A stretch of DNA of 64,000 nucleotides. Source: Gemmata palustris. Lineage in GTDB: Bacteria > Planctomycetota > Planctomycetia > Gemmatales > Gemmataceae. The stretch is taken from NCBI RefSeq assembly GCF_017939745.1, contig NZ_JAGKQQ010000001.1, positions 5,146,001 to 5,210,000 of the forward strand, read 5' to 3'. Each line of letters begins with the position of its first letter. Positions within the stretch are counted from its first letter, which is position 1. The position numbers were made by a program, and so were the translations under genes. Shown here in pieces: positions 1-64,000 of the stretch. Below the pieces are notes generated by a model that worked only from the letters and a program-made list of their open reading frames with translations, was not told the DNA's origin and did no database searches.

Positions 1-424
1 CGAGCAACCGAACGGACAGACCGAATCGCGCCGAGAGGTCGCCGAACAGTGAGGTCGCGTCGCAGGCGTCCCACGCGAGGCCGTGCAGAATGAGGTGGTC
101 GTCGAGCGTGAGTTCCGCGTCCACGAACGTGAGCGGCAGCCCGCACTCGGACGCGGCCGCGTTCGCCGCCGCGAGCAGTTCGGATTCGCGCCCGGGAAAC
201 GCAGCGGTGCGCGAATCGTCTTCGTCCGTTGCGATACGGAGCAGTTCGCCCTCGGTGGAAAGCGCAGAAGTGAACTTCTCGCCCGGCTCGCACAGCACCA
301 CGCCCGGCTCGATGCCGCGCGGCCCGCGCACGATCACGCGCGCGCTGCGCGGGTGCGCGGCGGTCGAGGTGAACCGGCCGACGAACCCGGACCGGCCGAA
401 CTGTACGAGGGCTGAGAGTGTCAC
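1..424 (-). CDS. PSP1-domain protein, C-terminus beyond the window
   Basis: Partial gene of 141 codons running off the left edge. The GTG start overlaps the TGA stop of the upstream TPR/YggX gene (shared GTGA), so the two are probably translationally coupled. The protein shows GPRGIEPGVVL near residue 30 and, later, FVDAELTLDDHLILHG followed by LFGDLSARFGLSVRLL. These match the pattern of the PSP1 C-terminal domain seen in YaaT-type proteins, a short beta segment followed by a helix. PSP1 proteins are cytoplasmic and their role outside Firmicutes is poorly defined. Assignment rests on pattern recall, not a search. Confidence 0.6.
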   Translation of the reverse strand, partial: MTLSALVQFGRSGFVGRFTSTAAHPRSARVIVRGPRGIEPGVVLCEPGEKFTSALSTEGELLRIATDEDDSRTAAFPGRESELLAAANAAASECGLPLTFVDAELTLDDHLILHGLAWDACDATSLFGDLSARFGLSVRLL

Positions 425-1050
425 TGCGCGGCTTCCTGCTCGAACCCGAAGAACTCACGCATGTTCTTGTCGTACTCGTGCTGGCCGCCCTCGGAGCTGA
501 GGTCGAGGCGCAGCTCGTTCACCACTTTCACGCTCAAGTCCTTCAACCACAGCGTCCAGCACGCGGAACAGATTTCCTGGTGAATGCGCAGCCCGATCGC
601 GTCGGGAACCGGCGGCTTGTCGAGTTGCCGGGCGCGCTTGCCCTCCATGCACCCGGGCCGCTCGCACCGGAACCCGGTCCCGGGGGTGCCGTCGTCCACC
701 GGGGCCGCCACTTCCTTCTTGGGGATCGGCGCGCCGAGTTGCTCCAGGTGCTTCGCCATCGCGTCACGCGGCACGCGGTCGCCGCGGTCGTCCGCGATCG
801 CCCAGCCCTTCGTGAAGACCTCGATCGCCTCGTCCTTGCGGTCGAGCTTCAGCAGGCTCTCGCCGAGGAACTTGAACGCGGTGGAAAACTCCGGGGTGAT
901 TTCGAGCGTGCGCCGGAAGCACTTCACCGCGTCCTCGAACTGCCCGTCTTCGAGCAGGAACTGACCGAGCCGGTAGTGCGCGAGGTCGTTCTCGGGGTCT
1001 TCCTGCGCCATGTTGCGGAAGCGAGCGATCTGGTCGGCAAGGTTGTTCAT
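421..1050 (-). CDS. TPR protein fused to a YggX-like Fe(2+)-trafficking domain
   Basis: 209 residues. Residues 1-105 form about three tetratricopeptide repeats (for example AHYRLGQFLLEDGQFEDAVK). Residues 128-205 resemble the small iron-trafficking/oxidative-damage-protection protein YggX: a Cys-containing start (CERPGC), then GLRIHQEICSACWTLWLKD and a C-terminal NMREFFGF corresponding to the MVNFLF segment of YggX. Free-standing YggX is about 90 residues and helps protect Fe-S clusters, so the TPR part probably adds a protein-binding platform. Cys 129, 134, 161 and 164 could form a metal site, which is inference. It precedes and overlaps the PSP1 gene. Confidence 0.7.
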   Translation of the reverse strand: MNNLADQIARFRNMAQEDPENDLAHYRLGQFLLEDGQFEDAVKCFRRTLEITPEFSTAFKFLGESLLKLDRKDEAIEVFTKGWAIADDRGDRVPRDAMAKHLEQLGAPIPKKEVAAPVDDGTPGTGFRCERPGCMEGKRARQLDKPPVPDAIGLRIHQEICSACWTLWLKDLSVKVVNELRLDLSSEGGQHEYDKNMREFFGFEQEAAQ

Positions 1051-1165
1051 GAGTCGCGGATCAGTTAAGTGTGCGAAATCAGAGGTGAGGGTATTGTACG
1101 CACAGAAGGAAAGAACCTAACCCCTTGGGGAACGGTTCCTCAGCCGCTTGCTGTGTTGAGATCTC

Positions 1166-1235
1166 GCGAACGGCGCGGCGTAAGCCCGCCGGTAGTGCAT
1201 TGAAAACACCGGCGGGCTTACGCCGCGCCGTTCGC
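1166..1235. repeat. Perfect 28-bp palindromic repeat (REP-like)
   Basis: Arms at 1166-1193 and 1208-1235 are perfectly complementary, separated by a 14-nt loop. They begin GCGAACGGCGCGGCG. The element sits in the 213-bp gap between two minus-strand genes and has no U-tract, so it is more likely a dispersed palindromic repeat than a plain terminator. It would still form a very stable hairpin in RNA from either strand. Confidence 0.85.
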
Positions 1236-1263
1236 AAACACCTTTGAACACGCCCCCAACTAC

Positions 1264-2109
1264 TCAGTTCGAGGGGTTCACGGTGACGGGGAGCTTGTAA
1301 CTCGCGGTCTTCTTCGAGACCCGATCGGTCGCGCTGATCTCCAGCACGAACTTGCCCGGCCGGTTCATGTACAGGGGGAACGGGATCACGCGGAACATCC
1401 CGTCCGATTCCTTGATCGGCGCGACCGCGGCGGACGAGGTGGCGTCCTGAATGACCTTGAGCGGCTCCTTCATCGTCGGCGCCCCCTTGTCGTCGAACAA
1501 CTGGAACGAGAGCTCCACGTCCGGCTGCTTCGTCTTCATGTCGCGCTCGAACGTCGCGACGCTGAACTGTACGAAGACCATCTGACCGACCTGACCGGCG
1601 GTCGGGGCCGAGATCTCGCCCCGGGCGTCGTATGTGGTGTACAGCGCGACGACCGCGAACTCCTTTTTCGCGACCTCGAACTTCACGTCAATGTTCGTGC
1701 TCGCCTTCGACTTCGTGTCGGTGATGCTGACCTTGCACGTGTAGTTGCCCGGCGCCAGGTCCAGCCCGACGGTGACGAACACGCGCCCGGGCATCTTGTT
1801 GCCGCGCAGCGGGAAGAACTCGGCGGTCTTGCGCGGCTCCGGCTTCGGTTCGCTGGGGGGCGGGAGCACGCGCGCGCCGGCCGCGTTCACCACCTCCATC
1901 GTCATCGTGTATTCCGCGTTCCCCTTGTCGTCGATGGTGATGCCCTCGACGTCGTAGGCGATGAACAGGATGTCGCCCGGCAGGAGCTTGTTGTTCTCGC
2001 GGGCGGGTCCGAGTTCGCCAATTGTCGTCCGCACGTTGGTGAACTTCAGGTTCCCGGCGGGCTGGGCCGGGAGCCCCGCGAGGACGGCGAGCGCGATCGT
2101 GGCCATCAT
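1264..2109 (-). CDS. Secreted hypothetical protein
   Basis: 281 residues. The N-terminus (MMATIALAVLAGLPAQPAG) is a short signal peptide with a likely cleavage after the Ala/Gly-rich stretch. The rest is beta-rich, with two segments of the kind found in Ig-like domains (GNYTCKVSITDTKSKAST near 125-145 and GKFVLEISATDRVSKKTASY near the end). I do not recognise a named family or any catalytic motif. It probably acts in the periplasm or on the cell surface. It stands alone between a palindromic repeat and the short transcript at 2315-2550. Confidence 0.75.
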   Translation of the reverse strand: MMATIALAVLAGLPAQPAGNLKFTNVRTTIGELGPARENNKLLPGDILFIAYDVEGITIDDKGNAEYTMTMEVVNAAGARVLPPPSEPKPEPRKTAEFFPLRGNKMPGRVFVTVGLDLAPGNYTCKVSITDTKSKASTNIDVKFEVAKKEFAVVALYTTYDARGEISAPTAGQVGQMVFVQFSVATFERDMKTKQPDVELSFQLFDDKGAPTMKEPLKVIQDATSSAAVAPIKESDGMFRVIPFPLYMNRPGKFVLEISATDRVSKKTASYKLPVTVNPSN

Positions 2110-2292
2110 GGTTGGCTATCCCCTGAATTGTGGAGCGGAACGGAGGGCCGTGAGTTCTAACACCGTATTCTCTCCGGTGTTGACGGTTCCGACCAGTGCG
2201 GCTCCTCGCACCGGTCCGCGGGCCGGTACCACGTGTATCAAAATGCGCGACCGGGGCGGCAAGGGCGAAACGAAAAAAATGCCGAAATGGGC

Positions 2293-2320
2293 TTCGCGCG
2301 ACACGTCGGAGGTGTATTAT
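2293..2320 (+). promoter_or_regulatory. Candidate sigma70-like promoter of the short transcript
   Basis: TATTAT at 2315-2320 matches a -10 box well and stands out in GC-rich DNA. TTCGCG at 2293-2298, 16 bp upstream, is a weak -35. Transcription would start near 2327 and run into the terminator at 2511-2550. Confidence 0.35.
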
Positions 2321-2326
2321 TCCGTT

Positions 2327-2550
2327 GGCTTGATGGGTCGCGCGTCCGTGGCGCGACGGACTGAAGGCCGAAGGGCTCCGCTTGGTCGCGGGGTTCGGAA
2401 GCGTGACAATGTTGAAAGGAGGTGGTCCTGTGCCTAGTGACCAATGTACGTGTATGGGCCGGCTGTCTTAACGGCCGCTACGGGTGGACCGTAAGCCGGC
2501 GCCCAAAAAAGAGCCTCCGGGGTATCTAACCCGGAGGCTCGCTTCGTTTT
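2327..2550 (+). ncRNA. Candidate short structured transcript or leader-peptide mRNA
   Basis: A stretch of about 220 nt bounded by a promoter-like TATTAT and a strong hairpin terminator. It holds an early hairpin (GTCGCGC pairing with GCGCGAC) and an exceptionally long Shine-Dalgarno, AAAGGAGGTGGTCC at 2415-2428. That segment can pair with essentially the whole 16S 3' tail, allowing one G-U pair. A GTG at 2430, 7 nt after the AGGAGG core, opens a 13-codon frame ending TAA at 2469-2471. GTG 2437 (30 codons) and ATG 2443 (16 codons) are alternatives. I cannot assign it to a known RNA family or peptide; it could equally act as an RNA that binds 16S rRNA. Confidence 0.4.
2511..2550. terminator. 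Bidirectional intrinsic terminator
   Basis: An 11-bp perfect stem (2511-2521 with 2530-2540) and an 8-nt loop. On the plus strand it is followed by GCTTCGTTTT. On the minus strand the A6 at 2505-2510 becomes a U6 tract, so it can also stop readthrough from rplI. Confidence 0.7.
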
Positions 2551-2561
2551 GAGGCTGCGAA

Positions 2562-2650
2562 GGCGAACGGCCGGTGTGAGCCGGCCGGTGAGAGTGAGAC
2601 GCGGCCACTGGCTCGTCACCTCACCGGCCGGCTCACACCGGCCGTTCGCC
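2562..2650. repeat. Perfect 31-bp inverted repeat downstream of rplI
   Basis: Arms 2562-2592 and 2620-2650 are exact reverse complements around a 27-nt centre. The arms start GGCGAACGGCCGGTGTGAG. The outer GCGAACGG is shared with the palindrome at 1166-1235, which suggests related dispersed repeats. It lies 9 bp past the rplI stop codon. Confidence 0.85.
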
Positions 2651-2659
2651 GAACACGTC

Positions 2660-3235
2660 TTACTTCTTGCCTTGCAGCGCAACGACGAGCACCTGGATCT
2701 TCGCTTCGATGCCGTAGCCGAGCGACAGCGGAACTTCGGTGAGCGTGTTCGCTTCCTTGATCGGGTTCTCGAGCTTCACCATTTCCGGCTCGACCTTGAG
2801 GTTCTTGCCCTTCAGGGTCTTGCTGATCTCGACCGGCCCGATGGACCCGTACAGGTGGTTGTCCTCGGTCGCGTTCGCTTCGATGGTGACGGCCGGGAGG
2901 CGCGTGAGCTGTTCGGCGAGCACTTTGAGGTCCGCGATCCGGGCCTCGCGCGCCTTCTCGACCTTGATCTTGTACTGTTCGAGCGTGCGCAGGTTCTCGG
3001 CAGAAGGGACCACCGCTTTGCCGTAGGGGATGAGGTAGTTGCGGGCGTAGCCGGCCTTCACCTCGACGATCTCACCCTGCCGGCCGACGTGCGCGGTGTC
3101 GTCCACCAGCACGACGAGCGTGCCGCCGTGCGCCCCCTTCTTGACTTGGTTCCGCACGCGGACCTTCTTCTGGGGCAGCTTCTTTTCGGCGGGCTTGGCG
3201 CTCGCGGCTTCGCCCTTCTTTGCGGTTTTGGCCAT
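2660..3235 (-). CDS. rplI: 50S ribosomal protein L9
   Basis: 191 residues from the ATG at 3235 (MAKTAKKGEA); an upstream ATG at 3271 is less likely. The L9 N-domain signature is clear: VVLVDDTAHVGRQGEIVEVK then AGYARNYLIPYGKAV. A long connecting helix and the C-terminal RNA-binding domain follow (residues 90-190). Compared with typical bL9 (about 148 residues) it has a Lys/Ala-rich N-terminal extension of about 40 residues. It binds 23S rRNA near the L1 stalk. It is last in the rpsF-ssb-rplI order, and rpsR (bS18), which often lies between ssb and rplI, is absent here. Confidence 0.95.
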   Translation of the reverse strand: MAKTAKKGEAASAKPAEKKLPQKKVRVRNQVKKGAHGGTLVVLVDDTAHVGRQGEIVEVKAGYARNYLIPYGKAVVPSAENLRTLEQYKIKVEKAREARIADLKVLAEQLTRLPAVTIEANATEDNHLYGSIGPVEISKTLKGKNLKVEPEMVKLENPIKEANTLTEVPLSLGYGIEAKIQVLVVALQGKK

Positions 3236-3336
3236 GATTAGATCCCGTCCCGTGCTTGTGTTAAACCGCACGGCCCCTATAAATGGGTCCGCGCGGAGAG
3301 TTACTCATTCACTCGCGACGGGAGAGCGCGAACCGC

Positions 3337-3870
3337 TCAGAACGGGATGGGGTCGTTGCCCCCGCCGCCCGAGTTGCCCCCATCCCCGCCGTAGTCGTCA
3401 CCGTCATCGGGGGGCGGTGATCCGCCACTGCTGCGTCCACCGGAGGAGCCGCCCGCCGGGCGCCCCCCACCGTATCCGCCGCCACCACCCCCGCCGCCTC
3501 CACCACCCCCGCCGTCCGTCCGCGGGTCGAGTAGTTGGAGGTTGTCCACCACGAGCTTGTGCTTCGACCGCTTCCCGCCGCCGTTCTTGTCGTCCCACTG
3601 GTCGAGGTGCAACTTGGCCTCGAGCATCACCTGGGAGCCCTTTTTCAGTTTGTCCATCACCAGGTCGGCCAGTTTGCCGGTGTCGCCCCGGTTGAAGACC
3701 TCGACGTCGATGAACATCGGGTCGTCGGCCCACTGCCCGGTTTGGGCGTTCTTCTTGCGGTTGGTCACCGCGAAGCCGAACTTGGCCACCGCCCCGCCGT
3801 TGTTGAACGTCGTGCTCTTGGGATCACCCGTCAACCGCCCGATCAGGATAACCTTGTTGAGGTTCGCCAT
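3337..3870 (-). CDS. ssb: Single-stranded DNA-binding protein
   Basis: 177 residues starting MANLNKVILIGRLTGDPK at 3870, with GGAGGAGAG just upstream. The OB fold covers residues 1-110, including FGFAVTNRKK. A Gly/Ser-rich linker (about 115-165) follows, and the protein ends DDGGNSGGGGNDPIPF. The DPIPF tail matches the acidic tip by which SSB recruits replication and repair proteins. It coats ssDNA during replication. It sits between rpsF and rplI, the common bacterial arrangement. Confidence 0.95.
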   Translation of the reverse strand: MANLNKVILIGRLTGDPKSTTFNNGGAVAKFGFAVTNRKKNAQTGQWADDPMFIDVEVFNRGDTGKLADLVMDKLKKGSQVMLEAKLHLDQWDDKNGGGKRSKHKLVVDNLQLLDPRTDGGGGGGGGGGGGGYGGGRPAGGSSGGRSSGGSPPPDDGDDYGGDGGNSGGGGNDPIPF

Positions 3871-4026
3871 TACGAACTCTCCTCCGCGACCCGCCCGACT
3901 TAGGGGAGTAAAAGACACACGTGGAGTTTTAAGTGTGTCGGGGGTGTCGTAAGGAAGAATGTAAGCGAATCTCGGCCTCCGTCGCAAGGTCGGTCGCCGG
4001 CCGCCCGCGGGCGGCCGGGTGAAAAA

Positions 4027-4539
4027 CTAGTCCGGCTTGTCGGCCATGTCGCGGCGCCCGCGGCGCGGGCCACCGTCGCCGCGATCGCCCCGCGGGGGCG
4101 GGCCGCCGTCTTCGCCCATCAGCACGTCGCCGCCGATCGCGGACGGGTCCGTTTGCACGGTCTGCTCGTCCTGCATCCCGCGGAGGGCGAAGCCGTTGCC
4201 CGCGTCCTCGCGGGCGACCTGCAGCATCTCCTCTTTCCACTTCGGGTCGATCTTCGAGGTCAACTGTCGGAGGATCAGCCCCTCCTGCAGCGAGAAGTCG
4301 CGCTCGAGTTCGGCCTGTTTGGTGCTCTCGAACGTGTAGTAAACGATGTGGAAGCTGCCCTTCTTGGACTTCCCGATCGGGTACGTGAGCTTGTGGTTGT
4401 AGTCCCACGGGCGGCTGATCACGATCTGCCCGCCGTGGCGCTCGATGAGGGTGTGCAGTTGCTGCTTCACGCTGTCGGCGTCGGCCGACACCTTCGTGGG
4501 GTCGAGGAGGAACAGCGTTTCGTAAGTCTGCGTCGGCAT
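4027..4539 (-). CDS. rpsF: 30S ribosomal protein S6
   Basis: 170 residues from the ATG at 4539 (MPTQTYETLFLLDP). The bS6 core runs to about residue 100: YETLFLLDPTK, then the strand LTYPIGKSKKGSFHIVYYTF. A charged C-terminal extension of about 70 residues (GGPPPRGDRGDGGPRRGRRD) is longer than in E. coli. It binds the central domain of 16S rRNA, normally as a pair with bS18. It heads the rpsF-ssb-rplI group. Confidence 0.93.
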   Translation of the reverse strand: MPTQTYETLFLLDPTKVSADADSVKQQLHTLIERHGGQIVISRPWDYNHKLTYPIGKSKKGSFHIVYYTFESTKQAELERDFSLQEGLILRQLTSKIDPKWKEEMLQVAREDAGNGFALRGMQDEQTVQTDPSAIGGDVLMGEDGGPPPRGDRGDGGPRRGRRDMADKPD

Positions 4540-4613
4540 TTCGTCCCTTTGGGTTGTCCACCCCGGCGCTGCCGGAGCGGTGGTCACCGTGGTTCAACGC
4601 GGCCGTTGGGTGC

Positions 4614-4718
4614 GAAGGAAAAAGGGAAAAGATAAAAGGAAAAAGCCGGTCCGAATACAAAGCCGACGACCGGCCCTTGCACTCGCTTTTCCATTTTGCC
4701 TTTTAACTTTTTCCTTTC
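4614..4718. repeat. Imperfect purine/pyrimidine inverted repeat between rpsF and pth
   Basis: A run of almost pure A/G at 4614-4646 is mirrored by a C/T-rich run at 4685-4718. The two are imperfectly complementary over about 33 bp around a GC-rich 38-nt centre. The base composition is strikingly unlike its surroundings. It could form a long hairpin, or a non-B structure as a polypurine tract. No gene is visible here. Confidence 0.6.
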
Positions 4719-4810
4719 TCATTCACACCTCGCCCCGCGACCCCGCCCGCACACCGGACAGGGAGCGACCCTGGCTTCGTCAATCGTTTGCGATCCGTAG
4801 TCTGTTGCCG

Positions 4811-5455
4811 TTAACCGTTCGCGCCGGGCTTTTTGTCTTCCGCCTTGGCGCCGTCCGGCTTCGGCTTCTTTTCTTTCTTGGGCTTCTCTTTGTCATCCCC
4901 GCCGTTGAACTTATTCATGCAGGCTTCGGCGCCCTGCCTCACCCACACGAGGCCCGCTTGGGCGGCACCCGCGATCGCGTCCTCGACCGCGGCGCGTTCA
5001 CCGGGCTTGAACTTCGATAGCACGTGATCGACCGCGTCGCCGACCGCCGGCTGACCCACACCCATGCGGAGCCGCGTGTAGCCGTCCGTGCCGAGTTGTT
5101 CCTGGATGTTCCGCAACCCGTTCTGCCCGCCGTGGCTGCCCTTTGTCCGCACGCGCAACTTGCCGAGCGGCAAATTGAAATCGTCGCAGACCACGAGCAC
5201 GTTCTCGACGGGTACTTTATAGAAATCGAGGATCGCCCGGACCGCGCGCCCGCTCAGGTTCATGAAGGTGAGCGGCTTGACGAGCAGAACCGTCTCGTCG
5301 CCCTCTTTCATTTCCGCGACGAGCGCCTCGAACTTCTCGCGGAACGCCCCGACGCCCGGCCCCGCGGCGAGGTAGTCGATCACGTCGAACCCGACGTTGT
5401 GCCGCGTCCCCGCGTACTTCGGGCCGGGGTTTCCGAGGCCGACGATCAGTTTCAT
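4811..5455 (-). CDS. pth: Peptidyl-tRNA hydrolase
   Basis: 214 residues. The enzyme releases peptides from prematurely dropped peptidyl-tRNA in the cytoplasm. The Pth fold is complete: GLGNPG (Asn 9), TRHNVGF with catalytic His 19, PLTFMNLSGRAV, VCDDFNLPLGKLRVR with the essential Asp, and GSHGGQNGLRNI. The extra C-terminal tail from about residue 180 is Lys/Pro-rich and absent from the roughly 194-residue E. coli enzyme. It lies just downstream of rplY, a common pairing. Confidence 0.95.
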   Translation of the reverse strand: MKLIVGLGNPGPKYAGTRHNVGFDVIDYLAAGPGVGAFREKFEALVAEMKEGDETVLLVKPLTFMNLSGRAVRAILDFYKVPVENVLVVCDDFNLPLGKLRVRTKGSHGGQNGLRNIQEQLGTDGYTRLRMGVGQPAVGDAVDHVLSKFKPGERAAVEDAIAGAAQAGLVWVRQGAEACMNKFNGGDDKEKPKKEKKPKPDGAKAEDKKPGANG

Positions 5456-5588
5456 GGGAGGGTTCGGGGGTCAGAACTCGGGATTCAGGACGAACGCCGT
5501 TACTTTGGCGACACCGGCACACCGCGAGGCGGTTCGGGGTCGTTCGGTCCAACGGAACCCTGCGTCCTGAATCCCGGCCCCGCTCCGG

Positions 5589-6230
5589 TTACTTGTCGTC
5601 GTCCTCGTCGCCCTTCTTCTTCTCGGGCTTGATGACTTCGGGGCCGGCGCCCGGCTCGACCGTGGCGGTCGCGACCGGCTCGATACCCGGGAGCTTGAGC
5701 TGCACGACGACGGCTTCCGGCACTTCCAGGGCCTTGACGCCCTCGGGCAGCGTCAGTTCCCGAACGTGGATCGGGTGGCCGAGCGTGAGATTGGTGATGT
5801 CGATGCGGATCGCTTCGGGGATGCTACCGAGCGGGCACTCGACGTGGAGGGTGTGCAGCGGCTGATCGAGCACGCCGCCCCCGGTCTGCTTGGGAGCGTT
5901 CCGCAGTTCGACCGGCACCGTCACGCGGACGAGTTCCGAGCGGTCCTTGCGCTCGAAGTCCACGTGGATCATCTGCTTGCCGAGGTAGTCCCACTGCAGT
6001 TCGCGGATGAGGACCGTCTCGACCTTCCCGTTGATGTCCAGATCGAGCACGCGGACGTGCTGGATGCGGATCGCGCGGTCGAGTTCTTCCGCGTTCACGG
6101 CGACTTGTGCGTTTTCGAGTTTGTGCCCGTACACGATCGCGGGGACGAGGCCCTGCTTGCGGAGCTTGATCGCGGCGCGGGAACCGCTCTCGGTGCGCGC
6201 AGTGGTTTTGAGGGTAACGCTGTCGGACAT
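5589..6230 (-). CDS. rplY: 50S ribosomal protein L25/general stress protein CTC
   Basis: 213 residues from the ATG at 6230 (MSDSVTLKTTARTESGSR), with AGGAAAT upstream. Residues 1-95 are the 5S rRNA-binding L25 domain (KLRKQGLVPAIVYGHK). Residues 100-190 are the TL5/CTC beta domain. An acidic tail ends KPEKKKGDEDDDK. The length is typical of two-domain CTC-type bL25. It is probably co-transcribed with pth, 133 bp downstream. Confidence 0.95.
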   Translation of the reverse strand: MSDSVTLKTTARTESGSRAAIKLRKQGLVPAIVYGHKLENAQVAVNAEELDRAIRIQHVRVLDLDINGKVETVLIRELQWDYLGKQMIHVDFERKDRSELVRVTVPVELRNAPKQTGGGVLDQPLHTLHVECPLGSIPEAIRIDITNLTLGHPIHVRELTLPEGVKALEVPEAVVVQLKLPGIEPVATATVEPGAGPEVIKPEKKKGDEDDDK

Positions 6231-6402
6231 GCTATTTCCTCGCGTGACAACTACTCTCGCGAGCTTCGCGCTCGCTACCCTCGTCGATCCCGCACTTACA
6301 AACGACAGGAAGCGGTTCCGGTAGGGAACCGCCTCGCGGTTGGTAGGAGAGATTATGGCGAGCGGACGACCGACCGACAAGGGCGGGCCGGAAAAACCGG
6401 CC

Positions 6403-8919
6403 CTACAACCGGCGCAGCCCCTCGGTGATTTCTTCCGCCAGTTCCTTCGGCCGGACCTCGGTCCCCTCGTACCGCTTGTAGCCGCGGACGTCCCCCTTCT
6501 GGTCGGGCTTCAGTTCCGTTGCGAAGCCGCCGCCGAAGACGTATCCGGTGTACTTCACGGTCTTGTACCCGGCCTTGTCGCACGCTTCCAGCGCGGCCAC
6601 GGGTCCGGCCCCGAGCACGGTTTGCGGTTGCACGATGACGCGGACCTCTTGCGGCCCCGCGGAGTCTTTCTTCGCGCGGGCCAACAGTAGCGCGAGTGCC
6701 GCAGGGTCGCGTGTCGTAACCGGGCCGAACTTCGCTTGGAGCCCACGAGCCTTACCGTCACCGGCGGGCACTTCGGTAACGGTGAACTCGAACGCCCCGG
6801 CTTTGCTGACGACGGTGAGTTCGAGGTACCCACCGCCGCCCGCGATCGCTTTCTTGGCCGCCTCAGCCTTCTTCTCAGCGAGCATCGCCTGGGCCTTTCG
6901 CTGGTGGTCCCGGAGGGCCGCTTCCGCATCCGCGATTTGCTTTTCGTAGAGTTTCGATTGGACGAGGAGCCGCTGCTTTTCGGCCACCAGTCGATCGAGT
7001 TGCGCCTGGATCTCGGCGAGCGCCTTGTCCTGATTGGCCTCTTTGACCTTGGGCTCTTTGTCCTTGTTACGCTCTTGGAGCTTCTCTTTGACTTCTTTGA
7101 TCTCTTTCTCGGTGCGCTGTTCCTGAGCGGGCTTGGCACTCTTCAGTTTGGCGAGTTGGTCTTTGAGCGACTTCAGTTCGGCTGCAGATTTGTCCGCGAC
7201 CTCTTGGAGGCGCTGCACGATTTGTATCGCGCGTTCCAGGTCTTTTGCGTGCTCGCGAGCTTTGGACTCGGCGTTCGCCCCTCCGGTTGCCTTGAGCCCT
7301 TCAAGGCGCTTTTGCGCCTCTGCTACCTGAGCACTAGTGGCCTCGATCGCCACGAGGAACGCCTGGTGCTGTGCGTCCTTGGCCCGAATCCCTTCTTCCA
7401 GTGCGGCAATCTCTTTCGCTGCGGCCGGCTTCTCTGTGCCCTTTTGTGCGCCAAGTTTCTCTTCCTTGAGCTTCAGGTCGGTCGCCAGCTTGAGTTTGTT
7501 TCGCAGAACAAGTTCTTCATCCTTGAGCGCTTTCAACTCTTTCGTGAGGTCCGGCTTCTCGATCTTGGATTGTTTGGCAATCTCCTCTTTGAGAGCCTTC
7601 AGGTCCTGCAATTTTTCGACCTTATCGAGTTTGGAGATTTCCTCTTTGAGAGCCCTCAGTTTCAGCTCCGCGGCTTTGGCGTCGTCTGCGTTCTTCTGAA
7701 ATCGCTCCAAAGTCTGGATGTCCTCGGCAACGTCCTTCGGATCAGCCCCGGGTTGCGCCTTGGTGAGATCGGCTTTTTTCTTGGCGGCATCGACGCCCAC
7801 GAGAGCGTTTCGGTGCAGGGCTTCCTTTTCCCGAATGGCCCTTTCCAGCACGGCGATCTCGTCCGCCTTGCTCCCCTTCGCGCGCGTAATGTATCTTTGC
7901 AGGACCGTCAGCTCGTCCGCGCTCAAAGAAATCTCGGCATCCATTTGCTTCCGAAGTTCAACGAGGCGGAGCAACTCCGCCTTAGCCGCCTGAGCCTGCT
8001 TCTCTACCGTCGCGAGGGTTTCAGCCGGCGATTGTGGATTCGGCCTCGATTTGGGGTCGTTCTGGGGCTTGGACGCGGTCCCCGTCACCGGATCGCCGTC
8101 CTGGGCTACCGCGCCGGTGTACGTCGGCCGCGTACCGAGGCCGACACCGATCCCCATCGCGAACACGGCGCACATCGCGAACGATGCGGCCGTCGCCTTC
8201 TTGATCCAGAGCATGTGGAGCACTCCTTCGACGATCGAGGAAACGGCGGGGGTGACGGTCACCGCGGCAACGGTGGACACGGCGGCCGCGCGAGCGGTGC
8301 TCGCCGCCAGTGCCGCCGGCACCGCCCCCGCCGCCAAGACGGGAAGTACCTTCGTTGGGTCAAAGTCACGGAGGCGCGTGCGGAGCTTCGCCAGCCCGCG
8401 GTTGAGCCACGCCGAGAGCGTGCCCTCCGCGCACCCCAGGCGCTCGGCCGCCTCGCGCCGCGAATAGCCCTGCAAGTGGCACAAAATGATCGGGTCGCGA
8501 TAACGCGCGGGAAGGGCGAGCAGGGCGCCGTCGATGTCCGCCCGGAGGTCGGTATCGGGCACGAACCGCGGGGCGTCTTCGGTGAGCGCGTGCTGTCGGG
8601 CGAGGCGCCGGGCGTTCTTGCGCCGGGCGTTGCGCGCGGTCCACACCGCAACGCGGTGCAACCACGGCCCGACGGCCCCGCCCCGCGCGGCCTGGTGCGC
8701 GCGGCGAACGAGAACCAGGAACGCGGCCTGGAACGCATCTTCCGCGTCGGCCAAGTCGGGCAGGAGGCGCCGACAGGCGCCCCACACGAGCGGCCCGTGC
8801 CGGCGGACGAGTTCGATAAACGCGGGTTCGGACCGTTCGGAAATGAACGCGGCGAGCAGTTCGCCGTCGGTTCGGCGGTCCGGGATCAGTTCGCGGTAAA
8901 CAGCGGCGACGGTTCGCAT
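6403..8919 (-). CDS. ECF-type sigma factor fused to a transmembrane coiled-coil protein
   Basis: 838 residues. The N-terminus is an ECF sigma factor. Region 2 (about 20-95) includes DAEDAFQAAFLVLVRRA, and region 4 (about 130-185) includes YRDPIILCHLQGYSRREAAERLG followed by LSAWLNRGLAKLRTRL. A hydrophobic segment (about 245-265, FAMCAVFAMGIGVGLG) follows. Then comes a very long Lys/Glu/Ala/Leu coiled coil (about 300-700) and a small C-terminal domain. Such membrane-tethered sigma factors are known from planctomycetes. The layout suggests that an envelope signal sensed by the coiled coil controls sigma release, which is inference. No separate anti-sigma gene is adjacent. Confidence 0.85.
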   Translation of the reverse strand: MRTVAAVYRELIPDRRTDGELLAAFISERSEPAFIELVRRHGPLVWGACRRLLPDLADAEDAFQAAFLVLVRRAHQAARGGAVGPWLHRVAVWTARNARRKNARRLARQHALTEDAPRFVPDTDLRADIDGALLALPARYRDPIILCHLQGYSRREAAERLGCAEGTLSAWLNRGLAKLRTRLRDFDPTKVLPVLAAGAVPAALAASTARAAAVSTVAAVTVTPAVSSIVEGVLHMLWIKKATAASFAMCAVFAMGIGVGLGTRPTYTGAVAQDGDPVTGTASKPQNDPKSRPNPQSPAETLATVEKQAQAAKAELLRLVELRKQMDAEISLSADELTVLQRYITRAKGSKADEIAVLERAIREKEALHRNALVGVDAAKKKADLTKAQPGADPKDVAEDIQTLERFQKNADDAKAAELKLRALKEEISKLDKVEKLQDLKALKEEIAKQSKIEKPDLTKELKALKDEELVLRNKLKLATDLKLKEEKLGAQKGTEKPAAAKEIAALEEGIRAKDAQHQAFLVAIEATSAQVAEAQKRLEGLKATGGANAESKAREHAKDLERAIQIVQRLQEVADKSAAELKSLKDQLAKLKSAKPAQEQRTEKEIKEVKEKLQERNKDKEPKVKEANQDKALAEIQAQLDRLVAEKQRLLVQSKLYEKQIADAEAALRDHQRKAQAMLAEKKAEAAKKAIAGGGGYLELTVVSKAGAFEFTVTEVPAGDGKARGLQAKFGPVTTRDPAALALLLARAKKDSAGPQEVRVIVQPQTVLGAGPVAALEACDKAGYKTVKYTGYVFGGGFATELKPDQKGDVRGYKRYEGTEVRPKELAEEITEGLRRL

Positions 8920-8963
8920 GCCCCTATCATGTCGCCACCATCAACCGCGCGTGCAGGAAAAAT

Positions 8964-9824
8964 TTAGGCCGCTGCAGATTCATCGTCGTCGCCGGTCCCC
9001 ACAAGTCGGTGGGCGCCGCAAATGCCGCGTTTCGATGTGCGGATGAATTCGACCAGTTCTTGAATGGCGGGGAACGTACCGAGTTCGGCCTCGATGCGCG
9101 CGAGCGCCACGGAGAGCGGGAGGGCCGGCCGGGTCATGTAAATGGTGCGGTACGCCTTGCGAACGGCCATCCGCTCCGCGGGCGGCATCCCGGCCCGCTT
9201 CATGCCCACGAGGTTCAGCCCGCGGACGTAATTCACGTCCTGCATCACCCAGAACGGCGGAATGTCCTTGCTCGATGCGGACGCCCCGCTCAGGAACGCG
9301 AGTCGCCCGACCCGGCAGAACTGGTGAACGGCCGAGTTCCCGCTAATAAAGGCGCGATCGCCCACGGTCACGTGCCCGCCGATGAGGGCCGCGTTCGCGA
9401 AAATCACGTCGTTACCGACGACGCAGTCGTGCGCGACGTGGCTGGCCGCCATGAAGTAGTTGCGGTGCCCGATCCGCGTGATTCCGGTTCCCGGCCCGGC
9501 ACCGACCGGCATCCCGCGGTGGACCGTGACGTGCTCGCGAAAAACGTTCCCGTCGCCGATCTCGACGGACGTGATTTCGCCCTTGTAACCCAGGTGTTGA
9601 GGCGCGCCGCCGATCACCGCGCCGCTGCCGATCTCGTTGTTCGCTCCCAGCGTGAGCGGGCCAACAAGATGTGCATGCGGACCGATCACGCAGCCGGGGC
9701 CGAGGGTAATCGGCCCTTCGAGAACCGCGAACGGCCCGATCTTCACATCAGAGGGCAGATTCGCTTTCGCTTCGGGAGAAACGATCGCTGTGGGGTGTGC
9801 GTGAGGCAGCGCGGGGCGCATCAT
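8964..9824 (-). CDS. lpxA: UDP-N-acetylglucosamine O-acyltransferase (lipid A step 1)
   Basis: 287 residues starting at the paired ATGs 9824/9821, with GGAAAGGAT upstream. It transfers a 3-hydroxyacyl chain from ACP to UDP-GlcNAc, the first step of lipid A synthesis. The left-handed beta helix is visible as hexapeptide repeats (IGPFAV, IGPHAH, IGSGAV). ASHVAHDCVVG places His 129 and His 132 at the positions of E. coli His 122 and catalytic His 125. NSAVHQFCRVG and the helical C-terminus follow. It indicates an LPS-type outer membrane. No other lpx gene is nearby. Confidence 0.92.
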   Translation of the reverse strand: MMRPALPHAHPTAIVSPEAKANLPSDVKIGPFAVLEGPITLGPGCVIGPHAHLVGPLTLGANNEIGSGAVIGGAPQHLGYKGEITSVEIGDGNVFREHVTVHRGMPVGAGPGTGITRIGHRNYFMAASHVAHDCVVGNDVIFANAALIGGHVTVGDRAFISGNSAVHQFCRVGRLAFLSGASASSKDIPPFWVMQDVNYVRGLNLVGMKRAGMPPAERMAVRKAYRTIYMTRPALPLSVALARIEAELGTFPAIQELVEFIRTSKRGICGAHRLVGTGDDDESAAA

Positions 9825-10311
9825 AGCGGCATCCTTTCCGGCAGAACCCAGCTTTCCCGGTCCGGTCCAATACGCCATTCTTCGCCCGCGCACCAGCCCA
9901 ACTTGCGCGCGGCTCTTACCTTATCGTCCAGAACCCCCGGCACAGTAATGCCTTTTCTGCCGCTCCACAATCGCGGCTCGCGTTCCCGGCGCCGTGTGGC
10001 ATGTAAATTTTCGCAAACTGTTAGCCAACCAAACCTTACCGATTATGGAGATGTAACAAATATGCCGCCGGGCGCGCGGAACAGCGCGTCCCGGCGCCGA
10101 GCACCGCAACGAGAGATTGGACACCAATAAGTGCCCGTCCGGGGCGAATTACTTCGCACAGAGGGCGATTTTTTTTGAATCATTCGTCTGTTATCGGGCA
10201 ATCATTCGGTACACGCCCGCGCGGAAATTCGACGGTTACGCTCAGGTGCTTGAATCGGGCGCGGGCGCGGGGATAATTGCAGGGTGGTGCCCCGATCTCC
10301 GAGGTTCCAGT
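9825..10311. other. Divergent intergenic region
   Basis: 487 bp between the divergent starts of lpxA and the WD40 kinase, so it should hold promoters for both. There is an AT-richer patch around 10165-10215 including a T8 run. I see no clear promoter, repeat or small gene. Confidence 0.5.
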
Positions 10312-13300
10312 ATGGCCGGTGGTTTCCGCTGCTCGCTCGGCCACACCTGGCACCCGCCGAACGGGTCAGAGGCCGCCGCTTGCCCCGTGTGCGGCGACAC
10401 CGTAGTCCTCGCAGTCACCGAACGCGAAGAACGGTTCGTGCTGGCCGTGACCGGTGACGCCCCTGGCGGCCAGGACGCGACCCTCAACTTCCCTCCGGCC
10501 CCCACACACGACGAACCGCCGACCGTCGCGTTCACGCACCCCGGCGGGGCAGACACACCCGATTCGTCGTTCGCATCACTCGCCGGGTTCATGCCCCTAC
10601 TGGCGAATTCGTCCGGTTCGGGACCGGGGCGGGAACCGAGCAGCGTGGTGCCGTTCGGGTCGAGCGAGACGATCGACTTCGTTCCACCGCAAGTACCGGG
10701 CTACGAGGTTCTGCACGAGGTCGGGCGCGGCGGGATGGGGGTCGTCTACAAGGCCCGGCAACTGAACCTGAACCGCACCGTCGCGCTGAAGATGATCCTG
10801 TCCGGCATCCACGCCGGGCCGACCGAGCGCGAGCGGTTCAAGCGCGAGGCCGAGTCGGTCGCCGCGCTCCAGCACTCGCACATCGTCCAGATTTTCGACA
10901 TCGGCGAGGCCAGCGGGCACCCGTACCTGGCGCTGGAGTTCGTCGAGGGCGGGAGCCTCGCACAGCACCTCAGCGGCGCGCCGTGGAACGACAAGCGCGC
11001 GGCCGAGTTGATTGAGATCCTCGCACGCGCGATGCAGTTCGCGCACGCCGCCGGCATCGTTCACCGCGACCTGAAGCCGGGCAACGTGCTCCTGAACACA
11101 GAGCGCGGGACCGAGGGCGCCAACCCCGAGCCGGCTTCCAACTCCGGGCTCCGTGCCAGTTCCGGGTTCGTTCCCAAAGTCACGGATTTCGGCCTCGCGA
11201 AGCGGCTCGACGAAACGTTCGGCGGCGACGTCGGCACGCGCACCGGCGCGGTGATGGGCACCCCGAGCTACATCGCCCCGGAACAGGCCGGCGGGAAGAC
11301 GCGCGACATCGGCCCCGGGGCCGACGTGTACGCGCTGGGCGCGATCCTCTACGAGTTGCTCACCGGCCGCCCGCCGTTCCGCGGCGAAACCCCGCTCGAA
11401 ACCGTCCTCCAGGTGCTCCACGACGACCCGGTGCCGCCGAAGCGCCTGCACCCGCTCGTCCCGCGCGACCTGGAAACGATCTGCCTGAAGTGCCTGTCGA
11501 AGCAGCCGATTCACCGGTACGCGAGCGCGTCCGAACTGGCCGACGACCTGCGGCGGTTCCTCAACGGCGAGCCGATCCTGGCGCGCCCGCTGTCGGCGTG
11601 GGGCCGGGGCTTAAAGTGGGCGAAGCGCCACCCGTCGCTGGCGGTGCTCCTGAGCATGACCGTCGTGGCAACCGTCGCGCTGGTCGCGGTTTTGTCGACG
11701 GCGTACTTCCGCGTGCGCGAAGCGGTGTCCGCGGAAGCACACGAGAAGTGGATCGCCCAGCAGGAGCGCGACCGCGCGGAAGCGGAAAAGCGCCGGGCCG
11801 AAGCACTCGCGGCGGAAAACGCGCGGCAGCGCAACGAAGCGGTCGAGCGGGCGGACGAACTGAAGCGCGAGGCACAGCGCACGCGGCGTGCCGCTTACGC
11901 GCTGCAACTGGCGCAGGTCGCGATCCTTTGTGAGCGCGACCCGCTCCGCGCCGCGACGTTGCTCGAGGACGAGACCCGGTGCCCGCTCGATTTGCGCGAC
12001 TTCGCGTGGGCGTACCTGCGCCGGTTGTGCCAGCGCGACGACCGCGCGTACCTCGACCACCGCCCGGACGACCCGCTCCACGCGGTCGCGTACTCGCCGA
12101 CCAGTGAGTTTGTGGCGACCGCGGGCGACACCGGGCGGGTCCGGGTGTGGGACCCGCGGACCGGGCGCACGTGGGTCACGCTCACGGGCCACGAGGGTAC
12201 CGTGCTCGGACTGGCCTTCAGCCCGGACGGGACCACGATCGCCTCCGCGGGGGCCGACGGGACCGTGCGGTTATGGGTGCTCCCGCTCGATGTGCTCGCA
12301 ACGGCGCGCCAGGTCGCGAACCGGTTCTCCTGGCTCCCGCCGATCGTCGATCCGATCATCAGCGTGCCCGACATCAAGCCCACGATCACCCTCGACGCGC
12401 ACGAGCGGGGCGCGAGTTGCGTCGCGTTCTCCCCGGACGGGCGGGCGCTCGTGAGCGGCGGCGGGGACGGGTTCCTCCGCTGGTGGGGGCTCACCGCGTG
12501 GCGCCCGGCGCCGCCCGACCTCGCGGCCCTCGGCGGGCCGGGGGCCGCCGCCGTGGGCGTCGAGCGCGCGACCCGGTCGCCGAACGCGCACCCGGTGTGG
12601 GAATCGCGCGCGTTGCAGGTCCACACCGGCGGGGTGCTGTGCGTCGCGTTCTCCCAGAACGGGAAGATCCTCGCGTCCGGCGGCGCCGACCGCATCGCGC
12701 GCGTGATCTCCGCCGACGGCCGGAAGCTGATCCGCGCGCTCCCGCTGCACGCCGACGCGGTCCGCGCCGTGGCCGTTTCCCCGGACGGCCAAACGGTCGC
12801 GACCGTGAACAACGGCGCGGCGCCCCACGTGCGCCTGTTCGACACGCAGACGTGGCGCGACCGGCGACTGTTCGGCCACACCGCCACCATCTACGCGCTG
12901 ACGTTCAGCGACGACGGGCAGTTACTCGCCAGCGCGGGTTTCGACAAGACGGTGCGCTTGTGGGACGCGGAGGACGGGCGCGAGCGCGGGCAGTTGGTCG
13001 GCCACACGCAACAGGTCAACGCGGTGGCGTTCAGCCCGGACCGGCGCACGGTGGTTTCGGCGGGAATGGACGGCGCCGCGGTGGTGTGGCAGACGAGCAC
13101 TCGGACGCACGAGCCGGAAGACTTCTTGCGCCTGGCGCGCGACCCGAGCGGCCGGAACGCCAGCGCCGCCCAGGGCCTGACCGCAGTGGGCGTGGGCGGG
13201 GCGGGCACGGCGTTCGTCGTGGCCGATGACACCGGACGGGTGCGGATTCTGGCCGCCGACTACGTCCCCCCGAACCGCCCCCCGGCCCCGGGACCGCCGG

Positions 13301-14208
13301 GGCCGCTCGCGCTGACCCCGCTCCCGTTCGGCATCCCGCACTCGAAAGACACGACCCGCGCCGCGGCAACGTCCCCGGACGGTCGCACGTTCGTCGTTGC
13401 CAGCGGGAACGGCCTGCTCATGTGGCAGCCGTTCCCGTTTTCCGGGCGCCCGTTTTTGCCGTCGCCCAGTACCCCGCCCCGCGGCGGATTCACTCGGGCC
13501 GTGATGGTGCGAACGCCCCTCACGGTCCACACCGTTGCCATCGACCCGACGAACCAGTGGATCGTCACCGCCGACGCCGACGCCGTGCGGATTTACGATC
13601 TCCGCTCGATCCCCGCGACTTCGGACCGCCCGATCGATCTGAAGGGCGGGAAAGTGCTTCTCGCCGTGCCCGGCGCCCGGGCGGTCGCGTTCCACCCGAA
13701 CCACAAGTGGCTCGCGGTCGCAGTGGATTCCGGCGTGCGAATCGTGACACTCCAGGGGAAGGTGCTGGCCGACATCCCCAACGCACACGGCCCGCGGGCA
13801 CCCGTTGAATCCGCGGCCTTCGACCGGACCAGCGGGCAACTCGCGACCGGCGACGCGAGCGGGCTGATTAAGCTGTGGGGCGTGGACGCCGGCGGCGCCC
13901 TGACGTTCGCGCGCGACCTCACCGGGCACAGCGGCGCGGTTCACGCGCTCGAGTTCAGCCCGAACGGGCGCACGCTCGCGTCCGGCGGCGACGACCGCAC
14001 CGTGATCCTGTGGGACCCGGTGGCGGGGCGCGAGCGCCTCGCGCTCACCGGCCACGCGGACCGCGTGCTCGATGTGGCGTTTAACGCGGCCGGCACGTCG
14101 CTCGTGAGCGTGAGCCGCGACGGGGCCATCAAGCGCTGGCGCGCGGACGTGCGCCCCGTCGTACCCGAGTCCGGCCCGCGCCTCCCGCCCGCGCTCCCGC
14201 GCACGTGA
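10312..14208 (+). CDS. Ser/Thr protein kinase with WD40 beta-propeller
   Basis: 1,298 residues from the ATG at 10312. A short zinc-ribbon-like start (CSLGHTW...CPVCGD) precedes a full Hanks-type kinase domain from about residue 130. It shows the P-loop GRGGMGVVYKA, VALKM lysine, HRDLKPGN near 250, DFGLAK near 291 and GTPSYIAPEQ. A single transmembrane helix (about 442-463, SMTVVATVALVAVLSTAY) and a charged coiled coil follow. WD40 repeats run from about 585 to 1290 (AFSPDGTTIASAGADGTVRLW and similar). The kinase is cytoplasmic and the propeller should be on the other side of the membrane. This architecture is typical of planctomycetes; substrates are unknown. Confidence 0.93.
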   Translation: MAGGFRCSLGHTWHPPNGSEAAACPVCGDTVVLAVTEREERFVLAVTGDAPGGQDATLNFPPAPTHDEPPTVAFTHPGGADTPDSSFASLAGFMPLLANSSGSGPGREPSSVVPFGSSETIDFVPPQVPGYEVLHEVGRGGMGVVYKARQLNLNRTVALKMILSGIHAGPTERERFKREAESVAALQHSHIVQIFDIGEASGHPYLALEFVEGGSLAQHLSGAPWNDKRAAELIEILARAMQFAHAAGIVHRDLKPGNVLLNTERGTEGANPEPASNSGLRASSGFVPKVTDFGLAKRLDETFGGDVGTRTGAVMGTPSYIAPEQAGGKTRDIGPGADVYALGAILYELLTGRPPFRGETPLETVLQVLHDDPVPPKRLHPLVPRDLETICLKCLSKQPIHRYASASELADDLRRFLNGEPILARPLSAWGRGLKWAKRHPSLAVLLSMTVVATVALVAVLSTAYFRVREAVSAEAHEKWIAQQERDRAEAEKRRAEALAAENARQRNEAVERADELKREAQRTRRAAYALQLAQVAILCERDPLRAATLLEDETRCPLDLRDFAWAYLRRLCQRDDRAYLDHRPDDPLHAVAYSPTSEFVATAGDTGRVRVWDPRTGRTWVTLTGHEGTVLGLAFSPDGTTIASAGADGTVRLWVLPLDVLATARQVANRFSWLPPIVDPIISVPDIKPTITLDAHERGASCVAFSPDGRALVSGGGDGFLRWWGLTAWRPAPPDLAALGGPGAAAVGVERATRSPNAHPVWESRALQVHTGGVLCVAFSQNGKILASGGADRIARVISADGRKLIRALPLHADAVRAVAVSPDGQTVATVNNGAAPHVRLFDTQTWRDRRLFGHTATIYALTFSDDGQLLASAGFDKTVRLWDAEDGRERGQLVGHTQQVNAVAFSPDRRTVVSAGMDGAAVVWQTSTRTHEPEDFLRLARDPSGRNASAAQGLTAVGVGGAGTAFVVADDTGRVRILAADYVPPNRPPAPGPPGPLALTPLPFGIPHSKDTTRAAATSPDGRTFVVASGNGLLMWQPFPFSGRPFLPSPSTPPRGGFTRAVMVRTPLTVHTVAIDPTNQWIVTADADAVRIYDLRSIPATSDRPIDLKGGKVLLAVPGARAVAFHPNHKWLAVAVDSGVRIVTLQGKVLADIPNAHGPRAPVESAAFDRTSGQLATGDASGLIKLWGVDAGGALTFARDLTGHSGAVHALEFSPNGRTLASGGDDRTVILWDPVAGRERLALTGHADRVLDVAFNAAGTSLVSVSRDGAIKRWRADVRPVVPESGPRLPPALPRT

Positions 14209-14590
14209 AGCGGAATCAATCAATCGCTTCCGCCCGTTCGCCCGCGGCAAGCCGCAGCACAAGTTCTCACGCTCGTAGCACTTACGCTGTGCTTTCAATC
14301 CAGTCACCCCTACGGGTCCGGCCCCCTTTCACAGTCTCATTGATAGACCGCGCACACTTCGTGTGCCGTCGAACGTGCCGCAGTTTGACTCTCAGACGAT
14401 CTTGAAAGGTCCGTGAGAATCGCGAAAATCTTGGCTGCGACGTCGGTTTTGATCGATCATGATTGAACGTCTTACCCGGTCGACAGGGTTACACATCAAT
14501 CGCTGACGAACTCGCCGCGTAACCTGCCCCCGGATAATACGTCTTGCCGACCAGTGGGGTCACCCGCCCTCTCCCCGAGTCCCTCGGTCC
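14209..14590. other. Intergenic region
   Basis: 382 bp between two plus-strand genes. Base composition is mixed and lower in GC than the coding sequence. I see no gene, strong hairpin or repeat; a promoter for the histidine kinase is expected here. Confidence 0.4.
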
Positions 14591-17326
14591 ATGCGAACAA
14601 CAATTCCCCGCCTCGCGGCGGGCGTAGTCATGTCGGTCGGTGCCGCCAACCTCTGTGGCTGGGCGCTTGATGTCCCCGTCTTCAAGAGCGTTCTGCCGGG
14701 CCTGGTCGAGATGAAGTTCAACACCGCCATCGGCTTCTTCGCCCTCGGGGCGGCCCTGCGGCTGTCGGTGGCGGGCGCGGGCCGGGCGGCGGCGGTTTGC
14801 GCCCTGTTCACTGCCCTGAGCGGCCTCGCCGTCGGCTCGCAGTTCGTGACCGGGTGGAACCTGGGAATCGATGAGCTGATTACCCGCGACAGATTCGCCG
14901 TGCCCGCCCTCGGGCCACCGCCCGGGCGAATGGCGTTCACGACCGCGATCAACTTCCTCGCCCTCGGCCCGGCCCTGATCGCGCTCCACCGCAACCGCGG
15001 GGTGGCCACCGCTCAACTCGTCGCGTTCGTCACCGGTCTGGTCTCGGTCCTCTCGCTGCTCAGCTACCTGGCCGGCGAGAAATCAGTTTCCGCCTACAAC
15101 CCCTACACGTCGATGGCCCTGCCCACGGCGTTCGCCTTCGTGGTCCTCGCCACCGGGTTCCTTTCGTACCGCCCCGACAGCGGTCCCGTCTCGGTTCTAC
15201 TCGGCGACGGCCTCGGCGGGTACCTGGCCCGGCGACTCGTCCCGGGGGTCGTCGGGGCGACGATCGGCCTCGCGTGGCTGGTCCTCGCCGGAACCTGGGC
15301 CGGGTACTACCAGCCCGCGTTCGGGATCGTGCTGTTCGCGGCCCTCGAAGTGGTCGTCCTGGGCACCGTGGTCTGGGCCACCGTGCGCGTGTTGGACTGG
15401 ACCGATCTCGTTCGGCGCCGGGCGGAGCGCGACCTCCAGGCCAGCAACGAGTTGCTCCGGTCGGTCACCGAGGGGATCACCGACGCGGTGTTCGTCAAGG
15501 ACCGGGCCGGCCGGTACCTGTTGTGCAACCCGGCCACGGCGCGGTTCCTCGGCCGGTCGGCCGACGAGGTGCTCGGTCGGGACGACACGGCGCTGTTCAC
15601 CCCGGACGGGGCGGAACAGGTGATGGCCCGGGACCGCCGGGTGATGGGAACCGGAACCCCGGAAACGGAGGAGGAGACGCTCACCGCGGCGGGCGTGACG
15701 CGCACCTACCTGGCGACCAAAGTGCCGTACCGCGACAAGGACGGGAACGTTATCGGCCTGATCGGGATCTCCCGCGACGTGACCGAGGTGCTGCGCGTGG
15801 CCGCCGAGCGCGACGCGCTCCTGGCCCGCCTCCAGTTGCACATCGCGCGGATGCCGCTCAGCTACGTCCTGTTCGACGCCGACTTCCACGTTACCGACTG
15901 GAACCCGGCCGCCGAGCGCGCCCTGGGGTACGCCCGGGCGGAGGCACTCGGGAAGACCCCGTTCGACCTCATCCCGCCGGGCGCCCGGGAGCGAACGGAC
16001 GCGCTCCTCGCCCGGATCCGCGCCGGGGACATGGCCGCCCACGCGGTCCACGAGAACCGAACCCGGGACGGGCGGACGGTCACCTTCGAGTGGTTCAACA
16101 CCCCGCTCACCGATGCCGGGGGGCGGTTCACCGGGCTGCTGTGCCTGGGCCAAGACGTGACGCACCGGGCCGTCCTGGAGGAGCAGTTCCGACAGGCCCA
16201 GAAGATGGAGGCCGTGGGGCAACTCGCGGCGGGCGTGGCCCACGACTTCAACAACCTCCTCACCGTCATCAGCGGGTACAGTTTGCTGGTCCTGTCGTCC
16301 CTACCGGTGCTCGACCCGAACCGGGGTCCGATCCGAGAAATTTACCAGGCCGGCGAACGGGCCGCGCTCCTCACGCGCCAGCTCCTGACGTTCAGTCGCA
16401 AGGAAGTGGTCGAGCCCACGGTCCTCGACCTGAACGCGGTGGTGGACGGGGCGTGCAAGATGCTGAAGCGCCTGATCGGGGAGGACGTCCGACTGGAAAC
16501 CGCCCTGACCCCGGGGCTGGACCGCGTGCGGGCGGACGCCGGCCACCTGGAACAAGTGTTGGTCAACCTGGCGGTGAACGCCCGCGACGCGATGCCGACC
16601 GGGGGCCAGTTGACCGTCTCGACGGCCAACGTCGATGTCGACGCGGCGAGCGCGCGGGTCCAGGCCGAGGTAGCGCCGGGGCGGTACGTGTTGCTAGTGG
16701 TGTCGGACACCGGAACGGGGATGACCGAGGAAGTCAAGGCGCGGGTCTTCGAGCCGTTCTTCACCACGAAGGGGGTCGGCAAGGGAACCGGGCTCGGGCT
16801 GGCGACGGTGTTCGGCATCGTCCGGCGGAGCGACGGGTGCGTCACCGTACACAGCGAAGTCGGGCGGGGCACCACGTTCCAAATTTACCTGCCGTCGGTC
16901 GGGTGCGCGGCCCCGGCCGATAGTAGGTCCACAGCACCCCAGCCCCTACCGACGGGCAGCGGAACGGTGCTCGTTGTCGAGGACGACGATCAGGTCCGGG
17001 GCCTGACCCGGCTGACGCTGGAGTCACTCGGGTACGCGGTGATCGAAGCACCGGACGGGAAGGAAGCGCTGCGCGCGTGTAAGGCCCACCCGGGACCGAT
17101 CGACGTGCTGGTGACCGACGTGGTCATGCCGGGGCTGAGCGGGCGGCAGGTGGCCGAACAGTTGGGGCAGATCCGGCCGGAGGTGAAGGTGCTGTACGTG
17201 AGCGGCTACACCGACGACGCGGTCGTCCGGCACGGCGTGTTCCAGGCGGACGTGGCATTTCTCCAGAAGCCGTTCACGGCGGCGTCGCTCGGCGCCAAGC
17301 TCCGCGAAGTGCTCAGCGAGCGATAG
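14591..17326 (+). CDS. Membrane hybrid histidine kinase with PAS domains and receiver
   Basis: 911 residues. Residues 1-265 contain seven to eight hydrophobic helices, a membrane sensor. Two PAS domains follow (about 285-400 with AVFVKDRAGRYLLCNP, and 415-530 with YVLFDADFHVTDWNP). The HisKA box is GQLAAGVAHDFNNLL with phospho-acceptor His 551. The HATPase has NLAVNARDAMP, GTGMTEE and GKGTGLGLATV. The C-terminal receiver (about 795-905) begins VLVVEDDDQVR, with Asp 843 in LVTDVVMPGLSG and the conserved KPF lysine. Phosphate would pass from His 551 to Asp 843. No output regulator is adjacent, so the partner is elsewhere. Confidence 0.93.
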   Translation: MRTTIPRLAAGVVMSVGAANLCGWALDVPVFKSVLPGLVEMKFNTAIGFFALGAALRLSVAGAGRAAAVCALFTALSGLAVGSQFVTGWNLGIDELITRDRFAVPALGPPPGRMAFTTAINFLALGPALIALHRNRGVATAQLVAFVTGLVSVLSLLSYLAGEKSVSAYNPYTSMALPTAFAFVVLATGFLSYRPDSGPVSVLLGDGLGGYLARRLVPGVVGATIGLAWLVLAGTWAGYYQPAFGIVLFAALEVVVLGTVVWATVRVLDWTDLVRRRAERDLQASNELLRSVTEGITDAVFVKDRAGRYLLCNPATARFLGRSADEVLGRDDTALFTPDGAEQVMARDRRVMGTGTPETEEETLTAAGVTRTYLATKVPYRDKDGNVIGLIGISRDVTEVLRVAAERDALLARLQLHIARMPLSYVLFDADFHVTDWNPAAERALGYARAEALGKTPFDLIPPGARERTDALLARIRAGDMAAHAVHENRTRDGRTVTFEWFNTPLTDAGGRFTGLLCLGQDVTHRAVLEEQFRQAQKMEAVGQLAAGVAHDFNNLLTVISGYSLLVLSSLPVLDPNRGPIREIYQAGERAALLTRQLLTFSRKEVVEPTVLDLNAVVDGACKMLKRLIGEDVRLETALTPGLDRVRADAGHLEQVLVNLAVNARDAMPTGGQLTVSTANVDVDAASARVQAEVAPGRYVLLVVSDTGTGMTEEVKARVFEPFFTTKGVGKGTGLGLATVFGIVRRSDGCVTVHSEVGRGTTFQIYLPSVGCAAPADSRSTAPQPLPTGSGTVLVVEDDDQVRGLTRLTLESLGYAVIEAPDGKEALRACKAHPGPIDVLVTDVVMPGLSGRQVAEQLGQIRPEVKVLYVSGYTDDAVVRHGVFQADVAFLQKPFTAASLGAKLREVLSER

Positions 17327-17382
17327 GCGCGAGCCACCGCGCCGGGCACGAATTCGGTTCGCCCGGCGCGAGTTTTGTGCGG

Positions 17383-18159
17383 TTACTTCAGCGGGGAATA
17401 GTCCGTCGGCTTGAGGAACTCGGAGACCACGCCGCCCTTCGCTTCCGTCAGGCTGCCGCCGCCCTTCTCCTCGCTCGCCTTGCGCGCCGCGAGCCAGTCC
17501 GCGTCCTTGCGGAACTCGTCGAACGATTTCGCCGCGGCGTCCTTGCTCTTGTGCGCCAGGAGGTACACGAGCAGCGTGTCCGCGCTCTTCTCGCCCTTCG
17601 CCACGTTCCAGTACACCACGTTCGTCATGCCGTACTTCTCGAACAGCTTGAGCGTGTGGTTCTTGAACCGGTCGTTGAGGTTGCCCAGGTTGTCCTTCGT
17701 CGCGATGTAGGTGCGCAGCTCGAACACGCGGTCTTCTTTGCTCTTCTCGATCTTGAACACCGGCGAGTAGTCGGTTTCCGTGAGGAACAGCGAATCGATC
17801 TTGTCGACCAGCTTACCGTCCTTCTCGCTGTCGGCGTGGGCTTTCTTCCACTCCGGGTCGGCCCCGAACGTCTCGAACGACTTCTTGCGCGCGTCCTTGT
17901 TGGGGTACGAGACGAAATAGACGAGTTTGTTGTCCTTGTTGTCGATCGGCACGAAGTAGGCGTGGTTGGTGATCCCGTGCTTCTCGAACAGCTTCAGGGT
18001 GTGGTCCCGGAACCGGGCGTTCAGCGCGTCGAGCTTGCCCGGCGCCGCGTAGTAGGTTCGCATCTCGTACAAGCGGGCTTCCTTTTCGGCTGCGGGGGCG
18101 GGCGCCGGCGCGAGTAGCGCGACCAGCGGCGTGAGGGCGACCAGTGGGAGCAGGCGCAT
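17383..18159 (-). CDS. Secreted NIPSNAP-family protein
   Basis: 258 residues from the ATG at 18159, with GGAGG before it. The signal peptide is MRLLPLVALTPLVALLAPAPAPA. Two copies of the roughly 100-residue NIPSNAP (dimeric alpha-beta barrel) domain follow. Their cores are LYEMRTYYAAPGKLDAL...FRDHTLKLFEKHGITNHAYF and FELRTYIATKDNLGNLN...FKNHTLKLFEKYGMTNVVYW. The biochemical role of bacterial NIPSNAP proteins is not settled. It is downstream of the YHS-type gene on the same strand, with a strong hairpin between them. Confidence 0.88.
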   Translation of the reverse strand: MRLLPLVALTPLVALLAPAPAPAAEKEARLYEMRTYYAAPGKLDALNARFRDHTLKLFEKHGITNHAYFVPIDNKDNKLVYFVSYPNKDARKKSFETFGADPEWKKAHADSEKDGKLVDKIDSLFLTETDYSPVFKIEKSKEDRVFELRTYIATKDNLGNLNDRFKNHTLKLFEKYGMTNVVYWNVAKGEKSADTLLVYLLAHKSKDAAAKSFDEFRKDADWLAARKASEEKGGGSLTEAKGGVVSEFLKPTDYSPLK

Positions 18160-18182
18160 GGGGCCTCCAGTGAGAGGGAGCA

Positions 18183-18228
18183 GAGGGTACGAGAGGCGGA
18201 GGAATGGCCCTCCGCCTCTCGTACCCTC
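18183..18228. terminator. Perfect 20-bp hairpin between two secreted-protein genes
   Basis: Arms 18183-18202 and 18209-18228 are exact complements with a 6-nt loop (AATGGC). It lies 18 bp past the stop of the YHS-type gene and 24 bp before the NIPSNAP start, so it may terminate or attenuate. It lacks a good U-tract and could be a dispersed repeat. Confidence 0.65.
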
Positions 18229-18245
18229 ACTACTCTCGTACCCTC

Positions 18246-18824
<579 letters not shown>

Positions 18825-18845
18825 TCATCACGCCAACGTGCCCGA

Positions 18846-19109
18846 TCACCCACCGCGAAGAAAAGAAAGCGCGACGATCAGGAAGACCATGTTGGCGACC
18901 GCGATGGCGAAAAAGAGCAGCGCGAGCCGGGACAGGTCGTAGAACAGTTCGCCGAGCGAAAAGAGCGGCCGCGGCTCCAGCGTGTCGCTCTCGGTTTCGG
19001 CGACTTCGGGGAACGTGGGCCGGCCCGAAATGCGCGCACGGACCCGTGGGGGCACGTCGTCCCACCAGCGGCGCGCGTCGGTGCCGTCGTTCCCGTTCCG
19101 CATGACCAT
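18846..19109 (-). CDS. Small single-pass membrane protein
   Basis: 87 residues, starting MVMRNGNDGTDARRWW, with AAGGGAAG upstream. The N-terminal two thirds are hydrophilic. The C-terminus has one long hydrophobic helix (LALLFFAIAVANMVFLIVALSF) and ends RGG. No family recognised. The good ribosome-binding site and clear membrane helix support a real gene. Confidence 0.6.
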   Translation of the reverse strand: MVMRNGNDGTDARRWWDDVPPRVRARISGRPTFPEVAETESDTLEPRPLFSLGELFYDLSRLALLFFAIAVANMVFLIVALSFLRGG

Positions 19110-19330
19110 GAGCGAACTTCCCTTACCAGGGCCTCTGCGCGTGTGTTCGACCGCCGGGCGGTTCGGTACTGAACGAATAGCACGGATTCGGGGGCGGCAG
19201 AATCCAGAGAGGAAGTGCCTCTGAATTCTAACCCCGAACCGGCGCTAGTGGTATCGCAAAGTTACCGAAGCTCGGGTGCTCCCGAAGTGCTCCCGGCCGG
19301 TGCGGAAAATAGGAACGCGCGTGCGCGGGA

Positions 19331-19525
19331 TCAACCCCACGTCGGCGGGAGGCTCGGTGCGGGCGTCGGGGCCGGCGGGTTCACCGGGTACGGAAGAGCC
19401 GGGTTCTCCGGTGCGGTTCCGGGTTGTGGTTGTTCCACATCCGGTGGAATGGTAGGTGTCGGCACCGGGTGCGGTTGGGTCGGAACGTCCGGTCCCGGTG
19501 CGGGCGGAATATGTGGCGAACTCAT
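19331..19525 (-). CDS. Small proline-rich protein
   Basis: 64 residues, about one third proline, with PHIPPAPGPDVP-type repeats and the end SLPPTWG. AAGGGAGT lies 6 nt before the ATG. Extended Pro-rich peptides of this kind are probably unstructured. No function can be assigned. The start is 195 bp from the divergent FHA gene. Confidence 0.55.
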   Translation of the reverse strand: MSSPHIPPAPGPDVPTQPHPVPTPTIPPDVEQPQPGTAPENPALPYPVNPPAPTPAPSLPPTWG

Positions 19526-19720
19526 TTGGGTACTCCCTTAGCGCGGCGGAACGGGCGATGGCAAACGACGTTCTGTCGCAATCGCTGTGCCGAGTGCGCG
19601 CGTCCGTCTGTGCCGGGTGCGCGGAGCGGGCCGTCAATTTGGTGCGCCGGAGTCTCTTGTCCCGGCGCTCGCGACGAGCGAGAATGCAGCGATAGTCCCC
19701 GCCCGAGTCAGGGTGATTTC

Positions 19721-20128
19721 ATGCGCGCCCGGTTGGTGTCCGCCGAAGGCGGCCCGTTCATCGACCTGCTCAAAGACATGACGCTCTTCGGCCGGGACGA
19801 AGATTGCGACGTGCGCCTCGACCACAAAAGCGTCTCAAAACTCCACTGCGTTATCGTAAAAACCGACGGCCTATTGTTACTCCGCGACCTCGGGAGCACG
19901 AACGGCACGCGGGTCAACGGCCAGCGCGTCCGCCGGGCGGCGCTGCTGCCCAACGACACGATCGCCATCGCGAACATGAAGTACGTGGTCAAGTTCGGGG
20001 TCGAACTCGAAAAACTGGAGAACGAAGAAGCGCCTGCGAAGGGGAGCAAGAAGGACGCCGCAACGCACCAACTCCGCCGAAACGCCCTCCCCGACGTATA
20101 CCCCGAACAGAAATCGCCCAAGGGGTAG
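19721..20128 (+). CDS. FHA-domain protein
   Basis: 135 residues from the ATG at 19721. The forkhead-associated domain occupies residues 1-100 with its hallmark motifs FGRDEDCDVRL, SVSKLHCVI and DLGSTNGTRVNG. FHA domains bind phosphothreonine, so this protein may read out Ser/Thr kinases such as the one at 10312-14208; that pairing is inference. The C-terminal 35 residues are charged and probably disordered. The protein is soluble, with no membrane segment. Confidence 0.88.
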   Translation: MRARLVSAEGGPFIDLLKDMTLFGRDEDCDVRLDHKSVSKLHCVIVKTDGLLLLRDLGSTNGTRVNGQRVRRAALLPNDTIAIANMKYVVKFGVELEKLENEEAPAKGSKKDAATHQLRRNALPDVYPEQKSPKG

Positions 20129-20176
20129 CGCAGAGCCGGGACGAAAGACGGGATGGCCACAAAAGGGCACAAAAAA

Positions 20177-20202
20177 GGACAGAGGACAGAGGACAGAGGA
20201 CA
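20177..20202. repeat. 7-bp tandem repeat (GGACAGA)
   Basis: GGACAGA is repeated 3.7 times in a purine-rich stretch just after the FHA gene. Copy number may vary by slippage. No function is evident. Confidence 0.8.
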
Positions 20203-20348
20203 TTGTTTTGTAGCCCCGGATGGGGCGACCGATCGTAGCCGGGGGTGAAGCGCTAGCACAACCCTTGGTGGACTCCATTTACGGTGAAGTGAACCTTCTG
20301 TGTGAGCAGTGCGTCTCTGAGGAACAACTTGAACGCGGAGACGTACCG

Positions 20349-21216
20349 ATGCTGACCGACCGCGACCTGCTGCTCCGCGCAATTCTCGCCAATCCCGCGG
20401 ACGACCTCCCGCGCCTCGCGCTCGCCGATTGTCTTTAACGAATCCGACTGTTACCTCGACGCAACTCGCGCCGAGTTCATCCGCGCCCAGTGCGCCGGTG
20501 CGCACGCGGAGGCTCTCGCACTGTTCACAGCGCATGCGTGGCAGTGGGCCGGGTTAACCGCGCCGCCCGATAAATGGAAGTGGTGCGCGGCGACCGCGAT
20601 CTCGAACTTCGAGCGCGGGTTCATCACGCGGCTCTGCCTCAATTCTGGCAGTTTGGCCGGGGTGGTCCCGTTCCGACAATTGATCGTGCGCGAGCCGGTC
20701 GCGGACGTGGTGTTCGATGTCGCCAGTGCCGGGCCGGAGCGCGCCGTGGACGCGCGCACGCTGCTCCCGTTCGCTCACCCGGTGGCTGTAAAAGTTGTGC
20801 GCCTGCCGAGCAACAGCCGCGGGCAGCAAGATGCGTTCTTCGCCGCGCTGATCTCGTCGCCCGTTATGGCGTCCGCGTTGGACGTGACACTTGCAGGGTT
20901 GTACCCCGGCCGCACGGGAACTCCGCTCGTGTCTTGGTTGTCGAAGTCGCCGTTTTTTGGTCGCGTGCGGAACCTGAATTTGTCGTACAACTGGTTCGGC
21001 GACCCCGAAGCGTGTGATCTGGCTCAAAGCCCGCGGCTCGCGCGGGTCGAGCGCCTGTCGCTCGCGCATAATCGCATCGGCAACGCGGGCGCGCTGGCCC
21101 TGGTGCGCTCGCCGCACTTGCGGAACGTAGCGCACATCGATCTGTCCGGGAATCGCATCGGCGGGGACGGACTGGCCGCGCTCGCCGCGCGATTCGGAGG
21201 TGGGTTGGTGGCGTGA
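20349..21216 (+). pseudogene. TIGR02996 domain plus leucine-rich repeat gene, split by a frameshift
   Basis: The ATG at 20349 opens LTDRDLLLRAILANPADDLPRLALADCL, the TIGR02996 repeat-companion domain typical of Planctomycetes, which normally continues into E-E-G...RAEFIR. A TAA at 20436-20438 ends that frame. Skipping one base (T20436) gives DCL-NESDCYLDATRAEFIRAQ, exactly the expected continuation. That frame is then open to 21216, with LRR-type repeats (RNLNLSYNWFGD, ERLSLAHNRIGN, AHIDLSGNRIGG). The local sequence is CTT-TAA-C. It is a one-base insertion, an assembly error, or conceivably a +1 recoding site. Intact length would be about 288 residues. Confidence 0.75.
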
Positions 21217-21235
21217 GCGCTGATCGCTTCTTGTG

Positions 21236-21404
21236 GTCTTGTGGTTTTGTAGGGTGGGTCAAGGCTTTGCGCAGGCCTACCACCTCCCAGCGTATGGCGA
21301 ACGCGAAGGGATGCGACGCACGTGGCCCGCCGACCACCCTACGAGTCAAAGACGGGCTGGTGGGCCTGCGCAAAGCCTTGACCCACCCTACAAAACCACA
21401 AGAC
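21236..21404. repeat. MITE-like element with 42-bp perfect inverted termini
   Basis: Arms 21236-21277 and 21363-21404 are perfect inverted repeats surrounding 85 bp without a gene. The arms start GTCTTGTGGTTTTGTAGGG. There is no obvious target duplication. It lies at the left boundary of the recombinase-bearing mobile element and directly after the LRR gene. Confidence 0.8.
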
Positions 21405-21527
21405 GCGGGCAACTCACTTCGCGACGCTGAACTGGTACACGGTCATCTATCATTCAATTCTTGCAGGCTTGGGCGTGCCCGGGTAAACTCGCACGGAGTA
21501 TCACCAGCCGTCCCAAGAGAAGCGGAA

Positions 21528-23246
21528 ATGGCCCTTGCGTACTCCTACCTGCGATTCAGTTCGCCACAGCAAGCTGAGGGTGACAGCCTCCGCCGGCAAA
21601 CCGAGAGCAGAGAGAAGTGGCTCGCCTCTCATCCGGAAATCCAGCTCGACACGTCCCTCCTGCTGGAGGATCGGGGGCGGTCCGCGTTCAAACGGCGGGA
21701 CTGGGACACGTACGCGCTCGCTGCGTTCCTCCGACACGTCGAGAGCAGCCGCGTCGCGGCCGGCTCTTACCTGCTGGTCGAGAACTTGGACCGCTTGAGC
21801 CGGGAACACATCCGCACCGGGGTTAAGCTGTTCATCGAATTACTCGACCAGAAGATCAATATCGTAACGCTCACCCCAGAGAAATTGTTCCGGCACGACT
21901 CGTTGGACCTGACGGACATCATCATCGCCGTCGTGGAGTTGAGCCGCGGTCACTCGGAGTCAGCGGTGAAGTCGGCGAGATGCCGGGAAGCATGGGAGCA
22001 GAAGAACAAGGAAGCCCGAACGTGCGTCGTCACCAAGAGGCTTCCGGGCTGGATCAGGCAAGGTGATGACGGTCGCCTCGTTCTGGACCAGGCCGCGGCG
22101 AAGATCGTCCGGCGTGCGTTCGACCTGGCGCGTGACGGCTACAGCGTGATCGGGATCGCCAAGCTGTTCAACTCTGAGAAGGTTCCTGTGCTGGGGCGGA
22201 AGACGATGCCCGAGCGTGGGGAAAAGCACAAGCCCAAAGGCGAACGCAAGCAGAAGCCGGTAATGTGGTCGCAGCCGACGCTCTACGGCATCCTTACCTC
22301 GCGCGCGGCGATCGGTGAGTACGTCCCCTACCAGACGACTAAGCGGCCGGACAAGCCGGTCGGCGAGGCCGTTCCCGGCTACTACCCCGCAGTGGTAGAC
22401 GAAGACACATTCCACGCGGTCCGGGCGGCGTTGGCAGTCCGGGCGAAGGTCGGTCGCGGGCGGCGCGGCAAACACATCAACCTTTTTGCCGGTCTCTTGC
22501 GGGACGCTCGCGACGGTGGAGCTATCACCTACTGCCACCGTCGCGACTCGTGTGAACTGGTCCCGGTGAGCGTGAAGCAGAATGGCACACAGACGTGGGC
22601 GAGTTTCCCGGCGGTCGCCTTTGAAGACGCGATCCTCTCCAAACTGAAGGAGGTCCAAGCCGCCGATGTCGAAGGCGATCGCGGCGAGGCCCGGCGGAAG
22701 GTGGAAGCTATCGCCGGAGAACACACCGAGGCCGAGCAGAACGCGAGACGGTACAAGGTACGGTGCGATGGGGCAAAGACGGAGGAAGAGTTCAACCTGT
22801 TCGCGGACAAGGCGGTCGAGTGGGACCGGAAGCGGGTGACGCTCGCGACGGACTTGGAGCACGCCCAGCGCGAAGCAGCCTCGCCCCTGTCCGAGTCGTG
22901 GGGCGAGTTCCGCTCACTCGCCGAGCTGCTCGCCGAGGACAAGTCGGACGACCTCCGTATCCGCGCACGGGCTGCGCTTCGACGGGCGGTCGAGAGCGTT
23001 CACTGCCTGTTCGTGGGGAAGCGGGTGCGACTTGCTGCTGTGCGGATTCAGTTCCACGGCGATTGCCACCGCGAGTACCTGATTTCCTATACGCCCGGCC
23101 GGTCGAACAAGAGTGTCAAGCGACCCGGTCAGTGGGCCGCGGAGTCGTTTGCCGATGCCGGTCTAGCCGGCAGAGCCGACCTGAGCAATCAAAGCCAGGC
23201 GAAGAAATTTGAATTGCTCTTAGTGAAGCACACCGCAAAGAAGTAA
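21528..23246 (+). CDS. Large serine recombinase (integrase)
   Basis: 572 residues from the ATG at 21528. The N-terminal resolvase domain shows AYSYLRFSSPQQAEGDSLRRQ, where the Ser of RFSS is the expected nucleophile. LLVENLDRLSRE carries the conserved arginines. The recombinase domain follows (LPGWIRQGDDGRLVLDQ...VRRAFDLARDGYSVIGIAKLFN, then YGILTSRAAIGEY). A coiled-coil region (about 380-450) lies near the end. The usual zinc-ribbon cysteines are weak. It should integrate and excise the element by strand exchange at att sites. It is the first gene of the element. Confidence 0.93.
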   Translation: MALAYSYLRFSSPQQAEGDSLRRQTESREKWLASHPEIQLDTSLLLEDRGRSAFKRRDWDTYALAAFLRHVESSRVAAGSYLLVENLDRLSREHIRTGVKLFIELLDQKINIVTLTPEKLFRHDSLDLTDIIIAVVELSRGHSESAVKSARCREAWEQKNKEARTCVVTKRLPGWIRQGDDGRLVLDQAAAKIVRRAFDLARDGYSVIGIAKLFNSEKVPVLGRKTMPERGEKHKPKGERKQKPVMWSQPTLYGILTSRAAIGEYVPYQTTKRPDKPVGEAVPGYYPAVVDEDTFHAVRAALAVRAKVGRGRRGKHINLFAGLLRDARDGGAITYCHRRDSCELVPVSVKQNGTQTWASFPAVAFEDAILSKLKEVQAADVEGDRGEARRKVEAIAGEHTEAEQNARRYKVRCDGAKTEEEFNLFADKAVEWDRKRVTLATDLEHAQREAASPLSESWGEFRSLAELLAEDKSDDLRIRARAALRRAVESVHCLFVGKRVRLAAVRIQFHGDCHREYLISYTPGRSNKSVKRPGQWAAESFADAGLAGRADLSNQSQAKKFELLLVKHTAKK

Positions 23247-23286
23247 ACTGTCAGCCGACTGGCCGCGTGGAGTAGCTACCCGCGGG

Positions 23287-23332
23287 CCGCGTCGGGCCGG
23301 TGCGAACCTCAGAGCGCATCGGCCCGACGCGG
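23287..23332 (+). terminator. Hairpin after the recombinase gene
   Basis: 18-bp stem (23287-23304 with 23315-23332, one mismatch) and a 10-nt loop. It begins 41 bp past the recombinase stop. No U-tract follows, so termination strength is uncertain. Confidence 0.5.
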
Positions 23333-23361
23333 TTACCGGCCACACTCTGAGGGGCGCATCC

Positions 23362-23829
23362 ATGCGCGAACAAATCCTGCGAGAACTCGCGGCCGTTGAC
23401 GCAATGGAAGCTGCTGCGAGCGCCGCCGCACGTCGGCACGGATACGCGACCGATGACGACCTGAAAGTGATGCGTGAGTGCGCGACGCGACGTACAACTC
23501 TCACGCGGCTATTCCGCGAGATGGAAGCATCGGAGACGCCAGACAACGCAACAATTTGGTATCACGGCGATCAGGGGTATTCGGTCAATGGCCGGCCGGT
23601 ATCAGTCACCGATGAGGAACACAAGGTACTCCAGGTGTTCGCGGAGAAACAAACCGCGATGAAACGGTCCGAACTCGAAGAAGCTGCCGTCATCTCGAAC
23701 GCGCCTCGTGTCCTCACGAAACTCGCGAAGTCCTACTCAGAGGCGTTCGCAGCGGCTATCCGCCGGCCGGGCGGTAAGGGCAAAGGCGGCTACTTCGTTC
23801 GCGTACTTCCGATTGGCGAGCGGGAGTAG
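23362..23829 (+). CDS. Hypothetical protein of the mobile element
   Basis: 155 residues. The N-terminal part (1-60) is helical and charged, with EQILRELAAVDAME. The C-terminal part (80-150) reads like a winged helix: VTDEEHKVLQVFAEKQTAMKRSELEEAAVISNAPRVLTKLAKSY, then a glycine-rich wing (RRPGGKGKGGYFVRVL). This suggests DNA binding, perhaps a regulator or excision factor acting with the recombinase; that is inference. The start has weak ribosome-binding signals. Confidence 0.65.
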   Translation: MREQILRELAAVDAMEAAASAAARRHGYATDDDLKVMRECATRRTTLTRLFREMEASETPDNATIWYHGDQGYSVNGRPVSVTDEEHKVLQVFAEKQTAMKRSELEEAAVISNAPRVLTKLAKSYSEAFAAAIRRPGGKGKGGYFVRVLPIGERE

Positions 23830-23929
23830 GCGTGTACCAAACGCGTACCAAACACGTACCTACCCGGAATCCACAACTCAATTCACGTCCGCAATGATGC
23901 CTCCGTCCTCACCCGGACGGAGGTATTCC

Positions 23930-24118
23930 ATGACCGACCCTGTCACGTTGATCCGTGACCTCGACGCGGACACCATTCGCGATCGGCTCGAAGCGATCGA
24001 GCACGAGCGCCGTGCACTGCTCGTGTTGTTACGCGCAGCGCTCCGTGCGAAGCGCTGCATGCCGACGATGTCTATGCCGCCAACAAAGCCGACCGGGGGC
24101 AAGGTGGTACGGACATGA
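23930..24118 (+). CDS. Small hypothetical protein
   Basis: 62 residues from the ATG at 23930, preceded by CGGAGG at ideal spacing. It is predicted helical (LIRDLDADTIRDRLEAIEHERRAL) and could form a short coiled coil. No family is recognised. Its stop overlaps the next start (ATGA at 24115). Confidence 0.6.
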   Translation: MTDPVTLIRDLDADTIRDRLEAIEHERRALLVLLRAALRAKRCMPTMSMPPTKPTGGKVVRT

Positions 24119-24327
24119 AGAATACCGCCACCAACACCGGCAAGATTAGCGCCACCGCAAACACCAACGACGAACTCCGCGACCTGCTCCGGCGCATCCG
24201 CGACGATCCCGATGCGGGCGAGTGGGGCGAATGGGCGCGCCGCCTGATGGAGGGCGACGCTGAGCGGAAGCGTAAGGCCGCCGAGCGGGCACGGGGATCA
24301 CCAAGACCCGAACCCGCTGGGGCATGA
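24115..24327 (+). CDS. Small hypothetical protein fused over methylase remnants
   Basis: 70 residues, translationally coupled to the gene before it and overlapping the next start by 4 bp. The middle segment (NDELRDLLRRIRDDPDAGEWGEWARRLMEG) is helical. Its last 20 codons are read in a different frame from an apparent methylase remnant: frame +3 here gives GTGITKTRTRWGM, which leads straight into the methylase fragment. The C-terminus may therefore be a by-product of a deletion junction. Confidence 0.5.
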   Translation: MKNTATNTGKISATANTNDELRDLLRRIRDDPDAGEWGEWARRLMEGDAERKRKAAERARGSPRPEPAGA

Positions 24328-24722
24328 ACGGTGAGGCGAGCGCGTGGCTGGGGGCCGTCGAGGGACTGGGGGAGGTTCACCGGCGGCTCATCCGTGTCGT
24401 GATCGAGAACCGGCCGGCGGTCGAAGTCATGCGCGGTCACGACGTCAAGGGATGCCTGATGTACTGCGACCCGCCCTACCCGGCCGGCACCCGCTCGTCC
24501 CCCGACGTGTACGGCGAGTACGAGATGACCGACGACCACCGGGCGTTCCTGGCGGTCGCCAAGTCGATCAAGCACGCCAAGGTGCTCATCAGCGGCTACC
24601 CGTGCGAACTCTACGACAAGGCGCTGAAGGACTGGGGCCGGCACGAGTTTGACGTGGCCAACCACGCGGCCGGAGGGAAATCGAAGAAGCGCATGAGGGA
24701 AGTGGTGTGGACCAATTATTGA
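24324..24722 (+). pseudogene. C-terminal part of a D12-class (Dam-type) adenine methylase
   Basis: 132 codons. It contains the catalytic motif IV DPPY (LMYCDPPYPAG) and the typical C-terminal half (YEMTDDHRAFLAVAKSIKHAKVLISGYPCELYD, ending REVVWTNY). The N-terminal SAM-binding motif (FxGxG) and the target-recognition region are missing; intact enzymes are about 260-300 residues. Upstream in frame, GTGITKTRTRWG also looks like methylase sequence, so a deletion probably joined it to the small gene before it. It may be inactive, or part of a split enzyme. In phages such methylases protect DNA from restriction. Confidence 0.7.
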
Positions 24723-25134
24723 GCCGGCCCGAGTCGTCACGCTGCGAACGCGAGCCCCCGATCACAGGCGGTGGAGAAGTCAATAAGTAGGCGGTCGGGA
24801 CTTTCCCGACCGCCTACTTCGCCTGCGCCAAAGCCCGTTAGGGGTGCATGTGGATGCGTGCGCGCGGTGTTCTGCCCGCTCCGGTCGAGGTGTCTCAGAA
24901 CATCGTCCGCTGGCGCTGGTCGGCAATCCAAACGTACTTGGACAACCTGAAGACCAGGAAGGCGTGTCGACCAGGTCGATGATGACCGAGGTGTCGTGCA
25001 CGTCGGCGATCAAAAGTTGAAGCCGAGTGTGACTTCGCGTGCAAGTGCTCGGCAGACAGGACAATGAACCCAAAAAACAATGGCGGCCGGGTGTATCAGG
25101 CCCGACCGCCGCAACCCAACACTGAGAGGGAGAC
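24723..25134. other. Intergenic region within the element, with hairpins
   Basis: 412 bp before the primase. A near-perfect terminator-like hairpin (24785-24800 with 24804-24819, 16 bp, 3-nt loop) ends the first gene group. A second hairpin (GGCGGCCGGG paired with CCCGACCGCC, one mismatch) lies at about 25082-25110, just upstream of the primase start, and could be an operator or attenuator. Between them I see no credible gene. Confidence 0.55.
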
Positions 25135-25914
25135 ATGCGTAGTGTACACAAGAGTCAGCCTTCCCACAAGCGAAAGGAGCCAGGGGAAGACCCGGCGGCA
25201 AAGCCAGAAATCGACGACGGCCAGATCGACTGGCGGGAGCAGACGTTCAACGGTGGCCTCACGGGGCCGGTCGAAAAGGTGTCCACGCCCCTCGAACTCA
25301 TCACGCAACTGCGCATGGTGATGGTTGACATCGACCCCAAATACCTGAACCCGATGCTCTTCGCGTCCGGGAAGGGCTCGCACGCCTCTCGGCTGTACCA
25401 CAAGACTGTTAGCCTCTGGCTGGACCGGCACCCGCTCGGGAAGAAGGCCGAGGTACGGCACACGGGGTCGGGGCTCCACGCCCTCTTCCACCTCGAACCG
25501 ATCGTCGTGTTCGGCAACACCGCCGACCGCGACCGCTGGGCCGTGGTCGTCCGGGCGGTGCAGAACGCCCTCCCGAGCGACCCGAACGCACCGGGCCTGA
25601 CGGCGCTCACCCGGCCTATCGGATCCACCAACTCGAAGAACGATCGCAAGGTAAAGCAACTTCGCGCCGGCGAGCCGATCACGCCGGAGGAAGTTCTCCG
25701 GTTCGTTGACGAACTGCGCCGCCGCCCGTTCGCGACGGTCGCTGGCATCCTGCACGGGGCAGACCGCATCACCCCGTGCCCGGTCTGCAAAGCGGACGGG
25801 AGCACGCTGGCTGCCCGCGACCGGGTCGGCCGCTGTTATGACTGCGGGACGGTCGAACTGGTGCAACTCTTCGGCCCGCTCATGTCCCCGCCCTCAACCG
25901 AAGGGGAGGAGTGA
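25135..25914 (+). CDS. AEP-like primase with C-terminal zinc ribbon
   Basis: 259 residues. The core looks like an archaeo-eukaryotic-type primase of the mobile-element class. Motif I is VMVDIDP (Asp 65, Asp 67), motif II is HTGSGLHALFHLEP (His 115), and LTRPIGSTNSKN (about 157-168) matches the usual RxPGTxNxK segment. A zinc ribbon at the end has Cys 215, 218, 234 and 237 (CPVCKAD...CYDC). AEP primases make primers for replication, which fits the next gene (ATPase) and the polymerase downstream. GAGAGGGAGAC precedes the ATG. The family call is from motifs only. Confidence 0.65.
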   Translation: MRSVHKSQPSHKRKEPGEDPAAKPEIDDGQIDWREQTFNGGLTGPVEKVSTPLELITQLRMVMVDIDPKYLNPMLFASGKGSHASRLYHKTVSLWLDRHPLGKKAEVRHTGSGLHALFHLEPIVVFGNTADRDRWAVVVRAVQNALPSDPNAPGLTALTRPIGSTNSKNDRKVKQLRAGEPITPEEVLRFVDELRRRPFATVAGILHGADRITPCPVCKADGSTLAARDRVGRCYDCGTVELVQLFGPLMSPPSTEGEE

Positions 25915-25916
25915 AC

Positions 25917-27374
25917 ATGGCAAACAAAAAGAAAGCGTCAAAGGCGGCGAAAGTCCCGAACACCGCAGCCCAACTGGCTGACCAACTGACCGCCGCGCTG
26001 CGTACCCTCGATACACTCCCCCTGTTTGGCGCGCGGGTCCTGGTTGTCGTCCGCGGCATCACGCCGGGCGGGAACTTCATCGTTCCGGCCGAGAACGTGA
26101 TCCAGCAGATGATTCCGGTCCTGGTGCCGCCAAGCGGCTCTTCGAGGGTCTACGCCTACGGCCAGACCGTCGTTCTCGACACGACGGTCGATGGTCAGGA
26201 TTCGGCACTGGTTCCCCTCCGCAGCGGCACGAAGGTCGAATCGGTCGCTCCGGCGTACCTGGCGAACCTGATCATCTGCGAGCACGAGAGTGGGGGCGTG
26301 ACCATTCAGTTCAGCTTCCCGCCCAAGGCGCTGGCGGTGCTGCTGAACGCCGAGCCGCTCAGCCGGGCGCTCACCCGGATCGATCTGTACGCCCGGCGCC
26401 CCCTCTTCTCAAGCGACTTCACACTCCTCGGTCCCGGATACCACCCGAAGTACCGGATTTTGATCCACGGACCGGAGATCGAACCCGACCTCGAACCCTT
26501 GGCAAACGCCGCCGCGGCGCTCGACCGACTGCTGCCGCTGCTGCGCGAACTGCTTAGCGACTTCTGCTTCCGGGAACCGGCCGATCTGACCAACTACCTG
26601 GGCCTGATGCTGACCGGGCTCCTGATCAACCACTTCGTGATCTGCCTCAAGGGGGTGGCTTTGGTCGACGGCAACCAACCAGGCGTGGGCAAAACGCTCC
26701 TGATGCGGGTGCTGGGGGTCGTCATGGACGGGGTTGACCCGAACCTGATCCACTACACCCCGGACGAGGAGGAACTTCAGAAACGGACCTGTGCCACGCT
26801 CCGCCCGGGTCGGCAGACGGCACTCATCTACGACAACGCGAAGCAGCCCAGTGGTACACCGATCAGCAGCCCGACTATCGAGGCGAACTCGATGGCTCCG
26901 GAGATCTCGCTACGCATCCTTGGAGTCTCCGAAAACTACGTGCGCCCCAACGACGTGATTTGGGCAATCACGATGAACCAAACGCGGGTGAGCCCTGACC
27001 TGATGAGCCGCGGATTGCCCATCCGACTGGCCCACGACGGCCCGCCCGAAAAGCGTGTCTTCACTGGCCCGGACCCGATCGAGTTCGCCCGCGAACACCG
27101 CCTCGGGATTCTCGCCGAACTGGCGGGCTTCGTAGTCCGCTGGAACCAAGCGGGCCGGCCCGAAGGCAGCCGCTCCCACCGGTGCCACCGGTGGGCCAAG
27201 ATCATTGGTGGCATCCTCGAAGTGAACGAGTTCCCCGATTTCCTGGCCAACTACGAGGAGGCGTCGGGCACATTCAACGCGGAGTTGGAAGACCTGACTC
27301 TGCTCATTGAGGCGGTACTGGCTCAGCCCGAGGGGCCGTTCGTGGTCGTCGAACCACCGGAGGATGACCAGTGA
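25917..27374 (+). CDS. P-loop ATPase, probable replicative helicase or initiator
   Basis: 485 residues from the ATG at 25917, 5 nt after GGGGAGGAG; a GTG at 25911 overlapping the primase stop is the alternative. Residues 1-200 are a beta-rich domain I do not recognise. The ATPase core has Walker A GNQPGVGKT (252-260), Walker B TALIYDN (302-307), a sensor-like IWAITMNQT and a candidate arginine finger in MSRGLPIRL. The arrangement resembles the AAA+/SF3-type helicase halves paired with AEP primases in plasmids and phages. It probably loads at the element origin and unwinds DNA. Confidence 0.65.
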   Translation: MANKKKASKAAKVPNTAAQLADQLTAALRTLDTLPLFGARVLVVVRGITPGGNFIVPAENVIQQMIPVLVPPSGSSRVYAYGQTVVLDTTVDGQDSALVPLRSGTKVESVAPAYLANLIICEHESGGVTIQFSFPPKALAVLLNAEPLSRALTRIDLYARRPLFSSDFTLLGPGYHPKYRILIHGPEIEPDLEPLANAAAALDRLLPLLRELLSDFCFREPADLTNYLGLMLTGLLINHFVICLKGVALVDGNQPGVGKTLLMRVLGVVMDGVDPNLIHYTPDEEELQKRTCATLRPGRQTALIYDNAKQPSGTPISSPTIEANSMAPEISLRILGVSENYVRPNDVIWAITMNQTRVSPDLMSRGLPIRLAHDGPPEKRVFTGPDPIEFAREHRLGILAELAGFVVRWNQAGRPEGSRSHRCHRWAKIIGGILEVNEFPDFLANYEEASGTFNAELEDLTLLIEAVLAQPEGPFVVVEPPEDDQ

Positions 27375-27778
27375 CACAGAAACCGAACCCGGCACGGGCG
27401 CTGCCCGCGGCGAAGTGGGTGCCGATCCTCGACGCCGCCGGGCTTACCCCACAGGCCTTCGCCGACGCGAAGACGCCGCACGCCAGGGCGATCAAGATCG
27501 GCCAGTGGCTCAGTGCTAAGGTCGGTCGTGAGACGCCCGTGCACGTCGGCGGCAGGAACGGTACGGCCGTGCTCCGCGTGATAGGCGCGCGGGCGAACGA
27601 GAAGCGGTACTACTTCGAGGTCACATGGGACAGCGCTGCACCGGCCGCGCTGCCTCCGCCGCCCAAAGGGGAACCGTCCAAGACCAAGAAGAAACCGAAG
27701 CAGAATGAGAAACACAAGGCGAAGGCCAGGCCGTCGGCCAAACATAAGCATAAGGCCGGCAACGACGAGGCGTGGTAG
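27371..27778 (+). CDS. Hypothetical protein with basic tail
   Basis: 135 residues, start GTG overlapping the preceding TGA (GTGA), so coupled to the ATPase. The N-terminal 90 residues are a small mixed domain (WVPILDAAGLTPQAFADAKTPHARAIKIGQWL). The last 40 residues are almost all Lys/Pro/Ala/His (KKKPKQNEKHKAKARPSAKHKHK), suggesting nucleic-acid binding. No family is recognised. Its place between ATPase and polymerase suggests a replication accessory role. Confidence 0.6.
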   Translation: MTQKPNPARALPAAKWVPILDAAGLTPQAFADAKTPHARAIKIGQWLSAKVGRETPVHVGGRNGTAVLRVIGARANEKRYYFEVTWDSAAPAALPPPPKGEPSKTKKKPKQNEKHKAKARPSAKHKHKAGNDEAW

Positions 27779-27810
27779 CGCGATACTCAGGGACGAACAT
27801 GATTGCGGTT

Positions 27811-27918
27811 GGTGAATGTGGTGAATAGGTACGAGCCTCCCCAAAAGCGAGCGGGGAGTCCCGCCACACGGTGGGGCTTCGGCGCGGACCAACGCGGCTC
27901 CTATTCACCTCATTCACC
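27811..27918. promoter_or_regulatory. Inverted repeat with GGTGAAT direct repeats upstream of the polymerase
   Basis: Arms 27811-27829 and 27900-27918 are inverted repeats of 19 bp with one mismatch. Each arm itself carries two GGTGAAT-like units (GGTGAATGTGGTGAATAGG). The 218-bp gap is the largest non-coding stretch inside the replication gene group. It could be an operator pair, or iterons of a replication origin. Confidence 0.5.
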
Positions 27919-27996
27919 ACTTCTCGGCGCAACACCCTGACCCATCGACTGATTTTACACGACCATTGTTCCCACGAAATATTCACGCGAGGTGGT

Positions 27997-30300
27997 ATGG
28001 ACGTCGAATTCGGAGAGCGAACTTACCCGTTTCGCCCTTGGAAGCCAGAACTAGGGCAGGTCTTAACGCGGACGTTCAGCTTCGACTGCGAGACCACGAT
28101 GATTGACTGGGAGCGACACTGGATCACCCCGGCGTACATCATCGGCGCTGCGTTCGATGGAAAACAGGGCTACTTCGTCTCTCGCGAACATGTGGCGGCG
28201 TTCTGGAACGCCCACGACGAAGCCGGCGCGGTCTTCCACAACGCCGCCTTCGACCTCGACGTGATCCGATTGGTCGCTCCCGAATTGGACGTGTACGCGA
28301 AGGTGGATGCCGATTTGGTCTGGGACACGTGGCTCCTCCACAGGCTCTACGCACTCGCGATTGAGGGTCACACCGCGGGCAACGAGGGGCAGGCGACACT
28401 GGAAGCCTGCGCCGAGCGATATCTGGACATCAACCTTCCGAAGGACGTGATTGATGATTCTGGGCAACTGGTCCGCACGTCCTACGGTCAGTGGCTGAAC
28501 AAGCCACTCGCCAAAATGTCGGCGGTGTACCTGGAGTACCTGGCCAAAGATGCGATCGCCACGCGACAGGTGTTTAAGAGACTCACCAAGAAAATCGACG
28601 AGTTGTTGGGTGATTGTCGCGGTGTCTGGGGGTACGTGTCCGACGAGTGGTCCCACGAGTGCCGAGAGCGCTGGGGGCCACTCACCCACCACATCCAGTT
28701 GCGCGCTGCGATCGTACTGAAGGAGATCACGCGCAATGGGCTGCACATCGACCTTGCGAGGCGGGACGAGGCCGTCCCCATGCTGAAGGCCCAGCGGGAC
28801 GAGGTCGAGTCTCACCTTCGCGACCAGGGCGTTCTCACCAAGGGAAAAGGATCACAAAAGGCGTTGCAAACCAAGCTCCAGAAACTGGCAGCGCTGCACC
28901 CGGCGGTTAACTTCCCCAGGACCGAGAAAGGATTGTTCGCGACCAGCGCGGAGGCGCTGCACGACCTCGTCGAGTACGTACCGTTCGTGAACGACCTGCT
29001 CAAGTACCGGGCCTTGGACAAGCTACTGGAGACGTTCCTCAACAAACTCGATCGCGGGGTCGTTCATTCGTCTTTCGGGGTACTCGCCCGGTCGGGCCGG
29101 ACGTCGTCCTTCGGCGAATTGAACGCCCAGAACCTGCCGAAGGATGACCGCATCCGCAACTGTTTCGTACCGTCGAAGGGGCACGTGTTCCTGGACCACG
29201 ACTACTCGACTATTGAACTGGCCGCATTGGCCCAAGCGTGTGTCTCTCAGTTCGGCTGGAAATCGGAAATGGCAACACGCATCAACGCCGGCGACGACCT
29301 CCACCAGGTGTTCGCCGGCTTTGTAACCCGCAAGCCGCAAGAGGAAGTGACAGCGTCTGAGCGCGCCCGCGTTAAGCCGATTAACTTCGGAAAGCCCGGC
29401 GGCATGGGACCGCGATCGCTCCAGACCTACGCGAAGATGACGTACGGGATCGAGTACACCGAGCATGAAGTCGCGGAACTGTCCGAGCAGTGGCTCGACC
29501 TCTTCCCGGAAATGCGCGAGTTTCTCAAGGACACGGTCGATACCCCGCTCGAACTCGCCCGTGCGCTGGACCTGACCCTGGTGGGCCACCATGAACACAC
29601 CGACGACGACCGGATGCTGCGCCACCCGCAGAACGCCGGGCAGGGGCACCGCCCCAACCCGATCCTGGGGATGATGTGTCTCAGGGCACTCGGCAGTGAC
29701 GACCCTCGGACGGTGAAGGGTAAACCGTACACGCCCGCGTGCGTGGATTACTTCTGGACCAAACTCGGGCACCTCACCGAGGGACTGCCGGAGAAATTCG
29801 CAAAGGCGATCCGCGAGCGGACGCCGTCGAAGGCACTCCAGCGGTTCGTTTCGTCGCATGTCGGGCGCGCCGGAGTATTCGTTCTCACCGGCCGTATGCG
29901 AGCCGCGGCTGGTTACACCGCGCGGCACAACACCATTTTCCAGGGACTGACCAGCGACGGTGCCAAGATCGCTTTGTGGAAAGTTTGGCGGAAGGACTAC
30001 AAGATCGCCAATTTCATCCACGACCAGATCCTGGTCGAAGTTCCCGCCACGGACGACCTGAAGGAGCACGCCGAGCGAATCAAGAAGTTGATGATCAAGG
30101 GCATGAAGGAAGTTCTCCCGGACGTGAGGATCGACGTCAAATACGCAGCCACCGACCGCTGGCGGAAGAAGGCCGAGGCCGTCTTCGACGAACAGGGACG
30201 GCTCCGCTTGTGGCACCCGAAGAAAGATCGGACGGTATCTCCACGTTCTGCGCAACGGAGCGAGAAGCAAAAGAGCGTGTCGGTGAGGGCATCTGGCTGA
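27997..30300 (+). CDS. Family A DNA polymerase, phage type, with 3'-5' exonuclease
   Basis: 767 residues from the ATG at 27997. The exonuclease domain has FSFDCETT (Asp 30, Glu 32), FHNAAFDLDVI and YLAKDAIAT. Polymerase motif A is FLDHDYSTIELAAL near 400. Motif B is RARVKPINFGKPGGMG near 460, with the FGxPGG form seen in phage enzymes instead of the cellular FGxxYG. Motif C near 673 is FIHDQILVE, where Gln replaces the usual Glu of HDE but the metal-binding Asp stays. There is no 5'-nuclease domain. With the primase and ATPase it completes a compact replication set. Confidence 0.92.
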   Translation: MDVEFGERTYPFRPWKPELGQVLTRTFSFDCETTMIDWERHWITPAYIIGAAFDGKQGYFVSREHVAAFWNAHDEAGAVFHNAAFDLDVIRLVAPELDVYAKVDADLVWDTWLLHRLYALAIEGHTAGNEGQATLEACAERYLDINLPKDVIDDSGQLVRTSYGQWLNKPLAKMSAVYLEYLAKDAIATRQVFKRLTKKIDELLGDCRGVWGYVSDEWSHECRERWGPLTHHIQLRAAIVLKEITRNGLHIDLARRDEAVPMLKAQRDEVESHLRDQGVLTKGKGSQKALQTKLQKLAALHPAVNFPRTEKGLFATSAEALHDLVEYVPFVNDLLKYRALDKLLETFLNKLDRGVVHSSFGVLARSGRTSSFGELNAQNLPKDDRIRNCFVPSKGHVFLDHDYSTIELAALAQACVSQFGWKSEMATRINAGDDLHQVFAGFVTRKPQEEVTASERARVKPINFGKPGGMGPRSLQTYAKMTYGIEYTEHEVAELSEQWLDLFPEMREFLKDTVDTPLELARALDLTLVGHHEHTDDDRMLRHPQNAGQGHRPNPILGMMCLRALGSDDPRTVKGKPYTPACVDYFWTKLGHLTEGLPEKFAKAIRERTPSKALQRFVSSHVGRAGVFVLTGRMRAAAGYTARHNTIFQGLTSDGAKIALWKVWRKDYKIANFIHDQILVEVPATDDLKEHAERIKKLMIKGMKEVLPDVRIDVKYAATDRWRKKAEAVFDEQGRLRLWHPKKDRTVSPRSAQRSEKQKSVSVRASG

Positions 30301-30885
30301 CACAATATCGCCGAGTTGAGCGTCGAAGCCGAATTCCGGATTCGCACTGTCTTTCGTAACTATAATTTAGCAAATTTTAACAATTTAATACTTGGACGGC
30401 AACCTTCACCGCATTGATCCCAGCCGAACTTAGTGGCAGCAAGCAAAAAGCGCTTTTTTAAATCGAATCACCGAGAAGAAGTGGGTTCTGCGGGGAATCG
30501 GACCGGCTCTACCGAGAGGCCGATTACCCGAGCACGGGGTGGATGGCACACCCAGGGGCGGTCAAGATCATGGTGGCGTGCCTGCGCGAAGATACGGGCG
30601 ATCGGCACTGCCCTGACCGATTGGAATAACGGTCCCAGTAATCCAGACCCGGCTCAGTTCGCTACGCTAAACAAGTATCTGATCGGACCAGGGCCAGAGC
30701 TACTTGATACCCGGTATCGAGCGGATCGCGGCTATCGCGGACGGTAACGGGGGGCGGAAGCGGCGGGGAACGAAGTATCCGTCGGGACGAGCAGAAATTC
30801 AATTTTTGACAGTTGTCCACACGGCACTGGGTAAAATTCCTCACTCGCCTATCCCCACCGTCTCGTCGGTCTTCGCATTATAAAA
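30301..30885. other. Gap at the right end of the element, with an AT-rich strip
   Basis: 585 bp without a credible gene. At about 30355-30395 there is a sharply AT-rich strip, unlike anything nearby, and at 30444-30457 the palindrome AAAAAGCGCTTTTT. These may mark the end of the integrated DNA or its attachment site, but no direct repeat with the left side could be identified by eye. Confidence 0.45.
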
Positions 30886-31229
30886 GTGCACCCCGTGCCC
30901 ATTCGATCCGTGTCCCACTTCGTTTGGCAGGTGCTCCGAGCCGCAAAGCGTAGTAAAAAGCATTTGACCGGTCGTGCCCCTGCGAATTTCGCCGAGTCGT
31001 CATTCAAAAGATGGCGGTTTCCTGGCCGCGTTAGTGGAGGAGGGACTACTGGTTCGTGTGACCGGCACTGCGGAAATCCCATTCGAGGCCACGTACGCTC
31101 TCACGGAATAAGGGGGAGTTCGCGGCCGAGTACGGGGAGTGTGAGTACCAGCCGAAGCGAAGCGTCACCGCATCTCCAGCGCCCCCGGTTCCGCTTCCCA
31201 CCACACCCAAGGGCAAAAAGAAGCGGTAG
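30886..31229 (+). pseudogene. Decayed gene with at least two frame breaks
   Basis: Three consecutive frames read as one protein. The first is SVSHFVWQVLRAAKRSKKHLTGRAPANFAES. After a shift comes KDGGFLAALVEEGLLVRV then TGTAEIPFEATYALTE. After a stop and shift near 31110 comes EFAAEYGECEYQPKRSV, ending in a basic tail PTTPKGKKKR at 31229. The middle part looks like a small winged-helix or HTH protein. The breaks mean it is no longer expressed intact. It probably belonged to the mobile element. Confidence 0.55.
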
Positions 31230-31255
31230 TGTTCCCTCCGCGTTCTACTCAACGA

Positions 31256-31567
31256 TCAGAAATCAACTCCGATAACGGCGAGCCACGTCAGGAAGTTCAC
31301 GACGGCGGACAGACCCACCAAGAAGCTTCCTACTATCGCGGCCAGAAACCTACGTCGCGTTGCCACCACCAGAGCCACGGCGAGGCAGAGGTGTGCGATC
31401 AGCAAGCCATTGAGCACAGCGCGGGAGAAGTTTTCCCCTCGCAATCGATCGCGTCCCCTTTTGTTTGGAGTGTCCACTGCACAATTCATTGCCACGGTGA
31501 TCGCAGGGAGGAGCACCTGCCCGAACAGGAGCAGGAGGGTTGCCCAATCTCGCAAGGACCAGTTCAT
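31256..31567 (-). CDS. Small multi-pass membrane protein
   Basis: 103 residues from the ATG at 31567. GGGGTGG lies upstream. Three hydrophobic helices are visible: WATLLLLFGQVLLPAITVAM, LLIAHLCLAVALVVATR and FLAAIVGSFLVGLSAVVNFLTWLAVI. No family is recognised. It faces the decayed gene on the other strand. Confidence 0.6.
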   Translation of the reverse strand: MNWSLRDWATLLLLFGQVLLPAITVAMNCAVDTPNKRGRDRLRGENFSRAVLNGLLIAHLCLAVALVVATRRRFLAAIVGSFLVGLSAVVNFLTWLAVIGVDF

Positions 31568-31741
31568 TGCCCACCCCGAGAGGCGCAAAAGCCTTTTAAC
31601 TCCCGAACCGTGAACACGGGCCATACTTCCAACTGTTTAGATCGATGACCGTCAACAGGGCAACGAGAATGGTACCGACTACGAACGCGACACCGAAAGC
31701 CATGAGCAGCCACTGACCGAGCGGGCGGTCCACTTCACCGC

Positions 31742-32012
31742 TTACTTCTTCTGCCGTTTGACGGACGATTCACGGGGCACCACCCTAACAATTTTCGAGC
31801 CCTGTTCTCCGAGCTTGTTCAGTTCCTGTTGGGCAGTTCCATCATCCGTGGGCAAATACTCGATCTTGTGCTCCCACTTCGGCACAGCGGGTACTGCAAC
31901 TACGCGCTCAATTTTCTCTTCCTTAGCCCCCTCCCGAGCCGCTAAGGGTATTGCACGTCGCACAGACAATGAACAGGGCAATGGTAACGAGCGGGCGGTA
32001 AAAGGGGCTCAC
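31742..32012 (-). pseudogene. Small secreted DUF4177-like gene split at a G5 run
   Basis: A GTG at 32012 opens a signal-peptide-like N-terminus (PFYRPLVTIALFIVCATC) that reaches a TAA right after a G5 run (C5 at 31927-31931 on the plus strand). Removing one G joins it in frame to KEEKIERVVAVPAVPKWEHKIEYLP...ELNKLGEQGSKIVRVVPRE, which resembles DUF4177 (WEYKV...LNELGxEGWELVxV). The run may be a loss-of-function indel, a phase-variable tract or an assembly error. Whole length would be about 89 residues. Confidence 0.5.
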
Positions 32013-32355
32013 GGTCACCACGTGGTGGCACTACACCCGGTTGAACTGCGGGACATTTGTAAAAGTGGCGCGATTTCTCGATAGCGGCATCGGTTCCGTC
32101 ACCTTGCAGTTCGCACTCCTGGATACCACGAGCACGCCGCTCGAAGACATTTCTGGCCCCGCGTGTCGTGCAAGTCGCACGTAGGAGGCGTGGCGGCGCG
32201 CGCCGAGGCGGCTGACGGACCACAGCAGTTTCGCTGCGATCTCGTAATCGAACGTCTCATCCGTTTCGATATTTGCCCGAAAAGGGGATAAAAACGGCGC
32301 AGGACAACGGCTCTTTTCGTTACTTGGCGACCTCGAACGGGGCGGTTACCGCCGT
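32013..32355. other. Intergenic region
   Basis: 343 bp between a minus-strand small gene and the 3' end of the HEAT-repeat gene. No gene, tRNA, strong hairpin or repeat was recognised. Confidence 0.4.
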
Positions 32356-33906
32356 TCAAAAACCTTCCGCAAGACCTTCCGCGTGCTTGGCAACCTTCGC
32401 CACTGCGGCCTGCACGAACAGGTTGTCCACCCCTTCCAGGGCCGTGGCATCGACCGCGGAGAGGCCGAGGTCGTCAACCGCCTCCAGGACCGCGATGTGG
32501 AGCGCCCAGGTGACGGCCGGTGGCTCGGCCAACAGCCCGGTCAGCCGCCCCACCTCGGCGGCGGCTCCGTGCCCGACGAGGTCGTCCACTGCCGCCCGCC
32601 GCAGGTTCTCCGGTCGGGCCGGGTCGACGGCGATCGAGAACAGCTTCGGCACCCCTTCGTCCCGGCCCGCGTGGGCGACGAAGGTGCCTAGCGTTTCGGT
32701 CGCGTGCATCCCGAACACGCCCGGCCGGTGCAAGTGATTCCATGCGACGGCCGCGATGAGAGGGTTCGGCGGGAGCAGGCCGAGCCGGTACATCGCCGAC
32801 CTCCGCACCCCGAAGTCGGGGTCTTCGACCAGCGCCAGGAGTCCTTCGGCGTCGGCCCACGCCAGTAGCGGCACCGTCGCCCGCTCGCGGACCAACGGGT
32901 CGGGGTGGTTGAGCAGCACCGGTCGGAGCCGGCGGCGGTCCGCAGCCGGGTACGGCTCCCACGTCGATCGCCACAGCACGTCTTCCAACACCTTCGGGGA
33001 CGTGTCCGGGTCGGTCAGTAGACGGAGTACGTCGGACGCGGCCGGCGGGCGCGTCTCCTGTGCCGCGGGCCGTGTGTACGGCGGTTCGTCCGGCGGGGAC
33101 AACTCCTCGGCCGAGTAGGACAGCAGATCCCAGACCGGGTCGAGCCACCGGCGGACGCGAGCGGACACCCGCGGGTCACTACCGCCGAGGTGGTGAAGGC
33201 ATTCGTAGCGGATGTCCGCGAAACTGTCGCGGGCGTAGTCGCGGATTCGTTCGGAGGGGTGGTCGAGAAAACCGTGCAGACAGCGGATGACCCGCACGGA
33301 GGGGTAATACTGCAACGTCCGGACCGCCTCGACGGCCACGCCCTCGACCGCGTCGGCGGTTGCGGCCACCAGCGCCGCTTCGGCCGCGACCGGCTCGTCC
33401 CAGAACAGGATCGCCGCCGCGGTCTCTCGCACCGCCGGGTCCGGGTCGGCTAGGGCCGCGATCTTCAGCCGCAGGTCGGCCGGGGAATCGAAGTAGAAGG
33501 TCATCCGGCCGAGGGCGGTTACGCGGAGCGGGTGCGTCGGATCGGCGGCGACCGTCCGCACGACGTCCGGGCGGTGGCGCGAGCCCATGGACAGCAGGGC
33601 GTGCCGGCGCAGGATCGGGTCGGCCCCCGCCCACCAGCCCCGCAGGACGCCCTTCGGTACGTCCGCGTCGAGGTCCGGCATGTCCCGCAGGACGGCCCCC
33701 GCGGCCCCGCGGATCGCGGCCTTCCGCGAGCGGTCCGTGAGCAGGCGCTCCAGGATCGGAACGGCCCGCCGGTCGGACACGGCGGTGAGCGCGTCAACGA
33801 GATCCGTTCGCTCATCGTCCGGGAGGTCGGGAGCGGTCAGGCGGTCGAGCAGGCGGAACGTCCACCGGCGGTCGGCGGATTCGGTGATCGTCGCGTACGG
33901 GAGCAT
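32356..33906 (-). CDS. HEAT-repeat protein
   Basis: 516 residues from the ATG at 33906 (MLPYATITESADRRW), AGAGGT upstream. The protein is built of about a dozen helical HEAT-like repeats, such as LTDRSRKAAIRGAAGAVLRD, ALADPDPAVRETAAAILFW and LLNHPDPLVRERATVPLLAW. Such solenoids bind partner proteins. PBS-lyase-type HEAT proteins are abundant in planctomycetes. No catalytic motif, signal peptide or membrane segment is visible, so it is probably cytoplasmic. Confidence 0.85.
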   Translation of the reverse strand: MLPYATITESADRRWTFRLLDRLTAPDLPDDERTDLVDALTAVSDRRAVPILERLLTDRSRKAAIRGAAGAVLRDMPDLDADVPKGVLRGWWAGADPILRRHALLSMGSRHRPDVVRTVAADPTHPLRVTALGRMTFYFDSPADLRLKIAALADPDPAVRETAAAILFWDEPVAAEAALVAATADAVEGVAVEAVRTLQYYPSVRVIRCLHGFLDHPSERIRDYARDSFADIRYECLHHLGGSDPRVSARVRRWLDPVWDLLSYSAEELSPPDEPPYTRPAAQETRPPAASDVLRLLTDPDTSPKVLEDVLWRSTWEPYPAADRRRLRPVLLNHPDPLVRERATVPLLAWADAEGLLALVEDPDFGVRRSAMYRLGLLPPNPLIAAVAWNHLHRPGVFGMHATETLGTFVAHAGRDEGVPKLFSIAVDPARPENLRRAAVDDLVGHGAAAEVGRLTGLLAEPPAVTWALHIAVLEAVDDLGLSAVDATALEGVDNLFVQAAVAKVAKHAEGLAEGF

Positions 33907-34086
33907 GACGACCTCTGGTTGAGCCGGTTGGGCCCTGACCGGACACCGCACCGGGCGTGGTGGTTCGGTTCGTCCATTCGCGACCGGGCCCGCTTCGATT
34001 CCGGGCGCCGGTTGGGCGTGACGGCACGGGCTTGGCGTCGGGGCGAAGATCGGCGATGATGTGCGGATCATCACGGGGTTCCAACC

Positions 34087-34773
34087 GTGACCCGCACCGC
34101 CATCGCGACCGCCGCCCTTCTACTCGCGGCCCACGCCGCGACCGCCGCCGATCCGCCGCGGGTGGTGCGGGAGAACATCGAGTGGCTCGACGTGTGGGTG
34201 CCCGGCAACGGCGTGAAGGACCAACCCCGGGTGCTCCTCATCGGCGACTCGATCACCCGCGGGTACTACAAAGCTGTCGAGGACAGTCTCCAGGGTAAGG
34301 CAATCGTCTGCCGGCTGGCGATGAGCAAGAGCCTCGGCGATCCCGGCCTGCTCGACGAGGTGAAGTTGGTGCTGGGGCAGGCGAAGTTCGACGTGGTCCA
34401 CTTCAACAACGGGATGCACGGCTGGGGTGACACCGAGGACGAGTACGCCCGGGCCGTCCCCGAACTCGTGGCGACGATCCGCAGAGGCGCGCCGGGGGCA
34501 AAACTCGTGTGGGCCAGCACGTCGCCCGTTCGAGTGGCCGGGAAGGTCGATCAACTCGACCCGAAGACCGATCGGGTGAAGGCCCGGAACGAGGCCGCGG
34601 CCGAGGTGGTGGCGAAGGAAAAGATCCCGACCAACGATCTGTTCGCCCTTGTGATCGACAAACCCGACTGGTTCTCCAACGACGGCGTCCACCTCGACGC
34701 GAAGGGCTCGGCCGCGATGGGCGAGCACGTTGCGGCCGAAGTGCTCAAACTCCTCGGCGACGCAAAGAAGTGA
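34087..34773 (+). CDS. Secreted SGNH/GDSL hydrolase
   Basis: 228 residues, GTG start. The signal peptide (TAIATAALLLAAHAATAA) is cleaved after ATAA or nearby. The SGNH blocks are present: VLLIGDSITRGYY (block I Ser), a possible Gly in block II, FNNGMHG (block III Asn) and NDGVHLDAKG (block V Asp and His). Family members are esterases or carbohydrate deacetylases, and the periplasmic location suits polysaccharide deacetylation. Substrate unknown. It is divergent from the HEAT gene. Confidence 0.88.
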   Translation: MTRTAIATAALLLAAHAATAADPPRVVRENIEWLDVWVPGNGVKDQPRVLLIGDSITRGYYKAVEDSLQGKAIVCRLAMSKSLGDPGLLDEVKLVLGQAKFDVVHFNNGMHGWGDTEDEYARAVPELVATIRRGAPGAKLVWASTSPVRVAGKVDQLDPKTDRVKARNEAAAEVVAKEKIPTNDLFALVIDKPDWFSNDGVHLDAKGSAAMGEHVAAEVLKLLGDAKK

Positions 34774-34826
34774 TCCGGCCGTCGCGTGGCAACCGGACGG
34801 GCGCTCGGCGCAACGCACGGGAGCGC

Positions 34827-35198
34827 CTACTGCCCGGCGTCTTCTTCCAGGTGGAAGCGGTGGAACATGCGGTGGACGATGGGGGCCAGCACGACCCCCG
34901 ACGCCATCACCAGTACGAGCCCGCTGTAGAGCGCGTACGCCCCGGCGAACAGTTTCCCGCCCGGCGTCTTGAGCGGCTCCAGCGGCCCCATCCCGGAGAG
35001 GATCATGGACGCGTTGGCGAACGCGTCGATCCGCCCCATGTCTTCGGTCAGGTGATAGCCCGTCATCCCGCCCAGCAGCGAGGCGCCGATCAGGGCCGAC
35101 GCGACCGCGAAGTTCCGGGCCACCCGGCGGGCGAACGCGGGCCGGGGCAACAGGGCATCGTGCTTCGACTCGAACCGCAGAAGGTGCCGCTTGCTCAT
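34827..35198 (-). CDS. Two-helix membrane protein
   Basis: 123 residues from the ATG at 35198 (MSKRHLLRFESKHDALLP), GGAGA upstream. Two transmembrane helices are visible, NFAVASALIGASLLGGMTGYHL and LYSGLVLVMASGVVLAPIV. The first is followed by TGYHLTEDMGRIDAFANASMILSGMGP, a pattern reminiscent of a membrane channel loop but not assigned. The C-terminus is acidic/His-rich (HRFHLEEDAGQ). Confidence 0.65.
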   Translation of the reverse strand: MSKRHLLRFESKHDALLPRPAFARRVARNFAVASALIGASLLGGMTGYHLTEDMGRIDAFANASMILSGMGPLEPLKTPGGKLFAGAYALYSGLVLVMASGVVLAPIVHRMFHRFHLEEDAGQ

Positions 35199-35284
35199 GC
35201 CGTCTCCGTACATGAAAGGGGCGATTTGGCCGGTGAAGGTGGGCCGGTGCCGCAGGCTCTACCCGCTCGAAATCGAACGTGATC

Positions 35285-35640
35285 TTACCCGACCGTGTCA
35301 GCCCTGCGGGGTTCCGGGGCCAGTTCGGTGGCCGCGTTCACCCCGGCCGCGGTCTCCGGCAGGATACCGAGCCGGGCGTACACGGGTCGTGCGTGTCGCC
35401 GCAGTCGCGGGAGTTGCGTGGCGAACACCAGCCCCCGACCAGGACCAGCGCCCCTGACCCCGTAACGACCGCACGGACGCCGACGATTCCCGCGAGCCAT
35501 CCGGCCAGCAAACTCCCAAACGGGGCCGCGCCCTGGAACGCCATCCCGAAGAAGCTCATCACCCGGCCCCGCTTGTCCTCGTCCACCATCGTCTGGATGA
35601 GCGTGTTCTCGGTGCACGCGGTCACGGCGCAGAATGCCGG
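35285..35640 (-). pseudogene. C-terminal remnant of an MFS transporter
   Basis: Two frames join into the end of a major facilitator protein. The first is NTLIQTMVDEDKRGRVMSFFGMAFQGAAPFGSLLAGWLAGIVG, an EntS-like MFS segment. After a shift near a G5 run at about 35440 comes GLVFATQLPRLRRHARPVYARLGILPE, ending at 35285. The N-terminal two thirds are absent, replaced by the region leading into the sigma/adaptor gene. Not functional. Confidence 0.7.
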
Positions 35641-35774
35641 AAGACGGGCACTCGCGCAAGCGGAAGCGTATGATCGAGACATTGAGGCACGGCAGGGCAC
35701 GGAACCCCTTTGGAAACGCTCGTCTTGCAGAATTCGCCGTGCCGAATCTCTCCGGGCGGCCATGTAGGTCCACG

Positions 35775-37718
35775 ATGATCCCGATCCTGCGACTGTTGCG
35801 TGCCGCAGCCGGGTCCGACCGGGACCTGCTCGACCGGTACGTCCGCAACCGGGACGAGGAGGCGTTCGAGGCGCTGGTCCGGCGGTACGGCACCGGCGTT
35901 TGGGGGGCGTGCGTGCGGCTCGCCGGCCGCGACGCAGAGGACGCGTTCCAGGCGGTGTTCCTCGTGCTGTCCCGCAAGGCCGGGACCGTGACCGGCTCGC
36001 TCCCGGCGTGGCTGCACGCGGTCTCGAGGCGGGTCGCGTCCGACCTCCGCCGCACGTCCCGGCGGCGCAACGCGATCGAAGCGACGACTGCCCGGCTCGA
36101 TTTGGTCAACGGCCCTGACCCGAGTCTTCGTGAAGGGCTGGCCCTTCTCGACGAGGAACTGTCCCGGCTCCCCGATCAGTACCGGGCGGTTCTGATCGTG
36201 TGCTGCCTGGAGGGCCGCTCCCGCGACGAAGCCGCGGTGCAACTGGGGTGGTCGGAGGGCCAGGTCAAGGGCCGGCTGGAGCGCGCCCGCGAGGTGCTCC
36301 GGACGCGCCTCGTGCGGCGGGGCATCGAACTCGGCGGGCTGCTGCTCGCCGCCGCGGTGGCCGGCCCGGTTCCCGTCCGCGCCGACCCTCCCTCCGCAGC
36401 CGCCGTTATCCTTACCCACAGAGTGATCCGAGCAATGTTGATCCAGAAGTTCAGGTTGGTCGTCGGCGCGCTGACGGCCTGTGTCGGTATCGCGCTCGCG
36501 AGCGGGGTGGCGCTTCGGGCTCAACCCGACGACCCGGCCGCGCCGAACGGGGTCGCGAACGCCCCCAAAGCACCCCCGGAGAATCGCCCCGGCCCGCAGG
36601 ACGAGGGAAAAGCGTCACCGCAGGAGCAGATCGACGAATCGAAGAAGGAAATCGAGGCCCTGCGCAAGCGGGTCGAGGCCCTTGAACGGGCGCAGAAGCG
36701 GCCCGCCCCGGAGCGCCAGAAAGTCGTGGTCACCAGCCCCATGGCGAGGGACGTCGTCGTCGCTCAACAGTACGTCGGCAAGATTCTCGCGCACCGCCAC
36801 ATCAACGTCTGCGCTATGGCGAACGGGGTCGTCGCGGAGGTCACGGTCAAAGAGGGTCTGGCGGTGAAGAAGGGCGACGTACTGTTCAAGGTGGTGTCGA
36901 CCCTGTACAAGACAAAGTTGGACACCGAGATGGCCGAGGTCCGGATCGCAAAACTGGAAATGGACAACGCCAAGAAGCTGTTCGAGCAGAAGGTGATCTC
37001 CCAGCACGAACTGGCTCTGAACGAGGCCAAACTGGCGAAGGCCGAGGCCCGGGCGAAGCTCGCGGAAACCGACCTGAACTTGACCATCGTCAAGGCACCG
37101 TTCGACGGCCTCGTCGGGCGCCTGCCGGAGCAGGAGGGCAGCGCGGTCAAGGAGGGAGCCGCTCTCACGACCCTGTCCGACAACAGCGCGGTGTGGGTGT
37201 ACTTCAACGTGCCCGAGGCCCGGTACCTCGAATACATGGGCAACCGGGACGAGAGAAAGGAGGGGCCGTCGATCGAACTCGTGCTCGCGAACGGCCGCAC
37301 GTTCCCCCAGGCCGGCAAGCTCGGTGCGATCGAGGGGCAGTTCGAGAAGGACACGGGGAACATCCCCTTCCGGGCGGATTTCCCGAACCCGAAGGGCCTG
37401 TTGCGCCACGGCCAGACCGGCACCGTGGTGATCCGCGAGTCGTTGAAGAACGCCATCGTCATCCCCCAGCGGGCGGTGCTCGAGAAAGACGGCATGCGGT
37501 ACGTTTACGTCGTGGGCAAGGACGGCGCGGCGCACCAGCGCGAGATCGTGATTCAACACGAGATGGACGGCACCTTCGTCGTCAACAAGGGGCTGGATGC
37601 GAGCGACTGGATAGTCATCAATGGGGTCCGGCAGGTTCACGACGGCGAGAAGGTGGAGTACGAGTTCCGCAAACCGGAGCCGGTTCCGGCGAGCCCGAAA
37701 ATGCCTGTGGAAAAGTAA
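35775..37718 (+). CDS. ECF sigma factor fused to an RND-type membrane fusion protein
   Basis: 647 residues from the ATG at 35775. Residues 1-185 are an ECF sigma factor: DAEDAFQAVFLVLSRKAG in region 2 and YRAVLIVCCLEGRSRDEAAVQLG then GQVKGRLERAREVLRTRL in region 4. A membrane helix follows near 227 (LVVGALTACVGIALASGVAL). A short coiled coil and a complete HlyD/AcrA-like adaptor come next: barrel-sandwich half VCAMANGVVAEVTVKEGLAVKKGDVLF, helical hairpin, then APFDGLVGRLPEQEGSAVKEG and the beta barrel. Adaptors normally join an RND pump to an outer-membrane channel, but no pump gene is adjacent. The fusion may couple envelope state to transcription, which is inference. Confidence 0.85.
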   Translation: MIPILRLLRAAAGSDRDLLDRYVRNRDEEAFEALVRRYGTGVWGACVRLAGRDAEDAFQAVFLVLSRKAGTVTGSLPAWLHAVSRRVASDLRRTSRRRNAIEATTARLDLVNGPDPSLREGLALLDEELSRLPDQYRAVLIVCCLEGRSRDEAAVQLGWSEGQVKGRLERAREVLRTRLVRRGIELGGLLLAAAVAGPVPVRADPPSAAAVILTHRVIRAMLIQKFRLVVGALTACVGIALASGVALRAQPDDPAAPNGVANAPKAPPENRPGPQDEGKASPQEQIDESKKEIEALRKRVEALERAQKRPAPERQKVVVTSPMARDVVVAQQYVGKILAHRHINVCAMANGVVAEVTVKEGLAVKKGDVLFKVVSTLYKTKLDTEMAEVRIAKLEMDNAKKLFEQKVISQHELALNEAKLAKAEARAKLAETDLNLTIVKAPFDGLVGRLPEQEGSAVKEGAALTTLSDNSAVWVYFNVPEARYLEYMGNRDERKEGPSIELVLANGRTFPQAGKLGAIEGQFEKDTGNIPFRADFPNPKGLLRHGQTGTVVIRESLKNAIVIPQRAVLEKDGMRYVYVVGKDGAAHQREIVIQHEMDGTFVVNKGLDASDWIVINGVRQVHDGEKVEYEFRKPEPVPASPKMPVEK

Positions 37719-37784
37719 GCGCCCGGCCCAGCAATGGGCGTTCAAGGCAAAGTTGAGCGGGGCGGTGCTGCATTAATCGCTCCG

Positions 37785-39257
37785 TTACGTCCCGCAGTAT
37801 GTCCGATAGCCGCGCTCGTCGGCAGGCGGCTCACGGTATTCCACCAGATCCGCCCGCTCCAGATACGGCGATACCACCGCCTCCAGCAACCGGTGCAGTG
37901 GCGCCAGGTCGCCCCGCTCCTCGGCGGCGGACAGCGCCTCCTCGACGCGATGGTTCCGCGGGATGGTGACCGGGTTGGCGCTCCGCATTAGCTCATACGC
38001 CGGGGCCTTCGTCGGCCCGAGCCGCTCTTGCCAGCGGGCGTACCACGCCCGGAAGTCCGCGTCCCGGTACGTTTCGCCGGCCGGCGGGCCGCCCGCCGAC
38101 AGGTCCCGGAACGTGTTGGTGAAGTCGGCCCGGGCCTTCAGCATCCACTCCAGCAGCGATTGGATCAGTTCCAAGTCGCCGTCCCGTTCGGTCGTCAGTC
38201 CCAGTTTCTTCCGCATTCCGGCGAGCCAGTACGCCCCGAACCGCCCCGGAAACTCGTTCAGCACCTCCGTGGCTGCCGCGACCGACCTCTCCGGGTCGGA
38301 GTCGATGAGCGCCAGCAGCGTCTCGGCGAACCGGGCCAGGTTCCAGTGCACGATGTTCGGCTGGTTGCCGTAGGCGTACCTCCCGCCGCTGTCGATCGAA
38401 CTGAACACGGTGGCGGGATCGTAGGCGTTCATGAACGCGCACGGCCCGTAGTCGATCGTCTCCCCGGAGATGGCCACGTTGTCCGTGTTCATCACCCCGT
38501 GGACGAAGCCCATGAGTTGCCACCGCGCCACGAGGGCGGCCTGGCGGTCGGAGACCACGCGGAGGAAAGACAGGTACTTCTGTGGCGCATCAGCGAGTTC
38601 GGGGTAGTGCCGGGCGATCGTGTAGTCGGTCAGCGCCCGCAGGGCCTCCGGGTCGCGCCGCGCCGCGTACTCGAAGGTACCGACCCGGATGTGGCTGGCG
38701 GCCACGCGGGTCAGGACCGCCCCCTTCCGGGTCCCCGTCCGGTGCACCGCCTCGCCCGTGGTGACGACCGCAAGGCTGCGCGTGGTGGGAACACCCAGCC
38801 CGGCCATCGCCTCACTGATGACGTACTCGCGGAGCATCGGCCCCAGCGCCGCCCGGCCGTCACCGCCGCGCGAGAACCGCGTCCGCCCCGACCCCTTGAA
38901 CTGGATGTCGACCCGTTGCCCCGACGGCGTGCGGTGCTCCCCGAGCAGGATGGCGCGGCCGTCGCCGAGCACGGTGAACCCGCCGTACTGGTGGCCCGCG
39001 TAGGCCTGCGCGATGGGTTGGGAGCCGGGCGGCAGGTCCTGACCCGCGAACACGGCCGCGGCGCCCTCCGCCGAGAGCGCGCGGAAATCAAGACCGAGTT
39101 CGTGAGCCAGGGCGTGGTTCAGAATGGCGACCTGCGGTCCCCGCACCTCGGCCGGCTCGGCCGGGCTGAACAGGGTCTCCAGGAGCCGTGCGTAGGTGTT
39201 ATCGAACCGCCACCCGGCCGCCTCGTGTTCCGCAATCGTTACCGTCGGAGTGATCAT
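37785..39257 (-). CDS. selO: SelO/YdiU protein adenylyltransferase (AMPylase)
   Basis: 490 residues from the ATG at 39257. SelO is a kinase-like enzyme that transfers AMP to Ser/Thr/Tyr of target proteins. Seen are WRFDNTYARL, PIAQAYAGHQYGGFTVLGDGRAILLGE, the nucleotide-binding stretch VDIQFKGSGRTRFSRGGDGRAAL, and MGFVHGVMNTDNVAISGETIDYGPCAFMN with the metal-binding NTDN and DYG residues. The C-terminus ends YRTYCGT, matching the conserved Cys end of bacterial SelO. Length is usual. It is convergent with the sigma/adaptor gene. Confidence 0.93.
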   Translation of the reverse strand: MITPTVTIAEHEAAGWRFDNTYARLLETLFSPAEPAEVRGPQVAILNHALAHELGLDFRALSAEGAAAVFAGQDLPPGSQPIAQAYAGHQYGGFTVLGDGRAILLGEHRTPSGQRVDIQFKGSGRTRFSRGGDGRAALGPMLREYVISEAMAGLGVPTTRSLAVVTTGEAVHRTGTRKGAVLTRVAASHIRVGTFEYAARRDPEALRALTDYTIARHYPELADAPQKYLSFLRVVSDRQAALVARWQLMGFVHGVMNTDNVAISGETIDYGPCAFMNAYDPATVFSSIDSGGRYAYGNQPNIVHWNLARFAETLLALIDSDPERSVAAATEVLNEFPGRFGAYWLAGMRKKLGLTTERDGDLELIQSLLEWMLKARADFTNTFRDLSAGGPPAGETYRDADFRAWYARWQERLGPTKAPAYELMRSANPVTIPRNHRVEEALSAAEERGDLAPLHRLLEAVVSPYLERADLVEYREPPADERGYRTYCGT

Positions 39258-39291
39258 CCAGCCCCCAAACAAGGCACACGAACTGTTCCAA

Positions 39292-40010
39292 TTATAGAGG
39301 GCGTGACGACGCGTAACGGTTCACGTAAGGCGCCATTCTGAGCCCAGTAGCGAATCGGCAGGGCTCGGTGACCGGTGCCCCCGGCCCGATTCCGTTGGGT
39401 ATTTCGAGCGAGACGGTACCCGCGTTCGGCGATGGGAGCCTCATGTCCATGCCGCGCAGGAAGAGAACCAAGTCGTGATTCGCCGGTCCCTTCTGGTCCG
39501 CGAGCTGTTCGTAGGTCGCCTCCGTGCAACGGACGTGGCGCAGACTCTGCGCTTCCGCCCACCGGCGCCCGAGCACAAGTTGGGCAGGAAAATGATCGTA
39601 GATGGTCACCTCACAGCCGGGATTCGCGGTGGCAAGGTACATGCCGATCACGCCGGTGCCGCCACCGATATCCGCGATCCGGTGGGATCGAGAGAGGCGG
39701 TCCCAGAGGCGCCGCAAGTGATGGAGTGTTCGCAGAAAGAAGTCGTACTCGGTCGACAGGCACCGCTTGGCGATCCGATCGGTGACGAAGTAGGTACTAC
39801 CGGCCTGGGGGCTGTACCCACCGTGGCCGATAACGTCCGCGCGGTTCCCGCCGGCCCGCCGTACCTCCTCCCAGAAGGACTCGGTGAAAACTTCGGCGGG
39901 AGACCTCCTTTGGATGCCGAGGCGTCGAAGGAACTTGGCCGGGTCAATCGCGGGTCGCGCCCTCGGTGTTCTGTCGGGTGGTGTGAGGATCAGGGAATGT
40001 GGAAACCGGC
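39292..40010 (-). pseudogene. Class I methyltransferase remnant lacking a start
   Basis: A continuous open frame. From about residue 20 it reads IDPAKFLRRLGI, then FTESFWEEVRRAGGNRADVIGHGGYSPQ, and the SAM motif RIADIGGGTGVIGMYLA followed by the acidic VTIYDHF. No ATG or GTG precedes these; the first TTG is at 39717, inside the domain, and a TAA lies at the 5' end. After FLRGMDMRLP the sequence stops resembling a methyltransferase. It seems truncated at both ends. Substrate cannot be inferred. Confidence 0.55.
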
Positions 40011-40359
40011 GTCGGAGTTAAGAGGGTAATGTTCAGGTGGTGTAGACCGTGTCCGGACACCAGTTCAGCGCGGCGAGGAGCGAATTGAGAGCACCCTCGC
40101 CTTTGGCAAGATCGACATTGTGAGCCCGGCGTGGGGGGTAGGACTGTCGCTCCTCTCGTTACGTCGTTTCGCCCAGCGTATAACACCCCCGAGAGACCAG
40201 TGGCACTTCCGACCCGACTTGAGCCTACCCGTCACGGCAATTTCACCACTAAAAAAGGAGCTACGAAGGAATCTCGGCAATTACGACGAACGGTTCACCC
40301 CGCTCTCCGGGGTTTGACCGCCCGTCGTTTCGGCGGGTAAGTCGTTTCTTTTTACCGTC
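40011..40359. other. Intergenic region
   Basis: 349 bp upstream of the VOC fragment. In-frame sequence PPVVSAGKSFLFTVVASDE directly precedes that fragment after a TGA at 40315-40317. Otherwise no gene, hairpin or repeat was recognised. Confidence 0.35.
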
Positions 40360-40623
40360 GTGGCGAGCGACGAGACGACGGCCACCCTGCAGCGGGACGA
40401 TGCCCGGATCGGGCTGGTCGGGAAGCCGGACCACAAGCCGGGGGAAGCCGGATCATTCGCGATCGGTGTAGCCGACCTCAACAACATGCGGGCGCAGTTG
40501 GACGGGCGCGGCCTCGACCTCGGAGGCATCCGCACCGACGAGTGTGACGGGAAGAAGTACCGGATGTTCTTCCGCCGCGAGGCGGAGAACGGGTACTGCT
40601 TTTGTTTCACGCAGCCGGTGTGA
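40360..40623 (+). CDS. Truncated VOC/glyoxalase-fold protein
   Basis: 87 residues from a GTG, the best available start. It resembles the C-terminal half of a vicinal-oxygen-chelate protein of the bleomycin-resistance type: TTATLQRDDARIGLVG, then FAIGVADLNNMRAQLDGRG, then RMFFRREAENGYCFCFTQP. Complete members are about 120-150 residues with two beta-alpha-beta-beta-beta units, and here the first is missing. It is probably a remnant rather than an active enzyme. Confidence 0.5.
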   Translation: MASDETTATLQRDDARIGLVGKPDHKPGEAGSFAIGVADLNNMRAQLDGRGLDLGGIRTDECDGKKYRMFFRREAENGYCFCFTQPV

Positions 40624-40719
40624 TCCGGCCGCTTCCAACCCGTAGCCCCGACGGTGCGATATGCCGGTGCCCGCCGCCTTCGCCGAGAGCAACCGCGTCC
40701 AGACTGAGCGGCTGCAAAA

Positions 40720-40986
40720 CTGGTTGACGTCATGCTGGCCGACCGGCTCATGTGCGCGTGGACCGAGATGGTCATGCTCCAGCAGCGCGGGGTCGAGTCC
40801 GTGTGCCGGTTCACCTCGCACCGGAAGGCCGACTTCCGAAGGGGCACGCGCCTGGGTGAGGGCGACCACGTGGTCGAGTGGCCCAAGCCGCCGAAGCCCC
40901 GGTCGATCGACCGGAAGGCGTATGCGGTGCTCCCCGCATCCCTGACCGTTCGCGAGTGCCGCGTTCGTGTGGATCAGGCGGGCTTC
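40720..40986 (+). pseudogene. IS4-family transposase fragment
   Basis: The frame AAKLVDVMLADRLMCAWTEMV, then GVESVCRFTSHRKADFRRG, then GEGDHVVEWPKPPKPRSIDRKAYAVLP and RECRVRVDQAGF matches the middle of IS4 transposases (D-x-L-L-A-D-R motif, then DFRRGxxLGxxDHxVxWPxP). Both ends are missing and no terminal repeats were found. A relic only. Confidence 0.7.
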
Positions 40987-41220
40987 CCCCGTCGCACCGA
41001 AGCTCGAACAGCGTGTAGTAATCGCCCTGGGGACGGCTTTCGGACCATTCCATCTGGTTCGCCCTCTGCGGCGTAACGAATCGGCCCACCGGCTCCGACG
41101 CGGGCGATTCTCCGCCCAAACTTTGCTTTCCCCAGCCAATGCCGTTAGTATCAGCGCGAGAATGATTCGTGTTATGCCGACCGGCATAAACAGAGTTCGG
41201 CACATGACGGAGGCTGCGCC

Positions 41221-41748
41221 GTGAAGTCTATCACTGCGGTGGTCGTTGTGGCGCTGGCCGCGATGTGCCTTCTCGGGGCGGACGACAAGCCCAAGCACAA
41301 CACGCTCACCGATACAGAGAAGGCCGACGGTTGGATATTGCTCTTCGACGGCAAGGAAACCGAGGGCTGGAAGGTCGAGGGGGAGGCGAAAGTCGTAGAC
41401 GGTGTGTTAGTCGTCGGCGGGGACAAGCCGGCAAAACTCAAGACGACCGACACGTTCGGCAAACTCGAACTCCGGTTCGAGTACCGCACGGAGGGGAAGA
41501 AGGGCGACGTCCCCAGCACCATGGTCCGGGTGTTTTTGTTGCCGACGGAGAACGACAAGAGGGGCGCCTGGAATGAACTCACCCTGACGGCCGAGGGCAA
41601 GACCATCCGGAGCGAGAATAAGGAACCGGATGGCAAACAGAAACTGGAGATCACTCTCGGTGAAGAACCGGGCGACGTGCCGGTCGAGTTCGAGGTGGAT
41701 GCCGGATCCAAGCTGTACCTGCGCAACGTCAAGCTCAAGAAGCGTTGA
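41221..41748 (+). CDS. Secreted DUF1080 (LamG-like) protein
   Basis: 175 residues, GTG start 7 nt after GGAGG. The signal peptide is KSITAVVVVALAAMCLLGA; the Cys could be a lipidation site but the box is not canonical. The DUF1080/3-keto-disaccharide hydrolase-type domain shows GWILLFDGKETEGWKVEGEAKVVDGVLVV and later FGKLELRFEYRTE. It ends KLYLRNVKLKKR. Family members are abundant in Planctomycetes and are thought to act on sugars at the cell surface. This copy is shorter than most, about 200 residues. Confidence 0.8.
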   Translation: MKSITAVVVVALAAMCLLGADDKPKHNTLTDTEKADGWILLFDGKETEGWKVEGEAKVVDGVLVVGGDKPAKLKTTDTFGKLELRFEYRTEGKKGDVPSTMVRVFLLPTENDKRGAWNELTLTAEGKTIRSENKEPDGKQKLEITLGEEPGDVPVEFEVDAGSKLYLRNVKLKKR

Positions 41749-41877
41749 ACGACAGTGCCGCGTTCCCGTCGCGTGCTTCCGGGCCGTTCCGAACAGGTGA
41801 TGCCGAACGCCGAGCAGCACCGGACCCCACATAACGCCGCGCCCCGTTACCGCTCCCTAAATTCTTGGGGAGCAACC

Positions 41878-42264
41878 GTGGAAGTGCCCATGCTCACCAG
41901 CAACCGCCTCCGGAACTGGCTGACCGCGTTCAGCCTCATCGCCTTCTACCTCGCCGTCCGGCCGTTCTGCCGCGCCGCCGCGAGCATCACGCCGACCCCC
42001 GCTCAGGCGGCTCACCTGAAAGAGCACCCGGAAGCCCTGCCGCGGACCGGGGACTACGCGTTCGGCTGGTCGCACTCCCCGCTGGCGAGTTACCACGACG
42101 AGTACACGCTGACCGGCGAGGGCGGGCGGGTCACGCCGGGCCGGTCGAGCCACACGCACGTCGGGTGGTTGTCGTGGTCGTCCCTCACGCTGGCGGTCGC
42201 GGTTGCGCTGTTCGTTGCCGCGGCATGGCTCAACAGACGGAAAGCGATCAGCGAAGCGACCTGA
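41878..42264 (+). CDS. Small two-helix membrane protein
   Basis: 128 residues from the GTG at 41878, with GGGGAG 5 nt upstream; the ATG at 41890 is the alternative. Hydrophobic helices near each end (WLTAFSLIAFYLAVRPFC and SSLTLAVAVALFVAAAWL) flank an extracytoplasmic loop of about 70 residues containing HSPLASYHDEY. No family recognised. It is 129 bp downstream of the DUF1080 gene. Confidence 0.6.
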   Translation: MEVPMLTSNRLRNWLTAFSLIAFYLAVRPFCRAAASITPTPAQAAHLKEHPEALPRTGDYAFGWSHSPLASYHDEYTLTGEGGRVTPGRSSHTHVGWLSWSSLTLAVAVALFVAAAWLNRRKAISEAT

Positions 42265-42277
42265 TCCCCAAAGAACT

Positions 42278-42634
42278 CTAGTCCCCTTCCGGCACATCAT
42301 CCCACCCCGTATCCCACTCGACCCGGCACGTCCCGCAGTGGTAACGGAGCCGCAAACTCTTGTCCCGAACCCGTGGCGCCCGTCCACCGCACTGCGGGCA
42401 CCGGTACCACCACCACAGCTTGCCGAAAACAACAACGGCATACAGGAGGGAAACGAGGACGAGCACGCCCGAGGTGACGAGGAACAGCGACGGCGTCTGT
42501 CCTGCCACGCCACCATTTGGCCCAGCGGAAACCATCACCCAGACGAGGGAACCGCCCGCCATCGCCAGCGCGACGAGAAACAGGCGAACGGCATTGTGTG
42601 CCTGCTTCCCGGTGCGGGCGTCTTCGCGCTTCAT
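42278..42634 (-). CDS. Membrane protein with zinc-ribbon tail
   Basis: 118 residues from the ATG at 42634. Two membrane helices (AVRLFLVALAMAGGSLVWVMV and LFLVTSGVLVLVSLLYAVVVF) are followed by a zinc ribbon, YRCPQCGGRAPRVRD...RYHCGTCRVEWDTGWDDV, with four cysteines (residues 79, 82, 100, 103). No family name. The start has only a weak ribosome-binding site. It is downstream of the PQQ propeller gene on the same strand. Confidence 0.6.
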   Translation of the reverse strand: MKREDARTGKQAHNAVRLFLVALAMAGGSLVWVMVSAGPNGGVAGQTPSLFLVTSGVLVLVSLLYAVVVFGKLWWWYRCPQCGGRAPRVRDKSLRLRYHCGTCRVEWDTGWDDVPEGD

Positions 42635-42687
42635 CGTAGTGAGGATCTTACGGCGTTGCTGGCGTTCGCTGCCGCTCGTTTGCGACG

Positions 42688-44049
42688 TTACTTCGCGAGG
42701 GAGTAGCAGACGATCTCCTTGTCGTTCCGCACGAAGAGGCACTTCTCCGCGAACGCCGGGTGGCACCAGACCACCTTCCGGCCGAACGCCCTCTGCGTGA
42801 GTTCGAGCTTCAACTCGGCCCGGCTCACTTCCTCGTACCCCTTCGGGGTCAACTTGGCGATGATCAGGGCGCCGTTGTCGGCGAACACGAAGAACCGGTC
42901 GCCATTTTTCACGAGGAACGCGGTTCCCGTCCCCGCGCCCTTGAAGTCCTCCTCTTCGTCCTTGCCAAGGACCGGCTTGAAGGTCCACCAGAGCCGTTCG
43001 CCCGTTTCGGCCTTGAAGGCGCGGAACATGCCCGGCTGGTCGACGCCGTAGATAACGCCGTCCTCGACGAACGGGGTCATGTTGATCGGGGCCATACCGA
43101 GGGGGCCGGCTCGCTTGCCCATCCCGACCGCGTCCTGCTGCCACGCGATCGTGGCGTCAGGCTTGTCCTTCGCCATCTTGAGCACCACCTGCGCTCCGCC
43201 GTTGCCGCCGGCGTAGAGGTAATCCCCGGCGAGCCGCGGGGCCATGATGGACATCTGCGAGTTCGGCTTGATCGGGAACTTCCAGTACACCGCACCGGTT
43301 TCCGGGTTGAGGCCGTTGATCGCCTCGGCGTGCCAGATCACCAGTTGCTTGACGCCGCCCGCGTCGATCAGCGTCGGAGGGCAGTACCCGGCGTCCTTCG
43401 CGGAGAGGGCCTTCCAGACCTCCTTACCGGTGTCCTTATCGAACGCCACGGCGACCACGTCCTTCCCGCCGACGAGCGCGATGACCAGGTTCTTGTAGAC
43501 GAGCGGGTGCCCGGCGAACCCCCAGATCTGCACCCGGGCCTCGTAGTCTTTCGGGAAGTTCTTCTTCCAGGTCACGGTCCCCTTCTCGGCGTCCAGGCAG
43601 GCGAAGTCGCCCATCGCCCCGAGGAAGTACACCTTCCCGTCGCTGACGGTCGGCGTGCAGCGGGGGCCTTCACGGTAGCTGATCGTGTACGGGCAGTCGT
43701 ACTCGTACTTCCAGATCTCCTTGCCGGTCCTGGCGTCGAGGCAGAGGAGGCGTTCGGAACTTTCGGTCTTGCTGGTGTCGAATGCGTTGGCCGGGTCTTT
43801 CGCCCCGTCCTTCAATTTCTTGTCGGCAACGTACACTTTGCCCGCGGCCACGGCCGGGCCGGCATAGCCGCCGCCGATCGCGATCCGCCAGAGTTCCTTT
43901 GGCCCACCGGCCGGGAACGTGTCGAGGATGCCGGTTTCCTTCCACACGGCGTCGCGATTCGGACCCATCCATTGCGGCCAGTCGTCGGCCCGCCCGGTGG
44001 AACCCGTGGCCGTGAAGAAGGCCGCGGCCAAAAGCAATCGCGAACGCAT
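42688..44049 (-). CDS. Secreted PQQ-type beta-propeller protein
   Basis: 453 residues with a signal peptide (MRSRLLLAAAFFTATGSTGRA). It opens with the planctomycete signature DDWPQWMGPNRDAVWKETGI. Eight blades of the PQQ/quinoprotein type follow, each with the A-W-like pattern (LLCLDARTGKEIWKYEY, VAFDKDTGKEVWKALS, NGLNPETGAVYWKFP, FKAETGERLWWTF). Catalytic residues of PQQ dehydrogenases are not evident, so it is more like a BamB-style binding propeller. It acts in the periplasm or cell surface. Confidence 0.88.
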   Translation of the reverse strand: MRSRLLLAAAFFTATGSTGRADDWPQWMGPNRDAVWKETGILDTFPAGGPKELWRIAIGGGYAGPAVAAGKVYVADKKLKDGAKDPANAFDTSKTESSERLLCLDARTGKEIWKYEYDCPYTISYREGPRCTPTVSDGKVYFLGAMGDFACLDAEKGTVTWKKNFPKDYEARVQIWGFAGHPLVYKNLVIALVGGKDVVAVAFDKDTGKEVWKALSAKDAGYCPPTLIDAGGVKQLVIWHAEAINGLNPETGAVYWKFPIKPNSQMSIMAPRLAGDYLYAGGNGGAQVVLKMAKDKPDATIAWQQDAVGMGKRAGPLGMAPINMTPFVEDGVIYGVDQPGMFRAFKAETGERLWWTFKPVLGKDEEEDFKGAGTGTAFLVKNGDRFFVFADNGALIIAKLTPKGYEEVSRAELKLELTQRAFGRKVVWCHPAFAEKCLFVRNDKEIVCYSLAK

Positions 44050-44469
44050 GGATCTCTCCTGGATGTGGAGAACCGGAAGGGGCGGACTCAGTTAGATGTA
44101 CCGGCTGCTCGGGCCGCTGACAAACCGTGTTGCTCGATCCTCCCCGGATGAACGCCTCTGGGAACACATCTCGAAAGCGCTGTGACGGCTTATCGTTCAA
44201 GAAGGGACTTTACATGACGGAAGCGGAAGCCGAGGGGTACAAGATCGATCCGAAGGCGATCCCGTGATGACCGACAAGCGGTCGGAGTGAAGTGCTGCGG
44301 GCCGGGCTTGAGTACCGGCTGGCGGCCCGTGGCGGACCTAACTCGAACTTTAACCACTCAGCCATGGCACCGGGCTACTACCTCACTGAAAGGGCCCGTC
44401 CTTCCGTACGGCCGCAGCATCTCGGCAGTAGCGCACCTCGATGCATCGTGCAACCGGGAATGTGCCCGG
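44050..44469. other. Intergenic region with a possible gene tail and a tRNA-like fragment
   Basis: 420 bp. A frame ending at about 44265 (GLSFKKGLYMTEAEAEGYKIDPKAIP) could be the last piece of a lost gene. On the minus strand 44371-44348 reads like the first third of a serine tRNA, listed separately. No complete gene is present. Confidence 0.4.
44348..44371 (-). tRNA. 5' fragment resembling tRNA-Ser (not a functional gene)
   Basis: The minus strand reads GGTGCCATGGCTGAGTGG and then TTAAAG. This has the layout of a tRNA-Ser 5' end: 7-nt acceptor strand, TG, then D-stem and GAGTGGTTAAA loop. The sequence diverges right after the D-loop, with no anticodon arm. It could be the scar of DNA integrated into a tRNA gene. 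Confidence 0.35.
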
Positions 44470-44943
44470 TTAGCCCGCGCGCTCGTCCGCTACAAGCAGA
44501 TGGAAGATGTCAGTGTGGATCTTGGTGGGGTCGTTGTTCCATTCGTCTTGCCAGTGACCGTACACCTCCCATCTCGGACCAGTCAACCGATGACCGTTGC
44601 TCCCGCACCAGAGATGAATCGCATCGTGCGCCTCGTTGAGGCGTCCGTACGACCCGTAATGGGTCGTCGTCGCAACGAGGCCGCCTGGTGTAACTGAGCC
44701 GACGACTTCCCCGTACCCGGCAAACGGAGCGTCCAGTTCGACACCGACTTCCAGGTTGATCTGATCGTCGAGGTAGATCGCGACATGCCGGCCAGCGCCC
44801 GCGACCTGTTGCGCGCGGAGGGCGCTCCACACGACTCCACAAGCGTCCGGAACGACTTTGGAGAGTTCGTGGCCAGCCGCCCGACGGCGCACGACGGCAA
44901 GCGGGTGGCTGCTGAGTTGTTCGACGCGCACGACGTAATCCAT
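44470..44943 (-). CDS. GyrI-like/AraC effector-binding domain protein
   Basis: 157 residues from the ATG at 44943 (GTG 44949 also possible). The start MDYVVRVEQLSSHPLAVVRRRA and the later segments INLEVGVELDAPF and GGLVATTTHYGSYGRLNEAHDAIHLWCGSNG match the SHS2-type small-molecule-binding domain of GyrI and AraC effector domains. The end RWEVYGHW..., then TDIFHLL fits the usual WEVYxxxPxxTxIxxPL. Stand-alone members bind drugs or hydrolyse small ligands. Ligand unknown. Confidence 0.75.
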   Translation of the reverse strand: MDYVVRVEQLSSHPLAVVRRRAAGHELSKVVPDACGVVWSALRAQQVAGAGRHVAIYLDDQINLEVGVELDAPFAGYGEVVGSVTPGGLVATTTHYGSYGRLNEAHDAIHLWCGSNGHRLTGPRWEVYGHWQDEWNNDPTKIHTDIFHLLVADERAG

Positions 44944-45070
44944 GCTCACCGCCGTTGAAAATGAAGTAATTTAACGCGATCCTCCCCCCTCGTAGCGGGG
45001 TTTGCAATCTCGGTGGCGGCTCGCCGTCGGGAGGAATTTAGCGGTTGCTCGACCAGAAGGACGCGGAATC

Positions 45071-45544
45071 GTGCGGCTCTTCCAGAACATCCTTCTGGTC
45101 ATCGGTGCCCCGGCGCTGGGGGTAATGTCGTGCGGCCTCGGCTTGGCGAGTGCCTTGGCCGCTACCGTGTTCCGGACGCGCGCGGGCCAGGACCCGAGCC
45201 TCGATTGGGGTGGAGCAGCCGGTTTCCTGTGCTCCGGTCTGTGTGTGGGTTCGTTCGGGGCCGTCGCTGGGCTCATGTGGGCCGTCCGTCGGATCAAACT
45301 GGAGGACGGCCCGTGGGGACCGGCCATCTGGATCGGGATCGTGCTGGGCATGGCCGGCGCCTTGGCGATTCGCTTCTCGGGCGTTCTGGATGGTTACGTG
45401 CCCGGTCGTGTGATCCGGTGGGGACCGGGTCTGGCCTGCTTCGTCGCCGCGTGCGGTACGCTGGGTGGGTTGTTGGGGAGCGCCTTCGAGGTAAGTCGGA
45501 GGCGTCCGAAACGGAGTGGACGTCGTCCGAGACACAAGGCGTAG
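45071..45544 (+). CDS. Multi-pass membrane protein
   Basis: 157 residues from the GTG at 45071. Four hydrophobic helices are visible: NILLVIGAPALGVMSCGLGL, FLCSGLCVGSFGAVAGLMW, AIWIGIVLGMAGALAIRF and GPGLACFVAACGTLGGLLG. A basic tail (RRRPKRSGRRPRHKA) follows. No family recognised. It is divergent from the GyrI-like gene. Confidence 0.6.
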   Translation: MRLFQNILLVIGAPALGVMSCGLGLASALAATVFRTRAGQDPSLDWGGAAGFLCSGLCVGSFGAVAGLMWAVRRIKLEDGPWGPAIWIGIVLGMAGALAIRFSGVLDGYVPGRVIRWGPGLACFVAACGTLGGLLGSAFEVSRRRPKRSGRRPRHKA

Positions 45545-46038
45545 CCACCCGGACGGGCGTCCCGTTCTTGCAGCCTTCCTGCTGGAGTAAGGCCTGATCG
45601 CGCGACGCGCGGCGTGGTCGCGAGCAGTCCATCAGGCTGTCCCAGCCACCGATCGACCGGGCGACGGACCGCGACGGCTTTCGCCGAGGTGTTCCGGTGA
45701 CTGGCCGAGGACGTGTATGAGGCCGAGCGATTCGTGCTGGTGATGGACAACTTGAACAACTCGGGCGCGAGCCCGTCGTCGATGACCGATTTCCCGACCC
45801 GCAGCGCCGCGGCCCGGGCCTCCCGCTCGCGCCGGACGGGCGCGGCTCGCCGGACTCCAAGTGCGGTCCGGTACGCGACCCCGTGCCGCCAGTTCCCGAG
45901 CACCGACCGGGGCCTCATCGCCTCGGCTCGGTGTGCCAGCACGAGGAACGTGGCCTGGAACGCATCCTCCGCGTCCTGGCGGTGTCAGAGTACGCGCCGA
46001 CACACGGCCCGAACCATCGGCCCATGGCGACAGACTAA

Positions 46039-46937
46039 GAACCTATCCGGTTAACCGTGCATCTAACCCTCTGAGCCCAGGCTTTTGAGGGTGTAGCGAT
46101 GAAGCGGGCGAAATCGGTGGACCAGTGGCGCATATCCGATGAGCTGTGGGAGAAGCTCCAGCCATTACTGCCGGACCATCCCAACACACACCGGTTCGGT
46201 GGTGGTCGGCCTCGTAAGCCGGATCGGGTGTGTGCCGACGCCATCTTCTTCCGGTTGCGGACCGGGTGCCAGTGGAAGGCGCTGGACGCCACGGGCATGT
46301 GCCCCGGCTCGACCGCACACGCCCGGTTCCAGGAGTGGGTGGCGGCCGGGGTGTTCCTGAAGCTGTGGACGGCCGGGTTGCTGGAGTACGACCAGTTGAA
46401 GGGGATCGATTGGTCCTGGTTGTCGATGGACGGGTGCATGACCAAGGCACCCCTCGGGGGGAAAAAAGACGGGCCGGAACCCCACGGATCGTGGCAAATC
46501 GGGGGTCAAGCGGAGTCTGCTGGTCGAGGGCGCCGGGGTGCCGATTGGGGTGGCGGTGGACGGGGCCAACCGGAACGACTTCAAGATGGCCCGCGCAACC
46601 ATCGAGCGCATCGCCATTAAGCGTCCCAAGCCGACCAAGAAGAAGACCCAGGGGATGTGCCTGGACAAGGGGTACGACTACGACGAGGTGCGGGAACTGC
46701 TGGAGGAGTTCGGGTTCAGCGCCCACATCCGCGCGCGGGGCGAAGAAGCCCGAGAGTTGAAGCGCCGGGCGGGTGAGAAGGCCCGGCGCTGGGTGGTGGA
46801 GCGGGCCCATAGTTGGCTCAACCGGTTCCGCGCCGTGCTGATCCGCTGGTGCAAGAAGTCCGACAACTTCCTCGCTACCTTGCACTTCGCACTCGCGGTT
46901 ATCACGTACCGAGCTACCGGGTTAACCGGATAGGTTC
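46039..46937 (+). mobile_element. IS5-family insertion sequence (two-frame transposase)
   Basis: 899 bp with perfect 18-bp terminal inverted repeats (GAACCTATCCGGTTAACC at 46039-46056 and its complement at 46920-46937). It is flanked by TAA on both sides (46036-46038, 46938-46940), a 3-bp target duplication typical of IS5 subgroups with TNA targets. It carries a transposase in two overlapping frames and lies inside an ECF sigma gene, opposite to it. Confidence 0.9.
46099..46933 (+). CDS. IS5-family transposase, frames A and B
   Basis: Frame A begins at the ATG 46099 with WRISDELWEKLQPLLPDHP, then GRPRKPDRVCADAIFFRLRTGCQWKAL, and the first catalytic Asp in LSMDGCMTKAP. Frame B, open to 46933, continues KKTGRNPTDRGKSGVKRSLL, then GVPIGVAVDGANRNDF, the second Asp in CLDKGYDYDEV, and Glu in WVVERAHSWLNRFRAVLIRW. 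The join is at GGGGGGAAAAAAG (46456-46468) and needs a +1 shift. This is compatible with slippage on the tract, or a one-base defect. About 278 residues when joined. Confidence 0.85.
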
Positions 46938-47260
46938 TAAGGACGCGGACGTGGGTTTGTCCCGGTCGACGGCGAACCGGTCGAGCAGGTCTGCGTCGGA
47001 TGCGGAATCGGTCGTGGCGACTAGATACCGCAGGCGTGCGAGGTCACTCATTCCGTCTCGGCCCTCTCGAACAGCATGTAGTGGCGCGGCACCGGCTCGC
47101 GCGTCCACGACTTTTCCGTGGGCCAGATTTTTTTGCGGGGCGCCATCGGGTATCCAAGGGATACGCGCTTCGGACTTGAGCAGGAAGGTGATGGGGCCAA
47201 TGACCTTGTGATACGCCCCAATGTCGTTCACCGTGCCTCGGTCGAGCCGGTCGATGGCGG

Positions 47261-47962
47261 TCAGCTACGACCCCGTCTCCGACCATCAGGTACGTTCAAT
47301 TCGTAGCGTCGAGTGTAGACGGCTGAAAGTGTCCGCTTCGTCTGCTCGGCGACCTGAGCAGCCGGAAGTGACCACACGAGCGCATCCTCCTCGGCGGTCC
47401 AGGGGCGCCCGGCTTTAGGTGGTCGTGCCCCGCGCCGGCGTGACAACTCGCTCAACAGTTTGCGAACTTCTTCGGTGTGCGGCTTGCCCGTGCGCCCTTC
47501 GCGCATCGCATCGATGACGTGTTGCGGTCGGGGTTTCCCTCGTTTGGACGCCGCAATCTTCTCACAACGTTCTGGGTCGCGGGCCTTGGCCTTCCCCCGC
47601 TCGCGAGCCGCCTCAAGAGCTACGGAGTTGGTCGCGCTCGCGACCTTCAACAGGACGGTTCCTTCGGTCATCGCCTTGACGCCCATCGCCGTGCGCCACT
47701 TGGTGACGGTCTGCGACGTGATGCCCCATCAGTAGCACACGGCCAACACGGACTCGCGCTGGACGGCCTCGGCAAGGTCGCCGTATATAGCCAACGTGCG
47801 CCCCGGACTTCCGGGACGTTTGGCGATGGGCCACGGGATACGGGCGCTGGTGAGGCCCGTGATGGTGACCTCCCCGCGGAACTCGCAGAAGACAGTATCA
47901 CCGTAGTCGAATCGCGGAGTTGTGTACTCACCGAGCAGGGAGTGATGCTTGAAGCGGCTCAT
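47261..47962 (-). pseudogene. NUMOD/Myb-like DNA-binding gene with an in-frame TGA
   Basis: The ATG at 47962 starts SRFKHHSLLGEYTTPRFDYGD. The frame meets TGA at 47729-47731 inside ...LAVCY-stop-WGITSQTVTKWRTAMGV. It continues without a shift to 47261 through ARERGKAKARDPERCEKIAA, SKRGKPRPQHVIDAM (NUMOD3-like basic motif) and RPWTAEEDALVWSLPAAQVAEQTKR (Myb/SANT-like helix set). A TGG-to-TGA change explains it. The domains suit a homing-endonuclease-associated or sequence-specific DNA-binding protein. 234 codons in all. Confidence 0.65.
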
Positions 47963-47973
47963 TGGGCGAACAC

Positions 47974-48648
47974 CTATTCCGCGGACTCCGGGTCGAAGTT
48001 GGCGAGCAAGAACCGACGGTTCAGCGGCTGAATTCCCCGTGCCTCGGAGTGAAAAGCTCCGACCAGCCCCGAGAGTTCCTCTTGCGTTCGTCGCACGGGG
48101 TGACGAAGGACAACCCAGCTAACCGTCTCGGTAAACGGTTCTGTCGTGAGCGACCCTTCGTACCGGAAATACTCGGCGTGCCCCTCCGAAGGCAGCAAAT
48201 CACTCGGCCGCACCCGGATGATTGGCGGAATGGTGTCTTTGCCCTTCGCTTCGGGTTCGATGCCCGCGAGCTTCTTTCCGAGTTCCTCAACGAACGCCTT
48301 GGATTTCTTGTGGCCTGTGTCCGCCAAATCGAAGAACACGCCCAGAACCGCGAGCGCGCACGTGCTCAAGTCCTGATGCACGATGTGCAGTTCCAACGGC
48401 ATCTGGCGCCCGTTCAGCAGGTGCTCACTGGGGTGATGGAAGTGAAACGACCGCAGTGCGAATCGGTGCCCGTCCAGCGACAAATACCGGCTCGGGTCGA
48501 GCGGAAACACGACCTTCGCCCCGTGCGAGTCTTTCGTGACGATACCGTCGAGCGGTCCGGTCCCCCAATGAATCGAAAGCGCGCCGGGAGCAGAGACCGT
48601 TACCACCGGGTTGGCGAGATTGATGGGGGACTGCTGGTCGTAGGGCAC
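47974..48648 (-). CDS. Alpha-class carbonic anhydrase
   Basis: 224 residues, GTG start with GGAGAA upstream. It interconverts CO2 and bicarbonate. QQSPINL opens the alpha-CA fold. Zinc ligands are His 69 and His 71 in SFHFHHPSEH and His 88 in LELHIVHQD, matching His 94, 96 and 119 of human CA II. FTETVSWVVLR near residue 185 is the conserved substrate-pocket strand. Unlike most bacterial alpha-CAs there is no signal peptide, so it is probably cytoplasmic. Adjacent to the TGA-broken gene on the same strand, 11 bp apart. Confidence 0.92.
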   Translation of the reverse strand: MPYDQQSPINLANPVVTVSAPGALSIHWGTGPLDGIVTKDSHGAKVVFPLDPSRYLSLDGHRFALRSFHFHHPSEHLLNGRQMPLELHIVHQDLSTCALAVLGVFFDLADTGHKKSKAFVEELGKKLAGIEPEAKGKDTIPPIIRVRPSDLLPSEGHAEYFRYEGSLTTEPFTETVSWVVLRHPVRRTQEELSGLVGAFHSEARGIQPLNRRFLLANFDPESAE

Positions 48649-48753
48649 AACGTTCTCCGCGTTGGCGTCAGAGGAGATTCAACTTACTTGCGCCGACGAT
48701 ACCACGACGTGAGCCAATAATCATCTCGAAATTCACTCGTAATGCGACCAGAT

Positions 48754-49179
48754 TCACTCGAACAAGCTCGGGGTCTTGTTCTGCCTCCACGCGGCCAACC
48801 GATAGCCCTTCTTGTCCCTTGGGTTCACGAGCACCCCGGACGTCGTCAAATCGGCCAGCGCCTTGGCCACCGTTCCTGGACCGTGAGCCTTCCCTGCTAA
48901 CTTCAGCTCGCGCACGATTTCCTTGCGAGTGAGCGCCTCTCCCGCGGCCCTCAGCGCCTCAATGATGTCGGCCCGGCACTCGTCACGACCGCCGGTGGAC
49001 CGGTTCCGGCGCTCGCCGTTGGCGGTCGGCATCACTTGACCGGCGCCCCACACCTGAATCAAGCACGCGACCTGCCCGTCCGCGTTGGCCACGCGCAACA
49101 TCGGCGGGGACGGCAACGTCGCCAGAGCCCGCAGTAGCTCGCGGGCGGCGTTCTCGACAACGGATTTTGCGTTGGTCAT
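48754..49179 (-). CDS. Winged-helix DNA-binding protein
   Basis: 141 residues from the ATG at 49179 (MTNAKSVVENAARELLRAL). The C-terminal 65 residues form a winged helix-turn-helix: RADIIEALRAAGEALTRKEIV, then KAHGPGTVAKALADLTTSGVLV and the wing NPRDKKGYRL. The N-terminal half contains ANADGQVACLIQVWG, unassigned. It starts 95 bp from the divergent Y-family polymerase gene, so it may regulate that operon; this is inference. Confidence 0.65.
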   Translation of the reverse strand: MTNAKSVVENAARELLRALATLPSPPMLRVANADGQVACLIQVWGAGQVMPTANGERRNRSTGGRDECRADIIEALRAAGEALTRKEIVRELKLAGKAHGPGTVAKALADLTTSGVLVNPRDKKGYRLAAWRQNKTPSLFE

Positions 49180-49274
49180 CGCGTCGGCACCGGAACGTAC
49201 CGGAACATTCTCCCCACTGGACCAGCTTAATATCCGGGTGTACAGTTTCAAGCGTAAGGACAGTGCTGAACGCA

Positions 49275-50510
49275 ATGGCAGGCAACACAACCGGGAAAAT
49301 CGTCATGGTCGCGCACTTCGCTCATTTGGACGCGGACTGTTATTACGTCAGCGCCGAGCGCGTTCGGCATCCAGAACTCGTGGGCAAACCGGTCGGAGTA
49401 CTTGGGAACAACGGGGCGTGCGTCATCGCCAAGAGCTACGAGATGAAGGCCCGGGGCGTGAAAACCGGGACGCCCATCTGGGACGCTAAGGAGCTGTGCC
49501 CGGACGGCGTTTACATCAAACGCGATTTCTACTGGTACGAAATCCTGAGCAGGAAGATGTTGGACATAGTCGGAACATTCAGTCGCCAAGTGGAATACTT
49601 TAGCATCGACGAGTTCTTCTTCCGGGCCGAGCCCTCGGCACGAACGGCGACCGCCATCCGGGACCACATCTACGAGACCGCGGGCCTCCCGGTGACCATC
49701 GGCGTGGCCCGCACGCGCACGCTCGCGAAGTTGTTCAGCGACACGGCCAAGCCGCTCGGGGCCGTCGCCGTACTCGGTCGGGACCACGAGCGCGAACTCC
49801 TCGCCCACATGCCCGTGACCGAAATCAGCGGCATCGCCGGACGGAGAGCAGCGCGATTGGCCCCGTATGGCATCCGCACGTGTTTGGACCTGGCCGACGC
49901 GGACGGGCGCCTAGTTCAGAAGCTGTTGACCAAGACCGGGTACGAGTTGTGGCTCGAACTCAACGGTCACCCGGTGACGCCCATCCGCACGGAGCGCACC
50001 CCGCACAAGGTGCTGGCGCGGGGCGGGTCGCTGATGGGCAACGTGGCCGACCCGACTCTGTTGTGGGCCTGGACCGTGCGGCACATCGAGCGCCTCATCG
50101 AAGAGTTGCGGTTCCACGTCGTGCGGACGGATGCGCTGGGCGTCCAGGTCGCGTGGAAGGACGGCGAGTCCACGGGTGGGGTGTGCAAGCTGTCGTGCCC
50201 GTCGGACCGGTTCGACGAACTTCTCGATGCGGCCCGCGTCGCCCTGCGGCGCGCGTATGTGCCCCACGGAACTGCAACACACTTGCACGTCATCGCCCCG
50301 GAGTTGCGCCGGGCGAAGGGGTTCCAGTTGAGCCTGTTCGACATCCCGGACCCGAAGCGCGAGGCGGTCGCGGCGGCGAAAGCGGCCATCAACGCGCGGT
50401 ACGGGCGGTTCAAGGTGCGGAGCGGGACCACGCTGCACTTGCCCAAGGTGTACAAGGACCCGGCCAATGATTTCGACATCTGCGACGTGCGCGGGAAGGT
50501 GTGCTTCTGA
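49275..50510 (+). CDS. Y-family DNA polymerase (Pol IV/UmuC-like)
   Basis: 411 residues from the ATG at 49275. It performs translesion synthesis. HLDADCYYVSAE (Asp 19) is the first metal site and VEYFSIDEFFF (Asp 112, Glu 113) the second. GLPVTIGVARTRTLAKLFSDTAKP and ISGIAGRRAARLAPYGI (helix-hairpin-helix thumb) follow, then the little-finger domain (about 255-370). The segment KGFQLSLFDIPDP ends in a beta-clamp-binding-like QLSLF. Fingers are as in UmuC-type proteins. It is first in a three-gene unit and divergent from a winged-helix gene. Confidence 0.9.
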   Translation: MAGNTTGKIVMVAHFAHLDADCYYVSAERVRHPELVGKPVGVLGNNGACVIAKSYEMKARGVKTGTPIWDAKELCPDGVYIKRDFYWYEILSRKMLDIVGTFSRQVEYFSIDEFFFRAEPSARTATAIRDHIYETAGLPVTIGVARTRTLAKLFSDTAKPLGAVAVLGRDHERELLAHMPVTEISGIAGRRAARLAPYGIRTCLDLADADGRLVQKLLTKTGYELWLELNGHPVTPIRTERTPHKVLARGGSLMGNVADPTLLWAWTVRHIERLIEELRFHVVRTDALGVQVAWKDGESTGGVCKLSCPSDRFDELLDAARVALRRAYVPHGTATHLHVIAPELRRAKGFQLSLFDIPDPKREAVAAAKAAINARYGRFKVRSGTTLHLPKVYKDPANDFDICDVRGKVCF

Positions 50511-50521
50511 AGGGAGAGGTC

Positions 50522-50893
50522 ATGCGCGCTGACGACTTTCTTCGGGCGGCCGTCGAGTGGGTCGCCATCCGTGACGCGGTTCGGGCCGTGTACCCGGCCG
50601 AGAAGAACCCGTTTTACACGACCGTGTGCGGGATGTACCGGGAGCTCGCGTGGTGCCACGTGCTCTTCCACAAGGGGCAGTACGTCCCCGTCGTGACCCG
50701 ACTCCGGGCCATCGGTGAAGGGGCGCTAAACATCGTCTTTCCGGCCCCCGTGCCGATGTCCCCGAGCCAAACTGAGGTGATTGCGTTGGCCGCCGAAGTC
50801 CGCGCCAGCTTCCGGTCCGCGGTGGTCGCCCGCTACCCGGCCGCGTTTGACCAGTTCGGGCGACCCAAGACCCGGTTCCGGCGCTCGGCGTGA
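50522..50893 (+). CDS. Hypothetical protein of the Y-polymerase operon
   Basis: 123 residues from the ATG at 50522, preceded by GGGAGAGG at good spacing and 11 bp after the polymerase stop. Helical: FLRAAVEWVAIRDAVRAVYPAEKNPFYTTVCGMY. No family recognised. It overlaps the next start by 4 bp (GTGA), so the three genes are probably co-expressed in a DNA-damage response; this is inference from context. Confidence 0.7.
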   Translation: MRADDFLRAAVEWVAIRDAVRAVYPAEKNPFYTTVCGMYRELAWCHVLFHKGQYVPVVTRLRAIGEGALNIVFPAPVPMSPSQTEVIALAAEVRASFRSAVVARYPAAFDQFGRPKTRFRRSA

Positions 50894-51381
50894 TTACGGA
50901 GATGGTCAACATCATGTGTGTCGGCGTGGCCTTGGCGTACAGCGAGCTGCCTCTCCTGCTCATGGACAAGCACGGGCTCGACGAACGCATTCATGACCGG
51001 GGCGGTGAAAAAGAAGTGCGGTTTTACTGGGCCGCGACCCCGACACTACTCCCGGTGTGGTGGAACGGGCGCCTCCAGGTCGTTCGGTGGGGGAACAAGG
51101 ACCGGGCCGAGCGCAAACTGCCGCCGACCGGTTGGACCTGGGAGGATTCCATCGTCGCGGGCAAGTGGTCCGAGTTGGCCCCCGAGCCGGTCGTCGTACC
51201 GGCGACTTACGGGCTCGCGAACGGGGTCTGGTTCAAACTGAAGCAGGGAATGCGAGGGCTGCTGGTCCACGACCGCAAGGGCGCGCCGGTCGTGTTCCTC
51301 ATCTGCCAGCCCGCCACGCGCTACTACCAGGTGATGACACGAAGCGAGTGGATGCCCCTGCTCGTCGACGAAGTGATTTAA
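50890..51381 (+). CDS. Possible divergent SRAP (HMCES/YedK-like) protein
   Basis: 163 residues from the GTG at 50890; the ATG at 50914 would give a product starting Met-Cys-Val-Gly, like SRAP proteins, whose Cys 2 traps abasic DNA. Other parallels to YedK are LLPVWWNGRLQVVRWGNKD (compare the FWGYAPGW region), VVVPATYGLANGVWFKL (compare the CxxPAxGFYEW region) and GAPVVFLICQ. The EW glutamate is not evident, so the call is weak. SRAP genes are known neighbours of Y-family polymerases, which supports it. A search or structure prediction would settle it. Confidence 0.4.
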   Translation: MITEMVNIMCVGVALAYSELPLLLMDKHGLDERIHDRGGEKEVRFYWAATPTLLPVWWNGRLQVVRWGNKDRAERKLPPTGWTWEDSIVAGKWSELAPEPVVVPATYGLANGVWFKLKQGMRGLLVHDRKGAPVVFLICQPATRYYQVMTRSEWMPLLVDEVI

Positions 51382-51390
51382 CCCATCACC

Positions 51391-51807
51391 TTATCGTGCC
51401 GACTCGAAAGAGGGTACGCCCTCCTGAACGATGCCCTGACAAACGCCGTCGCGGAACCGGAGGGTGGCTGAGTATCTCGGCGCACCCCAGGTGAGGTTCT
51501 GCCCGTCGCCGGCGCTGATTGATGAATGCGGTGCCCCGAGCCATTTACGAACGTCCGCTTCGTGCCGGCCGACGAGCGGCTGTAGCATCTGCACCGCCCG
51601 GACCAGCGCTCGAGTTCCGTCGTCGACACGTGTCCGCGCGGTGAGTCTTATGCCACAAACGACGAGTAGACCGCCCCCGAGGATGAGTGTGAGTGGCGAC
51701 CGTCCTAAACCGGTCGGCCCTTCGTCAACGAAGGCAAAACCGGCGACGAGACCGACGATGCCGCACAGAATCAGTAATCCGCCCGTTAAGTCGCTGCTTC
51801 GGCGCAT
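51391..51807 (-). CDS. Two-helix membrane protein with cytoplasmic tail domain
   Basis: 138 residues from the ATG at 51807 (GTG 51819 is an alternative). Two helices near the start (GGLLILCGIVGLVAGFAFV and LTLILGGGLLVVCGIRL) are followed by a soluble 75-residue part: LVGRHEADVRKWLGAPHSSIS, then TWGAPRYSATLRFRDGVCQGIV. That part is reminiscent of SmpA/BamE-like folds, but not assigned. It converges with the SRAP-like gene. Confidence 0.6.
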   Translation of the reverse strand: MRRSSDLTGGLLILCGIVGLVAGFAFVDEGPTGLGRSPLTLILGGGLLVVCGIRLTARTRVDDGTRALVRAVQMLQPLVGRHEADVRKWLGAPHSSISAGDGQNLTWGAPRYSATLRFRDGVCQGIVQEGVPSFESAR

Positions 51808-51976
51808 GAGCCGTACCACGCATAGAGAGCTAGGGAACCGGTAAGTTCCAGATGTACCAGTTGTATGTGACCGTGAACAGACGGAGGGGCTCGTGTGTCG
51901 GCGAGGGCGTGAAGGGGCGGCTCCGCCATTCGTATCTTGAATGACCGTCAGCCGATTACGAAATGGAAGCGCGCAA

Positions 51977-52601
51977 ATGCAGCTGTACTGGACGACCGCC
52001 GCGTCGGTCTCGCGCCACGAACCCGAGGATTACGTGCGCTCGCTCCGCGTGGACGTGCGGTGCTTCGACGAGAGCATCGAGCGCGAGTACCTGGTGGCCC
52101 GGGTCGCGGTGGACCACATCCTCTAGGGGCGACGCCATCGCGGACGGGGAGTCACTGTTCCGCATCTGCGACAACGACTCGCAGGGGCTCCACGAGTTGC
52201 ACGTCATTCTCACCGACGGCACGAACAACATCCGCGACGACTTGGAGGTCCCGGCCCCGATTTCGTCCGTCATCTTCGTTCACAACGCGGTGTTCCACCC
52301 GGACGTTCAACGGTATCGCATCCCCGTACTCGACGCGGTCTTCAACTTGTTGGGCGAGTCCAGTTTGGCGGTGATGTGGCGTGAGGTCGGCGACCTAGCC
52401 GAGCATGAGCAGGTCGAGCTGGGATTGGCCCGTGTCGCGGGCACCAATCTCGTGTTCCGGCACAACGCCCTCACGACCCCGTACCTGGAGCAACATCCGC
52501 GGGGCATGGACATCGACTTCTACGGTACGAGAGAGACCCACCAGTGGGTCGTTCGGGAGTGGAAGGAGCGGATGGGCATCGAACCCGATGACACAGTGTG
52601 A
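51977..52601 (+). pseudogene. Hypothetical gene split by a +1 frameshift
   Basis: The ATG at 51977 starts QLYWTTAASVSRHEPEDYVRS and reads to a TAG at 52124-52126 (...VAVDHIL-stop). Skipping T52124 gives ...HIL-RGDAIADGESLFRICDNDSQ, an open frame to 52601 (GLHELHVILTDGTNNIRD and ending MGIEPDDTV). The break is CTC-TAG-G. No family is recognised. Intact length would be about 207 residues. Confidence 0.55.
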
Positions 52602-52633
52602 AGCGGGTCCGAGAGCCACTCCGTTGAACCGAC

Positions 52634-53119
52634 TCATACCGTGGCGCCACGTACTTGAGCGATGAGGTTGAGGTGCAACAGGAACGCCTCAACACTTCCG
52701 CACGCCCGAACCGCTTCGGCCACTCGCCGGGCCGGTTCGGCTCCCCCGCACTCCCCGACGACCGTGTTCACCAACGCGATGTTCGCCAGCACCGAGGTCA
52801 AATCGGGGCCCGCTGACGACGAGATTGGGACCAGAACAGGAGCGACCACCTCGGGAATCACCACCGCGACAGCCACCGGCACGGGAGCTCGTTCCGGGGT
52901 CTTGGTCGTGCGGGCCGCAGCCGGGACCGGCTTGGGCGCGGAAGCCTTCGCGGCCCGCCTCTTGAGCTCGCTCTTGATGTTGTGGGCCGTGGTCCGGATG
53001 ACCCGTTCCGGGGACGTGACCCCACGCACCTTGGCCTTGCGAATCACCTCGTCGGCCGACAGGTCGAGGTTCTCCGACAGAATCGCGCGAACAACGGAAC
53101 TCATGACCGGTACTGGCAT
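52634..53119 (-). CDS. Hypothetical protein with N-terminal helical DNA-binding-like domain
   Basis: 161 residues from the ATG at 53119, 7 nt after GAGGG. The N-terminal 60 residues (VVRAILSENLDLSADEVIRKAKVRGV then ERVIRTTAHNIKSELKRRAA) look like a helix-turn-helix recurrent in Gemmata-type genomes, by recall. An Ala/Pro/Val-rich linker (about 65-100) leads to a C-terminal helical part (ANIALVNTVVGECGGAEPARRVAEAV). Function unknown. Confidence 0.6.
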   Translation of the reverse strand: MPVPVMSSVVRAILSENLDLSADEVIRKAKVRGVTSPERVIRTTAHNIKSELKRRAAKASAPKPVPAAARTTKTPERAPVPVAVAVVIPEVVAPVLVPISSSAGPDLTSVLANIALVNTVVGECGGAEPARRVAEAVRACGSVEAFLLHLNLIAQVRGATV

Positions 53120-53338
53120 TGGACGCCCTCGGGAGCGAACAGTTTGGGGTAAATCTGCCGTCCGTAGCAACTGGGCGGTACTTGGAGATATTCAAGGTCG
53201 CGCGACCGTTGGAAGCAAATTCAATCCGACACACGAGTTAGGATTGACATCGCGGTTATTCGGGTTGTGCCGGTTTAGCAAATCACGAGGGGTGAACCGT
53301 TTCGTCTTCCACGTCCTCTAACCCCCATACGGTCGGGT

Positions 53339-53518
53339 GGCTCCTCGCGACCCAACCGCAGTTGAAGGTCCTTTACATGAGCGGGTACACGGACGACGCG
53401 GTGCTGCGCCACGGGGTCGAGGCCGCGCGTCAACTACATCCAGAAGCCGTTCACTCCGAGTTCGCTCGCTCGGAAGGTGCGCGGGGTCCTCGACGCACGC
53501 ATCCCGTCAAAGGGCTGA
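53339..53518 (+). pseudogene. Receiver-domain C-terminal remnant
   Basis: LLATQPQLKVLYMSGYTDDAVLRHGVEAAR is followed, one base shifted, by VNYIQKPFTPSSLARKVRGVLDARIP. This is the end of a response-regulator receiver, including the KPF lysine. It closely parallels the receiver end of the hybrid kinase at 17180-17320 (KVLYVSGYTDDAVVRHGVF). No phospho-acceptor Asp or upstream kinase remains. Confidence 0.75.
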
Positions 53519-53623
53519 GCACAGAACGTCAATCAAGGTTAGCAGGAAACTCACCACGGGACCTGACTCAACCACCCCGCCACACCACGGAGTCGAGCAG
53601 TCCGTCCCTTGCACCGGGCATGC

Positions 53624-54064
53624 TTAGCCCCTCGCCGCGGCGACCACCGCCTTGACGTCGTCCGGGTTCGTCACCGCTCCCTTCGACTTGAGAACCTTCA
53701 TCGCCACCCCCATCGCCTGCCCGTCGTTTTTGGCGGCACGCAACTCGTCACGATGCGGTTCAAGCGCGGCAGCGATAGCTTCCTGGTCCCACGCCCTTGG
53801 GAGAAGTGATTCGAGCAGAACCAACTCCGCTTCCTGCTGAGTGGTGTCCCGCCCCGCCTGCTTGGCCAGCGGAATCGTTTCCTTCAGTCCGGCGACCGTT
53901 TTCTTCACGACGGCGAGGACCACCTCGTCGGTGGCTTCGGTCTTGCGCCGAACGGCCTCGGCCTGTGCCTCCCCGAGCACCGTTCTGAGCGCGTCCCGGG
54001 TCAAAGTGTCCCCGCCCCTGACAGCAGCGTTCACGCGGGCCTTGAGGTCGTCGTGCAGACTCAT
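53624..54064 (-). CDS. YqeY/GatB-related protein
   Basis: 146 residues. It matches the YqeY family, related to the tail domain of GatB amidotransferase: LHDDLKARVNAAVRGGDTLTRDALRTVL at the start, AVVKKTVAGLKETIPLAKQAGRDTTQQEAELVLLESLLPRAWDQEAI in the middle, and GQAMGVAMKVLKSKGAVTNPDDVKAVV at the end. Length is typical (about 150). It probably binds RNA or a tRNA-processing partner; no catalytic residues are known for the family. Confidence 0.9.
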   Translation of the reverse strand: MSLHDDLKARVNAAVRGGDTLTRDALRTVLGEAQAEAVRRKTEATDEVVLAVVKKTVAGLKETIPLAKQAGRDTTQQEAELVLLESLLPRAWDQEAIAAALEPHRDELRAAKNDGQAMGVAMKVLKSKGAVTNPDDVKAVVAAARG

Positions 54065-54336
54065 GACTTCTCCGGTTCCTGAGATTGAAACGTCGACGGA
54101 CAGCGCGAGACGTCCATGAGTAGAGCGGCCGAACCAACTCTTCCGGTTCGGGCCTCGTTCGACTTACCCTGCTGACGCCCCGCTCTTGCCGTCAGGAACC
54201 GCGGCTTGGCACCGACCGCGTACCCGAAGGCCGCGACATCACGTTGGGCCATCGTCAGGTCGGGCGCCGGTCGCCCCAATATCCGGTCATTCGCAATGAG
54301 TTTTGGCACGCAGATCGACCGCGACACACGAATGGG

Positions 54337-54843
54337 TCAAACAGCAGGTCTCCGAGTAATGTGAGCTAGTACCGCGGCGAATTGTATGCAGGCAAGAATC
54401 GCCGCGCCGCGTTTGGATCGAGGATTATCGGGTTGCTCGCGTCTTAAAACGCGGCCCCGTCGGTAGGCTTGCTCCAGATCGCCAAGTGCGACAAGAACTG
54501 TAACCCGGAGTGCGACTCCTCGCATGTTCTTGGTATGGGGATGAGTGGGAGGAAGGAGGCGGAGCAGGGTTGGGACATGTTGGCGTGAATCCGCTTCCGT
54601 TATCGTCGGCGGAATGGGATCACCGAGCCCCTCGGTATCCGATGAGATGGTGTCCGCAAGGCGATCGAAAAACGCTCCCAACCGGTACCCGCTTCGTTCG
54701 GCAGCGACGGCCAAGGCGAGAATCGCGTCGCGGCGGATGCCGCACACGTTCTGAGTCATGTCGATTGCCAAGAGAAGGGGCATATTTGATGGGCCGAAGA
54801 TCGCATCAATGGCTTGGTCAGCCGTGTACATCAAGTCGTTCAT
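54337..54843 (-). CDS. Hypothetical protein
   Basis: 168 residues from the ATG at 54843, with AAGGGAG upstream. Mostly helical (RRDAILALAVAAERSGYRLGAFFDRL, then VALRVTVLVALGDLEQAYRRGRVLRRE). The end resembles one TPR-like helix pair. No domain is recognised and no membrane segment is seen. Confidence 0.55.
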   Translation of the reverse strand: MNDLMYTADQAIDAIFGPSNMPLLLAIDMTQNVCGIRRDAILALAVAAERSGYRLGAFFDRLADTISSDTEGLGDPIPPTITEADSRQHVPTLLRLLPPTHPHTKNMRGVALRVTVLVALGDLEQAYRRGRVLRREQPDNPRSKRGAAILACIQFAAVLAHITRRPAV

Positions 54844-54953
54844 GACCGCTTACTCCCTTGCTCCATTCCTTCAAAGTCACTCTAGATCCGGCGTTCGGCG
54901 AGGGTAGGCGTTCACGAGTCGAAAACGTGATCGAGCCCCATTGATGTGCTGTC

Positions 54954-55590
54954 TTAGCCGAGTCGGACAACCAACTGACCAGTGGCCTCTTGTACTACTA
55001 CGGCTGAGTAGCCGCCGAAGTTGAATCCGGCCGGCCGCTGCCTCAGTTGCAGAACAAGTCTTTCGCCCGTCCCCACGACATCCCAGAAGTAGCAGATGCC
55101 TCCAGCCTTGGACATAGCTAATTCGGTCTGATCATCGCCCACGGTATCCGGATCTTCTCGATACTCCCATTCAACATCGAACGGAAGGACGCCCGGCATA
55201 GGCACCCCAGACCGGCCGTGTTTTCGATGGCTCCTCTTGGGACTTGAATCGCAATCGGCAGGGGCGAGTCTTCCAGTTCCTGATACAGGTGAATGCAGAG
55301 GGCATCCCCAGGGCTACGCACTACGAAATCCGCCTGGAATAACGGGTTACAGCGACACATGGCGTGAAAATGGAGTGCCGCTCGACGCAACTTTAAGCAG
55401 GGCAATGACTTCGTAGTGCGGTAGCCCTGAGGGCATCCCCAAGGTTAAGCCGGTCGGGGGTGGAATAGAACTGTCCCAGGAACGCCATCTCTTTCCCCGT
55501 AGCCGAAGACACGGGAATGTTCGGAGGCATGTGGGTGGGCAAGCTGCCGATCCGATCCGGCGCACCGTGATGCCCGGCCGTGAACCGCAT
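54954..55590 (-). pseudogene. DUF1963/YwqG-like gene broken by a MITE and a frameshift
   Basis: From the ATG at 55590: MRFTAGHHGAPDRIGSLPTH, then EMAFLGQFYSTPDRLNLGDAL. An insertion at 55310-55428 interrupts here. Removing it together with one 12-bp target copy (131 bp) rejoins the frame as GDAL-CIHLYQELEDSPLPIAIQVPRGA. A second break after ENTAGLG, repaired by one extra G in a G4 run near 55213, continues GVPMPGVLPFDVEWEYRED, then AGGICYFWDVVG to 54954. The G-x-P-x-x-P-P then MAFLxQ pattern resembles YwqG-type proteins. Confidence 0.65.
55310..55428. mobile_element. 119-bp MITE-like insertion with 12-bp target duplication
   Basis: Terminal inverted repeats of about 21 bp (AGGGCTACGCACTACGAAAT on the left; complement of AGGGCTACCGCACTACGAAG on the right, with one gap and one mismatch). 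Both sides are flanked by the exact direct repeat GAGGGCATCCCC (55298-55309 and 55429-55440). No coding capacity. Its removal restores the host gene frame. Confidence 0.85.
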
Positions 55591-55635
55591 GTAGAACGCA
55601 GGAGTGATGCCAGGGCCCTTGCGCGGGCACGTCCC

Positions 55636-55713
55636 GACGACCACAACTGCTGGGACCGCGTCTACGCGGAGGCCGAGATGTACCACTGGCTACGTGCACA
55701 AGGGTTGAAGTAG
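55636..55713 (+). pseudogene. C-terminal scrap of an esterase/dienelactone-hydrolase-like gene
   Basis: The frame DDHNCWDRVYAEAEMYHWLR, ending QGLK-stop, resembles the end of phospholipase/carboxylesterase-type alpha/beta hydrolases (GHDCWTxxYADPELYxWLL). The rest of the gene is absent. It runs opposite to the broken DUF1963-like gene. Confidence 0.45.
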
Positions 55714-55752
55714 GATTTCACGGCGGTCACAATCGCCAGGCCGGTCGCGTAC

Positions 55753-56277
55753 TCACCCGGCCCTAGCCCGGCTGGCATTCGACCGGGACAAACGGGGCCT
55801 CGACTCCTCCGCTGGCGGGCTGACGGTCACAGTGCTTGCGCATTCAGATTCATCAATATGTTGAGGAAGTCGCGGAAAGTACAGGCCCGGTGCAAGCGCG
55901 ATGCGTTCGCGCTCCTCGAACCGGATGTCGGCCCACGCTTCGACCCGGATGCCGTTGATGGTCACGGCGTCGTGGTGAACGACCCGCAGCGTCCCGCGCA
56001 CCGTGAGCGTCTTCCCCTCGCGCGCCCTCTTGGTCCGGTCCCCGATCAGTGACACGGTGCGCTCCTGATCATCGCCGTCGCGCATCACGGGACCACAGAT
56101 CGTGCGCAGTTGACCGTTCACTCCCCACGTGTAGGACGGACGCCCTGTGGTAAATGTAATGGTCACATTGTCACCCACGAATCGCTTTGCATGGGCGAGC
56201 GTGAGCGTGTCGAATTTCAGGTTTGGAGGTTGGACGGGTTTCGCGCCGAAGAGTGCGCAGGCGAGAAGGGTGTTCAT
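55753..56277 (-). CDS. Secreted or exported hypothetical protein
   Basis: 174 residues from the ATG at 56277. It starts MNTLLACALFGAKPVQPPNL, a short hydrophobic leader. A beta-rich domain with VGDNVTITFTTGRPSYTWGV, then GKTLTVRGTLRVVHHDAVTINGIRVEAWADIRFEE reads like an OB-fold-type barrel. The C-terminus is Ser/Arg-rich. No named family. Confidence 0.6.
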   Translation of the reverse strand: MNTLLACALFGAKPVQPPNLKFDTLTLAHAKRFVGDNVTITFTTGRPSYTWGVNGQLRTICGPVMRDGDDQERTVSLIGDRTKRAREGKTLTVRGTLRVVHHDAVTINGIRVEAWADIRFEERERIALAPGLYFPRLPQHIDESECASTVTVSPPAEESRPRLSRSNASRARAG

Positions 56278-56416
56278 GGTTTGATTGGACCTGATCAACA
56301 GCTGAAATACAAGTAGCCGGGTTCCGTTCTGCGGTGGTGAATGGGTCCGGTTGCGTGCGCCGACGAGGTTCCCGCGCAACGTGGAGCTGTGGATCGCATG
56401 TGCGTTTGGCATGTGG

Positions 56417-56472
56417 TCTCGTGGTAGATACATTCCGTGGCGTCATCGTCTCGGAACGTATCTACCACGAGA
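56417..56472. repeat. 21-bp hairpin next to the IS1182-type element
   Basis: Arms 56417-56437 and 56452-56472 (TCTCGTGGTAGATACATTCCG and its complement, one mismatch) around a 14-nt loop. It lies 41 bp outside the left end of the IS element and upstream of the secreted protein gene. Confidence 0.7.
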
Positions 56473-56512
56473 TGTGAAAAACGTTCGTAATACTCGGCGT
56501 AATGAGGTTTAG

Positions 56513-57973
56513 CAGTCCGTTGATTTATCCCACTTTTCCCGCGGCGACCTCAGGCGGCGTGACGGATCCGCCCGTGACCGGATCCGCGGGCCCAATCTCG
56601 CCCCCAACCCGCTCCTCGGCACCACCGTCGCCATCCGCGGCGCAACAACGCTCCACCTACCCCCTGCAACGACCGCGGCTTGCCAATCCCGGTCAACGTC
56701 CGCAAGATCCGGCCCAGGTTGTGAGCCGCCACCGCCAGCAGGTACCGCTTCGTCGCGTTCACCAGCCCACGCAGATGGCTCCGACGCCCCCCGCCCGTCT
56801 CGCACACGTGCGCGAACGTTCGCTCCACCACCTCGCTCCGCCGCCTCTGCAACCGCGTGCTCTTCGAGCGACTCGTCCGACTCCGGTTGTTGAGTACCGC
56901 GCGCCGCTGCGCCTCCGAACGGCTGGATAGCTTGATCGGGTGCTGCCGCCGGGGTTCCGGGATGTACGTCCGCCACCCGAAGTCGGCACACGTCTCCAAC
57001 GTCGGGGCCGCGTGGTACCCCTTGTCCGCCGCCACCTCCCCGATCACCGCCGCGCTGCCGCACTGCTCCAGGTTCTCCTGCGCCGCGAGGAGGCTCTCCG
57101 CCATCGTCGCCGCGTCCCCATCCGTCGCCAGGCGAATCTCCGCGGCCAACACGAGGTCGCTCTCCAGGTCCACCACGTGCTCGGCCTTGTACGCCAGGTG
57201 CGTCGTGCCATCCTTCATGCGCGCGATGCGGGCGTCCGCGTCGGTCGAGGATTTCCACTCCTCGTTGCTCACCTTCTTACCCTTCCGCTTCTTGTCGAAG
57301 CGACGGGCCGCCTCGTTCGAGGGTTCCTCGTCCGGCCCAATCTCCCCGGCCGCACGCATCAGCGTCGTGACGTACTGCTTCCAGTCCTCGCCCGTGTCGC
57401 GGCGGACGATCGACTTCATCGCCGCGTTGGCTCCGAGCAGCGTGCTATCGACGCCGACCGTGGTGCCGGCGATCAGCTTCTTCGCCTCCGCGATGCCCAG
57501 CACGAACCGAAATACCTCGTCGAACACCTCTTCGGGCAGCCGCTTGCGCGTGTTGGTGAGGGTGGAGTGATCGGGCGTGGCCTGGTCCAGCGGGATGCCG
57601 AGGAACACGCGGAGGGACAGGCTGTCCGAGCAACGCCAGGCGATGCCGCGCTGGGAGTCGAGGCCTTCGAAGTACCCGACGAACAGCATCCGGAAGTAGA
57701 CGCCCGGGGGCACGCTGGGCCGGCCGCGAGCCTCCTCGCGCTCGTAGAACTCGGCGCAGCGGCGCTGGATCCAGTCGTCGAACCCGTTCTCGGCGAGGAG
57801 GGCGTTGAGCCGTTGGTAGAACGGGTGGGCGGCCGAGGGGGCGAGTTGGTCGGTGGTGATGAACAGCGATTCTTGCTGCGGCTTCCGCTTGCCCATCGCC
57901 ATCGCGTGACTCCACGGGTCCGAATCCAATGTTCACAAGAGTAGCGCGGCCGTGGGAATACTTCAACGGGCTG
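56513..57973 (-). mobile_element. IS1182-family insertion sequence
   Basis: 1,461 bp bounded by imperfect terminal inverted repeats (CAGTCCGTTGATTTATCCCAC at the left and the complement of CAGCCCGTTGAAGTATTCCC at the right). TTAG occurs directly outside both ends (56509-56512, 57974-57977) and is probably a 4-bp target duplication. It carries one intact-looking transposase. Confidence 0.75.
56550..57929 (-). CDS. IS1182-family transposase
   Basis: 459 residues; the start is likely the second ATG (MAMGKRKPQQESLF). DUF772 N-terminal domain: HPFYQRLNALLAENGFDDW, then PSVPPGVYFRMLFVGYFEGLDSQRGIAWRC. The DDE triad lies in VGVDSTLLGANAAM, GEVAADKGYHAA and SEVVERTFAHVCETGG. The C-terminal 40 residues are unusually Arg/Gly/Trp-rich and may be readthrough into the terminal repeat. 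It appears capable of transposition. Confidence 0.88.
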   Translation of the reverse strand: MDSDPWSHAMAMGKRKPQQESLFITTDQLAPSAAHPFYQRLNALLAENGFDDWIQRRCAEFYEREEARGRPSVPPGVYFRMLFVGYFEGLDSQRGIAWRCSDSLSLRVFLGIPLDQATPDHSTLTNTRKRLPEEVFDEVFRFVLGIAEAKKLIAGTTVGVDSTLLGANAAMKSIVRRDTGEDWKQYVTTLMRAAGEIGPDEEPSNEAARRFDKKRKGKKVSNEEWKSSTDADARIARMKDGTTHLAYKAEHVVDLESDLVLAAEIRLATDGDAATMAESLLAAQENLEQCGSAAVIGEVAADKGYHAAPTLETCADFGWRTYIPEPRRQHPIKLSSRSEAQRRAVLNNRSRTSRSKSTRLQRRRSEVVERTFAHVCETGGGRRSHLRGLVNATKRYLLAVAAHNLGRILRTLTGIGKPRSLQGVGGALLRRGWRRWCRGAGWGRDWARGSGHGRIRHAA

Positions 57974-58066
57974 TTAGGGGAGGCAGAACGAGTGCAACTG
58001 AGTGCCAGGTTCGGGATGGCGTTGCGCTCCGTTGCCCGAATCGGCCCCGATCGCGTATGGCCGCCG

Positions 58067-61000
58067 TCACGCGCCCGGTGCGCCGTCGAGAACCCCCTCG
58101 ACCCAGCGCCCGGTCTTGCGGTACAGAACCTCGAGGTTGCGCTTGGCCTGCTCGTTGGTCGGGTCCAGTTCCAGGACCCCGCGGAACGCGGCCTCGAGGG
58201 CCTCGGGCGCGGCGTCGGCCGCGATCCGGGCGTGGGACAGCGCCATCCGCAGGCTTAGTGAACCCGGGAGCCGGGTGACGGCCTCCTCGAGCACCGCGAT
58301 CGCGCCCGGGTGGTCCCCGCGTGCGCCCTTCCACCGGGCGGACAGGACCGCGGCCTCGGCCGCCCCGACCTCCCCGGCCTCCCCGAGGGCCGCGAGCTGG
58401 CGCGCCAGGCCCGCCTCGTTGCCGGCCTTGACGCACACCTCGCCGAGCCCCACTTGCGCGGGCAGGAAGTGCGGGTCGTGGACCAGGGCCGCGCGCCACA
58501 GCCCCTCGGCCTCGGGCAGCCGGTCCTGTTCCAATAGCAGGACCGCGAGATTGTGGCGCCCCTTGACCGCGCGGAGCCCCGTGTCCACGCTCGCGAAGTG
58601 CGGGGCCTCGGCCCCGTCGATGAGTTTGCGGTACAGCCCCTCGGCGGCCCGCGGGTCCCCGGTCTCGCGCGCCAGCCCCGCGGCCAGGAACACCAGTTCG
58701 GCGTCGTCCGGGTAGTGCGTGCGCCCGAGCCGGCACGTGGCCTCGGCCCGCTTCGCGCTTCCGCCCTGGTGCTGGCACCGGGCCAACAGCGCGTACGTCT
58801 TGCGCACGATCGAGTCCTTCACGTGCGACCCGGCCAGGCTCTGCTCGAGCGCCGCGGCGGCCGCGGCAAAGTCCCCGGTCTCGTGGTAGATGCTCCCCAG
58901 GTTGAACAGGGTGAACGGGTCCCCGGGCTTCTCGGCCGCGTCGAGTTTCAGCAGGCGCAGGTCCCGGTCGAGTTTGCGCCGGCGGACCGCGGGGTCCACG
59001 TACCCGACGTGGCGCACGCACACCTCGGACCATTTGACCTCGGCCCCGGTGGACCGCAGGGCCGGGAGGATCTGCTCGTGGACCCGGTACGTCCACCGGT
59101 GCGCCGGGTGCAGCCGGAACAGGCGCACGTGGTCCACGGCGGTGGCCCCGGCTCCGGGCCGGTCCGGGACGCACAGGCACTTCATGACGAACGCCTCGTT
59201 CGCCCCCGACAGGCCCGCGAGCAGGGCCCTCAACTTGTCCCGGTTCTCGGGATCGAGCCGGTCGTCGGCGTCCATCCAGAACGCGTAGTCCCCGGTGGCG
59301 CGTTCGAGGGCCGCGTTGCGGGCCGCGGCGAAGTGGTCGACCCACGGGAACTCTCCGACCACGCACCCGAAGGACCGGGCGATCTCGACGGTCCGGTCGG
59401 CCGAGCCCGTGTCGATCACCACGGCCTCGTCCACGAGATCCCGGACGCTCTCCAAACAGGCCCCGAGGTTGTGTTCCTCGTTCCGGACGATCATCGTGAG
59501 CGAGACCCGGGGGTTGCGACCCGCCACCGCCGGGACCACGGGGCGCGCGGGGTTCCCGTTCGGGACCGGAGCGGGCGCGGCGTACCGGGCGGCCTCGTCC
59601 GCGCCCCACTTGGCCCGGTAGAGGGCCAGGTTCTCGGTCAGTTGTTTGCCCGTGTCGACCCCGAGCCCGCGGAACGTGGTGCTCCCGAAGTGGTGCACGT
59701 AGCAGTCCAGGGCCACGGCCAAACCGAACCCGGCCCGGCGCGCGCGCAGGCACAAATCATCGTCGTCGAAGAACCCGAGCCCGAACCCCTCGTCGAGGCG
59801 GCCGATGTGCTCGAACACAAGGCGCGGCACGAGCAGGCAGAACCCGGTCAGGCGCGGGACGTCGAGGGTCCGGCCCGCGAACGCGGTCGCCCGGGCCGCG
59901 GCGAACGCGTCGAGCCCGGTCAGGTCGGCGTACCCGGGCTCGACGAGCTGCGGGGGCGGGGCGTAGTTGGTGACCGCGCCGGCCAGGCCCGGGCGCGCCC
60001 CGGCGGTCGCGCACCGGACCAGCCGGTCGAGCCACCCGGGGGTCACGACGACGTCGTTGTTGAGGAGGACCAGGAACGCGCCGCGCGCGGCCCCGAGCCC
60101 CTGGTTGACCCCGGCCGGGTACCCGCGGTTCTCGGGGTTGTGGACCACGACCACGCGCGCGGGGCCGGGCACCCCGACGAGCGCGTCCAGGTACGCCGGG
60201 GTGCCGTCGGTCGAGCCGTTGTCGACGAGGATCAGTTCGTAGGGCGCGCGGGTGTGGGCGAGGACGCTGGCCACGCACAGCCGGGTCACCTCGAGCTCGT
60301 TACAGCACAGCACGACGAGCGACACCAACTCGGTCTCGGCCGCGGCCCCGGGCCGAACGGCGGGAGCCGGCGCGTGCAGTTGAGCGGCCCGCACGGGCGT
60401 TCGCGCGCGCAGGACCCGGACCCGGTCCTCGATCGCCGCGGCCGTACGGGCCCAACTCCACCCCAGGGCCGCGCGCCGCCCGGCCGCGCCCCGGGCGGCC
60501 CGTGCGTCCGCGCTCGAAACCACGTCCCGGAGGATCGCGACGAGCGCGTCGGGATCGGGCTCGAGCCACCAGGGGCGGCCCGCCGTGGGCACGGACCCCA
60601 CGGCCTCGTGCTCGAAGTAGCGCAGCCGCGCGGGCACGCGCCACCCGGCGGCCGGGGGCACGAACTCGTCGGTGGGGCCGCCCGCGGTGACGACCACGGG
60701 CAGTCCGCACGCGAGGGCCCCGAGTACCGGGAGCCCGAACGCCTCGGCCCGGTACGGGGCCACGAGCGCGTCGCACGCCGCGAACAGCCGGGGCACGTCG
60801 CTCTCCGCCAGTTCCGCGGTCAGGTCCAGGACCTCGGGGGCGTCCGGATCGGTCCGAAACGTGCGGACCAACGCGTCTCCGGCCCCCTCACGCGCGGCCC
60901 CGGTGCCCGACCCGCGGATCACCAGGCACACGTCGTCGGCGCGGGCGAACGCCCGGCGGTACGCCCCGAGCAACGCGTCCAGGCCACCGCGCGGGCCCGC

Positions 61001-63826
61001 CGTGCCCGCGAACAGGAACTTGGCGCGCTTCGCGGTCGCCAGCGGGAGCGGTTCGAGCCCCGGGCGGAACCGGTCCGGATCGATTCCGGGGGGCACGAGC
61101 GCGATCCGGTGCTCGGGCACCCCCGAGGCCACGAACGCGCGGAGCACCGCGCGCGACGGGACCCAGAGCTCGTCCACACTGGCGAGCAGCGGATCGATCC
61201 AGGCCCGGGGCACGCGCCCGAACGCCCATTCGTGCATCAGGACGAAGGGGCCGGAGCCCGGGGGCGGGGTGAAATCGGGGTCCGGCCGGTGGCGCACGTG
61301 GACCGCGCCGGGGTGCTCCCGGCCCACGAGCGCGGCGAGTTCGGTGGGGAGCACCCCGCGCGCCGCGGGTCCGTCGCGCCCGGTGCGGGGCACGAGCCCG
61401 AGCTGGTGGCCCCGGGCCGCGAGTTCGGTGCAGACGGCGCGGCTGGTGCCCGGGAGGTCGTCGTCCCCCTTGAACGCGCCGTCCCAGGTGACGGCGATCC
61501 GGGCGCTGTCCGCCCCGGCCGCGGCCCCGAGGCCCTCCCCCTTCATGAGGAACGCGACCCGGGTGCCCGCGACCCGGTACACCGGCTCCGGGAGCCCGAG
61601 CGCCGCGAGCCCCTGTTCCACGTCGCTCTGCGGGGCCGGTCCCGGGGGCTCGTGCAACACCAGGCACCCGCCGGGGCGCAGGGCCGGGTACGCCCCGCGC
61701 GCGCCCGCGCCCCCGGCCGCCCGGTCGCGGGCACCGTCCAGAAGGACCAGGTCGAGGGTGCCGAGCCGGGCGAAGTCGAAGTGGCGCGGGTCCGCGGTGA
61801 GGAATTGAGCCTTGTGCGCGGTGCCGGACGGGTCGGCCGATTCGGGGGCCGGGTCGCGCCGCACCGCGTCGGCCGGGTGCGGGGCCGTGGCGAGGGTGTA
61901 GACGACCGCGTCGGGCGCGGTGAACGCGGTCAGGTTGTCCACCATTGATCCGGGCGCGGGACCGATCTCCAGAACCCGGCGTGCCCGGACGTGGAGCGCC
62001 AGCGCGAGGACCGCGTGCGTGTCGAGGGGCGCGGCGGAACCGGGGCGCGCGCCCGCGGTGTCGGGGCTCCCGAACCGGGCCACGAATTGTTCCCGGTCCA
62101 GGTCCACGAACCGCGCGCGGCGCGACGGCGGGTGCCCGGGAGCCGGAAACGAGGTCGGGGCACTTGGCCTGTTCACGGGAGCCGGTCGCGCGACCGGCCC
62201 GGCCATCAGGTCCGGGGCCGCGGCGGCGAGGACCCGGCGATCCGCGCGCACCCGCTCGGCGTCCTCGGCCCGGCCCGCGGTATCGAGCGCCCCGATCAGG
62301 GCCGCGGCGCTGGCGCGGTCGAACGGGTCGTGGACGACCGCGAACCGCAAGTGCTCCACCGCTTCTTCCGGTTTGTCGGCGCGCACGAGCGCCGCTCCCA
62401 GGGCCGCGCGCAGGTGCGCCTGTTCGGGACAGCACGCGACCGCGGTCGCGTGGTCCTCCGCGGTTCCGGTGCATGCCGCGATGAGTTCCAGGGTCCGCCC
62501 GCGCACCAGTCGGGCCTGCTCCCGACGGGCGGCGCCCGGATCGTCGGGGTGCTCGAACCCGGCCCGGTCCCAGCCCACGCGCACCCAATCGAACCGGGCC
62601 GGGTACGGCACGCTGTCGGCTTCCGCCGCCGTGAATTCCGGGTTCGCGTCCAGCTCGGCCACGAGCGACCGGCCCGCCGCGAGTGCTTCTGCCGTGCGCC
62701 CCAGTTCGGCCAGTGCGAGCGCCCGGCCCAGGGCCGAAACCCGGTTCCCCGCGGCGGCCGCGGCCGCGAGGTGCAGTTCCGCCCCGGCCGGGTCGCGCGC
62801 GAGCACCCCGAGCGCGTGGGACTCCCCCGCGGCGCTCAACTCGGCAACCAGTTCCGGGTCCGCGTCCGGCCCACCCCGGGCCGCGCGCTGCCACACGCGC
62901 CCCGAACGCGACAGGGGAGTTGGGCGCGCCGCGCGCTGCCGGGCCCGCTCCCGGACCTCGTCCCAGCCCGGCCCGCCGACCGCGAGCGCGGCTTCGATCA
63001 GGGCCTCGAACGTGAACCCGCGCGCCCGCGCCCGCGCCGCCGCGGCGATCGCGCGGCGTTTGTCAGCATCGGCGAGCAGATCGGCCACGACCGTTTCAAA
63101 GTTGGTGTCCGTGTAGGGCACGAACTCGGTGCCCGGCTCCAAGTAGCTCGGCACCTCGGCGTTGTCGGCCTCCTGGAGCAGGACCGCGCCGGACGCCGCG
63201 GCCTCGAGTGCGCGCAGGTTGCACTCCCCGCGCACGGACCGGTTGAACGCGAGCTTCGCGCGCCGCAGCAGGGCCCGGTACTCGGCCCCGAACACGCCCG
63301 CGGCGATGTGGACCCGGAACCGCGCGCCGAGTGCGGCCAGGCGCCCGAGCCACGGGAGCCGGTCCCCCTGCACGGTCGGGCTCACGTTCCCCGCGAACAC
63401 CACGTCCAGGTCGCGTTCCGCTTCGGGCGCGTCGAGCCCGGCCGCGAAGTGCCGGTCCAGCCCGTACAGGTTCGCGGCCCGCACGTGTTCGAGGCCCGCG
63501 CGCCGCAGTTTCTCGGCCGCGGGGGCGTCGGTGAGCACCAGGTCGGCGTGCGGGAGCCGGTGCCGGTACCCGGACCAGAGCAGGTTAGGGTCCGCGGCCA
63601 GGGCTACGACCGGGACCGGCGCGGCCCACGCCCACGCGGGCACCGAGGCGTAGCTGGGCCACACGAGCAGCGCGTCGGGCGGCTCACCGCCCAGTTGCCC
63701 CGCGGCGGCCTCCCACGAGCGGCACCGGGTTCCGAACGGGGCCCAGCGCCCGGCCGCGAGCGGGGCGCCCACGAACTGGTCGATCCACACGGGGTCGTCA
63801 CACGGACCCAGGAGCACGCGCGCCAT
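58067..63826 (-). CDS. Giant multi-domain glycosyltransferase
   Basis: 1,919 residues from the ATG at 63826. Domains in order: CgeB-type GT-B (1-315, DVVFAGNVSPTVQGDRL and FNRSVRGECNLRALEAAASGA); TPR-like helices (390-560); a SAM-methyltransferase-like domain (570-775, RRVLEIGPAPGSMVDNL); GT4 (775-1140, LVPPGIDPDRFRPG and EAFGLPVLGALACGLPVVVT); GT2 (1165-1420, LILVDNGSTDGTPAYL, LLNNDVVVTPGW); a second GT2 (1440-1650, VVIDTGSADRTVEIARSFG, FWMDADDRLDPENRDKL); TPRs to the end. It probably builds a polysaccharide or glycoprotein glycan in several steps. Local GC is very high. It follows another glycosyltransferase on the same strand. Confidence 0.88.
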   Translation of the reverse strand: MARVLLGPCDDPVWIDQFVGAPLAAGRWAPFGTRCRSWEAAAGQLGGEPPDALLVWPSYASVPAWAWAAPVPVVALAADPNLLWSGYRHRLPHADLVLTDAPAAEKLRRAGLEHVRAANLYGLDRHFAAGLDAPEAERDLDVVFAGNVSPTVQGDRLPWLGRLAALGARFRVHIAAGVFGAEYRALLRRAKLAFNRSVRGECNLRALEAAASGAVLLQEADNAEVPSYLEPGTEFVPYTDTNFETVVADLLADADKRRAIAAAARARARGFTFEALIEAALAVGGPGWDEVRERARQRAARPTPLSRSGRVWQRAARGGPDADPELVAELSAAGESHALGVLARDPAGAELHLAAAAAAGNRVSALGRALALAELGRTAEALAAGRSLVAELDANPEFTAAEADSVPYPARFDWVRVGWDRAGFEHPDDPGAARREQARLVRGRTLELIAACTGTAEDHATAVACCPEQAHLRAALGAALVRADKPEEAVEHLRFAVVHDPFDRASAAALIGALDTAGRAEDAERVRADRRVLAAAAPDLMAGPVARPAPVNRPSAPTSFPAPGHPPSRRARFVDLDREQFVARFGSPDTAGARPGSAAPLDTHAVLALALHVRARRVLEIGPAPGSMVDNLTAFTAPDAVVYTLATAPHPADAVRRDPAPESADPSGTAHKAQFLTADPRHFDFARLGTLDLVLLDGARDRAAGGAGARGAYPALRPGGCLVLHEPPGPAPQSDVEQGLAALGLPEPVYRVAGTRVAFLMKGEGLGAAAGADSARIAVTWDGAFKGDDDLPGTSRAVCTELAARGHQLGLVPRTGRDGPAARGVLPTELAALVGREHPGAVHVRHRPDPDFTPPPGSGPFVLMHEWAFGRVPRAWIDPLLASVDELWVPSRAVLRAFVASGVPEHRIALVPPGIDPDRFRPGLEPLPLATAKRAKFLFAGTAGPRGGLDALLGAYRRAFARADDVCLVIRGSGTGAAREGAGDALVRTFRTDPDAPEVLDLTAELAESDVPRLFAACDALVAPYRAEAFGLPVLGALACGLPVVVTAGGPTDEFVPPAAGWRVPARLRYFEHEAVGSVPTAGRPWWLEPDPDALVAILRDVVSSADARAARGAAGRRAALGWSWARTAAAIEDRVRVLRARTPVRAAQLHAPAPAVRPGAAAETELVSLVVLCCNELEVTRLCVASVLAHTRAPYELILVDNGSTDGTPAYLDALVGVPGPARVVVVHNPENRGYPAGVNQGLGAARGAFLVLLNNDVVVTPGWLDRLVRCATAGARPGLAGAVTNYAPPPQLVEPGYADLTGLDAFAAARATAFAGRTLDVPRLTGFCLLVPRLVFEHIGRLDEGFGLGFFDDDDLCLRARRAGFGLAVALDCYVHHFGSTTFRGLGVDTGKQLTENLALYRAKWGADEAARYAAPAPVPNGNPARPVVPAVAGRNPRVSLTMIVRNEEHNLGACLESVRDLVDEAVVIDTGSADRTVEIARSFGCVVGEFPWVDHFAAARNAALERATGDYAFWMDADDRLDPENRDKLRALLAGLSGANEAFVMKCLCVPDRPGAGATAVDHVRLFRLHPAHRWTYRVHEQILPALRSTGAEVKWSEVCVRHVGYVDPAVRRRKLDRDLRLLKLDAAEKPGDPFTLFNLGSIYHETGDFAAAAAALEQSLAGSHVKDSIVRKTYALLARCQHQGGSAKRAEATCRLGRTHYPDDAELVFLAAGLARETGDPRAAEGLYRKLIDGAEAPHFASVDTGLRAVKGRHNLAVLLLEQDRLPEAEGLWRAALVHDPHFLPAQVGLGEVCVKAGNEAGLARQLAALGEAGEVGAAEAAVLSARWKGARGDHPGAIAVLEEAVTRLPGSLSLRMALSHARIAADAAPEALEAAFRGVLELDPTNEQAKRNLEVLYRKTGRWVEGVLDGAPGA

Positions 63827-63873
63827 GTCGCACCGGGCGGGGGATAAGGGGATCGGAACGAGAACCACCGACG

Positions 63874-64000
63874 CTACGGTTCGCCCAGGAGCCCGCGCCA
63901 GCACCGCACGATGTCGGCTTCCTCGCGGGCCACCGAGTAGTGCTCGCGCACGTACGCGGCCCCGGCCGCGCACCGGGCCCGGAGCGCCCCGGGCGCGGTC
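63874..64000 (-). CDS. Glycosyltransferase C-terminus, beyond the window
   Basis: The last 41 codons and the TAG of a minus-strand gene. LRARCAAGAAYVREHYSVAR, then EEADIVRCWRGLLGEP is the usual tail of a GT4-type glycosyltransferase. The stop is 48 bp before the giant glycosyltransferase start, so the two are probably co-transcribed. Confidence 0.6.
   Translation of the reverse strand, partial: TAPGALRARCAAGAAYVREHYSVAREEADIVRCWRGLLGEP

Follow-up and report, generated by a model that had tools for sequence, protein, structure and literature searches.

Gene organization of the locus

The window, that is, the whole analysed stretch of 64,000 nucleotides from Gemmata palustris, carries at positions 21528-30300 a serine recombinase, an AEP primase with a zinc ribbon, a D5/SaPI-type helicase, a small ORF and a family A DNA polymerase, all encoded on the plus strand. 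The recombinase, primase, ATPase and polymerase listed in the initial annotation were all found, and a 155-aa ORF, two small ORFs, a truncated D12 methyltransferase and a 135-aa ORF (ORF135) were added to the list. Of the overlapping starts claimed there, the one at 27371 was observed, and the one at 25911 exists only if GTG 25911 is the start codon. Scanning of the element ORFs with Pfam and PHROGs recognised no portal, terminase, capsid or tail gene, in agreement with the initial view that no virion gene is visible, and those flanking genes that were scanned are of chromosomal types.

The first gene (21528-23246) encodes a large serine recombinase (integrase) of 572 aa, with Pfam matches to Resolvase (6.7e-11) and Recombinase (7.7e-13) and, using the longer recombinase ORF from 21213, a match to the integrase family phrog_95 (2.3e-56). 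The protein contains an R-F-S-S segment, whose S11 is shared by all 6 aligned relatives. Downstream are the 155-aa ORF (23362-23829) and small ORFs of 62 aa (23930-24118) and 70 aa (24115-24327). This series of four genes recurs in a prophage of the congeneric genome G014, in which the gene after the recombinase is homologous to the 155-aa ORF (43% over 92 aa), the 62-aa ORF has a homolog (58% over 38 aa) and the 70-aa ORF a weak one (E 7e-4). The G014 prophage carries terminase, tape measure and portal genes together with a weak head-protease match, and profile search of the examined prophage stretch detected no primase-helicase-polymerase cassette. By sequence, the recombinase module of the window thus resembles the prophage module and appears to be of phage type.

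The D12 adenine methyltransferase (24291-24722; ORF 24324-24722) keeps the DPPY motif and lacks the N-terminal half; its relatives of 274 aa align with it from their residue 131 onwards. This truncation likely marks a recombination junction between the integration and replication modules. Between these modules lies a perfect 16-bp inverted repeat with a 3-nt loop (24785-24819), predicted to form a hairpin.

Proteins of the replication cassette

The primase gene (25135-25914) encodes a protein of 259 aa with the motifs DxD (D65, D67) and GxGxH (G111, G113, H115) and a C-terminal zinc ribbon (C215/C218...C234/C237). The motif residues are conserved in 10 aligned sequences, except for C237, which is conserved in 9 of the 10. 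The protein matched no Pfam or PHROG family, and a PDB sequence search returned no primase. The best matches of its AlphaFold model (pLDDT 86) were AEP domains, including that of S-2L PrimPol (6zp9; Foldseek E 1.7e-5; Z 9.6, rmsd 5.1, 137 residues aligned) and RepB' (Z 7.3, rmsd 2.8, 120 aligned). Among the first 20 VIA rows for this model, 17 titles were primases, Prim-Pols or LigD polymerase domains, with a single row above Z 8. The product is thus predicted, from motifs and modelled fold, to belong to the AEP primase superfamily.

The adjacent ATPase gene (25917-27374, 485 aa) includes the Walker A sequence GNQPGVGKT. The protein had no Pfam match and its PDB sequence search returned nothing, but its predicted fold matched the helicase domains of SaPI5 Rep, poxvirus D5 and NrS-1. 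SaPI5 Rep was the best match (7ola; Z 16.3, rmsd 4.6, 341 aligned), and the comparison with D5 (8apl) gave Z 15.1, rmsd 5.0 and 323 aligned. Residues G252, G256, G258, K259, D306/N307 and R365 are invariant in the alignment, and we take them to be the Walker A, Walker B and arginine finger residues. The protein is homologous to a protein of plasmid pCM32 (29%, E 2e-29), presumably an AICE, in which the related gene sits between prim-pol and integrase genes. Relatives were found in 8 plasmid and 53 phage records, with 24-30% identity among the matches listed. Fold, conserved residues and homology together point to a replicative AAA+ helicase of the D5/SaPI-Rep type, the activity being predicted. 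The accessory ORF135 (27371-27778) lies between the helicase and polymerase genes; at loci L044, L045, L046 and L057 it forms the C-terminal part of a single protein with the helicase.

For the last gene (27997-30300), the polymerase of the initial annotation was retained and its likely start corrected to ATG 27997, a conserved Met at residue 43 of the ORF starting at 27871. The product matches DNA_pol_A (PF00476; 1.8e-39), contains motifs A and C, and retains intact D72xE74, NxxFD128 and Y223...D227, presumably the named motifs of the 3'-5' exonuclease. Its O-helix, KPINFGKPGG, has Gly in place of the usual Tyr at the position of Klenow Tyr766. Of 80 fetched viral loci, 7 have the same PGG O-helix and rank among the best matches; the motif was unrecognised in 53 others and had Tyr or Phe in 20. 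Family match and motifs place the protein, at the sequence level, among family A DNA polymerases. HMM searches and fold comparison assign helicase, primase and polymerase to replication families, in support of the initial annotation.

Conservation of the cassette in planctomycete islands

Eleven further loci in planctomycetes, one of them a second copy in the same genome, show the primase, helicase and polymerase genes in this order. ORF135 or its fused form accompanies them at 10 of these 11 loci, and was undetected in L058. Across ten loci, the protein distances of primase, helicase and polymerase are correlated (Mantel r 0.84-0.97, p 0.0001). These observations indicate that the three genes evolve in step and that their association exceeds chance. 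The cassette genes of the window are open, and their pairwise NG86 dN/dS, against L041 and L040 respectively, was 0.34 and 0.34 for primase, 0.25 and 0.19 for helicase, 0.40 and 0.27 for ORF135, and 0.18 and 0.17 for polymerase. The low ratios are no proof of current selection on the window copy, because those of the truncated methyltransferase (0.35 and 0.26) are much like them.

Tyrosine integrases were identified at 6 of the 12 loci, the flanks of L037, L044, L046, L057 and L058 having been covered by less than a full integrase HMM scan, and three of the six adjoin tRNA genes. A serine recombinase was identified at one locus only, that of the window. Perfect 47-bp att repeats, detected by whole-genome pattern search, bound two of the relatives as islands of 57 and 76 kb; a first att search of about 15-27 kb around the tRNAs had given no repeats, and at L045 (tRNA-Lys) no att repeat was found within 20 kb. 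The island cargo includes metabolic genes, and one of the two islands carries a type I-C CRISPR-Cas system. Comparison of 37 CRISPR spacers of this sister island with the collected loci gave no convincing protospacer. The 76-kb island is among the closest relatives of the cassette (about 80% identical), and no capsid, portal or tail family was present among its matches listed (25 of 59 PHROG families).

Judging from these comparisons, the cassette belongs to a lineage of planctomycete integrative islands, some of them with tyrosine integrases and tRNA sites. The order recombinase-primase-ATPase-polA, which the initial annotation proposed to look for in related genomes, is not the conserved one, since the recombinases identified beside the cassette in its relatives are tyrosine integrases. 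As the integration module of the window moreover resembles that of a prophage, the unit in the window is a chimera of a phage-type integration module and an island-type replication cassette. The earlier idea of a self-replicating integrative element holds in so far as the cassette belongs to integrative elements, two of them with mapped att repeats; it had to be revised for the recombinase half, which is prophage-like and makes the unit a chimera.

Ends and state of the window copy

The presumed left boundary zone (21217-21527), between the end of an LRR gene and the start of the recombinase gene, contains an inverted repeat whose arms lie at 21249 and 21376. On the left, the flank with NIPSNAP, YHS and FHA genes is conserved in genomes G008 and G001, and synteny ends near 20.3 kb, before the LRR gene. 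For the HEAT and GDSL neighbours, the fetched genomes showed no synteny, and a further gene that was followed up led only to a degraded relative at a distance of 0.3 Mb. No empty site was found by flank synteny in the fetched genomes. Of the conserved ends that the initial annotation proposed to map, those of two relatives were located as the 47-bp repeats, whereas 20000-21540 and 30250-32700 of the window share no direct repeat of at least 11 bp. Such a lack of att repeat would be expected of a serine recombinase if no more than a very short core is left behind.

The right end of the element presumably lies within 30301-32355, a zone of few genes and lower GC that in part resembles other places in the same genome and may be decayed. 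No origin-like or iteron-like repeats were detected in three intergenic stretches, and promoter and terminator scans were no better than those of shuffled sequences. The window copy may be losing function, because the methyltransferase is truncated and the right 2 kb is gene-poor.

Comparison with known systems

The nearest known kinds are SCC elements, AICEs and SaPIs, and the window element misses a defining feature of each of SCC elements, AICEs, pipolins and prophages. In SCC elements of Bacillota, large serine recombinases are described together with a Rep-like helicase and a family A polymerase, and replication after excision is one proposed role; PolA with an OB-fold partner (PolA-SSB) acts there as primase, replacing a separate one (PMC10061031). 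The window element likewise has a large serine recombinase, a Rep/D5-type helicase and a family A polymerase, but its gene order differs and it encodes a separate AEP primase. As it encodes this primase, it was not classed as SCC. ORF135 occupies the position between helicase and polymerase at which an OB-fold partner would be looked for. Among AICEs, which use serine or tyrosine integrases and carry an FtsK/SpoIIIE-type Tra protein, the Frankia element Fdat2245 is reported to have Prim-Pol and DNA_pol_A (PMC3218068). The window element shares Prim-Pol, adjacent helicase and site-specific integrase with these actinomycete elements, but is located in a different phylum. Search with PF01580, the FtsK/SpoIIIE-type Tra family, gave three matches genome-wide, all outside the window element and outside its sister island of 57 kb, and AICE membership was rejected on the lack of this match in the window element. 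The initial annotation had considered the combination little described; the SCC elements (PMC10061031) and the Frankia AICE (PMC3218068) make it less unprecedented, while the exact set with a separate AEP primase differs from SCC.

SaPIs and other PICIs are also integrative islands with a primase and a D5-like Rep helicase; unlike these, the window element has its own family A polymerase and no recognised packaging-interference gene. Pipolins combine a recombinase with an element-encoded, primer-independent family B polymerase. The window element shares with them a recombinase and its own polymerase, and falls outside the pipolins by the family A type of this polymerase and by its separate primase and helicase. 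Prophage membership was rejected on the lack of a virion gene among the element ORFs scanned. TV-Pols, related to family A and associated in mobile elements with D5-like helicases and with integrases or resolvases, are described as proteins of 400-600 residues without previously identified domain, and a figure legend of that source includes Gemmata obscuriglobus among the species (PMC2579912). The window polymerase differs from them as a full DNA_pol_A protein with exonuclease motifs. GP55 of lactococcal phage 1706 is a four-in-one primase-helicase-exonuclease-polymerase replicase with a family B polymerase (PMC12205980). GP55 is a phage protein with joined domains, while the window encodes separate proteins.

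Proposed propagation of the element

We consider it probable, with some reserve, that the locus represents an integrated element of two exchangeable modules, and that it leaves the chromosome, is copied in circular form by the primase, helicase and polymerase that it encodes, and integrates again. The left module, composed of the large serine recombinase and the small ORFs, would insert and excise the element DNA. The D5/SaPI-type ring helicase would open the excised circle, the AEP primase would lay down primers, and the proofreading family A polymerase would extend them. Both modules would still cooperate in this copy, and excision and replication would be self-sufficient.

A prophage remnant, derived from a temperate phage with serine integrase and PolA module by deletion of the virion genes, with integrase and early genes left, would explain why the recombinase-ORF155-small ORF series is shared with the G014 prophage and why the PGG O-helix is found in 7 of 80 viral loci among the best matches. 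It also fits the truncated methyltransferase, the gene-poor right side, and two IMG/VR contigs (L063 and L064), in which such a polymerase is preceded, at a distance of about 4 kb, by a helicase of the same family. We regard this origin as unlikely, since no primase relative was detected in IMG/VR (pattern scan), in the fetched viral loci (profile search) or in 50,697 phage records, since the searched G014 prophage stretch is devoid of the cassette, and since the closest cassette relatives include the 76-kb att-bounded island without virion families among its matches listed. The block was not encountered inside an intact prophage, as IMG/VR pattern scans gave neither helicase nor primase relatives; the pattern scan misses distant relatives, because the two distant helicases of L063 and L064 were found by later profile search of the viral loci fetched with the polymerase.

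Side-by-side persistence of a tRNA-type island remnant and an unrelated serine-recombinase element, no longer acting together, is quite unlikely. The identification of a serine recombinase beside only 1 of 12 cassettes, the abrupt methyltransferase junction at 24291, the perfect hairpin between the modules and the gene-poor right end are in line with such a dead composite, but the genes all share one strand and are not interrupted by a host gene, and the conserved residues of the recombinase and replication proteins are present. The gene order would also fit a circular island opened between polymerase and methyltransferase, with loss of the methyltransferase-primase stretch. Very unlikely, in our estimate, is a PICI-like phage satellite that excises and replicates with its own primase-helicase upon helper infection and is packaged in helper capsids. 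The closest helicase fold is indeed that of SaPI5 Rep (Z 16.3), and the element is small, has no recognised virion genes and shares its integration module with a phage. Against this, Pfam and PHROG scans recognised no satellite-type packaging gene (in planctomycetes, such genes might escape recognition), the relatives that carry metabolic and CRISPR cargo are, at 57-76 kb, large for satellites, and SaPIs are not known to encode a proofreading PolA of their own.

Implications for planctomycete mobile elements

Elsewhere in the same genome, we observed a serine-recombinase element of about 14.7 kb. One of its proteins, of 1452 aa, unites primase, helicase, exonuclease and polymerase, as does the replicase GP55, and contains the domains Prim-Pol, DUF3987, exonuclease and DNA_pol_A. 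Its primase and helicase parts had no homology to those of the window detectable by profile search, and the fusion is therefore an analogy of function. By this analogy, it suggests that the four activities may act together.

Integrative elements presumably rely, for the most part, on the polymerase of their host. In the present case, primase and helicase are accompanied by a polymerase of the proofreading type, a set that large att-bounded islands carry as well, and the integration half is swapped. It is conceivable, as a tentative extension, that planctomycetes harbor a distinct guild of self-replicating integrative elements, with a complete core replisome of AEP primase, ring helicase and proofreading family A polymerase, encoded by separate genes or as an all-in-one protein, and with free swapping of replication modules and of serine or tyrosine integration modules; its largest members (57-76 kb, one with CRISPR-Cas) would be copied as extrachromosomal circles independent of the host polymerase. 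Our literature search returned little on mobile elements of planctomycetes. The cassette may provide compact priming-plus-proofreading replicases, and the purpose of element-encoded replication, a question raised for SCC elements (PMC10061031), becomes testable in planctomycetes.

Gene organization of the element

Within a 9.2-Mb genome, the window occupies positions 5146001-5210000 of a contig 8.3 Mb long. The element opens with a gene for a large serine recombinase (21528-23246, plus strand). On the same strand follow an ORF of 155 aa, two small ORFs, part of a D12 methyltransferase gene, and the genes for an AEP primase, an AAA+ helicase, a 135-aa protein (ORF135, 27371-27778) and a family A polymerase (27997-30300). 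The left neighbours are an LRR gene (19721-21216) and a chromosomal FHA gene; to the right lies a HEAT-repeat gene on the minus strand (32356-33906). No virion family of Pfam or PHROGs was matched by the element ORFs scanned. The initial annotation had described recombinase, primase, ATPase and polymerase genes in one orientation without a visible virion gene, and both gene calls and family scans bear this out. A long inverted repeat with arms GTAGGGTGGGTCAAGG and its reverse complement was observed upstream of the recombinase gene at 21232-21407, in the gap that follows the LRR gene; it is possibly a MITE or REP-like element. The segment 30893-31160 is 66-69% identical to three other genome sites and, over a 45-bp part, 87% identical to a fourth; it is possibly a decayed gene.

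Properties of the replication proteins

The primase gave no match in Pfam or PHROGs. In the alignment, its relatives keep the DxD, GxGxH and zinc-ribbon residues. The best match of its structural model (mean pLDDT 86), and the only one with Z above 8, was the AEP domain of the PrimPol from cyanophage S-2L (Foldseek E 1.7e-5; Z 9.6, rmsd 5.1, 137 aligned); RepB' (Z 7.3, rmsd 2.8, 120 aligned) and CAPP followed. For the helicase, a PDB sequence search returned no match; its model (mean pLDDT 81) resembled the SaPI5 primase-helicase (Z 16.3, rmsd 4.6, 341 aligned), vaccinia D5 (Z 15.1, rmsd 5.0, 323 aligned) and NrS-1 (Z 13.9, rmsd 4.2, 290 aligned). These structural matches agree with the AEP-like primase and ATPase assignments for which a check by HMM and structure prediction had been proposed. 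The helicase is also homologous to a pCM32 plasmid helicase encoded beside a prim-pol (29%, E 2e-29), to a protein of Actinoplanes phage Pas55 and to CcrColossus gp183.

The polymerase matches PolA of the phage type (phrog_17, 2.3e-68) and has exonuclease motifs. In the O-helix, all ten aligned polymerases carry glycine at the position of Tyr766 in Klenow enzyme. At 80 viral loci retrieved by polymerase search, this residue was Gly in 7 (among the best matches), Tyr in 17 and Phe in 3, the motif being unrecognised in 53. The polymerase thus probably derives from a phage lineage. PolA proteins whose O-helix has Gly where Tyr is usual (motif FGxPGG, or FGFAGG in the case of L066) form a lineage observed in elements and some viral contigs, its members being the window polymerase, L006, L038, L039, L045, L060-L064, L066 and L071.

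Conservation and distribution of the cassette

The order primase-helicase-polymerase, with ORF135 after the helicase, recurs at nine further loci from the searched genomes, and named records add L057 and L058, giving 12 cassette loci with the window counted. All 12 are planctomycete, L045 being assigned by kinship to the window genome and the others by record or genus. ORF135 is fused to the helicase in L044, L045, L046 and L057, and was not detected in L058, where polymerase and helicase were called in shorter or split frames. Protein distances were correlated over ten loci (Mantel r 0.86, 0.97 and 0.84; p 0.0001 each). The window genome holds a second cassette copy, with a polymerase 57% identical. 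Polymerase search of 59 genomes, including that of the window, gave matches in all 59, most of them shorter and weaker, to other family A polymerases; matches of at least 42% identity came from 8 genomes and all belonged to the cassette. Between the window and its relatives of about 80% identity (L041/L040), pairwise NG86 dN/dS of the four cassette genes was 0.17-0.40, with YN00 values lower wherever computable, which for some genes they were not. Since the same NG86 comparison gave like ratios, 0.35 and 0.26, for the truncated methyltransferase, the cassette ratios are no proof of present selection on the window copy.

A pattern scan of genome contigs with the helicase alignment, using two peptide patterns that may miss distant members, detected nine loci, all planctomycete. 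Named records matching the helicase were planctomycetes, several being the same contigs as genomes of the window genus. Pattern scans of IMG/VR yielded no helicase or primase relative. The polymerase gave 95 matches there, and the match with the best E-value was 31% identical over most of its length. Of the 95, 80 were retained; profile search of these 80 loci detected no primase and two helicase relatives (L063, L064), located in large proteins upstream of PGG polymerases. Phage records included no primase match; the helicase matched in 53 of them, in no case over 80% of the query. The initial annotation had set its reading against the same block within an intact prophage; the IMG/VR scans were without a primase, and the cassette as a unit was found solely in planctomycete genomes, its context, where readable, being integrative elements. 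From these comparisons, phage-like replication modules are the probable ancestors of the cassette.

Integration side and cargo of related islands

The serine recombinase accompanies the cassette in the window, and a tyrosine integrase at 6 of the 12 loci (L006, L042 and L045 by Pfam; L040, L041 and L043 by homology to the L006 integrase). At five (L037, L044, L046, L057, L058), no integrase was identified among the flanks scanned. A serine recombinase beside the cassette, as originally noted, is thus not a conserved feature, the integration side being variable. Cassette loci adjoin genes for tRNA-Val (L006), tRNA-Pro (L040) and tRNA-Lys (L045), and whole-genome searches revealed further copies of the tRNA-Val and tRNA-Pro 3' ends. 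Perfect 47-bp repeats delimit a 57.1-kb island in the window genome (3972326/4029453) and a 76.3-kb island in genome G013 (3759236/3835548). The divergent cousin L039, with a DUF3987 helicase and a polymerase 25-32% identical, lies at the same tRNA-Val, with an integrase 65% identical and a 45-bp repeat 90.5 kb away. As a like integrase at the same tRNA-Val is here combined with divergent replication genes, sequence comparison indicates that integrase and replication module get exchanged between elements.

The region of L039 (G013:C3 2944421-3057000; L039, L208-L212) contains four tRNA-Val att copies, which mark out a 90-kb island and two smaller tandem intervals; the island encodes a DUF3854/DUF3987 primase-helicase, a Sak4-like protein and a PGG-type PolA. 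Contigs C11, C14 and C15 of genome G017 start with PolA-like fragments, after which C11 and C14 encode a protein of 572 aa that shares 28-29% identity with the L045 integrase; this suggests that a repeated element lies at contig ends.

The 57-kb tRNA-Val island (G000:C1 3972326-4029499; L006, L007, L201, L202) carries type I-C cas genes (Cas3-like, Csd1, Cas1) and a CRISPR array of 38 repeats and 37 spacers. It shares with the 76-kb island a block encoding MoxR and a second protein that scored slightly under the DUF6744 cut-off; other sampled island proteins were mostly metabolic, regulatory or without match. A second element of about 12 kb, with its own integrase, lies in tandem between repeats at 4029453 and 4041364. 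PHROG scan of the islands covered 119 proteins: the tRNA-Val region supplied 50, of which 13 belong to the second tandem element, and the tRNA-Pro island supplied 69, leaving out 8 cassette proteins, 7 edge proteins, 7 stretch-split genes and ORFs of 70 aa or less. Among the 25 of 59 matched PHROG families listed, a terminase small subunit was matched once (1 member, 4.4e-18), whereas families of capsid, portal or tail proteins were absent. FtsK/SpoIIIE gave no match in the window element or the 57-kb island, nor did PF03432, the single relaxase family searched, in the window genome.

Chimeric origin of the window element

The recombinase family has relatives in 14 of the 19 genus genomes, its own counted. 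A prophage in genome G014 keeps the recombinase together with counterparts of the 155-aa ORF (43%) and of both small ORFs (one 58% over 38 aa, the other weak, E 7e-4); downstream it encodes the large terminase subunit, a protein with a weak match to head protease (E 6e-4), a tape-measure protein and a portal protein. Related recombinases in other genomes stand near AAA_25 or D5-type primase-helicases. In L040 and L041, a complete D12 methyltransferase gene follows that of the polymerase; the window methyltransferase is cut at residue 131 and lies upstream of the primase. Opening of a circular island between polymerase and methyltransferase, with loss of the methyltransferase-primase stretch, would produce the window gene order. 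A perfect hairpin (24785-24819) lies between the integration and replication modules. As judged from gene content and order, the window element is a chimera of a serine-recombinase integration module and an island-type cassette. A compact arrangement in genome G010 (L170 10124-14891), a serine recombinase of the window family with a 145-aa ORF and a DUF3854/D5_N/DUF5906 primase-helicase, is possibly a minimal integrative replicon.

A fused system in the same genome

A block of about 14.7 kb at G000:C1 ~1443.3-1458.1 kb (L232 2329-17059) has genes for a serine recombinase of 540 aa and for a protein of 1452 aa in which Prim-Pol, DUF3987, DNA_pol_A_exo1 (3'-5' exonuclease) and DNA_pol_A domains succeed one another. 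In a related copy at ~1490-1510 kb, an ORF of its own (495 aa) encodes the polymerase part. Counterparts occur in genomes G002 (L234; 1454-aa protein) and G010 (L235; split into 138- and 836-aa ORFs); the protein is of intact length in G002, and split or shortened in L233 and L235. Phage records match the 1452-aa protein over about one-third of its length among the matches listed, none covering 80%. Its primase and helicase parts gave no match to the window profiles, and thus it supports joint action of such enzymes by analogy.

Model and comparison with known elements

Gene content, protein families and folds, conservation and the att-bounded relatives are established by the comparisons above, and the working cycle is a proposal. 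In this proposed cycle, the recombinase would excise a circle, onto which the helicase would load and unwind; the AEP primase would prime, the polymerase would extend with proofreading, and the circle would reinsert or be inherited. A self-replicating integrative element of exchangeable modules is the best explanation and, in our judgment, a fairly probable one, slightly weakened by the methyltransferase remnant, which detracts from the argument from selection. Room must be left for the window copy being a dying one, as the truncated methyltransferase and the gene-poor right side would fit. The original interpretation as a self-replicating integrative element is upheld in part: the replication families and the att-bounded relatives speak for it, whereas the recombinase type varies and the integration module resembles that of a prophage.

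According to published accounts, SCC elements combine large serine recombinases with a Rep-like helicase, many also having a family A polymerase with an OB-fold partner that together form a primase (PMC10061031); the window element would act like the SCC replication module but with a separate AEP, and is not SCC. AICEs have integrases of the serine or tyrosine type along with Prim-Pol or other Rep proteins, Fdat2245 being reported with DNA_pol_A (PMC3218068), but the FtsK-type Tra gene of AICEs is missing here. TV-Pols join PolA-like proteins to D5 helicases and integrases (PMC2579912), and the all-in-one replicase GP55 has a polymerase of family B (PMC12205980). In the open-licence PMC literature, judged by title and abstract start, which does not establish absence from print, no description of planctomycete integrative elements with such genes was found. 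The window element is a new, chimeric form among the known integrative elements equipped with their own replication genes; the evidence for its protein families is strong, and their activities in the element are predicted.
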